Source: Beta vulgaris subsp. vulgaris | Lineage: Eukaryota; Streptophyta; Magnoliopsida; Caryophyllales; Amaranthaceae | Reading direction: 5' to 3' | Length of the DNA stretch: 64,000 nucleotides | NCBI RefSeq assembly: GCF_026745355.1 | Contig: NC_079207.1 | Coordinates: 35,937,430 to 36,001,429 of the forward strand | Part shown: one piece after another, positions 1 to 64,000 of the stretch | How the letters are laid out: every line of letters starts with the position of its first letter | Numbering within the stretch: position 1 is the first letter of the stretch | Position numbers and translations under genes: made by a program | The notes under the pieces: generated by a model | What the model was told of the DNA's origin: nothing | The model's database searches: none | The model's input: only the letters and a program-made list of their open reading frames with translations

Positions 1-1698
1 TAAATTAAACAGTACAAGTCAAAGGGTACAGTTATGAATACCAAAGTCTGTTGTTTAGCAGCCATGATACAACTTAATACTCTTTATTAACATCAGAATA
101 TAGAACAATCCATTTTAGTGAAGAAAGACCTGATCAACAATTTAGACACTATAACATGACAGAATGAGCTGGATGGAGTATTTTGTCCTCCAAAGTACTT
201 AATTTACAAGGATCAAAAAACATAATGGAAGGATATTACTGTACGATAGCTTTAGCCATATGTACCCAGATCAACTATATCTCTATAATGGAACACTACA
301 TGTCAAACATATCTCAATGTAACATCACATTTCTCCTTGTACAGGTTTCTACTTTTACCATTAAACAATTTTGGAGAAAAAATGTATGATAACGCCTTTC
401 CTATGGATCTTGCATAAAGGAGCAATTCGAAAAGCCTCAAACAGCTGTTGTTTACTACTCATTGTGGTTTATGGAAATTCTATTTTGTCTGGAGGAAAAT
501 GTCCAATGTTATTGATAAATTTGGGAACACATGGTGTTACTGATAAAACATCAGTTAATTGTTAACACATTATGGAGGTAAAAATTAATGTTAGTTAGCA
601 CACCATCAACCTGTATCAGCAAAAGAAGCATCTCAATGTTAGTTGAGTGCAAAACACAGAGAACATGGCAGTCATCAAGACAACCTTTGCAATCATAGGA
701 TCATAATGCATAGATTAACGCATATTACAAGACAGAGGGAAGTACTTGTTTAGAGGAGTTTGGACAGAAAAGGCCAACAGAAAATTGTGTTAAGTTTTAG
801 TTAGCGTTTTGGAGTACTCAAACCACTAGGAAGCTTGATATCTACCTTTATCTATTTATGTAATTTTCAAATTCTATCAAAGATCATAATCTACCTTATT
901 TATTACCATCAGAATCTATACAGGTCAAGGCAGATTATCACATTTGAACTTTGAAGACAACCACCATGTGAATTAGCTTCAGGTTCTCTATGAAGAATAA
1001 AAAAGACAATTCTTAAGTGAGCCACAATCTTATGGTGCTTCACAAACGCAACAGCCCGCCCCCTACTCACCCCTCGGGTTTCAAATAAAGATGGGGCAAG
1101 GGTGGTGTAAAAAGAAATGCACAACTCTAGCAATGTTGATTATACAAAGTTCCAAATCGCTGATTATACAAAGTTTCAAAACACATAACAGACAGCCTTC
1201 AAAGGAAACAATTACTCAGGGAGATACAACGTAAAACATGTGAAGTTTAAGTTTTTCATTCATGCCTGAAATTTTGGTAGGCAGTCCTTCAATTTAAGTA
1301 ATGCTGTAGAGTGATTTTCCCCCCAAAATTACAAGCTTTGCCATCATAGTCAAAAGGTGAAGGAGGCCTACACTACTCGCAATGCATTCGATTTCAAACA
1401 TGGTATGCTCATTGAAATGTATATAAAACAAAAAGAACATATCTTCCAAAAATAAGGAAGATTGATCTTTAAAACATTTAGTGTCATTGATGGGTTAACC
1501 TTGAAACGACCTGTTGGGCATGCTGGTAAATCTCTATTTCATCGGCTCTTTAAAATTATTACCTATTCTTGTCTTTCTTAGTCATATCTATTTATCTTCA
1601 ATATGCAAAAATTAGTAACTCCAATTGGAAAAGTGGAGTTTGGGAGGGAAATTGGATAAGTAGTTGTCTATTTCAATATGCACAATAATACTTTTCCT
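1..1698. other. Left flank, no recognisable gene
   Basis: AT-rich sequence in which I find no convincing coding region on either strand; the short open frames lack recognisable domains or codon structure. Because the transposase pseudogene at 1768-2758 reads leftward and its second exon ends in a good splice donor, this stretch may hold further degraded exons and the unseen terminus of the CACTA element. I did not find a matching terminal inverted repeat here. Confidence 0.3.
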
Positions 1699-1767
1699 CT
1701 AGAATGTTTGACTTCCATTCAATTTTGATTCTCTTATATGAAAACAAAATACGAGATGAAAACTTAC

Positions 1768-2758
1768 AACTTCTTTCGGAGTAGTTTTTTGGGCAACAAA
1801 TGCTTCCCAATCCTCTTTTGTGATGTGATCCCATATTTGATAAGGCAACAATGTCCGTACTTCCGTCTTTTCAGAAGCCTTTTTATTTTCCCCTCCCGCC
1901 TCATTTCCTGCTTCCTCTCCTCCCTCATTCTCCTTTTCCTTTCGTTTTATCAACTTCTTAGACGTAGTTTTTTTTCTTCTTAACGTGATCCATCCACTCA
2001 CTAACTTTGTCTTGAAGTCTCTTAATCTCTCCGCAACAGCCGAAAGAAACACTTCCTTCTTCGCTTCATCGGGTTGAATATGAAATAGATTCTAAAAAAA
2101 GGGAAAACATAATAGTTACTTAACATGTATGTTATATATAATATGCACCCAAATACTTGGGTAAGCTTCTACACTTACCACTGTATCTTCCCACAACGCC
2201 TTCTTCAAACCCTCTTGACACCTCACTCCATTTAGCCAAAATGGAGATTTTGCGCATGCAAATGCCAACTTTTGTCCCATACTTCATACGCCACTTACCA
2301 CATGGTTGACCAAACTGATTGTATTCAAGGTGCATTGGATCCTTCATTTTACTCACAATTCCTTTTGTCGGACCTCGTCCTCTTCTCTTTTTTGGAACGT
2401 GACTCACAATTTCACTTGTTGTGGTACGAACTTGTAAGCCGCCTTGAGTTTGAGGAGCTGACACCATCTCATCCTCCTCTTGTATAGGGGCTGCATTATC
2501 GGTTTGTTTCTCACCTTTATCCTCCATCTCACCTTTATCCTCCTCCATCTCCGGATCATACTCGACATCATCATCAACACTAAGATCACGCTCTATTTCA
2601 TCATTCCCAGTACCATTATCATGCTCCTTTCTCCTGCATTTGCGTTTTGTTCCCTTCTTTGATTGGGTTTCATATGCCGTAGAATTAATTCCCAATTCTT
2701 GCATTTTCAATTTATTTTCCGCTATCCTCTTTTCTTTACATTTCTCATAATCTCCCAT
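1768..2758 (-). pseudogene. Transposase_24-like (Ptta/En/Spm) CACTA second gene, pseudogene
   Basis: The start at 2758 (MGDYEKCKEKRIAENKLKMQ) matches the usual N-terminus of plant Ptta/En/Spm proteins. A Lys/Glu-rich acidic linker and a basic KKRRGRGPTKG segment follow, then a domain containing LAKWSEV and, after a frameshift near 2207-2212, ALWEDTV. A splice donor (GTAAGT) follows at 2178 and an acceptor (TTTTTTTAG) at 2092. The second exon (2091-1768) continues in phase with NLFHIQPDEAKK, a basic stretch, and IWDHITKEDWEAFVAQK, typical of this family, before another GTAAGT donor. The family is a DNA-binding accessory protein of CACTA elements. The frameshift makes it a pseudogene; more exons may lie further left. 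Assignment rests on remembered family motifs rather than a search. Confidence 0.6.
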
Positions 2759-3600
2759 CTTGAATGTCTACAATAAGAGTAGCTTCTGCACAAAGAGTTG
2801 ATAGACAATCAGATTAATAACAAAGAACTGAGCAATCCACTCGAAACCCTTTTGTCACTGCAGGCCACCCTGCAGAGAATCGGGAGAATCTACTAAAATC
2901 AGTTCCTGATAGCATGACAATGGGGCATCGAAATGATACTGATGACCATAGTTGATTATTATTCTGGACAACCTGAGTTTATTTTCCAGTTCTTAGAATT
3001 TTATTATATCCAATTCAAAAGTGACAAATGTATAATGATTATTAGATCAGTTTATATGGAGTTATGTGATAAAAAATGCATGCAGTTTAGATAATAGAAT
3101 TATCCATCAAATGCTACTTTCTACCAAGTGTTTTTCTTAATAGGTGACACTAACATTGTACTCTCTCAGGCTGTCAGCAACTAGTTATACTCTCAAAGTA
3201 CATTAATTCGTTTTTCTTCTTTAAACACGTTTTGTACTGTGTATGCTTTGGCTTTAGGTGGACAAAGAAGAATTTTATGTAGTGTCTCTAGTTATACGCT
3301 CAAAGTAAATTAATTCATTTTTCTTCTTTAAACACGTTTTGTGCTGTGTATGCTTTGGCTTTAGGTGGACCACAACTGAGAACTAAGTTCTATGCTCCTA
3401 GTTTGTACTCTCTGCATTGTAAGTCAAAATTGATAATGATGTATGTTTTTTCGTGCTCTGGCTTAGTCTCCTCTGATATGACCCTCCTGAATGTTTCTCT
3501 GGTTAGTAAAGAGCATGAGTTTGCCTAGTAAAGCTACAAATGTCAGCAACTAGAGAACTCAGTGGAGGAGGAAGAGGAGAGAAGGGGAAGGAACACTTAC
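2759..3600. other. Transposon interior without gene, containing a direct duplication
   Basis: No coding feature is supported here. The notable structure is a direct duplication: an 83-bp sequence beginning CTAGTTATAC at 3181-3263 recurs at 3288-3370 with a few substitutions, separated by 24 bp. Both copies end in GCTTTGGCTTTAGGTGGAC. Confidence 0.5.
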
Positions 3601-3681
3601 AGCAATAAGTTTTCCAGCATTCTCAGGCCTCTCTGCTAATCTTATTGCAGCTGCTACTGCTGCTCCTGAAGATATTCCAAC
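3601..3681 (-). pseudogene. Captured exon of cysteine synthase (O-acetylserine (thiol)lyase)
   Basis: On the minus strand an 81-bp open segment encodes 27 residues, including [20 protein letters not shown] followed by NAGKLIA. This matches the conserved GISSGAAAAAA...RPENAGKLI segment of plant O-acetylserine (thiol)lyases, PLP enzymes that make cysteine from O-acetylserine and sulfide. It is bounded by an AG acceptor (TTGAAG at 3682) and a consensus donor (GTAAGT ending at 3600), so it is a complete internal exon in phase 0. No neighbouring exon of the gene is visible, so it cannot encode an enzyme. It is best read as a fragment duplicated into the transposon with its introns. Confidence 0.7.
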
Positions 3682-4139
3682 CTTCAAGCAAGCATATATT
3701 CAATCAGAAACAGCAAAACACTACTCAAAATATGTTTTCCTAATTAGTGAAAAGTTGAACAAAACACTACTGCTGAGTGTAATATGTATATGGGAGTTTT
3801 TGCTTCAATCTGATGTAAATTCTATTAACCTATTCTATTCGTCTGCGAATAATTCTCACGATTTCTGAATCTCTACCCTTAATGTTACTAATAGACCTTT
3901 TGATTAATGGTCAGGTTAAGTCATCACCAGACTTTCTCTTGGGAAGTACAATTATAAACAACTGCTGATTTTGAGTAATGTGAACTTTTTCGAATATCTT
4001 AAAGTAGTATATATGACAATTTTCGCGGATAGTTGAAGTATGAGCATAATAATTGAATTTTTATGGATTTATAGATTTAATTTGTACTCTTTACATTCAG
4101 AATAATATGCTAGCTACCGGACTTGAGGAGTCCAATTAC
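3682..4139. other. Intronic/intergenic filler between captured exons
   Basis: AT-rich sequence with no coding support. It probably represents captured intron sequence flanking the cysteine synthase and aminotransferase exons. Confidence 0.3.
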
Positions 4140-4253
4140 CTCTAAGTTTCTCAAACAGCAGTCCAGTTTCTGCTCTGGCAGGAGTTTTATCTTTACGGCC
4201 AAAGACCAATTCAATCCCCACTATGAAATCTCTTCCCCTCATATCTCCAATTA
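4140..4253 (-). pseudogene. Captured exon of alanine-glyoxylate aminotransferase 2-like gene
   Basis: A 114-bp minus-strand segment encodes VIGDMRGRDFIVGIELVFGR followed by KDKTPARAETGLLFEKLR. This matches the IGDVRGRGLMVGVELV...KTPAKAETxxLFEKLRE region of plant class-III PLP aminotransferases of the AGT2/PYD4 group (mitochondrial alanine-glyoxylate or beta-alanine aminotransferase). An acceptor TTTTCAG (4254) and a donor GGTAAT (GT at 4138-4139) delimit it; both junctions are phase 1, so the exon length is a multiple of three. Only this exon is present. It is inferred to be a captured fragment, not a gene. Confidence 0.7.
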
Positions 4254-4934
4254 CTGAAAACAAATTTTCACAAACAACACAGTATGAAGTTAGTGAAATC
4301 CCGGTATACAAGCAGCTCCAGTCAGCTTCTCTATTACGATTAAAACTCCGATGTTTACTGAGCATATAAGTAACTTTGCACCCAAAACCTACCCACAACT
4401 TAAGATCGATAAACATAAATGCTAGTTTACCACCACCATTAGAATAGCATGACATAGTAATAAGCCTTTGAACGCAACAGGATATGGATGATAAAACATA
4501 AATATGGCATACTAGATCAAAAAATCAAACTTCTTTTACCAGCAACTCAACCATCACCTACATAGCTACATTGATTTAAGGTGCTAAAATGGTTACTACT
4601 CAGAAATCGGAACTAGTTACAGTCAAATTATTGTAGGTCATATCTGCTAATACTTGGAACAGTGTTAGCACTTATTTCCAGTGATTGATTGGCAGGTGCT
4701 CCTTGGTCTATTGGGCATCTATTATGCAGGATAAGAATCTCAATGAGTACAATGTCCAGTACTTTTCTGAGGATACATCAAGTTCGGGAGGGAGTGTGTG
4801 CAGTGAGTGTGGGGAGTGCAGGGTAGGGAGGGGTTGTGTGTAGTGAGTATGGGGAGTAATCCCTCCCCTTAACATTGGTTGGTCGAGTAACTAAGCAACA
4901 AACATGGGACAGCTCTTCAAAATAACATTCATAC
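4254..4934. other. Non-coding spacer with GT/G-rich imperfect duplication
   Basis: No gene is supported. Around 4788-4862 a G-rich segment contains two imperfect copies of a GTGTGYAGTGAGTRTGGGGAGT motif (near 4796 and 4830). The remainder is AT-rich. Confidence 0.35.
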
Positions 4935-5018
4935 CTTGAGCTATTGTGGCACCTAGACCCCTAAGCATAGATCCGCCACTGGAAGCTTGAACTGGGGCAG
5001 GTGGAGGAGCACGCTGAG
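4935..5018 (-). pseudogene. Captured exon of CHCHD2/CHCHD10-like mitochondrial protein
   Basis: An 84-bp minus-strand segment encodes AQRAPPPAPVQASSGGSMLR followed by GLGATIAQG. It corresponds to the proline-rich linker and the start of the SGGSMLGGIGxTIAQGMAFG segment of plant coiled-coil-helix-coiled-coil-helix proteins related to CHCHD2/CHCHD10. It is bounded by an acceptor TTACAG (5019-5020) and a donor GGTATG (GT at 4933-4934). The downstream CX9C domain is missing, so it is not a functional gene. The identification rests on this short but characteristic motif. Confidence 0.6.
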
Positions 5019-5216
5019 CTGTAACATAGTTAGAAACATGTGAGCAACGCATACATACAAGTAGAATAAGCAGAGTGATGACAGACTCCACATATATAAA
5101 GAATTAAATTCAGCAAAAGATAGTCTCTTGAATAAATGGCGCATCTTAGGGTCCATTTGGTTTGATGGAAAACATTTTCAACCACCACCTCCGTCACCTT
5201 CATTCATCGTGACTTG

Positions 5217-5693
5217 ACTCAACCTGCTGAGTCCGTATCAGCAAAGTCCGGCCTCGATCCAACGGTCATCAATTTGTTACCATCGTTTATGTTCAAGAAG
5301 ATTGATGGGCATCATGATGATCACATTGATGAGTGTGTTGTATGTTTGAGCACGTTAGAGGAGGATGAGCTAGCTAGGCGTTTACCCAACAGTAACCATG
5401 TCTTCCATATGGCATGCATCGATACGTGGCTCAGCGGCCAAATAACGTGTCCCATTTGTCGGTCGGACGCGTCTCCTAAGTTGGTCCCACACGACCGAGA
5501 ACCACCCATTCACAGTGTGAGTAAGCTCACTGAGGTGGTGGTTGTTACTTCAGAAGCTCAATGTGATCATAATAATACGCATTCCTCCAAAACAAAGACA
5601 GCCTTAGAAAAATATTACAAAAGGTACCTGGCTGACGAGGGTTACGAGCAGCTGGACGGGGAGCAGGGCGAGCAGAACAGCAGATCTTCCTGA
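5217..5693 (+). pseudogene. ATL-type RING-H2 E3 ligase fragment, 5'-truncated
   Basis: The plus-strand open frame runs to a TGA at 5693. It contains SGLDPTVINLLPSF (the GLD motif region typical of ATL proteins) followed by a RING-H2 finger: ECVVCLSTLEEDELARRLPN, then HVFHMACIDTWL and CPICRSDA. All eight zinc ligands (C-X2-C...C/H...H-X2-C style, with the W three residues after the sixth ligand region) appear present. ATL proteins are membrane-anchored ubiquitin ligases, but the N-terminal transmembrane segment and an ATG start are absent: the frame opens without ATG, and the first ATG is inside, at the FMFKK segment. Immediately upstream is TTTGGTTTGATGGAAAACA, repeat-like sequence. It is the only captured fragment on the plus strand. 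Unlike the others it is a long open frame, so expression of a truncated protein cannot be excluded. Confidence 0.65.
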
Positions 5694-6088
5694 ATTATCA
5701 GAAATCACAAACATTAGAAGGTAGTGATGAAGTATAACAGGATCAGGAAACATTTTATCACAAGTACAAAAGAAGGAAACGCATTACCATTAATTAATAC
5801 TTAAGCTAATACAAAGAAAATAACCCAATTGAACACTGAATTGTATAAAACTAAAAAATCAAGACACATGACACAAACATTTCAAACAACTAGAAAAACT
5901 CAATATGAAACGAGAGATTTCACAAACGAGAGACAACTAAAAAACTTGCAATTGCTAAAATCCAAATTCCTCCGAAATCATCACCGAAATGCAAAAACTG
6001 AAGAAACAAAGATCAAAACCTCAGCAAAATCAGACTGGTGTCCAGGATTATGCTGTGACTTAGGGCGAATCTCGATATCAGAGAAGCC
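5694..6088. other. Non-coding interval, possible 3' UTR of a captured gene
   Basis: No gene is supported. The right part (about 5985-6088) may be the 3'-UTR exon of the unidentified gene fragment to its right, because a splice acceptor (AAATGCAG on the minus strand) precedes position 6089 and the frame terminates three codons into that exon. Confidence 0.3.
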
Positions 6089-6574
6089 CCTGCATTTGAA
6101 TAGATAAAGACAAGCTGTCAGAACTCGGAAACACAACAATGAAGTGACACAAATGTAAAAAGTGAAAAGATAATACAATTAGTAAAAAGATAATAACAAT
6201 TGCAAATATTAAGGTTGTACAAGGGTCTACCTCTCCAAGGCCAGAGATGTTGCAGCAGCCACAACTGCCTGTCAATTGGAAAAACAGAACACCTAAGAAA
6301 TGCAAAAACATCAGCTTATACAAAGACATCAACTTTCATAGTCCTGTAAAGGGTATAAATAATGTAGACATGCTACAACTACGAGACAAGGGACACTATC
6401 ACACTACTGCAATCACAGGTATTATAATGACTGGAACATAAACCTTTTCAACCAATAAAGACTTTATAATAGGTTATTGTGAGATTCAGAATACCTCCTT
6501 GTGCTGCAAAAACAAAGTAAGGAGCAGACGAGCCTTTTTCAACCAATAAAGACTTCTTGTGCTGTTCAACAAGG
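6086..6574 (-). pseudogene. Captured 3'-terminal exons of an unidentified gene
   Basis: Three minus-strand exons with consensus borders can be joined. The first (6574-6495, 80 bp) has acceptor TTTTGCAG and donor GGTATT and encodes LVEQHKKSLLVEKGSSAPYF then VFAAQGG. The second (6268-6231, 38 bp) has acceptor TTGACAG and donor GGTAGA. The third starts at 6089. Reading through keeps one frame, adding SCGCCNISGLGEGLL and then TGA. I do not recognise the protein; the Cys-Gly-Cys-Cys tail is its only marked feature. The short spliced structure and lack of upstream exons fit a captured gene end. It could instead be a chance arrangement, but three good splice sites in register argue against that. Confidence 0.4.
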
Positions 6575-6792
6575 CTGCAAAATCGAGAAGGCTACATTAG
6601 TTAGTTTTCAAAGTATATTAAATTTCCACATTACTCCTTATATAAAATATCATATGAAAACATCAACCTAACGTAGAGAGATTCCAAGATAGAAAATAGA
6701 TAATTTGAGAATAGGAACCACAATAATATGCCTCGTATCAAGTAATAGAAGACATATTCACGAACTTGTATACATAATACCTTCTAAGTACA

Positions 6793-9700
6793 TCATTCTG
6801 AAGGGTCGACAAGTATCCCTTTCGTGTGATCTATGCGCATATAATTTGTGTCGACATCTGGAGTTATATCGATTTTGGGATTGATGAAGGATGGGGTGTC
6901 CTCAAAAGCATCATACTCTTCCTCATCATCAACATCACCAATGCCAAGGATACTTCTTTTTCCCGGTACAACAATAGACCACTTAGGATCAGTAGGGTCT
7001 GTTACATAAAATACTTGCTTAGCATGTATTGCAAGTATAAATGGCTCGTCACTTTCACGCAAATGACCCAAGTCTACAAGAGTGAAACCACAAGGGTCGT
7101 CATTTCTTACGCAACGCCGATTATTACCTAACCACTTGCAACCGAACAGACCAACCTTGAAACAAGAATAGTTAAGCTCCCATATTTCTTGAATTCGCCC
7201 ATAGTATAACAATTTGGCATCCACCGGATTCTGATCCTTAGCGCTCGCATAAAATGTTGATGATGTCAAAACAGAAACACCACTATTTTGCACTGATGAG
7301 GACTTTTGATCTCGACCTTCAGTCCAAAATGTATATCCATTTACATCATAACCCTCATATTTGTTGAATACTTCATGAGGACCAAATGCTAACCACTTAA
7401 TAGTTTCAGATACATCATCTTGTTGTTGACATATTACTCGATCATGAAACCAATCAATAAATGTCTTATTGTGCAATTGCATCAATGCTCTATCCCCTTT
7501 AGAAGGATTCAGCCCGTAGCACCTCCATATGCTCACCCAAATAAGGATGTACTTCTGCAATGTGATGCAACACATACAAGTGTGCTTGTAAGCGCTTATC
7601 TCTAGGAGGTATGACTAATTTTGAGCCAACCGCACCCTGACCTCCAAGTCTTCCATCATGGCGAGATGTAGGAAGTACAATAGGTTGTGCACTAGCCAAA
7701 TACTCAGCTATAAAATTACCAACTTCGTCGCCCACGGTGCCTTGAATGATATTAGCTTCAGGTTGTGCAGGGTTCCTCACTTTGTCTTGTAATACCCATT
7801 CGTCTTTCAAAAGAATAACACCACCTCAAAAACACAAGACCACACAACTTGATTTTGCGAACTAGATGAACGATAAGATGAACCATTATGTCAAAAAATG
7901 CAGGTGGAAAATACATTTCAAACTTGCAAAGAGTCTCTACAACATCATCTTGAAGAGCATCAAGTCTTGTCGGATCAAGCACTTTGCTACATATAGTGTT
8001 GAAAAATGAGCATAATTCAGTTATAGCATACCGCACATGTTTTGGTAGTATTCCACGAAGGGCAATCGGTAAAAATACTTGCATCATGACATGACAATCA
8101 TGAGATTTCATGAGCCCTAACTTCAACTCGCCATTTAAGGATACAAATCTTTTCATGTTAGATGAGTATCCTGACGTAGCTTTGATGTCATACAAAGACT
8201 CGCAAAAAATCCGCTTCTCTTCCTTGGATAACGTATAGCAAGCTGGAGGCAAATCATTCCTATTATCGACCTTATTTTGGTTCTCTTTATCCTTAACCTT
8301 GTTCGGGATTCTTTCTTCTTTAGATTTCTTCCTCTTATTGCCTTCATTAAGATTTATTTCTTCAGATTTCTTCCTCTTCCTACCTTCCCTATTCTGAGGC
8401 CACAAATCTGGCCGAACTCCTATCTTTTCTAAGTACAATCGTGAGGCCTTGGTATCCTTCGTCTTACCAGGAATATTCATAAGTGTCGCAAGAATGGCAT
8501 CACATATATTTTTTTCTATATGCATGACATCGAGACAATGCCTGACCCGGAGATCTTTCCAGTATGGAAGTATCCACAAGACAGACTCCTTTTTCCATAA
8601 CCCTGTCTCCTATTGCATTGTTTTACCAAAGATCGTTTCAACACCCTTAACTTGCTCATAAACCTCTTCACCAGTCAACGCTCTACGAGCTACTCTCTCT
8701 TCAACTTTCCCATCAAATGCATTCTTCTTCTTACAAAAAGGGTGGTGCAGTCGTAGAAACTTTCGATGGGGCATGTACACATGTTTGCACTTAGGAATCC
8801 ATGTGGATTCCATGTCATCGATACATATTGGACATGCTTTCTTTCCTTTATTCTTATATCCGGATAAGTTGTCGTACGCAGGGAAATCGTTAATGGTGCA
8901 GAAAAGCATTGCACGCAATGTGAACATCTCATTAGTATGAGCATCAAAAACAGAAACCCCTTCATCCCATAGCTTTCTCAAATCATCGACAAGCGGTGCA
9001 AGGTAGACATCTATGTTATTTCCAGGTTTTTTAGGACCAGAGACTAAAAGTGATAACATCATGTACTTGCGTTTCATGCACAACCAAGGAGGCAAGTTAT
9101 ATATAACTAAAAGTATTGGCCATGTACTATGTAAAGAGCTCAAACTTCCGAACGGGTTCATTCCATTTGTACATAGCCCAAGCCTCAAATTACGATCTTC
9201 ATCCCCAAATGGCTTATGCAACCTATTAATACTCTTCCACTCAGGAGAAACCGTCGGATGTTTCAACAAACCATCTTTCTTCCTTCCGTATGTATGCCAT
9301 CTCAAATTTTTTGCATCTTTCTTTATGGAAAATAAGCGCTTGAATCTAGGAATTATTGGAAGATACCACAATACCTTAGCTGGGGGCCCTTTCTTTTCTC
9401 CATCTCCTTCACGTTTATATCGTGACATCTCGCACCGAGGGCACTTATCCAAATTGTCATATTCATTCCTATATAGTACGCAGTCATTCAGACAAGCATG
9501 TATCTTCTTATACTCTAAGCCAAAGGGCCACATGAGCTTTCTAGCATAATAGGTCGACTTTGGAAGTTCGTTGCCATCGGAAAACATCTCACTTAACACT
9601 TCTAACAGGGAAGTGAAACTAATGTCGGTCCAATTTCCCTTGGATTTGATGTTGAAAAGTATCAACACGGCAGACAGTTTGGTGAACTTTTTACAGCCAG

Positions 9701-10157
9701 GATACAGTGGCTTTTGAGCTGCCTTTGTCAAAGACTTAAAAACACGAGAATGTTTCCCTAACTCATCCTCGAAACCTGTCATCATGTCATCCACATGATC
9801 CTCATCATCCTCATCATCCTCGTGCTCATTATCATTCTCCATTTTCTCAAATGCATGAGTCACGTCTTCTTGTTCATGGACATCATTTGCACGATAATTC
9901 CCTTCATATACTCCCTCCTCACCATGCCAAATCCATACATGGTATTCCGGCCTAAACCCATGACGAAGTACATGCTCCCTAAGCAAATCAATATCGCTCA
10001 CTTTGAACACATTGCCACACTTGACACAAGGACAATAAAATCCTAATTCTCTCGTCCTAGCTTGATGTTCTAAGGCAGAATCACAAAATTCCAGTACCCC
10101 ATCCACAAATTCTGACGAATCAACGTTACCATACATCCACGAACGATCTCTCGCCAT
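6793..10157 (-). pseudogene. CACTA transposase TNP2 (TnpD-like), pseudogene
   Basis: This is the catalytic transposase of a CACTA element, which binds and cuts the element ends. The start at 10157 gives MARDRSWMYGN and the transposase-associated domain (residues 1-80, with CPCVKCGN and HVLRHGF). The TNP2 (Transposase_21) core follows (GLCTNGMNPFG, PPWLCMKRKYMMLSLLVSGP, NIDVYLAPLVDDL, FPAYDNLSGYKNKGKKACPI). A single in-frame TAG at 8610-8612 interrupts it before LPYWKDLRVRHCLDVMHIEK. A DUF4218-like region (LPIALRGILP, RLDALQDDVVETLCKFEMYF) then runs to a frameshift near 7775 (KVRNPAQPEANI). A second frameshift near 7515 leads into the DUF4216 domain (WELNYSCFKVGLFGCKW, PCGFTLVDLG, KQVFYVTDP) and a normal C-terminus at 6793. 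Overall length and domain order match full TNP2 proteins, so the element was autonomous before it gained one stop and about two frameshifts. Confidence 0.85.
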
Positions 10158-12112
10158 CCAAACAGACCTCTTACGACTAATTAATCACATACAATAACAC
10201 ATTGTCAACCATTTAAGCATTAAACATACAAATTCAAAAAAAAATATTGTGTCATATTTATTCCAATTTCTTGGTGCCTGATTAACTTATTTCATGAATA
10301 AACTTCTTTCATAGGGAGTTGTTAGTACTTAATTGTTATTTATTTCATGATTAACAATACTTAGTGTATAAACTTGGATTATTCCATCATAAACCTCACA
10401 ATAATCAACTCAATCCAACAACATCAAACACAAAAAATTCCATCAATAATTCATTTCACTCAAACAATTTGCGAAAAATTTAGCAAATCGAGTTACTAAG
10501 TAAACACGCAGATTTACAAATAAAATAGACAATAGTTTGAAGCAATAGAATGTCAGAATTAAAGAAGATTATTGAGCACAAAGGACATTAAGACATTGAA
10601 GAGGGCCCCATGGACATGTAATATAGTTCTAATGCATTCTTTATATATTTTGATCAGTTTATGCAAAGAACACATTAGAATAATCTCCTTCTACATTGTA
10701 ATAAGTTGTCTTGCATTTGTTACTTCCAAAATCATAATATCAGTTCTTCTCTACAAGAGATGGAAAAGAAAGCACATGTCAGTTCAAGACAGCTACTCAG
10801 GTATGCCTCTAGACTCTATAAACAATTCCTCCTCTTTTATTATTTTTTTGAAAATTTTAGAAGACATTATAAACAAACAGGAGGGAAACTGGTGATTTTC
10901 CGGCATTCAAGAATGAAATCGCTAAAGGCAGATGCATTTTTGAAGAAGACATTATATAGTTTGATATTGCTATACTTAGCTTATAGCCTTATACAACTAT
11001 GCTACTTTTCTATGCATTCTATTGGGATCTAAATTTATAGAGAAACGAAAACTGTAATTGTTGCATGTATCACTCCGAAAATAATCATGTGATCTAGTTT
11101 CTGATGAGATATCACTATAATCTTGATATTATACAGTAATATGTTGAAAATTACTGTGCTAACTTGGTATTTTTATGGTAACTGTGATTTAATTGCTGTC
11201 AACAGTGAATTGCGAATTGATATTATTAGGTCTGGAGGCTACTCTTATTGCTTCGGGGAAGCTCCACATGGTGGTGGTAGCCGGGGGAACTACATTTGAG
11301 GGGTTAAAAAAATACTAGTATTCCGATCATTCCTTAAAGGGGAAGTCATCCTTGGCTCAGTTACTTTCTGATTTGTGTTCAGTTTCATTAGGCTGTTGAA
11401 ATCTTAAGCATAGAGATCTATTTCTTTCTATCTGCTTACTGAATGATGTGAAAAAATAACAACGGAAGAAAGCAAATTATTGTTTTTAATTGTGATGAAG
11501 GACTTCATTAAGATAATTGTGATTTGTGTAAAACGAATCTTATCATTAAGGCTAGTGATAGTCTGATAGATATATAGTTCAAATCACTAACCCAACCACT
11601 AAAACCACCAAAAAAATAGCCAATTGATGACTCAAATTACAACAAGGAAGAGAGAGAAACCTCGGGAGTTTAGTGCAGAAAATTGACGGGGACACCAGCA
11701 GCAACTTCAGCGAGAGATTAACGGGGAGAAGATTTCCCAATTTCGAGTGAGGAACTGATTGACGGGGACACCAACAGCTTCTGGGTTTTTTCTTTTGCAA
11801 TTGAAGAAGGCGACAAAGAAGATTTAATTCCCAATTTCGAGTGCAATTGAACTGATTTCTTGAGGGTTCTGATGAGCGAAGTACAGAGGAGGAACTGATT
11901 TCGTGAGGAGCGAAGAAGTAGAGAGGAGTTTGAGGGAGGAAGAACTGATTTCGTGAGGAGCGAAGTAGAGTGGAGTTTGAGGGAGGAGGACCTGATTTCG
12001 TTCCAAATTGATTGATCTCAGGGGAAAATAAACGTGTTAATTATAATTAGCGCGTCCTTCAAAAAATTAACATAAGTGTAGCGCGAGCCAACAAAACGTG
12101 TGCAAGTACTCG
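10158..12112. other. CACTA 5' region, no gene
   Basis: AT-rich to about 11.6 kb with no supported gene; a short plus-strand segment near 11215-11300 (reading SGGYSYCFGEAPHGGG) might be another captured exon but is too weak to call. Between about 11740 and 12003 there are imperfect repeats of GAACTGATTTCGTGAGGAGC plus AGTAGAG-GAGTTTGAGGGAGGA, two clear copies at 11894-11942 and 11943-11990. This is likely the untranslated leader and promoter side of the TNP2 gene. Confidence 0.4.
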
Positions 12113-12350
12113 GGTTGAACCACCGGAGCACTTATTCACAAGTGCTTCGGTTGACTAGTCAACCGAAGCACTTGTGATAAGTGCTCCGGTTAACTAGTCA
12201 ACCGAAGCACTTGTGATAAGTGCTCCGGTGGACTTATCAACCGAAGCACTTGTGAATTTTTAATATTAAAATTTTCACAAGTGCTTGGGTTGATTGTTCA
12301 ACCCAAACACTTGACAAGTAGCACATGGAGTTTTTTCCACTACTCTGGTG
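12113..12350 (-). repeat. CACTA subterminal inverted repeats and terminus
   Basis: A roughly 17-bp motif, AAGTGCTTCGGTTGACT, alternates with its inverse, AGTCAACCGAAGCACTT, at least seven times between 12120 and 12315, forming adjacent palindromes with minor variants (CTCCGG, CTTGGG). Such arrays are the transposase-binding subterminal regions of CACTA elements. The terminus lies about 35 bp further right (TTTTTTCCACTACTCTGGTG at 12331-12350); read inward it starts CACCAGAGTAGTGG. The exact end is uncertain by a few bases, because LINE coding homology begins immediately to the right. Confidence 0.7.
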
Positions 12351-12983
12351 GGATAGGCAAGAAATGTCAACTGGAGTAGATTTGTCTGGAACAGGTATTC
12401 CTTGCCCAAGCACAGAATTATATTATGGATGGCTATACAAGATAGACTGAAGACTAAGCAAAGGCTGAGAAGGATGAATTTATATGATGATGATATCTGC
12501 TTGATTTGTAATCAGGAGGTTGAAACTGTGAAGCATCTTTTCTTTGAATGCCAATTTAGTAAAAGATGTATGCAAGAAATAATGAGCTGGCTGGGAGGGT
12601 ACTAGAGTAATAAAGGGATTATGCAAACCTTCATATGGGTGAAGATCAGATGGAAGAATTCGAAATATGGAAAGATGGTTTATTGGGCTGCTATAGTTGC
12701 TGTTGTGTACTACATATGGCGTAATAGGAACATGGCTTTTTGGGACAAGATGATCATGTCTATAAGTAAAGCTACTCAGGAGATTAAGTACATGGTAAAG
12801 AATAGAGTAGTTCAGATTATGAGTGCCAAGATGAAAACGAGTGATAGAGAGTGGATTGCTTCTCTGTAATATGCTGGGCATGTCCAGTTTGAAGGGTTCT
12901 AGTCTTGTCTAGATACCCTTGTGTTTGTATGGTTGATGTTTGTCTTAGCTAATATCACTTACTTAATTACCAAAAAAAAAAAA
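12351..12983 (+). mobile_element. LINE (L1-type) 3' fragment with zf-RVT and poly(A)
   Basis: From about 12370 the plus strand encodes NWSRFVWNRYSLPKHRIILW, then MAIQDRLKTKQRLRRMN and CLICNQEVETVKHLFFECQF, the reverse-transcriptase zinc-binding domain (zf-RVT, CxxC...HLFFEC) at the C-terminus of plant LINE ORF2. An in-frame TAG at 12603 is followed by IWVKIRWKNSKYGKMVYWAA and WRNRNMAFWDK, ending at 12869. A short 3' UTR and an A-run (12971-12983) complete the 3' end. No endonuclease or polymerase core is present. The fragment abuts the CACTA terminus, so the CACTA may have inserted into this LINE, or the LINE is simply 5'-truncated. Confidence 0.7.
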
Positions 12984-12984
12984 T

Positions 12985-13903
12985 TACAGAAAGAAAAGAT
13001 CCTCAAAAGCGTGCTTTTTATTCAAGCAAATTAGAGGAAAATTACAAACTTCGAATAGTTACTCAACCTGACTAGAACAGTGCTATACTATGTGCCTCAG
13101 GAAACTGTTGTCAGCTTTTGAAATCTCTGATTTTTCTCTCTGAAAACGTGAGTTATGAAATTTATTTTCTATCCCTTATATAGTCTATTTTCTGAACAAA
13201 AATCCCTCTCTAAGTGATAATTATCTTTCACTCCTAAGATTAAGGGATAAAACTTTTTCCTTTAAGAAAACAATCTTTATCATACTATAACTTCATCTTT
13301 ATCTTTAACTCTTAAAAGATAAGTTTATTTCTCAAAACAATCTTTATCTAAAACTTGATGATCAAATCAGTTTTTCTTTTATGTTTATTCAAACTCCTTT
13401 TGTTTTCAAAATTCTTTTATCAAACGTTTTCCTTTAAATCAGTTTTTAGAAAATCCTTTTCCTTTTGCAAATCGGTTTTTTGTCAAATCTTTTTTAAATC
13501 GATTTTTATAAAATCCTTTTTAAAAAATGTTGTCTTTAATATCTTAATTTCGAAACTATGATTCCCTTTTTATATAGATATATGAAATTAATATGCTTAC
13601 CTATTTTCTTAACTCTAAGAAAATAAAAAAACCATTCTAATTTCACATTTCTAATTTTAGCACAAGGTTCCAATACTTTACATTACATAATTAAGAGTAT
13701 AACAAAATCTAAGCTTAATTAAGAGTATAACACAATCTAAGCTTCCATATCTTCAAGTTTTAAAATTTTTCACGAACGTCCAGTCTTCATGGCTTTCTTA
13801 GATCACCGTTACACTCATATAAGTTATGGCACAAATTGTTTATCATCATCAAAATAACATGTGTTTATCATCATCAAAATAACATTGACTTAGAGTCAGA
13901 ACA
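12985..13903 (-). mobile_element. Copia-like LTR (minus orientation)
   Basis: Read on the minus strand, the segment begins TGTTCTGACTC directly after a purine tract. It contains a TATA-like TATATAAGGG near 13175-13190 and an AATAAA-like GAATAAAA near 13016-13023, the order expected for U3-R-U5. The right edge (CAGAACA at 13897-13903) gives the expected CA/TG border; the left edge is estimated. No partner LTR or polyprotein is visible in the window, so this is the 3' end of a broken element. Confidence 0.45.
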
Positions 13904-14450
13904 AATTCCCCCTTTTTGATGATGACAAACAAATAATATTTCCTCCTCAAAATATCCACCATTAATCATATTAGGGTAAGTAACATAATATCATTCACAT
14001 ACTTTCACAAGTAACAACATGGTAACCAAGATAATTTCATTCAATAGTCTAAGTATTATACCCATCTTCCCCCTTTTGACATTATCAAAAAGGGGAGCAT
14101 CCACATATTTAGCGAGTCAAAGTGAGATATTATAGTCAGCAAAATAATGCAAGTAGTTCAAGCAATAAATACTAAGGATGCTGGTTCTATGTCATAATCC
14201 AACTCACAATCCAAAGTCATTAAGCAAAAATATAATCCAACTCACAATCCGAATTTATGAAGCAAAAAATAATTACAAAGGATCATGGTTGATAGCTAAG
14301 AATGTAAGGTTAAGATAGGTAATGCAAGCTTGAAGATTTGAAATGGCAATTGGCTCAACAAGTACTTAAACCCCCCCTTTTTTTTTCAGGTTTTCAACTT
14401 CCGCAAATCAACATCATAAGACTTTCTTCACTGTGTGTGTTACTGTGCCA
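13904..14450 (-). other. Polypurine tract and internal remnant of Copia element
   Basis: Next to the LTR the minus strand reads ATCAAAAAGGGGGAAT, a typical plant Copia polypurine tract following TTTGTCATCATC. A second purine tract with the same flavour occurs at 14066-14096 (GATAATGTCAAAAGGGGGAA on the minus strand). The rest is AT-rich with no coding remains. Small direct duplications occur at 13690-13745 (TTAATTAAGAGTATAACA) and 13839-13885 (TTTATCATCATCAAAATAAC). Confidence 0.4.
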
Positions 14451-14919
14451 CTGAACATCTATTCCCTTTCAAATATAACTAATCTTCGAATATACTGGAA
14501 TCCAAAATGAGGATCATCAAAACTTTGATAATGTTTTTTCCATCTGTGAATTGAACTATGAGATTTATCTAACACAAGTGTCTTACTCTCCTTTTCTTCT
14601 TTTTTTCTTTTCTTCTTTTTTTTAGTATAAATGAATCTTATTTTAAAATACTTTTTGAACACTTTCCAATGGTACACAAATCATAATTTTACGAACTATA
14701 TATTAAAAGTGTTAATCGATTTAATATATTTAAGTTTTTCATTGTGAACTCAACTCTATATTTGTATTTTAATCAAATTAGAACTTTATTTATATTTTAA
14801 AAAAACTATAACATGACACTTAATGAGCGCGACAAATGGCGTTCAATCATGATGTGACCTCGTTAGCTTGCTTTTGGATTATGCTTTATATATTATTGAT
14901 GATATGATAATGATAATAA
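14451..14919. other. AT-rich intergenic sequence
   Basis: No gene or clear element is visible. A pyrimidine-rich run (about 14585-14625) accounts for the longest open frame here, which is not coding. Confidence 0.4.
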
Positions 14920-15650
14920 GGGTATGTTCTCCCCAGCTTATTTTCAATTCAGTGTAGTTCAGTTGCAGTCAGTTCAGTTCAATTTTGTTCAGTTGCAATT
15001 AGTTCAGTTCAGTTCAGTTACATTCATTTCAGTTCAGTTCAGTTCAGTTCAGTCCAGTCATTTAATTCTCTGATAATAAAACAATGATAATTATTATTAT
15101 TATCATTATCTTTATTACTACTATTATAAATATTCACATCATGATTACAATTATTATATTATTATTATTATTTATTATTATTATTATTATTATTTTAATA
15201 TTGCTAGTTATTGTTTTGCTAATATTTTTTTTATATGATTCAGCTAATTATATTGAAATGATAATTTAAGCATAAGATTACACATTGCAATAATATTTGT
15301 CATTGTTCAAAGTACAAACTTTTTAATAGATGACAACAATAATACTATTAATAATAACAACAATAATACTTGATAGTTGAATTACTAGGAAAAATAATAT
15401 TATTATTGAACATTAACTAGTTTTCATAATCAGTTAATTATTATTTTATTTAATAACTTATTATTATTAATAAATCATTATTATGAATTTATTATTAATT
15501 AAATAATATTATATTATATTATTATTACTATTATTAGTTATAATTTAATTCAGTTCAACTCAGTTCAGTTCAATTCAATTCAATTCAATTTAATTACAAT
15601 CAGTTCAATTCAATTCAGTCAAATTATTTTATGTCGGAGAGAAGATACCC
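14920..15650. mobile_element. Tourist-like (PIF/Harbinger) MITE with TAA target duplication
   Basis: The termini GGGTATGTTCTCCCCAGC (14920) and, inverted, GGGTATCTTCTCTCCGAC (ending 15650) form imperfect terminal inverted repeats. Both ends are flanked by TAA (14917-14919 and 15651-15653), the Harbinger target preference. The interior is mostly CAGTT/CAATT tandem tracts at each side (about 14950-15062 and 15540-15625) surrounding an ATT-rich microsatellite (15080-15540). There is no coding capacity, so it is non-autonomous. Confidence 0.7.
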
Positions 15651-15699
15651 TAATACTTCCCTCCTAGCTCTCACAAAAAAAAAAAAAAAACCAGCTCTC

Positions 15700-15904
15700 T
15701 TCCGTTGACTATATTACACGCCTGGACCGTCTTTGTTCACACTCACCAAGTCACCACATCATCATCTATAAGACTATAACCATTTTGTCAATCACAACGT
15801 TTGGAAAAGTTCAAAGAAATACTCGTTCTCATATTGCCGTTTTTCAAATCTGCTAACCAACTCGCTGCATTTTCTCTCTCCTTCTTCCCCGCAACAGGCC
15901 ACAA
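15700..15904 (+). promoter_or_regulatory. Candidate promoter and 5'-UTR exon of the lipid phosphate phosphatase gene
   Basis: A TATA-like CTATAAGAC at 15766-15774 is followed by a CT-rich leader (TTTTCTCTCTCCTTCTTCCC near 15870-15889). A consensus splice donor (ACAA/GTAAGT) puts the exon end at 15904. This composition is typical of plant 5'-UTR first exons. The next plus-strand acceptor that makes sense is TCTTTAACAG at 27926-27935, six bases before the start codon of the phosphatase, implying a leader intron of about 12 kb filled with transposons. The link between the two is inference; other leader exons could lie between. Confidence 0.4.
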
Positions 15905-16035
15905 GTAAGTAACCTTCTTCCCTAATATCACTGTAAATTATTTATTTTCATTGAAAAACTTTATGTTCTCTTCTTCTTCTTTATTTTTTTCTCATACTTT
16001 CTATGGCAACATTACAATTTGTTCTCACTAGTAAA
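15905..16035. other. Start of putative 5'-UTR intron
   Basis: T-rich sequence following the candidate donor. No feature is seen. Confidence 0.3.
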
Positions 16036-16325
16036 TGTTTGGTTGAGAGGAAATGCTTTCTAGGAAAACTCTTTTCCTTACTTTTTTTTCTGTTTGGTCT
16101 GGACGGATCAATTTAGAGAGAACTATTGGTTGAACTTCATTTTCCATGAATGGAAAATTATTTTTCTAGTGTAACAAGGGAAGCCACAATTTCCCCACCT
16201 CTATTGAACGACACAGAACACAAACGAAGAAAATGGATATAAACACAGGAAAATCCATCTAGAATTGAGTTTTAATCTAGAATGAAAACAATTTTCCATT
16301 AGAAACGTTTTCTATCAAACCAACC
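16036..16325. mobile_element. Small inverted-repeat element (MITE-like)
   Basis: The left side reads GTTTGGTTGAGAGGAAA and the right side, inverted, reads GTTGGTTTGATAGAAAAC, with further imperfect complementarity inward (CTTTCTAGGAAAAC against GTTTCTAATGGAAAAT). Related sequence occurs at about 5152-5178 (TTTGGTTTGATGGAAAACAT). I could not define a target duplication or assign a superfamily. Confidence 0.4.
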
Positions 16326-17358
16326 ACACTTGTCTAGTTGTTTCTCTTTGAATATTATTAATTAAAATATAAAATTCTTCTTTTTTCTTCTGGGAGAGTT
16401 TATTGCGTCGTAGACATGGTCGTGAAGCAATGTGCTTCTTGCAGTTCAATAAGAATATTATATATATAAAAAGAATATTATTCTATTTTGGAGACTGAAA
16501 TTCTTAGATCGATGTTGAATCTTTGCTCATAAAACAAAGAAAGTGTTGCGTTTCGTTGCCTGGATTTTGGGGTTTTTCGTTGAAGGCCAAAAAATGAGGG
16601 CCCTTTCATATAAAGGTCGACAACTCTTCTAAGATTATGCTGTATTTTAATGTGATGTTATATGATTTTGTTTCGCAATACTTGCAAGTTTGAAGTTAAG
16701 TGGTTTTTTGGTACAAGAAATTATCTAGATAATGGAAATTTATTTCATGATTCAAATAGTTGTTTGGTTAATATTAAATTCGAAAAATGGGAGAAATGAA
16801 AATTTATAGGAATTTGAAATTCCCACAAAATTGTAGAAATTGATTTAACTACCCCCTTGGTCACTCACAAAGTCACAATTCATACATAGTAGTTGTTTGG
16901 TTTACATCGAAATTCAAAATTCCCATGAAATTGCAATTCATAGGAAATTAATTAGTTAATCAAATTGATGAGAAATTAGTTAAATTGTTTGATTGATAAT
17001 GAGGGAATTAAATTACGTTGAGAATTTCTACTCACCTAGGTGGACCTAGGTAAGTAATTTCCTCCATTTTGTGGAAACTCAAAATTTCTAATTCCTTTAT
17101 TTTGCTATTTTCTTGTCAACCAAACAACTAACCAAATTTTTAATTCTTAGTAATTTCTATTTCTCGTGTTTTCTCATATCAACCAAACAACTACATAAAT
17201 TCCTATGTAATATGACTTTTCTTATGACTACTAAACAATTTAGACTAATTTCTAGGATTTTCATAAATGAATTAAATTCTTATAAACTTTAAATTCATAT
17301 GGGAAAATAATTCCTATTGTAATCAAACAAACACTTAGGCACATTGTTTAAAGAATGA
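16326..17358. repeat. Nested inverted repeats around AGTTGTTTGGTT motifs
   Basis: Within 16685-17335, AGTTGTTTGGTT occurs in direct orientation (16758, 16890) and as AACCAAACAACT-type inverse copies (about 17116, 17183). A similar GGAATTCAAAATTT and CACCTAGGTGGACCTAGGTA core is related to the sequence at 19195-19345. It looks like one MITE inserted inside another copy of the same family. The part from 16326 to 16684 shows no feature beyond AT-rich intron-like sequence. Confidence 0.4.
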
Positions 17359-18954
17359 CTAGTTTTTTTAGCCCGGACAATACCCCCGGGTCAGTTACAA
17401 TAAACAAATATGTTATTATTTTTTAAATTTTATAATTTATTTGCTACATTTTCTATTTTTTGTCCATTAATAAATTGAAAAATTCACGTCATGACATGAT
17501 AGTTAAATAAAATTAAAAGGTTTGAGTTTGAAAACAATACCTTAAAAGGAATTATAGTAGGAGAATACGACATCAATATTCTCTTGTAAGTTACAAATAT
17601 ATATACTTGTTAAAGTCTTTTTAGTTAATTATAATTATTACAAGACTTCATCATATTTTATTTGAAACATTAAACAACAAAGTCATAGTGTCACTAGCGG
17701 AAAAAACCCCATCTGATGCGTCAAAATCCAGCTTACGGATGCGATTTTGGTCCGCATCAGATGACCCGCAGCAGCTAACAAAAAACTTATACAGTCCAAA
17801 ACCGCATCAGTATGGTAAGAATCTGATGCGGTTTTCAAGAATGACCGCATCAGATTGTGTGTTTTTCGAAAAATAAAAAAAGTTCGGCAGCTTCCGATTA
17901 CAGCAACAAAAACATGGGCTATTACAACAACAAAAACATGGTAATTACAACAACGAAAATCTAAAATAAAGTAAATGAAATTATACAAACGAAAAATAAG
18001 AAACTAATTAAATGAAACTTATACACACGAAGTTAGTGGTTTTAATTTATACAAACGAAATTAAATGAAAAAATAAAGTAATTAATCAAATCTAAAATCA
18101 CAGAGTATAAACTAATTAACAGAAAAATAAGAAACGAAAAAATGAGAATTAAACGAAATTAAACCTAGATCTAGAATAATATGAAATTACATGATTAATC
18201 ACCACAAAAATTAATAAAATCAACTAAAAAACAAAAAAAAAAAATCGTGATGAGTGGGTGGTGGTCGACGTTTCGAGGAGGTGAAGACTAGATCTGGGCG
18301 CCGTTGAAGACTAGGACGCGGTCGTTTCCCTTCGTGGTTGATAGCGTTGGCGGTTTCATGCTTTGGCGTTGGCGGTTTCGTTCCTTGGCGTTGGTGGTGG
18401 TGTTTGAGAACGAGGAAACGAAGTTGGTGGTGTTTGAGAACGAGAGAGGAGAGAGGAGAGAGAACGAGAGAGGAATAAGGCAGAGGAGTGAGGGCGCTGT
18501 GAGTGAGGAGGAGGGGGATTGGAGTTGAGTGAGGAGGAGAGAGATTAAGGTTGAGTGAGGAGAGTTATGTGGGCTGGGATTGTAAGGGAGGGAAATGGGC
18601 CGCGCATTTTTTTAAGAAAATCTGATGCGGTCCTAGGAACCGCATCAGATTCTTAAAAAACCGCATCAGTTTTATTAATCTTGCGGTCCACAAGAGGACC
18701 GCATCAGATTTTTCTTCCAGCTTTCCTTCTCATTTTTTAATTGATTTCTGATGCGGTTTAATACTAGTGTGTGTTGATGGTTAAGCTCTTACTTTTTATT
18801 TCAAAGTTCACGTGTTCGATATCTTGCACTTATACATTTTTTTAAAGTGAGGAGTACACATAAACAAAAAACATTTGCATTAGAAATTTGAAGAGAGTGC
18901 CACGTGACATATAGACTTTCTTTTGCACGCCTTTTAATATATTTATTATATAGA
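17359..18954 (-). mobile_element. Non-autonomous Helitron, interrupted by a CACTA element
   Basis: On the minus strand it starts TCTATATAATAAATATATTA (18954) after a host A and ends in a GC-rich hairpin region (GACCCGGGGGTATTGTCCGG) followed by AAAAAACTAG (17359) before a host T. This is the Helitron pattern of 5'-TC, 3' hairpin, CTRR and insertion between A and T. Its ends and flanking arms match the element at 25048-26475. Removing the nested CACTA (17692-18769) leaves about 518 bp with no coding capacity. It lies inside the putative leader intron of the phosphatase. Confidence 0.7.
17692..18769. mobile_element. Non-autonomous CACTA element (1078 bp) with TGT target duplication
   Basis: Ends CACTAGCGGAAAAAACCCC (17692) and, inverted, CACTAGTATTAAACC (ending 18769) are flanked by TGT on both sides (17689-17691 and 18770-18772), the 3-bp duplication of CACTA elements. 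Subterminal copies of TCTGATGCGGT/ACCGCATCAGA occur in both orientations near each end (for example 17711, 17754, 17822, 17846, 18621, 18640, 18700, 18750). The interior has a GAGAGAACGAGAGAGG-type purine-rich stretch (18410-18545) but no transposase. The motif differs from the AAGTGCTTCGG family at 12.2 kb, so this is a different CACTA family. Confidence 0.85.
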
Positions 18955-19369
18955 TTTTGATTATAAAACGTAACTTAACCTTCGGTTAGTTGAAATGAAA
19001 ATTATAAAAGTTAAAATATTCATTTATCATCTCTAATCTCTTTCTTCAACTGTTAAACCATCCAATTTCAGAAGGAGTAACTTACTCCTAAATGTTATAA
19101 TTTGTAACAAGAGATTTTAGGAAGAAATTTGGGGGGAAATAGGGAAATTTTTAAATGAGTGTAAGAAATTTAGCGTGTTTTATTGCTTATTTGTTTGAAG
19201 GTGGGGAATTCAAAATTTTTTGAATTTTTTTTCTCATGTTTTTGTATTTCCTAGGAATTGCTAAATGTTGTTTGGTGATTCATGGAAAATAAAAATTCCC
19301 ACTGAAATTTCCACTTATCTAGGTCCCTTTAGGTAAATAATTTCTTAACGGTTAGTTAAACTTCTCCCT
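18955..19369. repeat. MITE-related remnant, no gene
   Basis: AT-rich; 19195-19345 resembles the repeat at about 16900-17100 (GGAATTC-AAAATTT blocks, ACTTATCTAGGTCCCTTTAGG). No coding feature. Confidence 0.35.
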
Positions 19370-19434
19370 TAGCCCCCCGTGAAAGAACCCTACCTTCTAG
19401 TGTTGCTCCACTGCGGCGGTTGTCCTCCTCCACC

Positions 19435-20600
19435 ATGGCTGAGGAGATCGCAGATAGTGTGTCAAAACTTCGTATAGATGAAGAGGAAGACCAGATCCTC
19501 TCCCTTGACATTATAAACCCTAATGGTGAAAACACAGTTTCTCTCTTGCTCATGGGACGACTTTTAACCGAACGTTCCTTTAATGTTGAGGCGTTTTAAA
19601 GGACAATAACCATGGTTTGGGCTCCGATTCATGGACTTGTGATTAGGGTTTTGAAGCCAAACCTTTTTTTGCTTTCCAATTCTTTCAGTGGAGGGAAATG
19701 ATGAAGATCCTTTATGGAAGACCTTGGTGTTTTGACAATATGCTCATCTTGCTAAAAGAGGCTCAAGGCGACGAACAACCGGACCAGGTAAATTTGACAC
19801 ACTCGCCTTTCCGAATTTGATTAAAAAACCTCCCCCTTTAATATGAGATTTGATGACGTAGTTAGGGCTATACTTTGTAACTTGGGAGAAATTATTGATA
19901 TTGAAGAAGATGCCTTCGGCTTTGGCCATTATAGGTGTGTTAAAGTAATGTTAGACACCACCAAACCTTTAAGAAGATATAAGAAGAAACGTGATAAGAA
20001 AGGGAAGGAAATACAAATTGATTTTGCCTATGAACTATTACCATTTTGTTGCCTAGCATGTGGAATTATGGGACATTTGGAGAAGGATTGTCAGTTTGTT
20101 GATGAAGAAGATAAATGTGAAAAGCTGGGTTGGAGTTTGGGCTTAAAACCACCCCAAGAAAAGGTAGATCAAAGAGCTTGAAGAAGAAAGCAAATATAAG
20201 CATTGTAAAAAAGTCCTCTTTGATACCTCAGCTTGCTCGAAACAGGAGAGTATTGAGTGTCCTTAAAAGCTACTTGATAATGAATACTCTGCTCCAAATG
20301 AGCAAGGAAATAAGCAACATGTTGTTACCCCTCCAGCAGCTAGCCAGCTACTGATGAAGTGTCACTCCCAAAGGCTCCCCCTGAAACTTTGTCCAAGGAA
20401 TGTGCAGCTTTGACCCAACATGTGGCCCCATTCCAATTTGTTGCTATTCCTTTGCACAGTAACACTCAAGATCATGAAAGCTTTATATTTTTGAGTGTTA
20501 AGGAGAAAAAAGGTGTGAAATCTGGTGCGTGGAAACGTATGACTCGTGGGCCTATGGAAGACAAAGGGGTGGTCCAACTGAACTAGTGAACAAACGAAGC
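19435..20600 (+). pseudogene. LINE ORF1 (DUF4283 plus CCHC zinc knuckle), pseudogene
   Basis: The ATG at 19435 sits in a good context (CACCATGGCTGAGG) and gives MAEEIADSVSKLRIDEEE. The next segment, LMGRLLTERSFNVEAF, is the beginning of a DUF4283 domain; a stop at about 19597 interrupts it. After frameshifts the frame from 19843 continues MRFDDVVRAILCNLGEIIDI and reaches a CCHC zinc knuckle (CCLACGIMGHLEKDC, about 20048-20092). The tail after about 20150 is scrambled by frame changes. ORF1 proteins of this type are nucleic-acid chaperones that package LINE RNA. This copy is non-functional. Confidence 0.7.
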
Positions 20601-20708
20601 ATGGAGACTATTGCGGTGTGTAGTGATGGTGATGATGCTCAGAAGCGTCAAAAGTTGAGCTCGTCTTTTGTAGCTACTCCTGATTTTTTGGCGGAGGTTG
20701 CCATCATT

Positions 20709-23700
20709 ATGAATCTCTTATGTTGGAATTGCCGGGGGATGACCAATCCTTGGTGAGTTCGTCAGCTCCGTAGGTAGAGCTCTTTCTACGCCCCCGACGT
20801 TGCGTTTTTGTAAGAGACTATGATTAATAAAATTTAAGTACAAGCTTTGAAGGGGCGTTTAGGTTTCCAACATGCTTTTGGTGTTGCTAGTAGAGGTAGA
20901 TCACGTGGTCTGTGCTTATATTCGAAAGAGGAAGTTCTGTTTTCTCTTTTTTCTTTCTCTAGCCCCCACATTTGTGGCAATGTTGATGATGGAGATAAAC
21001 AATGGAGGTTTGTTGGTATTTATGGGTGGCCAAAGGAGGAAGAAAAACATCAAACTTGGTCCCTTATTCGTCACTTATGTAATGAAACTTCTTGGCATAT
21101 TTTGTTTGGTGGTGATTTTAATGAAATTTTGTGCTATGATGAGAAGGAAGGAGGAGCGGATAGGGTTCGTCGGGAAATGTCTAATTTTCGTGAAACTTTG
21201 GATGACCTATCTCTTCGTGATCTTGGGTACAAAGGCATGTACACTTGGGAACGGGGCAACTCACCGACAACATGCATACATGAGAGGCTTGACCGATTTA
21301 TTAGCTCCCCCTCTTGGCTTGCTCTTTATCCGAACACCGTGGCTGAACATTCCATCCGTATACATCCAACCATTCAGCAATAGTTATTAGGTCCAATCAT
21401 TTTCTAGGCCCACAAGAAGGCAGCGATGGTTTAATTTTGAAACCAGTTGGCTTTTGGAGGAAGCGTGTGAGAGTACTGTGTGGTCCGCTTGGGCCCAATT
21501 TGAAGGGGACTCCATGGTGGGCCAGATCACAAACATGGCTGAAAGTTTAAAAGTTTGGAGTGCTGATATTTATAGAAAATTTGGGAAACAAATAAAAAGT
21601 TGAAAAAGATCTTCAGTGGACCCAACAACAACCTATTTCAGAGACTATGTGCAACACTCAAACTGATCTTGAAAAGAAGCTCGATGACCTCTACGCTAAG
21701 CATGAAGTTTATTGGAATCTCCGCTCTCGAGTTGCTGAGGTTAGAGATGGGGATAAAAACACAAAATATTTTCACCATAAAGCGAGTCAGAGGAAGAAGA
21801 TGGACTTTGTGACGGGGCTTTTTGATGATCACGGGAACTGGTTTGAGGATGTTTAGGATATTAAAGGTATTTTCACACTTATTTCTCTTCGATTTTCACC
21901 TTCACTGCTCTGTCTAAAGAGCACCTTGATGTTGTCCTGCACTTTATTGACCCTTTGTTAGTGATGAATGCAACAAAAGGTTGCTCAGGCCTTTCACAAA
22001 AAAAGAAATCTATGTTGCCCTTCTACCAATGCAACCCTGGAAGGCTCCTAGGCGTGATGGTATGCATGTTATCATCTACCAACGTTTCTGGCACATTATT
22101 GGTGATGATATTACTAGATTAGTCAGTGGTATTTTACATGGTTCTCTCTCTCCTAGCTGTGTAAATCATACTAATATTGCTTTGATCCCAAAAATAAAAA
22201 CACCTACAAAAGCTGCTGACTTTCGCCCTATTACTCTTTGTAATGTTTTGTCTAAGCTGGTGTCAAAAGCTATTGTGATCAAATTGAAAGATTTTCTCCC
22301 AAGTCTTATTACTGAAAATCAAAGCACCTTTGTTCCTGGTCGCCTGATTATTGACAATGCCCTCTGCCATGGACGTTTTCCATTCTATAAAGTATGGAAA
22401 CAAGAGTCGGGGAACTATTGCAATGAAGCTAGACATGAGTGAATCTAATGATAGAGTTGAGTGGGTTTTCTGAGGAAGTTGCTCCTCACTATGGGCTTTG
22501 ATGGGCGTTGGGTAACTTTGATAATGAGCTATGTTTGAAAATTAATTATGAAACGTCGGAGGTTTCTTTCAGGAGAGGAGTCATTATTGCAAATAGAGAA
22601 GAGTTGAATTTTTTTTTGAACATGCGACAGGTTGATAAGCACGAGAAGTACCTTGGTATCACCTCTATTTAGGGTAGGTCGAAGAAGTCCATATTTGATT
22701 CTATTTTGGATATAATTTGGAAGAAACTCCAAGGTTGGAAGGAAAAGCTTCTATCTAGACCAGGAAAAGAACTTCTGTTAAAATATGTGATTCAGGTAAT
22801 TCCCACTTATCTTATGGGAGTCTATAAACTCCCTTGTTCCATCATTCAAAGATTCACTCAGCTATGGCCCGATTTTGGTGAAATTCCTCTGACTCTCAAC
22901 GGAAACTTCATTGGAAAAATTGGGATTCGATGTGCACTCTAAAATGTTTGGGGGGCATGGGTTTTAAGGATTTAAATGTTTTCAATGATGCTCTCTTCGC
23001 TAAGTAAGTGTAGAGACTAGTTTGTGAGCCTCATTCTCTTTTGCTAGAGTGGTGAAAGCAAAGTATTACTCTAACTGTGATTTTTTGGATGCTCCGCTTG
23101 GGTGTTCAACTAGTTATTCATGGAGTAGCATTTGGAGTTCAAAAGCCCTTCTCAAAGAGGGTTTGGTTTTGAAGGTTGGTAATGGTATCCAAATTAACAT
23201 TTGGGATGATCCTTGCGTGGTCTATGAAAGTGGGCACTACATCACTAGCGAGAAGAATGATGCGTATACTTATGTGAGTAAGCTTATTAATTTTGATATG
23301 ATGGAGTGGGATGTGCAGCTTATTGACGAGCTTTTTAATGAAAGAGATGTGCGGTGCATTCTTAGCTCCCCCTTAAGCCTTATGCCTATGAGAGATGAGT
23401 TAACTTGGGCTTTTATCAAGGATGCTTGCTATTCGGTGAAAACGATATGCATGTTTGGAAAAGGTGGCAATCTTGACAACTTTCACCAAGCATGGCTGAG
23501 TATTTGGAGCATGGAAGTAAGTCCAAAAGTACGCCATTTTCTATGGCGGTTGTGTACTCACAGTCTTCTGGCTCGTAGTTTGCTCAAATGGCGTCATATG
23601 ATTGAAGATGATTGATGTCCTCAAGGGTGTGGCCAAGCTAAAACCCAAGAGCATGCGGTTTTTACGTGTCCTCTCGTGCGAGAGTTATGGCTTGCTAGTG

Positions 23701-24002
23701 ATTGTGCGGTGTTTTTGCAAGATATTGAGTTGCTGCCCATGAGTGATTCTGTAGTGAACTGGAAGAATATTGATGTGAAAATTCGAGCCAAGGGAGCTTT
23801 TCTTGCGTGGGTGTTGTGGAGTGAACGAAACTCTTTGGTGTTCAACGATAAAACCACACCTCATAACATCATGCTGGCTCGTGTCAATCATCTTGCCAAA
23901 GAGCACAACAAATATAATGCACATATCTACCACGTTCAGGGCTACCATGCTGCTTCAAGTCCCCGCCATTGGATTGCCCCCCTGCATGTACGATTAAATT
24001 AA
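20709..24002 (+). pseudogene. LINE ORF2 (endonuclease / reverse transcriptase), pseudogene lacking YADD core
   Basis: MNLLCWNCRGMTNPW at 20709 starts the apurinic-type endonuclease. FGGDFNEILCYDEKEGG (about 21109-21155) is its conserved Asp-Asn motif, and IHERLDRFISSPSWL its RLDRF region. Reverse-transcriptase finger motifs follow: PWKAPRRDGMHVIIYQRFW, TNIALIPKIKTPTKAADFRP, TENQSTFVPGRLIIDNA and KLDMSESNDRVEW. Sequence then jumps, at about 22534, directly to thumb-type sequence (WKKLQGWKEKLLSRPGKELL), skipping the YADD box. A zf-RVT region (23049-23860, KVRHFLWRLCTHSLLARSLL and VLWSERNSLVFND) ends at the edge of RNase H. Several stops (TAG after RQLRR; TAA in FL*ET) and frameshifts are present. 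Confidence 0.8.
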
Positions 24003-24016
24003 ATGTGATCTGTCTA

Positions 24017-24496
24017 CTGTATTTACTTCTAGCGAGTCAAATAAAATGACTTAAAATTGTCTAAAACATTAACTCTTTATCATAGAAGTCCGGACATGGA
24101 GGAAAGAGAAAGTAAAAATGGAAGAGATAGGCAATGTGGCGTACCAAACAAATTGATTATAAATACGGCAAAGCCTATTAAAAGGAAATACCACCAAAAC
24201 GTCATAATATTCAAGAATAATAGAAAGGTTGCAGACTTATTAAAAATTAATCGGTGAAAGGTTGTATTATTTGAGTAAATTATTCCTATTATTAATTTAT
24301 AAAATAAAGATAATCCATTATCAAAATAAAGAGTAAAGATATTGGAAAAGGGTAGTCAAAGTTTTGGATTTTGGAGTTTGTTGCGAAGGAGTTGCTTGAA
24401 AGGAAGATGTAGGAACGTTTGCTGATTACTTCCTCGTACTACTTTGAAACCAATTGTGGGTGGAGGGAGTATTCCTCTATCTTTCAATAAGTACAT
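24017..24496. other. AT-rich intron-like sequence
   Basis: No feature is supported. The short open frame around 24057-24257 has no recognisable domain. Confidence 0.35.
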
Positions 24497-24881
24497 GGGA
24501 AGATTTCATAAAACTATTTTTTATAATCAATTTTTTGAAAAAAAAAAAACTATCTTTTGAATAATTTCTTTCACAAAACTACTTTATATAACAAATTTAT
24601 TTCAATATACTACCATTTTACCATAAATGAGGTTTAATTACTAATAATTAAGTCATCATAAATTGTTATTCTTTCCTCCCCTATCGTTTCTCTCTTTTTT
24701 TTCTTGTTACTCCATCGACAACAACACTAAGGTGATTGTCATTTATTGATAGTGTTAAATATAAAAGTATGTATATGGAAAGGAATATGTTATATCAAGT
24801 AGTTTTTTGAAAGAAAATTTTTAAAAGTTATTTTTTTGGAAAAAAGTTGGTTATAAAAGTTAGTTTTTTGAAAATTTTCCA
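24497..24881. mobile_element. MITE with about 32-bp terminal inverted repeats
   Basis: The left end GGAAGATTTCATAAAACTAT pairs with the inverted right end GGAAAATTTTCAAAAAACTA, extending to TTTTTATAATC/CTTTTATAACC. AAAACTA-type blocks are repeated internally. There is no coding capacity. I could not decide the target duplication or superfamily; long TIRs would fit a Mutator-like MITE. Confidence 0.5.
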
Positions 24882-25047
24882 TTTGCATCTATAGAGAAGT
24901 AGGCTAGTGCAACTAATCTTACCTGTACGATGGAAAGAGCCACCGGTTTGAAGTTTTAATCAACTCTTCTAATATCCACACCACGAAATTAAGAAAAAAA
25001 ACTTGCCATAGCTCAAATAATATTGGGCACACAGTTTAAAGAGCAAA
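24882..25047. other. Short spacer between elements
   Basis: Nothing recognisable. Confidence 0.3.
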
Positions 25048-25332
25048 CTAGTATTTTAGCCGGACTATACCCCGGGTTAGCTTACAATTATTAATTTAAA
25101 TTATTATTTATAAATTTCATAATTGGTTTTATTATTTTTTTCATAATTTTCAGTCTAGTGCAGAATTAAAAAAATGGACGTTATGACATGATATATATTC
25201 TATTCTTTGAAGAACTTCTTAAGAAATTGGGATAAAAACAACAATTTTAATGAAATTGGAGTAAGAGAATGTTATTACCTTAACAAAAGTGTTAGAGATC
25301 AAGAAACTTGTCTATGTCTTTGTAGTTACATA

Positions 25333-25593
25333 CTCCCTCCGTCCCAAAATATAGTTCCCATTTCTATTTTGGAAGTCAAATTTTAAAAACTTTAACCAAA
25401 TATTCTTACTAATATATACAAAAAAAAACATATTCATGAGGGGTCTTATTGTGTGCTTCGTCTCAATGTATAAATTCGTAATATCAACTTTTTATATTTT
25501 TTACAAATAAGAAATAGAAGATATCGTAGGTCAAAGGTAAGTCTTGGAGACTATACAAAATGAAATGGGAACTATATTTTGGGACGGAGGGAG
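25333..25593. mobile_element. Stowaway (Tc1/mariner) MITE
   Basis: Terminal repeats CTCCCTCCGTCCCAAAATAT (25333) and its inverse ATATTTTGGGACGGAGGGAG (ending about 25593) are the hallmark Stowaway ends. A TA precedes the left end (25331-25332); on the right GA separates the end from TA, so the duplication is slightly altered. The element is about 261 bp with no coding capacity. Confidence 0.9.
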
Positions 25594-25633
25594 GATAATT
25601 ATGGGACTTTATTATGCTTTGCTTTGAAACATT

Positions 25634-26248
25634 TTTTTTTTGACAGGAAGAAAAATAATTTCATTGATAAGGGGTAGCCAAACGACATTAACAATCAATT
25701 CTTGAAAAATCGAAAATTTCAACATAGGTATATAACACCTTAGAACTAGATACATCGCAGATTTGATAAAAAATAGCCTTAATAAAAAACTTCATCTGAA
25801 GCAATACAATCTGCGAGTTCACCCTGATTCGGCTTAACTTCCGCTGATGCATAGTCGTTTGGGTGAAAATACTTCCGTGGTCTTCTAGATTCTTACAGAG
25901 AATAGTGATTCTTAGATCTTCCTTCTTCATTAGACGAACAAAGAAAGAAATGGAACTCTATAAATAAATACCATCTTAATGATGGGATATACTTATTGGA
26001 AACAATTAAAAAGGTTTTTGGGGCTTACCACCGGTATGAACACCACTGGAAGCCCCTACAAAGATTCACAATTGAGACCAAGAAGAAAAGTGATGAAAAA
26101 ACAAAGAAAGAATGAAGAAAAAACCTTCAAAAAAGAAGAAAAACCTAGCGATGGAGGCTAAGAAAAAAACCCTCCCAAGGAGAAACCCTAGAGAGAAAAA
26201 ACCCTCCCAAGGATAAACCCTAGAGGGAACATATAGGTTCCACACCCA
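25634..26248 (-). mobile_element. Short non-LTR retroposon with 17-bp target duplication
   Basis: Identical 17-bp direct repeats, CTTTGCTTTGAAACATT, flank it (25617-25633 and 26249-26265). A poly(T) run on the plus strand adjacent to the left copy is the poly(A) tail of a minus-strand transcript ending CTTCCTGTCAAAAAAAA. The 5' side is rich in AACCCTAGAG/AGGGTTT repeats (26155-26225). A minus-strand open frame (25930-25688, 80 codons, MKKEDLRITILCKNLEDHGS) has no domain I recognise. It is either a deleted LINE (5' end joined to 3' tail) or a SINE-like element. Confidence 0.75.
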
Positions 26249-26475
26249 CTTTGCTTTGAAACATTAAACATTGAAACTGTAGTTAATTGATGGTTAAACT
26301 CTCACATTTTCTTTTAAAGGTCATGTTTTCGATCAACATAATGTTAATATTTGTAAATGAGATCTTAAACATGTGTATAAGAAATTTGAGAAGAGTGTCA
26401 CATGACACATATATTGTAAAGTGTCATGTGACATCATTCCTTTGATATGAACGTCTTTTAATATGTTTATATAGA

Positions 26476-27941
26476 TTAGAGAAAGTAACCAAACAAATTA
26501 ATTAAAATTACTCAAATCTTAATGACTTTTTAAAAACGCGTATCACATGTACGTTGTGGGCATGTCGTGTCAAGCGCACCCATGTACACCTGACACGCGT
26601 GATTGTGGGTCACACATCCTTCTGCAGCTGGCGCGTGAAGCACACCTTCACTTTAACTATAAATATTCCTTAATTCCCCAAATCAAAGGACTATTTTTCA
26701 ATTTTAATTTCTCATACACTTTAATTTTTGCATACCTACGTACTTTATTTTCTTACTTCCACATACTTTTCAAACACAAGCCTTACTTCTTACTGGTATT
26801 TAAATTAATCTAATTATTTATTCAAATGTTTTTTAAACTACGAGCTCAATCCACATTATGCAAGTATTAAAAATTGAGTAACTATATTTATACACATCAT
26901 TTTTTGTATTCATTTTGTGGCATGTCGTATTGTCATCACGTCATGGATAGAATATTCGAATTTTTTTTTTTGACTTACCAAAGGGTGGTCAAGTTTGGAT
27001 TTTGAAGTCCTTCGGCCTGGAGTTAGTGTTAAATTAGATCAAGGAAAATGTTATTCATTACTTTTTTTGAGGGGAAAATGTTATTCATTACTAGATAGCT
27101 CGTATATAGATGAACATAATGTTAATTACTGTCTTATAATTTCTTTTTCTTTGCCGTAAAAGTTGTTAAACTTTTATTTTTATTTAGGGAAAAGCTAAAT
27201 GCAATATTAAGGATTGCATATAAAAAGTTTAAAATGAAAAAAAAAAAGTATTAATTGATCATTTATCATATAGTTTAATGTAAACTTTTATCATAAATCG
27301 ACAACTAATTTTCGTTTTAAGCAATGTTTTTATGTCTTATATGCCCATATAGCATAACCCATTTATTTATCATTATTACTATATTAACCAAGGGTGAATT
27401 AGTAATTTCCCTGAAAGAAGAAGGGTGAAATGGTAATATGGACTACCATAATGGTCAATTTATTGTTGAATGGTGGTGAAATGGTGATTCATGAAGGGCA
27501 AAGATAAACTATCTTAGCTTCTCTGTTTTTGTACTAGTAGTATTAAGTCTACAACAACGTAAATAGTATATTTTGGAAGAAAGAAAAAGTTAAGTGCTAA
27601 ATTGTAACATGGGAATAGTATATTTTGAAAGAAAGAAAAAGTTGAGTGCTAAATTGTAACATGGGCTATACAAAGGGTACATGAAATTATTCTTAGATAA
27701 ATCTATGACTGTTAACTGTATGAGTAATATAGAGCACTATAAACATCTAGTCATTACCTAAAATCTGAATTTGGTCCTGGAGCAAACATTTCCAATTTAT
27801 TAGTTATTGACTTATTGCCAGAAATTTTGTTTGTGTTATAAGTTAAAAATGCTACTAGCCTACTACATCTTAGCAGATATTAGAATATCAGAATAGTGTC
27901 AACAATTATAGGTGGCTATTTTTGATCTTTAACAGGACAGA
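26476..27941. other. Intron/upstream sequence before the phosphatase start codon
   Basis: No gene is seen. Contents include a GC-richer patch (26536-26640, with ACGCGTATCACATGTACG and GACACGCGTGATTGTGGGTC), a near-perfect 52-bp tandem duplication (27562-27613 and 27614-27665, AATAGTATATTTTGGAAGAA...), and a poly-pyrimidine/AG acceptor TCTTTAACAG just before the start codon. This fits the end of a long leader intron. Confidence 0.4.
27562..27665. repeat. 52-bp tandem duplication
   Basis: Two adjacent copies starting AATAGTATATTTTG and ending AAATTGTAACATGGG differ at only two or three positions, indicating a recent local duplication. Confidence 0.85.
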
Positions 27942-30900
27942 ATGACAATGATTGAAGTACGATCTTATACAATTCAATCTCATGGAGCCAGAGTAGCAAG
28001 AACGCACCTTCATGATTGGCTTACACTGATACTTTTATTGTTCATCATCGGTATTTTGAACATTATAGATCCATTTTATCGTTTTGTTGGCAAGGATATG
28101 ATGACAGATCTTAAGTATCCTTTACAACCCAATACAGTTCCTGTATGGGCAGTTCCTGTAAGTCTCTCTTTCTCCATTCACTTATTGTACACATTTATTC
28201 ATTCAATTTCCTGTTAACTAATACAGTACTACGTCCCATCTTTATGTTTACCCCATTTGTTTCTGAAAACACAAAGTTTATAAACTTTAACCACGTTTTG
28301 TAGTGCTTATCTCTATTATATAAGCCAAGGGAGGAGGTGTAGTGTCTTTTTTTGAAGTGACTAAAATACCCTTAATGATCTAATTAATGGAATGAAAAAA
28401 ATTACAAAAGCAAATCATTTAAAAATTCTCATTCCAACTTGCCATTTAAAACAAGTTTAAAATGGTATATGCGTCAAATACTTCAATCAAAATTAAATGG
28501 AAAAAATTTATACCTTATAAAAAGATGGCATAGATAACGTGCACATGAAAAGTCTGAACATTCACTACCTTTGATACTCTTTAATTCTGTTAAACCAACT
28601 CATTATTTTTGTTCTTTCTGTTCAATATTCATTCACAAAAATTAATGTTAACAATCACTCACAACCTTTTTTATTTTTTTACATTAGCGAATTAATATAT
28701 CTAAATTCATCTAACTGTTGAATTTTTCACATTTAAGTTTAATCATAAATCAAGTACGAATACAGTATATAATAGAATAACAAATTTTAAAATTAACGCA
28801 CGCATCGCGTGCATATAAAGGCTAGTGCATACATAGATATTGCCTCCGTCTAAACATAATTAAACGTCCTCTTAGGCATTCGCACGCATATTAAGAATAC
28901 ATAAGAGGGAAATGTAGTTTTGTTGGTAGATATGGTAAAAGTTGGAATTGTTGAGACACAGAGATTAGTGAAGACTTCACATGGATATGAAAGGGTTAGC
29001 GAATTATTGTTAATTGTTGCGGTACTTGGGAAGTCGGTAAGGCCAAGATAGAGAGATGGGAGAGAATCCTAGTGAGAGAAACCCCCTCCAACCTCGTAAT
29101 CCCTATCAATGGAACACAGTTACCAGAAAACGATCATCCATGAGAAAACCCCAGCCTGCACTCCGAACATGTTTTGTTGACTTCATCCCCACCACCATCA
29201 ACCCCTCTGATATTCTCAAAACCTTCGAATTATACGGTCCCATTTCCCATATCCATATTCCTCCAAAGCTCCGCCAAAACCGAAATCACAAGTATGCTTT
29301 TGTGCAATTCCTTTCGAGTCAATCCTGCCTAAAAGCAATCCAGAATGAAAATGGGCGAAGACTAGGGGGTGCTCGCCTGAAAGTCTTCCCTGCAAAAGCT
29401 GATAACCCTCCTCCCATACAAAAGCCTTTCCGTTCCCCAAACCCATCAACCCATGACCCTTTAAACTACCAGTCTCGTCGGACTACCTACCCTTCAAAAC
29501 CAGCTAATCGAGATCACCGTTCCTATAAGGAAGCATGCACTAATGTTCCATCCCCCACCCCAAAACCCCATTCAACTAAAAAACCTAAAACCCGAACTAA
29601 CCATCAATTCCCCTCTATTCAACCTGACCCCATACCTGACTTTTGTCAATTTGAACCGTCTCGAAAGCGCATTATGAGCTCAAGAGCACTTAGTGAAAAT
29701 GTTGAACTCACCCGGGACTCGCTAGTCTTTGATAGAGATGATGAGGTGCATGCAGCGATTCTCAAAGGGTCCCTGTGCGATGATAATGCTGAACTTTTCT
29801 CCCGGAGTGTCATTGGTACTTCCTCCTCCTCCTTATCCTCAAATGATTTACTTCAGTTAATATTATTAGAGGGGTTAGTTGTCTAAATATCAAACCCCTT
29901 GGAGGTATGCTACATCTGATCTCATTTGAAACAATGGAGGATAAAATTGCAATTATTGAAAGCAAGTGGCTTTTAAATTGGTTCTTAGATGTCAGGGATG
30001 TCAATAACAAACATGCTCCGATCTGGAGGGAGACATGTCTGTATGTATATGGAGTCCCATTGGGTGCGTGGGGCTATGATAATCTTTACAACATCGGCTG
30101 CATTTTCGGGAGAGTTCTTGCGCTTGATTATAAGAATTTTGATTGCGCAAAAATAACAGTAATCACAGACTGTCTGTTCATGATAAACTGCAAAATTTTA
30201 CTGGCACTTGAAGAATTCCAATCCACAATCTGCATCTCAGAATCCAGATTATTTGGAAGTCCAACAGTTGTGGGGACTGCCCAGAATGCTCAACCAATCA
30301 ACGGTCATATCGAGGTTGATGGCGAGTCTCCCAATCAAAATAGCCCTTCATCTCCCAATAATTGCAGTAATGATGATGTCCCCAAATCTCCCTTGTCCTT
30401 AAATTCTCTCTGCATGAATCTCGAAAAATGTGAACCTATCAATGCTGCCGCCGAAATAACTGACCTTTTAACACATCAGTCATCCCCTATCAAAAAAAAA
30501 AAGTCCCTCCCAGTTACTATCCAACCACGTGGAACCCACTTCTCCACCATTGGCCCAGGTTCTTGTGGATCAGTCCTCTCCCCAACAAAAAAAGCCCAAA
30601 TGTCCTCATATAACAAATCCCTCTTTACCCAGCCCTACAATGACATCCCAGCCCATACCTCTTTCTCTATCGAACTTCCATGATAAAAATATGTGTGGAC
30701 CTCTACAGAAGCCCAGTGGCCTCTCCTCGTCAAACTCATCATCCCTGTCAGGCCCACTCTTTCCACCAGGGTTTGAAGAAGCAATTCCTCCATCCACAAA
30801 AACCTTCTATGAAAACCGTAGGAAAAGAAAGAACCAAAGGAAAATTTCCCGGCAGTACACAAACAGGGTGAAATCCCTTCAGCCCAGTCAGGACTCTAAT

Positions 30901-33900
30901 CAAAAGTCCAGCCCTCACCATATCGAGCTATCCTCTAACGATGTGATGAAGTTTGCGGAAAAAGTGGGTCTCCTCTACCCAGGCCCAAAGGTGGAATTAC
31001 AGAAGAAGATAGATGATATTCTTGTACATCAGGCTAAAGATTGGTCTGCTCATTGCACTTAGTGTGCAAAAATTTCTTTTTTTTTCACATCTCCAGGTGT
31101 TCTCCATGAATGCTTTATCCTAGAATGTAAAGGGGCTTGGCGCTAGGCCCAAACGCAGTTCCCTGCGTAAACTCATTAGAACAAATGATGCTCAAATTAT
31201 TTTTGTTCAGGAAACGAAGTGTGAAGAAATAAACCCCAAACTCATTAAAACAATATGGAATAACCCGGATGTCGAATAGAGATGCCAACCCTCAACGGGA
31301 AATTCTGGTGGAATTCTTAGCATGTGGAACTCCAAATTTTTTATCATGGACTCATGTAGAATTGAAAGGAACTGGTTAGCAATCACCGGAAGGATGGGAA
31401 ATTCTGTCTTCAATTGCTCCTTAATTAACATATATAATTCGTGTGATTTGGAAGAAAGGATCCAAGTCTGGAATGCAATTTACCTTTTTGGTCAGGAATT
31501 AGGATTGCCATGTCTTATCCTTGGTGACTTCAATGAAACAATGCAAAAATCTGAAAGAGGCAGCCAACTCTTGTCAACAACGGGGGAGAAAAATTCAGGG
31601 AGTTTATCCAAAAGGCGCAACTAATGGAGATCGAAGCAAGCAATGGTTGGTTTACATGGTTTAGGGGAAAATCAAAGAGCAAGCTGGATAGGTTACTAAT
31701 TAGCCCTGAGTGGATCAATGTATTTCCATCTTTGAAGATCTCACTTTTGTCCAGAGGAATCTCGGACCATTGCCCTTTACTGATCTCTACAAATGCAAAA
31801 GACTAGGGTCCCAGGCCATTCCGCTTCCAAAACTGCTGGCTGGAACACCCGGAATGTCTTAACATAATCAAAGAAGCGTGGGTCAAAAATCAGGGTATTT
31901 CCCCGCCCTTGAAACTGAAAGCTGTGAAACAAAGCCTCAAGAACTGGAACTCCACAGTCTTTGGGCACATAGATGGAAATATCTCCAAATTAGAATCGGA
32001 AATTGAGGAATGTGACAAAATAGCAAACCTGCGAGACTTGGAAATTAAAGAAGTGCAAAAAAAGGGCATCCTCCCAACTGCAACTATGGAATTGGCTCAA
32101 AAGGCGTGAAATGTACTGGGCCCAGAACTCGCGAATACAGTGGCTAAAAGAAGGGGATAGAAACTCGAAATTCTTTCATATGATGGCTTCGGTCTGAAAG
32201 AGGAAAAACTCAATATCTTCTCTCTTGATTGGTGATGAACTCATTAAGGATCCCCAGCGCATAAGAAAAGAGGTTGTTGAATATTTCAAGGATATCTTCT
32301 CCGAGGATTGTTCGAATAGGCCAACTTTTGAAGAACTCAACTTCCAAACACTATCTCATGAACAAAGGGAGTCATTAATCCTTCCCTTTAGCTGGGAAGA
32401 AATTAGAGAAGTAGTGGACTCGTGTGACAGTAACAAGGCCCCAGGGCCCGATGGGTTCAATTTTAAGTTTATTAAGGGAGCTTGGGACATTATTAAAAAC
32501 GACATCTATGATATTGTACAAACTTTCTGGCAATCCTCTAAATTACCTAAGGGATGCAATAGTGCTTTTATTGCACTAATACCAAAAACTGAAAATCCTC
32601 AAACCTTCAAGGAGTATAGGCCCATTAGCATGGTGGGGTGCCTATATAAAATTATCGCAAAGCTTCTTGCTAAGAGATTGCAAATGGTTATGAATGATCT
32701 TATCGGACCTCTCCAATCCTCATTCATAAAGGGGAGGCAGATTTTAGACGGTGCCTTGGTGGCAGGGGAACTTGTTGATTCATGTAAAAAAAGAAACACA
32801 AAGGCGGTATTATTCAAATTAGATTTTCACAAAGCCTTCGACCGTGTGTCGTGGCCTTATTTGGAATGGGTGCTTAAGAGTATGGGCTTTCCGCAAAAAT
32901 AGCGTGAGTGGATTATCTCTTGTGTCACCTCAGCGTCGGCATCCATTCTCATAAATGGGTGCCCGACATCTCCTTTCAAGTTGCAAAGAGGGCTCCGGCA
33001 GGGAGACCCTCTCTCCCCATTCCTATTTGACCTAGCGGTCGAACCCTTGAATCTCTTATTTCAAAAAGCCACTCATATGAACCTGTAGAGAGGAGTGGAA
33101 GTTTGCCGAGGAGGCCACCGTATCACGCATCTTCAGTATGCCGATGATACGCTTGTCTTCTCGCCTCCTAGGCTGGATTATCTATTGAATATTAAAAAGC
33201 TTCTAATTTTATTTCAACTGTGTTCAGGGTTGCAGATCAATTTTCACAAAAGTAGCATCACTGGAATTAATCTTGAGGAATCTTGGACCCAAATGGCTGC
33301 TGCTCATCTCTTATGCAAGGTGGGGAAGTTTTCAATAACATAGCTTGGGCTTCCGATTGGGGGCTCCACAAAACTGCATTCACCATGGAACGTGATCCTT
33401 GATCGTATGAAGGCAAAGATGGCATCTTGGAAGGGGAAACATCTCTCAATTGGAGGGAGGCTGACTTTAATAAAAGCTTCCTTGTCTAATCTACCCATGT
33501 GCTACATGTCCTTATTTCCAGTGCCTAAAGGAATAATAGCAAAGATACAAGCCATCCAACGGAATTTTTTATGGAGTGGTGGCAGCGAGCGGAGTGCACT
33601 TCCACTTGTTCGATGGGATGTAGTTGAGTTACCCACTAATATGGGAGGCCTTGGAGTAGGATGTCTGCTAAATAAAAACATAGCACTCCTTTTCAAATGG
33701 ATATGGCGCCTCCTAAATGAGAAGCAATCCATGTGGGGATTGATCATCAGGGAAAAATACAGATACCCCCCTCCTTATCTCTTCATGACCTAAAAATCCC
33801 AAAAGTGGGTGGGCCTTGGCAGGGTATTTGCGCAGCAGTAATGAAGCATCCATATGCGTGGACCCTTGCAAAATAATCCGTGAGAAAGCAGCTTGGTGAT

Positions 33901-36900
33901 GGGTTGAACACATTTTTCTGGCACGACCTTTGGGTGGGCTCCTCTCCACTAAAGGTAATATTCCCAAGGCTATATAGAATTGCAGCCAACAATCTAGCAT
34001 CAATAGGGTCCATGGGATATTGGGATGGATTCCATTGGCAATGGAGTTTCGAATGGACTAGAGAGCTTAGACCTCAAGATAAAGTGGAAGAGGAGAAATT
34101 ACAGCAGCTTCTTAATGGGGTATGTCCTGCATTAGAATCAAGTGACGAGCTCAACTAGACTTTGCATAAGTCGGGGCAATTCACCGTTAAATCTTTCTCA
34201 CAAGCTCTGGGAAAGAACTCAAATTTTAATCCTGCCACGGCGATTAAAGGGGTTTGGAGGGGATTGGTTCCCTATAGAATTGAAGTATTTGTATGGGCAG
34301 CTCTACTAGGGAAAATCAACACAAAATCCAAATTGGCTTCCCTGGGTATAATCCCTAGTAGCGATGCAGGATGTGTGTTTTGCAACAATGCAATAGAAGA
34401 CCATTCTCACCTCCTTCTTCATTGTAGTTTTTCATGGCGACTATGGCAATGGTGGATAGACATTTGGGGTTCTTGTTGGGTTTATCCTTTTTCACTCTCG
34501 GATGCAATGATCTCATGGCACTCCCCCTATCGCGAACCGTTCTTCAAAAAAGTCTGGCTTGCAAGCTTCTTTATCATACTATGGACCTTGTGGAAAGAAC
34601 GGAACGCGCGAGTCTTCTCCCAAAAATCATCCACTCCTGAACAACTTCAACACCTAGTTCTTTTGCACGGCATGTTGGTGGATAAAAGGGTGGTCAGACC
34701 CCTTCCCCTACTCCCCGGAGGAGGTGTTTCGCCACCCTCCCTGCCTAAGGTGGGGTGGATCAAAGTGCCTCAAGACAACGCACCTGCCCAATCCCAGCAG
34801 TGCTCAATGGACGCCCCCTCCTAGCTGCGCCATTAAATGGAACGTGGATGCGTCCACTTCCATGAATTTGTCTCGCTCAGCAGTGGGTGGGGTGCTACGA
34901 AATCATCTAGGAGTTTTCATGTGTCTCTTCTCATGTCCGATTCCTCACATGGAAATTAATAGTGCTGAAGTATGGGCAATACATCGTGCAATCAACATCA
35001 TCCTTTCTAAAGATGAGTTCCGAAGGCATGAAGTTATCATCGAGTCAGATTCTCTTAACGTAGTCTCATGGTGCAATGGCAACAAAGGGGGGCCTTGGAA
35101 CCTGGCTTCCAACTCAATTTCATTCGGAACTCGTTGAAAAAATGGATGAACATATCCATAATTCATAAAGGTCGTGAATCCAACTTTGTGGCTGATTCCT
35201 TGGCCAAGCTAGGCATCCCAAGATTGGATGATTTTGTTGCATGGATATAAGGGGAATGCTCAAATGTCTTCACCTTGTCTCTAATCATTGGTCTTTTGCT
35301 TTCAAGGTTCTGTAGAATGTAATGTTATCTATGTGTGCTTTGTATGGCAACAGCTATTAAGTTGGGTAGCTGGTTTTGTATGCTCTGATGATGGAGAGAG
35401 TTTCTCCTTCTACTATGGTGTGCTAGACACTATGAAAGTTTTCTCCTAACGGAGGAATACCATAGTCTTAGTCGAGGCTTTCTCTCCCTCATCCTTCGAA
35501 TAAATAAAAATGAGCAAATTTATCAAAAAAAAAATATGAAAGGATTAGCGATAGTGGAGGGCCCACATCATATTAGATTCAGAATATGTACAATCAATCT
35601 GTTAAGTAATTCATATTTAAAGATATTGATGGTCCAAATTACTTGTTGAAGATTGTGCATTGGAAAGGGAATACCAAAAGAGGACAAGTAAACTATATCG
35701 TGTCATGATAGCCATGAAATTAAAACTCTCCCGTTTCGTTACAGAACGGTCGTTCTTTAACGGATTTTGAATTTGCCGTTCTGCGAAATTCCGTTACAGA
35801 ATGCCATAATAAAAATCACATACTTCTCGCCACGTTGTCCGTTCCGTAACGCGAACTCACCGCGTTCCTGTTACATCAGTTTCTTTTAAATATTAGCCAA
35901 AAATATTTTATAATTTAATTATATAGCTAATGTAAAGATTTAATTATATTATGTTGTAATAATGCTTTGTAAACTAAAACAAAGTAGATAAGGTTAGAAC
36001 ATATGTGATTTTTTTAAAAAAATTCATGTCGTATCGGCCGTGAAACGTTTAATTTTTCGTCACAAGCCGTTCCCGCGACAACGCGACCGCGACTGCGTTT
36101 TTTTTCTCTGAATTGATAGCAAATAAACTTGCAACAAAATTTTAGGTTGTTAAGTTCCAATGGCTTGACCAAATATTTCATTTATTTGACAGATCTATGC
36201 AGTTTTGCTGCCTATCATCGTTTTCACTATCCGATACATTAGGAGAAGAGATGTACACGATTTACACCATGCCATTTTAGGTAATGTCAAGATTTTATGT
36301 ACTACTATCAATAATTTTTTTTGTTGAAGAGAAGTTTAACATACAAATTATTTGACAATATGCAGGTCTGTTATATGCAGTGCTCATTACTGGGGTCATT
36401 ACAGATGCTATAAAAGATGCAGTTGGTCGGCCTAGGCCAAACTTCTTTTGGCGTTGCTTTCCTGATGGCCAGGATGTAAGATCAGTTACTGTTTTATGCT
36501 TGTTATTTTGTTTAAGAGGATTACTTCATGCAACATCTTAGAATACTTTCATCTGAAAATAAAAACAACTTGACTATATGAAGTTTAATCTCTGTTGTGC
36601 TCTTATCCCACAGATTTATAATCACCTTGGTAATGTTATATGCAATGGTGATGCTAGTGTCATAAAGGAAGGGCACAAGAGTTTTCCAAGTGGTCACACA
36701 TCATGTAATTATTCCCGCTACTACTTAGTTACTTCATACTTTTATTTGGTTCTGTTGTTTGATTGACATCAACATATGATACCGCTATTATCTCTAGATT
36801 ATTTTCGCAAACTAACGGATTTCATATTGCGGTTTGGGAGGTGTTTGATTAGTTTTTCTGCGATGACTCTGTTGCTTTAGATATTTATTTTTGTCTGTAG

Positions 36901-39379
36901 TTGAGCAACCGCAAATTTTGTTTTTGATCTGACAAAAAAGGAAAAAAACTCCTTTTCTTTGTCTTACATGAAAATTATTTGGATTTACAGGGTCTTTTGC
37001 AGGACTTGGATTTCTAGCGTTTTATCTGTCAGGAAAAATCGAAGCATTTGATCAAAAGGGGCATGCAGGCAAATTATGTATTGTGTTTTTTCCGTTCCTA
37101 ATGGCTGCCCTTGTTGGTGTTTCTCGAGTTGATGATTACTGGCACCATTGGCAAGACGTTTTTGCAGGAGCTTTGATCGGTTTGTTTTTACTATACTCTT
37201 ATTAGTCATTCAGTAGATGTGAACTAGGGGTGCTTATCGAGCGAGCCGAGCCCGAATAGCACTGGGCTCAGCTCGAGCTCGTTTAAAATTTTCCAGGCTC
37301 GGCTCGGCTCGTAAGCTCGCCGAGCTTGGGAGATCCGAGCTCGAGCTCGGCTCGTGATGGAAATTTGGGGTTCGAGCTCGGCTCGCGAGCTCGTTTAGGC
37401 TCGGCTCGCGAGCTCGGCTTGGCTCGAAGTAGGTGAGCTTGTTCACTCACCCATCATATGCTTTTATAACTTGATTGCCCTCTTAGCATTTCTAAGATTT
37501 CAATGTGGGACTCCATGGTTTGTTAAGAAATACAAACTCACTATCCCCATTTCAATGTGGAACTCCATGTTTTGTTTAAGATAACAAACTCATTCTACAT
37601 ATGCTTATATAACTTGAATCCCTCTTAGCATTGCTAAAATTTCAATGTGGGACTCCATGTTTTGTTAAGAAAAAAAACTCATTATACCCTTGTTTTGTTT
37701 ACATATGCTTTTATAACTTGGAATCCTCCTAGCATTGTTAAAATTTCAATGTGGGACTCCATGTTTTGCTAAAGAAAAAATTATCAAATATTTTAAGTAT
37801 TAAAAAATCAACTATTTAAATAATACTTCATTTCCTCTATGAAGAAAATAAAGTATAGTTTTTGTTTTCCAACCAAGGAGATACAAAATTAAACTTTAAG
37901 TTGAAGTAAGGAGTAGTAGCTATTTATAAAGAAAATAAGGTTGATCCTTGTTTTCTTAACCAATGTGGGACTTTAGTGCCTAGTGGAGTAGAGGTGAAGT
38001 TGGATCACAAATTAAAATATATAATTTGTAATCTAAATTAAAATATAAATTAGTATTAAATTTTTTAATATAAAATATTTTTTTAATATAAATATTTTTT
38101 TTAATATAAAATAATAAACGAGCTGCTCACGAGCTTTACGAGCCGAGCTTTGCCCAGCTCGGCTCGGCTCGTTTAAGTCTCGAGCCGAGCCCGAGCTCGA
38201 GCCGAGCTTCAACGAATCGAGCTTTGACCGAGCCGAGCTTGAGCTGCTCGCGAGCTTGTCAGGCTCATTATCACCTCTAATGTGAACTAGTTTAGTTTTG
38301 GAAGCGCATACGAGAGTGATACTTATGAACTACGGCCTAGGATCGAATCTTGTTTACGTCACTATCTATCCTTAAGGGTCGCTAAACACACAAAAAAACC
38401 TATATATGATGAGTCGTTCTTATGTTGGAGTGCACTAGATTAATTCATTTCTCATTTCTGCCATAATAATCACATAATTTCAGTAAACTCTTAAATCTCT
38501 TCCCTTTTTTAATTTGTAGGCCTTGTTATCTCTTTCTTTTGCTATCTCCAGTTCTTTCCCGCACCACACCGCACTCAGTGTAAGCCTTTTCATTTTTCTC
38601 TGGTTGACTTAGTAATACATCTTATTGAAAAAGTTTTAACATATTATATACTCTAATATAGTTGCATGATTGCTATAACTTCGACATGAAACAAGTTACT
38701 AGTTACCTTATTTAAAGTGAAATAATTACTCAAAGCACTTTGAACTGGATTAGATATGATGTATGGCTATGATAAAAATATTAAGAAAAAAACATATATG
38801 CGTAGATTTATGATACCAATTAGCACATGTGATTTACAAAAAAATAACTATATTTAAAAACAGATAGATATAAAAGAAAAGCAAATAAAGATCGTACAAG
38901 ATAGTATATGAAAAAAGGTTAAATGTTATATATGAGGTTTTAATTTTTTTTTTTCGAGGTAATATATGAGATATTTTATTATGATAAATTAATGTAATAA
39001 ATTGTGACGGTATAATAATAAGTGTTATTATGCTAGAAAATAGTATATAAGAGTATCTATAGGGTAGAAAAGGGGATTAGAAGATAGGAAAAAGAAAAAA
39101 ATAGTCACTACGGGCACATGTCTAACTTTGATCAAGACTTACTGAAAAATGTTACCAATCTCTTTAATTATGTTCATAAACATACAATTTTGCTTTATGT
39201 TATCTCAATTTTATTTACGGCATCTCTATGGAATTGTTGACCAATTAGGTTGGGGACCTCATTCATACTTTAGAGCAGTAGAAGAAGATAGCCGAACACA
39301 AACAGGCTATGCTACAAATGGAATGAATTTGGCTTTAGTTTCACGTCAATTGCAGGATCACGTAGTCACAATTGAATGA
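27942..39379 (+). CDS. LPP: Lipid phosphate phosphatase (phosphatidate phosphatase, PAP2 family), seven coding exons
   Basis: Exons are 27942-28157, 36193-36280, 36366-36475, 36614-36704, 36991-37179, 38520-38579 and 39249-39379. All introns are GT-AG with matching phases, giving 885 bp (294 residues plus stop), the usual length of plant LPP2-type proteins. These are integral membrane enzymes that remove phosphate from phosphatidic acid, diacylglycerol pyrophosphate and related lipids. All three catalytic motifs are present: KX6RP at 118-126 (KDAVGRPRP), PSGH at 163-166, and SRX5HX3D at 213-224 ([12 protein letters not shown]). Family landmarks include [48 protein letters not shown] and WGPHSYFR. 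Multiple hydrophobic helices fit six membrane spans. A second ATG lies six bases downstream (27948). Intron 1 (28158-36192) is about 8 kb because of a Helitron and a complete LINE. Intron 5 holds a hAT element. The frame is intact, so the gene is probably functional. Which LPP paralogue it is cannot be decided here. Confidence 0.92.
28310..28825 (+). mobile_element. Non-autonomous Helitron in intron 1 (516 bp)
   Basis: It begins TCTCTATTATATAAGCCAAG after a host A (28309) and ends with the hairpin ACGCACGCATCGCGTGCAT followed by ATAAAGGCTAG and a host T (28826). These are the diagnostic Helitron 5'-TC, 3' hairpin and CTAG with A/T insertion site. There is no coding sequence. The 5' end is shared with the truncated Helitron at 40674. 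Confidence 0.85.
28826..29002. other. Intron 1 sequence with left LINE target duplication
   Basis: Contains the left copy of the LINE target duplication, ATATGAAAGGGTTAGCGA, at 28985-29002. Confidence 0.6.
29056..31062 (+). pseudogene. LINE ORF1 with N-terminal RRM, pseudogene
   Basis: The ATG at 29056 ([20 protein letters not shown]) is followed by an RNA recognition motif at about residues 36-110, with an RNP2-like [15 protein letters not shown] and an RNP1-like [12 protein letters not shown] Pro/Lys-rich linker ends the first open frame at 29884. Another frame (29907-30683) adds [20 protein letters not shown] and [20 protein letters not shown], a DUF4283-like region typical of RRM-type plant L1 ORF1. 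A third frame (to 31062) adds the C-terminal tail with [13 protein letters not shown] and [21 protein letters not shown]1p binds the LINE RNA. A stop at 29884 and a frameshift near 30600 disable it. Confidence 0.75.
31106..35250 (+). pseudogene. LINE ORF2: endonuclease, reverse transcriptase, zf-RVT and RNase H, pseudogene
   Basis: It starts at 31106 (MNALS, stop, [11 protein letters not shown]). The endonuclease shows [21 protein letters not shown] (about 31517) and [12 protein letters not shown] with SDHCPLL. The reverse transcriptase shows [70 protein letters not shown] and QYADDTLVF (YADD codons 33137-33148). Thumb ([18 protein letters not shown]) and zf-RVT ([19 protein letters not shown], about 34365) follow. 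A C-terminal RNase H shows [17 protein letters not shown] and [11 protein letters not shown]. About ten in-frame stops or frame changes interrupt it, most of the stops being TAG. Confidence 0.88.
35534..36192. other. Rest of intron 1 with a GC-rich repeat remnant
   Basis: After the right LINE target duplication, about 35730-36100 holds CG-rich sequence unlike its surroundings (TTCCGTTACAGAA, CCGTTCCGTAACGCGAAC, CGCGACAACGCGACCGCGAC), separated by AT-rich DNA. It is probably a degraded mobile element. I could not find termini. The acceptor TTTATTTGACAG ends at 36192. Confidence 0.4.
37225..38279. mobile_element. hAT-type non-autonomous element in intron 5, rich in GAGCTCGGCTCG motifs
   Basis: Terminal repeats TAGGGGTGCTTATCGAGC (37225) and, inverted, TAGAGGTGATAATGAGCC (ending 38279) are flanked by a perfect 8-bp duplication ATGTGAAC (37217-37224 and 38280-38287), the hAT signature. 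Both subterminal regions (37230-37440 and 38115-38270) consist of clustered GAGCTCG/GGCTCG/CGAGCC words. The AT-rich middle contains three or four copies of a roughly 95-bp unit containing CAATGTGGGACTCCATG (37500-37765). No transposase is present. Confidence 0.8.
38280..38519. other. Remainder of intron 5
   Basis: Right copy of the hAT duplication, then ordinary intron sequence ending in the T-rich acceptor TTTTTTAATTTGTAG. Confidence 0.5.
38580..39248 (+). other. Intron 6 of the phosphatase gene
   Basis: AT-rich, bounded by donor GTAAGCC and acceptor CCAATTAG; no embedded element recognised. Confidence 0.7.
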
Positions 39380-39637
39380 CATTCTTTTTGGGTAGCAGAC
39401 TATTTTGACAGTTATTTGTAAATTCTCTCTTTTAATCCTCCTGTGGTTTTATTCTCTCTTGTACTGCATTGATGTTCTTGACTTTGCAGATACTTCTTTT
39501 AGCTTCTTTATGGAATGCTAAAATGTGTATAATTGTTAACATACATATTCAGATTCCGCACGTTATGGTATAGACTACTGATTGACTTACAACTTAATTA
39601 CAAGTGCCCATGTTATTCGAGGTGAAGTTCGTCCTAT
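39380..39637 (+). other. Probable 3' UTR and downstream flank of the phosphatase gene
   Basis: T-rich sequence after the TGA. No clear AATAAA signal was seen. The left copy of a possible hAT target duplication (GTCCTAT) is at 39631-39637. Confidence 0.4.
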
Positions 39638-40244
39638 TAGGGGTATTAATAAGTCAAACATGCTCGTAACCTATCGAGCTCGGCTCCGTCGAAGCTCGGA
39701 TCGAGGGGGGCTCGAGTCAAGATCGAGTTCAGCTCGGTCTGCTAATGAATCAAGCCCGAGCAAGCCTTCATTCGGCTAAAAAGCTCTTAAAATAACGATT
39801 TTTATGTAAAATATTAAGTGTCCCACATTGATTTATGTAAAATAGCTTTTTTTTTATCCATAATATGCTAGTAACCTAGTTATACATATGGTTTGATCTT
39901 GTCCCACATTGGTTGAGAAAAAAAAGATTAAACCTATGTCCTTTACAAAAGGAACAACATGTTAACCTTTGTTTATATAATGTAAAAGGATAATTCATAA
40001 AGTCGCACATTGGTGGGAGAATGACACAAAGTTTTTGTTCTAAAAAAATACTACTCCAAATACTAAGTCAAGGTATATGGACTAGCTCGAACTTGAGTCG
40101 AACCGAGCTCATATTCAAATTTTTTGAGTGCGAGCCAAGATTTTCAAGCCCGACGAGCTTCGAGCTGAGCTTTGCCCTTTTCCTACCCTAGCCGAGCTTG
40201 CTTAGGCTTGGTCTCGGTTAAACTCCTTGACACCTCCAAGCTAA
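39638..40244. mobile_element. Second hAT-like element with CGAGCT-rich ends
   Basis: Starts TAGGGGTATTAATAAG and ends near CTTGACACCTCCAAGCTAA, with GTCCTAT on both sides (39631-39637 and 40245-40251). Subterminal CGAGCTCGG and CGAGCTT words and an internal GTCCCACATTGG-type motif (twice or more) resemble the element in intron 5, so it appears to be a diverged relative. The right terminus is not a clean match, so the boundary is approximate. Confidence 0.5.
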
Positions 40245-40673
40245 GTCCTATAGGGCATAGGCTGTAAATAGGTAATTCTCCGATTTTTTAGTTACAGCAT
40301 TTTGTTTTGTACAAAGTTTTAGGCAATGTCACTTTTAAACTTTTTGAACGATACATTTTCCCCATCTAATATAAAATAAGGGAGGAAAAGAGAAAAGAAG
40401 TATTTTTTTTGGTGGAAAAAGTCAACCCATAAGAATATTATTACTCTTTTGTAAGTCAAGTACTCCAAATAAGGACAGTTTAATCAATTTAGAAATTAAA
40501 AAGAAAGAGTCATTTAAGGGAAATTCAGCAAAGAAAAAGGAGGGAGTAATGGATATGAGGCACACACAATTGCTTTAGTTGCTATAGAAGGTAACTATTC
40601 AATTTGCTATTTGAGATAATTATTCGGTCTAAATTAGTAGTTTAGATCTATTTATATCTATATTCTATATATT
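40245..40673. other. Intergenic AT-rich sequence
   Basis: No gene or element recognised. Confidence 0.4.
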
Positions 40674-40807
40674 TCTATTATATAAGCTAAGGAGGAAGCT
40701 ATGGTGTCCCCCCTTAAAAAGACTTATATATCTTTAATCTTACAAAAAATAATACAGATAATTTTTTCTAATTCTTTGCTCATTTACAAATATCTCTTTT
40801 ATATAAG
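40674..40807 (+). mobile_element. 5' end of a Helitron, truncated by the LTR array
   Basis: TCTATTATATAAGCTAAGGA matches the first bases of the Helitron at 28310, and the similarity continues through the GTGTCCCC/AAAAAGACT region. It stops at 40808 where the first LTR of the array begins, so the retrotransposon appears to have inserted into this Helitron. The missing remainder would lie beyond the right end of the array, outside the window. Confidence 0.55.
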
Positions 40808-41107
40808 TGATGCATGAGATGATGTGGATACTTGTTCTTGGATACTCTTGAGGCATGATGTCAAATAAAAGTGTGTAGAGTTCTAGTTATGTTAGAACTC
40901 ATATCTTTATTGCTTTCCTAGTTCTACTTGTATTAGGAATCATGGTTTTGCCTACGTTCTTAAAACGATGGATTTTACATGATTCAAAGAGTCTAGAGAG
41001 TCTAGGACTTAGGGACTTGTCCTAAGCCTATTAGGGTTATAGTTTATTATGTTTCCTAGTAGCATTAGGTTATTTCTTTCCTACTAGGATTAGCATAATT
41101 AAACTAG

Positions 41108-41115
41108 TATAAATA
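41108..41115 (+). promoter_or_regulatory. LTR TATA box
   Basis: TATAAATA inside CTAGTATAAATAGAGTC, repeated in every LTR of the array (about 300 bp from each LTR start). It would drive transcription rightward through the unit. Confidence 0.6.
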
Positions 41116-41196
41116 GAGTCTATGTAGTTCATATTTAGATGGTGAATAATAATAATTTTGTGAGTTTGAGTGTTTACCCAAATCCTCTTGAGTGCT

Positions 41197-41436
41197 GGTG
41201 GCTTAGCCTTTACGCATTCAAAACCCTTAGATTTATTCCTTGTGGTGGCTTAGCCTTTATCATTGAATAAACTAAGTACTATCCAGTTTTGTTTTGTTTA
41301 GTTGGTGGCTTTGCCTTTATGCTAATCAAACAATTCGAACCTTTTATGTTATTCTTGGTGATTAAATTCTTTATGGAATTGACATAAAAGCCTATCCAAC
41401 CCTTAGTTTGATATTCGTGGTGATTAAATTCTTTAT
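41197..41436 (+). repeat. Degenerate sub-repeats within the LTR
   Basis: GGTGGCTTAGCCTTTA (41197), GGTGGCTTAGCCTTTA (41244), GGTGGCTTTGCCTTTA (41304), then GGTGATTAAATTCTTTAT (41357 and 41419). Each is followed by a variable spacer ending in an AT-CAA/ATTCAAA-like element, a spacing of 47-62 bp. They lie downstream of the TATA box, probably in R/U5, and are present in all LTR copies. Confidence 0.7.
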
Positions 41437-41520
41437 CGAAAATCAACTAAGTACAATCCTTTATTTCTGTTAGCTTCCGCACTTGTATTTGATCTATTTT
41501 AGTAGATTAAATACATCATA

Positions 41521-41533
41521 TGGTATCAAGAGC
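41521..41533 (+). promoter_or_regulatory. Primer binding site (initiator-Met tRNA type)
   Basis: TGGTATCAAGAGC lies two bases after the LTR end. It matches the plant initiator methionyl-tRNA 3'-end complement (TGGTATCAGAGC) except for one extra A. It recurs in each unit. Confidence 0.8.
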
Positions 41534-42191
41534 TTTGGTGACATCCATTGAAGAAGGCCTTTCGAGCTTTCATCCAGTTCATACTATTGCTCGAAATTTT
41601 TTCCTTTAAGGGGAGTATTAGATCTTCAAGAAAGTCTTAAAGATCAAATCTTTTTTCCAAGATTTTTGATTTTTCACAAAGTTTCATCGAAGGACATCAT
41701 TATTCATTGTCAAGTGGTGAAAGAAAATCATCCAAGATCCACAAAAACATCCAAGAAAAAAACCTTCCGTAACAGCCAGTTTTTTGGGGTAAATTTGAGA
41801 GCTTCGTTCTCCCACTCCAAACGAATTTTGGGTGATTCTTGATCCTAAATTGGACTACTATTTGTCTACTTTGCTATCCTAAAATTTCGTAAGGTTTGAA
41901 GTTGATTTGGTATATGTTCGAGACTGATCTTTCGAATTGGTCAAAAACCGGGTTAATCTGGCACAGTGTTGCGAGATTTAAAACTGCAAACAATTGGCTT
42001 TGAATTTTTCAATGAAATTTTGGTCGAGTGTTGCAGACACATAGATCTAGGTCCTGGAAGAATTTTACGTGATTTCGAGTTGTTTTGCCTGGTATTCTTC
42101 ACTTTTACTTGCATCAAAGTTCTGGGCAGTTTACAGGCAAATTAATGGATCAAATCTCCGGGAATGGCAAAATCCGTGGACGAATTTTTTC

Positions 42192-42204
42192 AAGAAGGGG
42201 AGTA
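42192..42204 (+). promoter_or_regulatory. Polypurine tract before the next LTR
   Basis: AAGAAGGGGAGTA directly abuts TGATGC of LTR 2. The same junction occurs in each unit, with a shortened GGG in units ending at 53395 and 57592. It would prime plus-strand DNA synthesis. Confidence 0.75.
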
Positions 42205-45200
42205 TGATGCATGAGATGATGTGGATACTTGTTCTTGGATACTCTTGAGGCATGATTCAAATAGAAGTGTGTAGAGTTCTAGTTATGTTAGAACTCATAT
42301 CTTTATTGCTTTCCTAGTTCTACTTGTATTAGGAATCATGGTTTTGCCTACGTTCTTAAAACGATGGATTTTACATGATTCAAAGAGTCTAGAGAGTCTA
42401 GGACTTAGGGACTTGTCCTAAGCCTATTAGGGTTATAGTTTATTATGTTTTCCTAGTAGCATTAGGTTATTTCTTTCCTACTAGGATTAGCATAATTAAA
42501 CTAGTATAAATAGAGTCTATGTAGTTCATATTTAGATGGTGAATAATAATAATTTTGTGAGTTTGAGTGTTTACCCAAATCCTCTTGAGTGCTGGTGGCT
42601 TAGCCTTTACGCATTCAAAACCCTTAGATTTATTCCTTGTGGTGGCTTAGCCTTTATCATTGAATAAACTAAGTACTATCCAGTTTTGTTTTGTTTAGTT
42701 GGTGGCTTTGCCTTTATGCTAATCAAACAATTCGAACCTTTTATGTTATTCTTGGTGATTAAATTCTTTATGGAATTGACATAAAAGCCTATCCAACCCT
42801 TAGTTTGATATTCGTGGTGATTAAATTCTTTATCGAAAATCAACTAAGTACATCCTTTATTCTGTTAGCTTCCGCACTTGTATTTGATCTATTTAGAGAT
42901 TAAATACATCATATGGTATCAAGAGCTTTGGTGACATCCATTGAAGAAGGCCTTTCGAGCTTTCATCCAGTTCATACTATTGCTCGAAATTTTTTCCTTT
43001 AAGGGGGAGTATTAGATCTTCAAGAAAGTCTTAAAGATCAAATCTTTTTTCCAAGATTTTTGATTTTTCACAAAGTTTCATCGAAGGACATCATTATTCA
43101 TTGTCAAGTGGTGAAAGAAAATCATCCAAGATCCACAAAAACATCCAAGAAAAAAACCTTCCGTAACAGCCAGTTTTTTGGGGTAAATTTGAGAGCTTCG
43201 TTCTCCCACCTCCAAACGAATTTTTGGGTGATTCTTGATCCTAAATTGGACTACTATTTGTCTACTTTGCTATCCTAAAATTTCGTAAGGTTTGAAGTTG
43301 ATTTGTATATGTTCGAGACTGATCTTTCGAATTGGTCAAAAACCGGGTTAATCTGGCACAGTGTTGCGAGATTTAAAACTGCAAACAATTGGCTTTGAAT
43401 TTTTCAATGAAATTTTGGTCGAGTGTTGCAGACACATAGATCTAGGTCCTGGAAGAATTTTACGTGATTTCGAGTTGTTTTGCCTGGTATTCTTCACTTT
43501 TACTTGCATCAAAGTTCTGGGCAGTTTACAGGCAAAATTTAATGGATCAAATCTCCGGGGAATGGCAAAATCCGTGGACGAATTTTTTCAAGAAGGGGAG
43601 TATGATGCATGAGATGATGTGGATACTTGTTCTTGGATACTCTTGAGGCATGATTTCAAATAGAAGTGTGTAGAGTTCTAGTTATGTTAGAACTCATATC
43701 TTTATTGCTTTCCTAGTTCTACTTGTATTAGGAATCATGGTTTTGCCTACGTTCTTAAAACGATGGATTTTACATGATTCAAAGAGTCTAGAGAGTCTAG
43801 GACTTAGGGACTTGTCCTAAGCCTATTAGGGTTATAGTTTATTATGTTTTCCTAGTAGCATTAGGTTATTTCTTTCCTACTAGGATTAGCATAATTAAAC
43901 TAGTATAAATAGAGTCTATGTAGTTCATATTTAGATGGTGAATAATAATAATTTTGTGAGTTTGAGTGTTTACCCAAATCCTCTTGAGTGCTGGTGGCTT
44001 AGCCTTTACGCATTCAAAACCCTTAGATTTATTCCTTGTGGTGGCTTAGCCTTTATCATTGAATAAACTAAGTACTATCCAGTTTTGTTTTGTTTAGTTG
44101 GTGGCTTTGCCTTTATGCTAATCAAACAATTCGAACCTTTTATGTTATTCTTGGTGATTAAATTCTTTATGGAATTGACATAAAAGCCTATCCAACCCTT
44201 AGTTTGATATTCGTGGTGATTAAATTCTTTATCGAAAATCAACTAAGTACAATCCTTTATTTCTGTTAGCTTCCGCACTTGTATTTGATCTATTTTAGTA
44301 GATTAAATACATCATATGGTATCAAGAGCTTTGGTGACATCCATTGAAGAAGGCCTTTCGAGCTTTCATCCAGTTCATACTATTGCTCGAAATTTTTTCC
44401 TTTAAGGGGGAGTATTAGATCTTCAAGAAAGTCTTAAAGATCAAATCTTTTTTCCAAGATTTTTGATTTTTCACAAAGTTTCATCGAAGGACATCATTAT
44501 TCATTGTCAAGTGGTGAAAGAAAATCATCCAAGATCCACAAAAACATCCAAGAAAAAAACCTTCCGTAACAGCCAGTTTTTTGGGGTAAATTTGAGAGCT
44601 TCGTTCTCCCACCTCCAAACGAATTTTTGGGTGATTCTTGATCCTAAATTGGACTACTATTTGTCTACTTTGCTATCCTAAAATTTCGTAAGGTTTGAAG
44701 TTGATTTGGTATATGTTCGAGACTGATCTTTCGAATTGGTCAAAAACCGGGTTAATCTGGCACAGTGTTGCGAGATTTAAAACTGCAAACAATTGGCTTT
44801 GAATTTTTCAATGAAATTTTGGTCGAGTGTTGCAGACACATAGATCTAGGTCCTGGAAGAATTTTACGTGATTTCGAGTTGTTTTGCCTGGTATTCTTCA
44901 CTTTTACTTGCATCAAAGTTCTGGGCAGTTTACAGGCAAATTAATGGATCAAATCTCCGGGAATGGCAAAATCCGTGGACGAATTTTTTCAAGAAGGGGA
45001 GTATGATGCATGAGATGATGTGGATACTTGTTCTTGGATACTCTTGAGGCATGATTTCAAATAGAAGTGTGTAGAGTTCTAGTTATGTTAGAACTCATAT
45101 CTTTATTGCTTTCCTAGTTCTACTTGTATTAGGAATCATGGTTTTGCCTACGTTCTTAAAACGATGGATTTTACATGATTCAAAGAGTCTAGAGAGTCTA

Positions 45201-48200
45201 GGACTTAGGGACTTGTCCTAAGCCTATTAGGGTTATAGTTTATTATGTTTTCCTAGTAGCATTAGGTTATTTCTTTCCTACTAGGATTAGCATAATTAAA
45301 CTAGTATAAATAGAGTCTATGTAGTTCATATTTAATGGTGAATAATAATAATTTTGTGAGTTTGAGTGTTTACCCAAATCCTCTTGAGTGCTGGTGGCTT
45401 AGCCTTTACGCATTCAAAACCCTTAGATTTATTCCTTGTGGTGGCTTAGCCTTTATCATTGAATAAACTAAGTACTATCCAGTTTTGTTTTGTTTAGTGG
45501 TGGCTTTGCCTTTATGCTAATCAAACAATTCGAACCTTTTATGTTATTCTTGGTGATTAAATTCTTTATGGAATTGACATAAAAGCCTATCCAACCCTTA
45601 GTTTGATATTCGTGGTGATTAAATTCTTTATCGAAAATCAACTAAGTACAATCCTTTATTTCTGTTAGCTTCCGCACTTGTATTTGATCTATTTTAGTAG
45701 ATTAAATACATCATATGGTATCAAGAGCTTTGGTGACATCCATTGAAGAAGGCCTTTCGAGCTTTCATCCAGTTCATACTATTGCTCGAAATTTTTTCCT
45801 TTAAGGGGGAGTATTAGATCTTCAAGAAAGTCTTAAAGATCAAATCTTTTTTCCAAGATTTTTGATTTTTCACAAAGTTTCATCGAAGGACATCATTATT
45901 CATTGTCAAGTGGTGAAACAAAATCATCCAAGATCCACAAAAACATCCAAGAAAAAAACCTTCCGTAACAGCCAGTTTTTTGGGGTAAATTTGAGAGCTT
46001 CGTTCTCCCACCTCCAAACGAATTTTTGGGTGATTCTTGATCCTAAATTGGACTACTATTTGTCTACTTTGCTATCCTAAAATTTCGTAAGGTTTGAAGT
46101 TGATTTGGTATATGTTCGAGACTGATCTTTCGAATTGGTCAAAAACCGGGTTAATCTGGCACAGTGTTGCGAGATTTAAAACTGCAAACAATTGGCTTTG
46201 AATTTTTCAATGAAATTTTGGTCGAGTGTTGCAGACACATAGATCTAGGTCCTGGAAGAATTTTACGTGATTTCGAGTTGTTTTGCCTGGTATTCTTCAC
46301 TTTTACTTGCATCAAAGTTCTGGGCAGTTTACAGGCAAATTAATGGATCAAATCTCCGGGAATGGCAAAATCCGTGGACGAATTTTTTCAAGAAGGGGAG
46401 TATGATGCATGAGATGATGTGGATACTTGTTCTTGGATACTCTTGAGGCATGATTTCAAATAGAAGTGTGTAGAGTTCTAGTTATGTTAGAACTCATATC
46501 TTTATTGCTTTCCTAGTTCTACTTGTATTAGGAATCATGGTTTTGCCTACGTTCTTAAAACGATGGATTTTACATGATTCAAAGAGTCTAGAGAGTCTAG
46601 GACTTAGGGACTTGTCCTAAGCCTATTAGGGTTATAGTTTATTATGTTTTCCTAGTAGCATTAGGTTATTTCTTTCCTACTAGGATTAGCATAATTAAAC
46701 TAGTATAAATAGAGTCTATGTAGTTCATATTTAGATGGTGAATAATAATAATTTTGTGAGTTTGAGTGTTTACCCAAATCCTCTTGAGTGCTGGTGGCTT
46801 AGCCTTTACGCATTCAAAACCCTTAGATTTATTCCTTGTGGTGGCTTAGCCTTTATCATTGAATAAACTAAGTACTATCCAGTTTTGTTTTGTTTAGTTG
46901 GTGGCTTTGCCTTTATGCTAATCAAACAATTCGAACCTTTTATGTTATTCTTGGTGATTAAATTCTTTATGGAATTGACATAAAAGCCTATCCAACCCTT
47001 AGTTTGATATTCGTGGTGATTAAATTCTTTATCGAAAATCAACTAAGTACAATCCTTTATTTCTGTTAGCTTCCGCACTTGTATTTGATCTATTTTAGTA
47101 GATTAAATACATCATATGGTATCAAGAGCTTTGGTGACATCCATTGAAGAAGGCCTTTCGAGCTTTCATCCAGTTCATACTATTGCTCGAAATTTTTTCC
47201 TTTAAGGGGGAGTATTAGATCTTCAAGAAAGTCTTAAAGATCAAATCTTTTTTCCAAGATTTTTGATTTTTCACAAAGTTTCATCGAAGGACATCATTAT
47301 TCATTGTCAAGTGGTGAAAAAAATCATCCAAGATCCACAAAAACATCCAAGAAAAAAACCTTCCGTAACAGCCAGTTTTTTGGGGTAAATTTGAGAGCTT
47401 CGTTCTCCCACCTCCAAACGAATTTTTGGGTGATTCTTGATCCTAAATTGGACTACTATTTGTCTACTTTGCTATCCTAAAATTTCGTAAGGTTTGAAGT
47501 TGATTTGGTATATGTTCGAGACTGATCTTTCGAATTGGTCAAAAACCGGGTTAATCTGGCACAGTGTTGCGAGATTTAAAACTGCAAACAATTGGCTTTG
47601 AATTTTTCAATGAAATTTTGGTCGAGTGTTGCAGACACATAGATCTAGGTCCTGGAAGAATTTTACGTGATTTCGAGTTGTTTTGCCTGGTATTCTTCAC
47701 TTTTACTTGCATCAAAGTTCTGGGCAGTTTACAGGCAAATTAATGGATCAAATCTCCGGGAATGGCAAAATCCGTGGACGAATTTTTTAAGAAGGGGAGT
47801 ATGATGCATGAGATGATGTGGATACTTGTTCTTGGATACTCTTGAGGCATGATTTCAAATAGAAGTGTGTAGAGTTCTAGTTATGTTAGAACTCATATCT
47901 TTATTGCTTTCCTAGTTCTACTTGTATTAGGAATCATGGTTTTGCCTACGTTCTTAAAACGATGGATTTTACATGATTCAAAGAGTCTAGAGAGTCTAGG
48001 ACTTAGGGACTTGTCCTAAGCCTATTAGGGTTATAGTTTATTATGTTTTCCTAGTAGCATTAGGTTATTTCTTTCCTACTAGGATTAGCATAATTAAACT
48101 AGTATAAATAGAGTCTATGTAGTTCATATTTAGATGGTGAATAATAATAATTTTGTGAGTTTGAGTGTTTACCCAAATCCTCTTGAGTGCTGGTGGCTTA

Positions 48201-51200
48201 GCCTTTACGCATTCAAAACCCTTAGATTTATTCCTTGTGGTGGCTTAGCCTTTATCATTGAATAAACTAAGTACTATCCAGTTTTGTTTTGTTTAGTTGG
48301 TGGCTTTGCCTTTATGCTAATCAAACAATTCGAACCTTTTATGTTATTCTTGGTGATTAAATTCTTTATGGAATTGACATAAAAGCCTATCCAACCCTTA
48401 GTTTGATATTCGTGGTGATTAAATTCTTTATCGAAAATCAACTAAGTACAATCCTTTATTTCTGTTAGCTTCCGCACTTGTATTTGATCTATTTTAGTAG
48501 ATTAAATACATCATATGGTATCAAGAGCTTTGGTGACATCCATTGAAGAAGGCCTTTCGAGCTTTCATCCAGTTCATACTATTGCTCGAAATTTTTTCCT
48601 TTAAGGGGGAGTATTAGATCTTCAAGAAAGTCTTAAAGATCAAATCTTTTTTCCAAGATTTTTGATTTTTCACAAAGTTTCATCGAAGGACATCATTATT
48701 CATTGTCAAGTGGTGAAAAAAATCATCCAAGATCCACAAAAACATCCAAGAAAAAAACCTTCCGTAACAGCCAGTTTTTTGGGGTAAATTTGAGAGCTTC
48801 GTTCTCCCACCTCCAAACGAATTTTTGGGTGATTCTTGATCCTAAATTGGACTACTATTTGTCTACTTTGCTATCCTAAAATTTCGTAAGGTTTGAAGTT
48901 GATTTGGTATATGTTCGAGACTGATCTTTCGAATTGGTCAAAAACCGGGTTAATCTGGCACAGTGTTGCGAGATTTAAAACTGCAAACAATTGGCTTTGA
49001 ATTTTTCAATGAAATTTTGGTCGAGTGTTGCAGACACATAGATCTAGGTCCTGGAAGAATTTTACGTGATTTCGAGTTGTTTTGCCTGGTATTCTTCACT
49101 TTTACTTGCATCAAAGTTCTGGGCAGTTTACAGGCAAATTAATGGATCAAATCTCCGGGAATGGCAAAATCCGTGGACGAATTTTTTCAAGAAGGGGAGT
49201 ATGATGCATGAGATGATGTGGATACTTGTTCTTGGATACTCTTGAGGCATGATTTCAAATAGAAGTGTGTAGAGTTCTAGTTATGTTAGAACTCATATCT
49301 TTATTGCTTTCCTAGTTCTACTTGTATTAGGAATCATGGTTTTGCCTACGTTCTTAAAACGATGGATTTTACATGATTCAAAGAGTCTAGAGAGTCTAGG
49401 ACTTAGGGACTTGTCCTAAGCCTATTAGGGTTATAGTTTATTATGTTTTCCTAGTAGCATTAGGTTATTTCTTTCCTACTAGGATTAGCATAATTAAACT
49501 AGTATAAATAGAGTCTATGTAGTTCATATTTAGATGGTGAATAATAATAATTTTGTGAGTTTGAGTGTTTACCCAAATCCTCTTGAGTGCTGGTGGCTTA
49601 GCCTTTACGCATTCAAAACCCTTAGATTTATTCCTTGTGGTGGCTTAGCCTTTATCATTGAATAAACTAAGTACTATCCAGTTTTGTTTTGTTTAGTTGG
49701 TGGCTTTGCCTTTATGCTAATCAAACAATTCGAACCTTTTATGTTATTCTTGGTGATTAAATTCTTTATGGAATTGACATAAAACCTATCCAACCCTTAG
49801 TTTGATATTCGTGGGATTAAATTCTTTATCGAAAATCAACTAAGTACAATCCTTTATTTCTGTTAGCTTCCGCACTTGTATTTGATCTATTTTAGTAGAT
49901 TAAATACATCATATGGTATCAAGAGCTTTGGTGACATCCATTGAAGAAGGCCTTTCGAGCTTTCATCCAGTTCATACTATTGCTCGAAATTTTTTCCTTT
50001 AAGGGGAGTATTAGATCTTCAAGAAAGTCTTAAAGATCAAATCTTTTTTCCAAGATTTTTGATTTTTCACAAAGTTTCATCGAAGGACATCATTATTCAT
50101 TGTCAAGTGGTGAAAGAAAATCATCCAAGATCCACAAAAACATCCAAGAAAAAAACCTTCCGTAACAGCCAGTTTTTTGGGGTAAATTTGAGAGCTTCGT
50201 TCTCCCACCTCCAAACGAATTTTTGGGTGATTCTTGATCCTAAATTGGACTACTATTTGTCTACTTTGCTATCCTAAAATTTCGTAAGGTTTGAAGTTGA
50301 TTTGGTATATGTTCGAGACTGATCTTTCGAATTGGTCAAAAACCGGGTTAATCTGGCACAGTGTTGCGAGATTTAAAACTGCAAACAATTGGCTTTGAAT
50401 TTTTCAATGAAATTTTGGTCGAGTGTTGCAGACACATAGATCTAGGTCCTGGAAGAATTTTACGTGATTTCGAGTTGTTTTGCCTGGTATTCTTCACTTT
50501 TACTTGCATCAAAGTTCTGGGCAGTTTACAGGCAAATTAATGGATCAAATCTCCGGGAATGGCAAAATCCGTGGACGAATTTTTTCAAGAAGGGGAGTAT
50601 GATGCATGAGATGATGTGGATACTTGTTCTTGGATACTCTTGAGGCATGATTTCAAATAGAAGTGTGTAGAGTTCTAGTTATGTTAGAACTCATATCTTT
50701 ATTGCTTTCCTAGTTCTACTTGTATTAGGAATCATGGTTTTGCCTACGTTCTTAAAACGATGGATTTTACATGATTCAAAGAGTCTAGAGAGTCTAGGAC
50801 TTAGGGACTTGTCCTAAGCCTATTAGGGTTATAGTTTATTAGTTTTCCTAGTAGCATTAGGTTATTTCTTTCCTACTAGGATTAGCATAATTAAACTAGT
50901 ATAAATAGAGTCTATGTAGTTCATATTTAGATGGTGAATAATAATAATTTTGTGAGTTTGAGTGTTTACCCAAATCCTCTTGAGTGCTGGTGGCTTAGCC
51001 TTTACGCATTCAAAACCCTTAGATTTATTCCTTGTGGTGGCTTAGCCTTTATCATTGAATAAACTAAGTACTATCCAGTTTTGTTTTGTTTAGTTGGTGG
51101 CTTTGCCTTTATGCTAATCAAACAATTCGAACCTTTTATGTTATTCTTGGTGATTAAATTCTTTATGGAATTGACATAAAAGCCTATCCAACCCTTAGTT

Positions 51201-54200
51201 TGATATTCGTGGTGATTAAATTCTTTATCGAAAATCAACTAAGTACAATCCTTTATTTCTGTTAGCTTCCGCACTTGTATTTGATCTATTTTAGTAGATT
51301 AAATACATATGGTATCAAGAGCTTTGGTGACATCCATTGAAGAAGGCCTTTCGAGCTTTCATCCAGTTCATACTATTGCTCGAAATTTTTTCCTTTAAGG
51401 GGGAGTATTAGATCTTCAAGAAAGTCTTAAAGATCAAATCTTTTTTCCAAGATTTTTGATTTTTCACAAAGTTTCATCGAAGGACATCATTATTCATTGT
51501 CAAGTGGTGAAACAAAATCATCCAAGATCCACAAAAACATCCAAGAAAAAAACCTTCCGTAACAGCCAGTTTTTTGGGGTAAATTTGAGAGCTTCGTTCT
51601 CCCACCTCCAAACGAATTTTTGGGTGATTCTTGATCCTAAATTGGACTACTATTTGTCTACTTTGCTATCCTAAAATTTCGTAAGGTTTGAAGTTGATTT
51701 GGTATATGTTCGAGACTGATCTTTCGAATTGGTCAAAAACCGGGTTAATCTGGCACAGTGTTGCGAGATTTAAAACTGCAAACAATTGGCTTTGAATTTT
51801 TCAATGAAATTTTGGTCGAGTGTTGCAGACACATAGATCTAGGTCCTGGAAGAATTTTACGTGATTTCGAGTTGTTTTGCCTGGTATTCTTCACTTTTAC
51901 TTGCATCAAAGTTCTGGGCAGTTTACAGGCAAATTAATGGATCAAATCTCCGGGAATGGCAAAATCCGTGGACGAATTTTTTCAAGAAGGGGAGTATGAT
52001 GCATGAGATGATGTGGATACTTGTTCTTGGATACTCTTGAGGCATGATTTCAAATAGAAGTGTGTAGAGTTCTAGTTATGTTAGAACTCATATCTTTATT
52101 GCTTTCCTAGTTCTACTTGTATTAGGAATCATGGTTTTGCCTACGTTCTTAAAACGATGGATTTTACATGATTCAAAGAGTCTAGAGAGTCTAGGACTTA
52201 GGGACTTGTCCTAAGCCTATTAGGGTTATAGTTTATTATGTTTTCCTAGTAGCATTAGGTTATTTCTTTCCTACTAGGATTAGCATAATTAAACTAGTAT
52301 AAATAGAGTCTATGTAGTTCATATTTAGATGGTGAATAATAATAATTTTGTGAGTTTGAGTGTTTACCCAAATCCTCTTGAGTGCTGGTGGCTTAGCCTT
52401 TACGCATTCAAAACCCTTAGATTTATTCCTTGTGGTGGCTTAGCCTTTATCATTGAATAAACTAAGTACTATCCAGTTTTGTTTTGTTTAGTTGGTGGCT
52501 TTGCCTTTATGCTAATCAAACAATTCGAACCTTTTATGTTATTCTTGGTGATTAAATTCTTTATGGAATTGACATAAAAGCCTATCCAACCCTTAGTTTG
52601 ATATTCGTGGTGATTAAATTCTTTATCGAAAATCAACTAAGTACAATCCTTTATTTCTGTTAGCTTCCGCACTTGTATTTGATCTATTTTAGTAGATTAA
52701 ATACATCATATGGTATCAAGAGCTTTGGTGACATCCATTGAAGAAGGCCTTTCGAGCTTTCATCCAGTTCATACTATTGCTCGAAATTTTTTCCTTTAAG
52801 GGGGAGTATTAGATCTTCAAGAAAGTCTTAAAGATCAAATCTTTTTTCCAAGATTTTTGATTTTTCACAAAGTTTCATCGAAGGACATCATTATTCATTG
52901 TCAAGTGGTGAAAGAAAATCATCCAAGATCCACAAAAACATCCAAGAAAAAAACCTTCCGTAACAGCCAGTTTTTTGGGGTAAATTTGAGAGCTTCGTTC
53001 TCCCACCTCCAAACGAATTTTTGGGTGATTCTTGATCCTAAATTGGACTACTATTTGTCTACTTTGCTATCCTAAAATTTCGTAAGGTTTGAAGTTGATT
53101 TGGTATATGTTCGAGACTGATCTTTCGAATTGGTCAAAAACCGGGTTAATCTGGCACAGTGTTGCGAGATTTAAAACTGCAAACAATTGGCTTTGAATTT
53201 TTCAATGAAATTTTGGTCGAGTGTTGCAGACACATAGATCTAGGTCCTGGAAGAATTTTACGTGATTTCGAGTTGTTTTGCCTGGTATTCTTCACTTTTA
53301 CTTGCATCAAAGTTCTGGGCAGTTTACAGGCAAATTAATGGATCAAATCTCCGGGAATGGCAAAATCCGTGGACGAATTTTTTAAGAAGGGAGTATGATG
53401 CATGAGATGATGTGGATACTTGTTCTTGGATACTCTTGAGGCATGATTTCAAATAGAAGTGTGTAGAGTTCTAGTTATGTTAGAACTCATATCTTTATTG
53501 CTTTCCTAGTTCTACTTGTATTAGGAATCATGGTTTTGCCTACGTTCTTAAAACGATGGATTTTACATGATTCAAAGAGTCTAGAGAGTCTAGGACTTAG
53601 GGACTTGTCCTAAGCCTATTAGGGTTATAGTTTATTATGTTTTCCTAGTAGCATTAGGTTATTTCTTTCCTACTAGGATTAGCATAATTAAACTAGTATA
53701 AATAGAGTCTATGTAGTTCATATTTAGATGGTGAATAAAATAATTTGTGAGTTTGAGTGTTTACCCAAATCCTCTTGAGTGCTGGTGGCTTAGCCTTTAC
53801 GCATTCAAAACCCTTAGATTTATTCCTTGTGGTGGCTTAGCCTTTATCATTGAATAAACTAAGTACTATCCAGTTTTGTTTTGTTTAGTTGGTGGCTTTG
53901 CCTTTATGCTAATCAAACAATTCGAACCTTTTTATGTTATTCTTGGTGATTAAATTCTTTATGGAATTGACATAAAAGCCTATCCAACCCTTAGTTTGAT
54001 ATTCGTGGTGATTAAATTCTTTATCGAAAATCAACTAAGTACAATCCTTTATTTCTGTTAGCTTCCGCACTTGTATTTGATCTATTTTAGTAGATTAAAT
54101 ACATCATATGGTATCAAGAGCTTTGGTGACATCCATTGAAGAAGGCCTTTCGAGCTTTCATCCAGTTCATACTATTGCTCGAAATTTTTTCCTTTAAGGG

Positions 54201-57200
54201 GGAGTATTAGATCTTCAAGAAAGTCTTAAAGATCAAATCTTTTTTCCAAGATTTTTGATTTTTCACAAAGTTTCATCGAAGGACATCATTATTCATTGTC
54301 AAGTGGTGAAAGAAAATCATCCAAGATCCACAAAAACATCCAAGAAAAAAACCTTCCGTAACAGCCAGTTTTTTGGGGTAAATTTGAGAGCTTCGTTCTC
54401 CCACCTCCAAACGAATTTTTGGGTGATTCTTGATCCTAAATTGGACTACTATTTGTCTACTTTGCTATCCTAAAATTTCGTAAGGTTTGAAGTTGATTTG
54501 GTATATGTTCGAGACTGATCTTTCGAATTGGTCAAAAACCGGGTTAATCTGGCACAGTGTTGCGAGATTTAAAACTGCAAACAATTGGCTTTGAATTTTT
54601 CAATGAAATTTTGGTCGAGTGTTGCAGACACATAGATCTAGGTCCTGGAAGAATTTTACGTGATTTCGATTGTTTTGCCTGGTATTCTTCACTTTTACTT
54701 GCATCAAAGTTCTGGGCAGTTTACAGGCAAATTAATGGATCAAATCTCGGGAATGGGCAAAATCCGTGGACGAATTTTTTCAAGAAGGGGAGTATGATGC
54801 ATGAGATGATGTGGATACTTGTTCTTGGATACTCTTGAGGCATGATTTCAAATAGAAGTGTGTAGAGTTCTAGTTATGTTAGAACTCATATCTTTATTGC
54901 TTTCCTAGTTCTACTTGTATTAGGAATCATGGTTTTGCCTACGTTCTTAAAACGATGGATTTTACATGATTCAAAGAGTCTAGAGAGTCTAGGACTTAGG
55001 GACTTGTCCTAAGCCTATTAGGGTTATAGTTTATTATGTTTTCCTAGTAGCATTAGGTTATTTCTTTCCTACTAGGATTAGCATAATTAAACTAGTATAA
55101 ATAGAGTCTATGTAGTTCATATTTAGATGGTGAATAATAATAATTTTGTGAGTTTGAGTGTTTACCCAAATCCTCTTGAGTGCTGGTGGCTTAGCCTTTA
55201 CGCATTCAAAACCCTTAGATTTATTCCTTGTGGTGGCTTAGCCTTTATCATTGAATAAACTAAGTACTATCCAGTTTTGTTTTGTTTAGTTGGTGGCTTT
55301 GCCTTTATGCTAATCAAACAATTCGAACCTTTTATGTTATTCTTGGTGATTAAATTCTTTATGGAATTGACATAAAAGCCTATCCAACCCTTAGTTTGAT
55401 ATTCGTGGTGATTAAATTCTTTATCGAAAATCAACTAAGTACAATCCTTTATTTCTGTTAGCTTCCGCACTTGTATTTGATCTATTTTAGTAGATTAAAT
55501 ACATCATATGGTTATCAAGAGCTTTGGTGACATCCATTGAAGAAGGCCTTTCGAGCTTTCATCCAGTTCATACTATTGCTCGAAATTTTTTCCTTTAAGG
55601 GGGAGTATTAGATCTTCAAGAAAGTCTTAAAGATCAAATCTTTTTTCCAAGATTTTTGATTTTTCACAAAGTTTCATCGAAGGACATCATTATTCATTGT
55701 CAAGTGGTGAAAGAAAATCATCCAAGATCCACAAAAACATCCAAGAAAAAAACCTTCCGTAACAGCCAGTTTTTTGGGGTAAATTTGAGAGCTTCGTTCT
55801 CCCACCTCCAAACGAATTTTTGGGTGATTCTTGATCCTAAATTGGACTACTATTTGTCTACTTTGCTATCCTAAAATTTCGTAAGGTTTGAAGTTGATTT
55901 GGTATATGTTCGAGACTGATCTTTCGAATTGGTCAAAAACCGGGTTAATCTGGCACAGTGTTGCGAGATTTAAAAACTGCAAACAATTGGCTTTGAATTT
56001 TTCAATGAAATTTTGGTCGAGTGTTGCAGACACATAGATCTAGGTCCTGGAAGAATTTTACGTGATTTCGAGTTGTTTTGCCTGGTATTCTTCACTTTTA
56101 CTTGCATCAAAGTTCTGGGCAGTTTACAGGCAAATTAATGGATCAAATCTCCGGGAATGGCAAAATCCGTGGACGAATTTTTTCAAGAAGGGGAGTATGA
56201 TGCATGAGATGATGTGGATACTTGTTCTTGGATACTCTTGAGGCATGATTTCAAATAGAAGTGTGTAGAGTTCTAGTTATGTTAGAACTCATATCTTTAT
56301 TGCTTTCCTAGTTCTACTTGTATTAGGAATCATGGTTTTGCCTACGTTCTTAAACGATGGATTTTACATGATTCAAAGAGTCTAGAGAGTCTAGGACTTA
56401 GGGACTTGTCCTAAGCCTATTAGGGTTATAGTTTATTATGTTTTCCTAGTAGCATTAGGTTATTTCTTTCCTACTAGGATTAGCATAATTAAACTAGTAT
56501 AAATAGAGTCTATGTAGTTCATATTTAGATGGTGAATAATAATAATTTTGTGAGTTTGAGTGTTTACCCAAATCCTCTTGAGTGCTGGTGGCTTAGCCTT
56601 TACGCATTCAAAACCCTTAGATTTATTCCTTGTGGTGGCTTAGCCTTTATCATTGAATAAACTAAGTACTATCCAGTTTTGTTTTGTTTAGTTGGGGCTT
56701 AGCCTTTATGCTAATCAAACAATTCGAACCTTTTATGTTATTCTTGGTGATTAAATTCTTTATGGAATTGACATAAAAGCCTATCCAACCCTTAGTTTGA
56801 TATTCGTGGTGATTAAATTCTTTATCGAAAATCAACTAAGTACAATCCTTTATTTCTGTTAGCTTCCGCACTTGTATTTGATCTATTTTAGTAGATTAAA
56901 TACATCATATGGTATCAAGAGCTTTGGTGACATCCATTGAAGAAGGCCTTCGAGCTTTCATCCAGTTCATACTATTGCTCGAAATTTTTTCCTTTAAGGG
57001 GGAGTATTAGATCTTCAAGAAAGTCTTAAAGATCAAATCTTTTTTCCAAGATTTTTGATTTTTCACAAAGTTTCATCGAAGGACATCATTATTCATTGTC
57101 AAGTGGTGAAACAAATCATCCAAGATCCACAAAAACATCCAAGAAAAAAACCTTCCGTAACAGCCAGTTTTTTGGGTAAATTTGAGAGCTTCGTTCTCCC

Positions 57201-60200
57201 CACCTCCAAACGAATTTTTGGGTGATTCTTGATCCTAAATTGGACTACTATTTGTCTACTTTGCTATCCTAAAATTTCGTAAGGTTTGAAGTTGATTTGG
57301 TATATGTTCGAGACTGATCTTTCGAATTGGTCAAAAACCGGGTTAATCTGGCACAGTGTTGCGAGATTTAAAACTGCAAACAATTGGCTTTAATTTTTCA
57401 ATGAAATTTTGGTCGAGTGTTGCAGACACATAGATCTAGGTCCTGGAAGAATTTTACGTGATTTCGAGTTGTTTTGCCTGGTATTCTTCACTTTTACTTG
57501 CATCAAAGTTCTGGGCAGTTTACAGGCAAATTAATGGATCAAATCTCCGGGAATGGCAAAATCCGTGGACGAATTTTTTCAAGAAGGGAGTATGATGCAT
57601 GAGATGATGTGGATACTTGTTCTTGGATACTCTTGAGGCATGATTTCAAATAGAAGTGTGTAGAGTTCTAGTTATGTTAGAACTCATATCTTTATTGCTT
57701 TCCTAGTTCTACTTGTATTAGGAATCATGGTTTTGCCTACGTTCTTAAAACGATGGATTTTACATGATTCAAAGAGTCTAGAGAGTCTAGGACTTAGGGA
57801 CTTGTCCTAAGCCTATTAGGAGTTTTATGTTTAATTTAGGTTTCCTAGTAGCATTAGGTTATTTCTTTCCTACTAGGATTAGCATAATTAAACTAGTATA
57901 AATAGAGTCTATGTAGTTCATATTTAGATGGTGAATAATAATAATTTTGTGAGTTTGAGTGTTTACCCAAATCCTCTTGAGTGCTGGTGGCTTAGCCTTT
58001 ACGCATTCAAAACCCTTAGATTTATTCCTTGTGGTGGCTTAGCCTTTATCATTGAATAAACTAAGTACTATCCAGTTTTGTTTTGTTTAGTTGGTGGCTT
58101 TGCCTTTATGCTAATCAAACAATTCGAACCTTTTATGTTATTCTTGGTGATTAAATTCTTTATGGAATTGACATAAAAGCCTATCCAACCCTTAGTTTGA
58201 TATTCGTGTGTGATTAAATTCTTTATCGAAAATCAACTAAGTACAATCCTTTATTTCTGTTAGCTTCCGCACTTGTATTTGATCTATTTTAGTAGATTAA
58301 ATACATCATATGGTATCAAGAGCTTTGGTGACATCCATTGAAGAAGGCCTTTCGAGCTTTCATCCAGTTCATACTATTGCTCGAAATTTTTTCCTTTAAG
58401 GGGGAGTATTAGATCTTCAAGAAAGTCTTAAAGATCAAATCTTTTTTCCAAGATTTTTGATTTTTCACAAAGTTTCATCGAAGGACATCATTATTCATTG
58501 TCAAGTGGTGGAACAAAAATCATCCAAGATCCACAAAAACATCCAAAAAAAAACCTTCCGTAACAGCCAGTTTTTTGGGGTAAATTTGAGAGCTTCGTTC
58601 TCCCACCTCCAAACGAATTTTGGGTGATTCTTGATCCTAAATTGGACTACTATTTGTCTACTTTGCTATCCTAAAGTTTCGTAAGGTTTGAAGTTGATTT
58701 GGTATATGTTCGAGACTGATCTTTCGAATTGGTCAAAAACGGGTTAATCTGGCACAGTGTTGCGAGATTTAAAACTGCAAACAATTGGCTTTGAATTTTT
58801 CAATGAAATTTGGTCGAGTGTTGCAGACACAATAGATCTAGGTCCTGGAAGAATTTTACGTGATTTCGAGTTGTTTTGCCTGGTATTCTTCACTTTTACT
58901 TGATCAAAGTTCTGGGCAGTTTACAGGCAAATTAATGGATCAAATCTCCGGGAATGGCAAAATCCGTGGACGAATTTTTTCAAGAAGGGGAGTATGATGC
59001 ATGAGATGATGTGGATACTTGTTCTTGGATACTCTTGAGGCATGATTTCAAATAGAAGTGTGTAGAGTTCTAGTTATGTTAGAACTCATATCTTTATTGC
59101 TTTCCTAGTTCTACTTGTATTAGGAATCATGGTTTTGCCTACGTTCTTAAAACGATGGATTTTACATGATTCAAAGAGTCTAGAGAGTCTAGGACTTAGG
59201 GACTTGTCCTAAGCCTATTAGGGTTATAGTTTATTATGTTTCCTAGTAGCATTAGGTTATTTCTTTCCTACTAGGATTAGCATAATTAAACTAGTATAAA
59301 TAGAGTCTATGTAGTTCATATTTAGATGGTGAATAATAATAATTTTGTGAGTTTGAGTGTTTACCCAAATCCTCTTGAGTGCTGGTGGCTTAGCCTTTAC
59401 GCATTCAAAACCCTTAGATTTATTCCTTGTGGTGGCTTAGCCTTTATCATTGAATAAACTAAGTACTATCCAGTTTTGTTTTGTTTAGTTGGTGGCTTTG
59501 CCTTTATGCTAATCAAACAATTCGAACCTTTTATGTTATTCTTGGTGATTAAATTCTTTATGGAATTGACATAAAAGCCTATCCAACCCTTAGTTTGATA
59601 TTCGTGGTGATTAAATTCTTTATCGAAAATCAACTAAGTACAATCCTTTATTTCTGTTAGCTTCCGCACTTGTATTTGATCTATTTTAGTAGATTAAATA
59701 CATCATATGGTATCAAGAGCTTTGGTGACATCCATTGAAGAAGGCCTTTCGAGCTTTCATCCAGTTCATACTATTGCTGAAATTTTTTCCTTTAAGGGGG
59801 AGTATTAGATCTTCAAGAAAGTCTTAAAGATCAAATCTTTTTTCCAAGATTTTTGATTTTTCACAAAGTTTCATCGAAGGACATCATATTCATTGTCAAG
59901 TGGTGAAAGAAAATCATCCAAGATCCACAAAAACATCCAAGAAAAAAAACCTCCCGTAACAGCCAGTTTTTTGGGGTAAATTTGAGAGCTTCGTTCTCCC
60001 ACCTCCAAACGAATTTTTGGGTGATTCTTGATCCTAAATTGGACTACTATTTGTCTACTTTGCTATCCTAAAATTTCGTAAGGTTTGAAGTTGATTTGGT
60101 ATATGTTCGAGACTGATCTTTCGAATTGGTCAAAAACCGGGTTAATCTGGCACAGTGTTGCGAGATTTAAAACTGCAAACAATTGGCTTTGAATTTTTCA

Positions 60201-63200
60201 ATGAAATTTTGGTCGAGTGTTGCAGACACATAGATCTAGGTCCTGGAAGAATTTTACGTGATTTCGAGTTGTTTTGCCTGGTATTCTTCACTTTTACTTG
60301 CATCAAAGTTCTGGGCATTTACAGGCAAATTAATGGATCAAATCTCCGGGAATGGCAAAATCCGTGGACGAATTTTTTCAAGAAGGGGAGTATGATGCAT
60401 GAGATGATGTGATCTTTTCTGGATACTCTTGAGGCATGATTTCAAATAGAAGTGTGTAGAGTTCTAGTTATGTTAGAACTCATATCTTTATTGCTTTCCT
60501 AGTTCTACTTGTATTAGGAATCATGGTTTTGCCTACGTTCTTAAAACGATGGATTTTACATGATTCAAAGAGTCTAGAGAGTCTAGGACTTAGGGACTTG
60601 TCCTAAGCCTATTAGGGTTATAGTTTATTATGTTTTCCTAGTAGCATTAGGTTATTTCTTTCCTACTAGGATTAGCATAATTAAACTAGTATAAATAGAG
60701 TCTATGTAGTTCATATTTAGATGGTGAATAATAATAATTTTGTGAGTTTGAGTGTTTACCCAAATCCTCTTGAGTGCTGGTGGCTTAGCCTTTACGCATT
60801 CAAAACCCTTAGATTTATTCCTTGTGGTGGCTTAGCCTTTATCATTGAATAAACTAAGTACTATCCAGTTTTGTTTTGTTTAGTTGGTGGCTTTGCCTTT
60901 ATGCTAATCAAACAATTCGAACCTTTTATGTTATTCTTGGTGATTAAATTCTTTATGGAATTGACATAAAAGCCTATCCAACCCTTAGTTTGATATTCGT
61001 GGTGATTAAATTCTTTATCGAAAATCAACTAAGTACAATCCTTTATTTCTGTTAGCTTCCGCACTTGTATTTGATCTATTTTAGTAGATTAAATACATCA
61101 TATGGTATCAAGAGCTTTGGTGACATCCATTGAAGAAGGCCTTTCGAGCTTTCATCCAGTTCATACTATTGCTCGAAATTTTTTCCTTTAAGGGGGAGTA
61201 TTAGATCTTCAAGAAAGTCTTAAAGATCAAATCTTTTTTCCAAGATTTTTGATTTTTCACAAAGTTTCATCGAAGGACATCATTATTCATTGTCAAGTGG
61301 TGAAAAAAATCATCCAAGATCCACAAAAACATCCAAGAAAAAAACCTTCCGTAACAGCCAGTTTTTTGGGGTAAATTTGAGAGCTTCGTTCTCCCACCTC
61401 CAAACGAATTTTTGGGTGATTCTTGATCCTAAATTGGACTACTATTTGTCTACTTTGCTATCCTAAAATTTCGTAAGGTTTGAAGTTGATTTGGTATATG
61501 TTCGAGACTGATCTTTCGAATTGGTCAAAAACCGGGTTAATCTGGCACAGTGTTGCGAGATTTAAAACTGCAAACAATTGGCTTTGAATTTTTCAATGAA
61601 ATTTTGGTCGAGTGTTGCAGACACATAGATCTAGGTCCTGGAAGAATTTTACGTGATTTCGAGTTGTTTTGCCTGGTATTCTTCACTTTTACTTGCATCA
61701 AAGTTCTGGGCAGTTTACAGGCAAATTAATGGATCAAATCTCCGAAAATGGCAAAATCCGTGGACGAATTTTTTCAAGAAGGGGAGTATGATGCATGAGA
61801 TGATGTGGATACTTGTTCTTGGATACTCTTGAGGCATGATTCAAATAGAAGTGTGTAGAGTTCTAGTTATGTTAGAACTCATATCTTTATTGCTTTCCTA
61901 GTTCTACTTGTATTAGGAATCATGGTTTTGCCTACGTTCTTAAAACGATGGATTTTACATGATTCAAAGAGTCTAGAGAGTCTAGGACTTAGGGACTTGT
62001 CCTAAGCCTATTAGGGTTATAGTTTATTATGTTTTCCTAGTAGCATTAGGTTATTTCTTTCCTACTAGGATTAGCATAATTAAACTAGTATAAATAGAGT
62101 CTATGTAGTTCATATTTAGATGGTGAATAATAATAATTTTGTGAGTTTGAGTGTTTACCCAAATCCTCTTGAGTGCTGGTGGCTTAGCCTTTACGCATTC
62201 AAAACCCTTAGATTTATTCCTTGTGGTGGCTTAGCCTTTATCATTGAATAAACTAAGTACTATCCAGTTTTGTTTTGTTTAGTTGGTGGCTTTGCCTTTA
62301 TGCTAATCAAACAATTCGAACCTTTTATGTTATTCTTGGTGATTAAATTCTTTATGGAATTGACATAAAAGCCTATCCAACCCTTAGTTTGATATTCGTG
62401 GTGATTAAATTCTTTATCGAAAATCAACTAAGTACAATCCTTTATTTCTGTTAGCTTCCGCACTTGTATTTGATCTATTTTAGTAGATTAAATACATCAT
62501 ATGGTATCAAGAGCTTTGGTGACATCCATTGAAGAAGGCCTTTCGAGCTTTCATCCAGTTCATACTATTGCTCGAATTTTTTCCTTTAAGGGGGAGTATT
62601 AGATCTTCAAGAAAGTCTTAAAGATCAAATCTTTTTTCCAAGATTTTTGTATTTTCACAAGTTTCATCGAAGGACATCATTATTCATTGTCAAGTGGTGA
62701 AAGAAAATTCATCCAAGATCCACAAAAACATCCAAGAAAAAAACCTTCCGTAACAGCCAGTTTTTTGGGGTAAATTTGAGAGCTTCGTTCTCCCACCTCC
62801 AAACGAATTTTTGGGTGATTCTTGATCCTAAATTGGACTACTATTTGTCTACTTTGCTATCCTAAAATTTCGTAAGGTTTGAAGTTGATTTGGTATATGT
62901 TCGAGACTGATCTTTCGAATTGGTCAAAAACCGGGTTAATCTGGCACAGTGTTGCGAGATTTAAAACTGCAAACAATTGGCTTTGAATTTTTCAATGAAA
63001 TTTTGTCGAGTGTGTTGCAGACACATAGATCTAGGTCCTGGAAGAATTTTACGTGATTTCGAGTTGTTTTGCCTGGTATTCTTCACTTTTACTTGCATCA
63101 AAGTTCTGGGCAGTTTACAGGCAAATTAATGGATCAAATCTCCGGGAATGGCAAAATCCGTGGACGAATTTTTTCAAGAAGGGGAGTATGATGCATGAGA

Positions 63201-64000
63201 TGATGTGGATACTTGTTCTTGGATACTCTTGAGGCATGATTTCAAATAGAAGTGTGTAGAGTTCTAGTTATGTTAGAACTCATATCTTTATTGCTTTCCT
63301 AGTTCTACTTGTATTAGGAATCATGGTTTTGCCTACGTTCTTAAAACGATGGATTTTACATGATTCAAAGAGTCTAGAGAGTCTAGGACTTAGGGACTTG
63401 TCCTAAGCCTATTAGGGTTATAGTTTATGTTTTCCTAGTAGCATTAGGTTATTTCTTTCCTACTAGGATTAGCATAATTAAACTAGTATAAATAGAGTCT
63501 ATGTAGTTCATATTTAGATGGTGAATAATAATAATTTTGTGAGTTTGAGTGTTTACCCAAATCCTCTTGAGTGCTGGTGGCTTAGCCTTTACGCATTCAA
63601 AACCCTTAGATTTATTCCTTGTGGTGGCTTAGCCTTTATCATTGAATAAACTAAGTACTATCCAGTTTTGTTTTTGTTTAGTTGGTGCTTTGCCTTTATG
63701 CTAATCAAACAATTCGAACCTTTTATGTTATTCTTGGTGATTAAATTCTTTATGGAATTGACATAAAAGCCTATCCAACCCTTAGTTTGATATTCGTGGT
63801 GATTAAATTCTTTATCGAAAATCAACTAAGTACAATCCTTTATTTCTGTTAGCTTCCGCACTTGTATTTGATCTATTTTAGTAGATTAAATACATCATAT
63901 GGTATCAAGAGCTTTGGTGACATCCATTGAAGAAGGCCTTTCGAGCTTTCATCCAGTTCATACTATTGCTCGAAATTTTTTCCTTTAAGGGGGAGTATTA

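Follow-up and report, generated by a model that had tools for sequence, protein, structure and literature searches.

A head-to-tail array of a non-autonomous LTR retrotransposon with shared LTRs in Beta vulgaris

The window analysed here, a stretch of 64,000 nucleotides of Beta vulgaris subsp. vulgaris DNA, contains a head-to-tail array that begins at position 40808 and continues up to the window edge, with 17 LTRs, 16 complete internal regions and 103 bp of a 17th internal region. The unit count and the span of at least 23 kb are lower bounds for the sequence as assembled, the right end of the array lying outside the window. The features used below are as follows, in window positions.

40808..64000, plus strand: tandem array of 17 LTRs, 16 complete internal regions and one partial internal region, running beyond the window edge
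40808, 42205, 43603, 45004, 46403, 47802, 49202, 50600, 51997: starts of LTRs 1 to 9
53396, 54795, 56198, 57593, 58995, 60393, 61789, 63189: starts of LTRs 10 to 17
40803..40807, plus strand: sequence ATAAG, a candidate for the left member of a 5-bp target duplication whose right copy would lie outside the window
40808..41518, plus strand: LTR 1 at the array edge, 711 bp, differing from the consensus by two substitutions, at unit positions 53 and 61, and by one deletion, at 245
41108..41116, plus strand: TATA box sequence TATAAATAG in LTR 1
41519..42204, plus strand: internal region 1, with the PBS-like TATGGTATCAAGAGC at its start and the PPT AAGAAGGGGAGTA at its end
43603..44314, plus strand: LTR 3, 712 bp, without any difference from the consensus
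44263..44342, plus strand: end of LTR 3 and PBS, where a 14-bp hairpin is predicted immediately upstream of the PBS (no shuffle control)
44315..45003, plus strand: internal region 3, 689 bp, without any difference from the consensus
44401..44414, plus strand: putative second, internal PPT-like tract TTTAAGGGGGAGTA, from a sequence scan
63189..63897, plus strand: LTR 17, the last in the window
63898..64000, plus strand: initial 103 bp of internal region 17, truncated at the end of the window

The part of the window to the left of the array contains several other features. A truncated RING-H2 frame lies at 5166-5690 on the plus strand and shares 96% identity with a Beta vulgaris protein along 77% of the frame; it also has a close relative of 144 amino acids (94% over 75%), and its other named matches come from quinoa and cacti. 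Pieces of a CACTA/tnp2-type transposase are found in three frames on the minus strand at 6793-10184 (Transpos_assoc with Transposase_21, DUF4218 and DUF4216). At 12140-12255, a 39-bp unit with a palindromic core is repeated three times in tandem; the three copies are predicted to fold together into one long hairpin (-73.6 kcal/mol, without shuffle control) and resemble a MITE or inverted-repeat element. Two broken LINE-like elements follow on the plus strand, one at 20838-24002 with a reverse transcriptase piece whose RVT_1 match is just below the cut-off, and one at 29041-35137 with reverse transcriptase pieces, an RRM domain and a zf-RVT piece.

The array is sharply set off from this DNA. 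The mean 20-mer multiplicity per kb was 13.2-15.9 (maximum 17) within the array, compared to 1.00-1.04 in the kb bins to its left, and a comparison of the unit with the remaining 40.8 kb of the window gave no matches beyond short ones of 13-23 bp (best E 0.88). Its left edge coincides exactly with an LTR 5' end, the flank reading ...TATATAAG directly before TGATG. LTRs and internal regions alternate strictly, with one LTR per unit and an LTR-start spacing of 1395-1403 bp, so that the first-pass annotation was right in describing at least 17 LTRs alternating with 16 internal regions at a period of about 1399 bp, head to tail and with shared LTRs. The LTR length of 711 bp that it gave is that of the first copy; the consensus LTR is 712 bp (copies of 707-716 bp) and the consensus internal region 689 bp (complete copies of 685-691 bp). 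As the right end of the array lies outside the window, the 3' end of the LTR was putatively placed from the PBS, PPT and terminal signals.

The unit carries the signals of an LTR retrotransposon. The LTR has inverted ends, TGATG and CATCA, which abut the PBS and the PPT; the terminal ACATCA is retained in 16 of the 17 LTRs and affected by a 3-bp loss in unit 8. TGGTATCAAGAGC, which we take to be a PBS of the Met-tRNA type, begins two bases past CATCA. Sixteen of the 17 copies of the PBS TATGGTATCAAGAGC are exact, and the one in unit 11 has an extra T; of the 16 copies of the PPT AAGAAGGGGAGTA, 14 are exact and two lack one G. The 16 later LTRs start directly after the purine tract in one of these two forms (14 and 2, respectively). 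There are 17 copies of the TATA box TATAAATAG in the array, one per LTR judging by its consensus position. Among IMG/VR viral contigs, from which records of the window's own genome may be excluded, no match was obtained with a 36-base query taken from the PBS region.

Coding capacity was looked for in unit 3, with a Pfam scan of the frames of its internal region. The longest stop-free frame of this internal region has 91 codons. Three of its four frames of at least 55 codons had no Pfam match at E values up to 1, and the sole match of the fourth (AMPKBI, E 0.015) was below the Pfam cut-off and was taken as chance. In the entire array, the longest stop-to-stop frame has 110 codons and lies in unit 7. 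By its TG...CA ends, PBS and PPT the element is an LTR retrotransposon; no coding capacity was detected, which supports the non-autonomous nature first proposed.

Two known types of element were considered and rejected. Cassandra was rejected as 5S boxes were not found: boxes A and C of 5S rRNA had no exact match on either strand of the array or of the window, and 5S was not matched in Rfam searches of the window and of units 3 and 4. The retrozyme was rejected as no hammerhead was found: the Rfam search of the whole window gave no family at gathering level, and none of the six matches obtained for units 3 and 4 at E values up to 5 was a hammerhead, each scoring less than half the gathering score and being taken as chance. 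TRIMs are described in excerpts of the literature as having terminal repeats of 100-250 bp and overall lengths below 540 bp (PMC4528315) or below 1000 bp (PMC6934838); the beet element, with an LTR of 712 bp and a single-element length of about 2.1 kb, falls outside these size limits.

When the 17 units were aligned to their consensus, 87 differences were counted over 23,193 bp, comprising 57 deletions, 19 insertions (76 indels altogether) and 11 substitutions. Unit 3 is the consensus, with no differences. Only four substitutions fall in LTRs, two of them in the edge LTR 1. Nine variants are found in more than one unit, and eight of these are one-base losses, five of them in homopolymer runs of 3-5 bases. 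The commonest is a one-base loss at unit position 918, found in five units; together with a substitution at 918 in two units and one at 919 in one unit, it forms a hotspot at 918-919 (GAAAGAAAAT) which involves units 4, 5, 6, 8, 12, 13 and 15 and is probably a systematic sequencing error. Any pair of units has at most one variant in common, and private variants are present in 13 of the 17 units, the exceptions being units 3, 5, 6 and 9. Plant repeats that diverge naturally would not be expected to differ by short indels to such an extent. The flanking tandem repeats with a TRF score of at least 100 provide a weak control: four of the seven have no indels and three have 2-10%. Most of the differences between units read as residual long-read errors over truly near-identical units. 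With a plant substitution rate of 1.3e-8 per site and year, the 11 substitutions in 23,193 bp would correspond to a rough age of at most ~36,000 years, a figure which is not relied on because some of these substitutions lie in error clusters and because homogenisation resets the clock.

The differences are unevenly distributed. There are 51 events in the ~7,807 bp of the last six units, 27 of them in units 12 and 13, and 36 events in the ~15,389 bp of the first eleven (both lengths nominal). A change-point, with the split chosen from the data, had a p value of 5e-5 under a multinomial null and of 0.017 when whole units were permuted, and the plain rank trend of events along the array was not significant (rho 0.42, p 0.098). 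The denser differences in the last six units suggest that the assembly becomes noisy at a distance from the unique flank, as might arise if polishing had worked near the flank and failed deeper in the array. PacBio and Nanopore data underlie the sugar-beet long-read assemblies described in the available part of PMC12614215.

These observations bear on the possibility that the array, or its unit number, is an artefact, a locus of few units having been expanded, or an arbitrary number of units written, in a noisy long-read contig. The predominance of indels (76 of the 87 events), the recurrent hotspot at 918-919, the higher density in the last six units and the four units without a private variant would all be compatible with it. 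Nevertheless, each of the other 13 units has at least one variant unique among the units, so that these 13 do not represent a single stretch pasted repeatedly, and the first eleven units are cleaner beside the unique flank, as would be given by anchored reads. An artefactual origin thus appears unlikely, and the array is probably real because most units carry errors of their own. The number of units is unproven and may be wrong, because the differences are dominated by indels and denser in the last six units. The array is also a warning that unit counts of such loci in long-read contigs need proof at the level of reads.

Independent retrotranspositions of one family next to or into each other would also leave related copies head to tail. 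However, the bases listed at the 16 internal-to-LTR and 17 LTR-to-internal junctions, some of which were additionally inspected by eye in two stretches, contain no inserted target duplication and no unrelated sequence, and neighbouring units have their LTRs in common, one per unit. The 5-bp duplications between units that the first-pass annotation named as a sign of independent insertions are not seen. Independent nested insertions were rejected for lack of duplications between units, and we consider an origin of this kind extremely improbable.

The explanation that we favour, with nearly even confidence that it is correct, is the insertion of one element followed by recent expansion through homologous recombination between shared LTRs. 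One LTR retrotransposon would have inserted as founder, and the array would then have been enlarged by unequal exchange between LTRs of sister chromatids or homologues. At each exchange, the 3' part of one copy would recombine with the 5' part of another, adding whole units of LTR and internal region; such addition of whole units would keep the period near 1400 bp and preserve the promoter, PBS and PPT. Alternatively, one-LTR circles might be captured by Rad52/single-strand annealing, with the same product. Both LTR-LTR recombination and integrase-independent capture have been put forward for such an architecture, according to excerpts of PMC11899658, PMC7215508 and PMC12786077. We infer the single founding insertion, exchange or capture as the growth step, and the recent date. 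The favoured explanation is supported by the strict alternation with one LTR per unit, by junctions free of inserted duplications and by the exact coincidence of the left array edge with an LTR start. Recent amplification or strong homogenisation would account for the few substitutions (11 in 23,193 bp) and for the sharing of at most one variant by any pair of units. The presence of two of the four LTR substitutions in the edge LTR is weakly consistent with edge units escaping homogenisation; these two may also be errors, because LTR 1 also has a deletion.

The main rival to growth in place is the arrival of a concatemer, that is, a multimer formed during or before integration and then integrated or recombined as a whole. 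Such multimers might come from template switching, from read-through transcripts of a one-LTR circle or of an existing tandem, or from rolling-circle DNA. The near-zero divergence is equally expected from a one-step integration of this kind, which would also fit the practical identity of the units and the lack of nested shared variants. The small size of the element would suit concatenated cDNA, as argued for Cassandra in the available text of PMC7215508, and rice tandems inside one target duplication have been read as possible single insertions, according to an excerpt of PMC11899658. On the other hand, at least 17 units (more than 23 kb) are far above the 2-5 repeat units mentioned for Cassandra transcripts in the same text of PMC7215508, and the private substitutions that seem to be present in the edge LTR are not needed by a one-step event. 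Concatemer arrival is accordingly possible, but we regard it as somewhat unlikely.

The array can be set beside several published systems, its architecture being already in print for plants and clams. The available part of PMC11899658 describes tandem LTR retrotransposons as widespread among plants; those of rice, Arabidopsis, almond and cotton likewise show alternation of LTRs and internal regions, shared LTRs and high identity, and recombination or a single complex insertion is proposed there for them. The two loci detailed there consist of two internal regions and three LTRs, in contrast to at least 16 units in beet, and the 28 selected rice cases have coding domains, whereas none was detected in the beet array. 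Cassandra TRIM arrays, as excerpted from PMC7215508, are also non-coding with near-identical units and reach 13 LTRs and 12 internal regions by long PCR. Their PBS, TGGTATCAGAGC, is similar to TGGTATCAAGAGC of the beet element, the latter being one base longer; the beet element differs by its LTR of 712 bp and by having no exact 5S box A or C. The biv-TRIM arrays of clams follow the same TDRx_I(x-1) pattern, the longest having 58 terminal repeats and 57 inner domains, with loci of up to 16,618 bp; they differ by their animal host and their much shorter units (PMC6934838, in excerpt). The maize TRIM Wukong also has multi-LTR forms, with 3 to 7 LTRs, for which unequal crossing over has been proposed, but is TRIM-sized and has fewer units than the beet array (PMC4528315, in excerpt). 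In Lathyrus, satellite arrays were likewise born from LTR retrotransposons, although their monomers are short tandem repeats of Ogre 3' UTRs and not a whole unit of LTR and internal region (PMC7004042).

The array length had been considered notable in the first-pass annotation; that it is exceptional is not supported in view of clam TRIM arrays of 58 terminal repeats and 57 inner domains, Cassandra arrays of 13 LTRs and 12 internal regions, and tandem LTR retrotransposons that are widespread in plants. The beet array is not the longest by unit number; it is notable for its large units, which span at least 23 kb, and for its homogeneity. The excerpt of PMC11603912 lists 60 TRIMs and one LARD among the non-autonomous LTR elements of a beet repeat library. 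No description of the present element was found in open-licence literature, mostly at abstract level, and its novelty is not established thereby.

Arrays of this kind have been proposed as a bridge between dispersed retrotransposons and satellite DNA. At this one locus there are at least 23 kb of near-identical units, and the array may possibly represent an early stage of satellite formation. A stronger version, in which the complete unit of LTR and internal region is the monomer of a homogenised array far exceeding 23 kb and, with promoter, PBS and PPT kept, is a satellite and a template battery at once, seems quite unlikely to us. If true, the array would double as a satellite and as a template battery for new retrotransposon copies. 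With its near-identical units and intact LTR signals, the array is a good test of growth in place against concatemer arrival, because an allelic series in beet accessions would discriminate between the two.

Two minor features of the unit were also observed. The second PPT-like tract, TTTAAGGGGGAGTA, lies ~85 bp past the PBS in 15 of the 17 units and is one G short in units 1 and 7; it is perhaps a relic of the 3' end of another element. LTR 3 (43603-44314) contains 4 CHG sites, compared to a mean of 15.4 in mononucleotide shuffles, none of 2000 shuffles being as low, and it is also poor in CG (7 sites). Internal region 3 is not depleted in CHG, with 17 sites compared to 18.6 in shuffles (793 of 2000 as low). 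Past methylation decay, or else selection acting on the promoter, may explain why the LTR is poor in CHG and CG.
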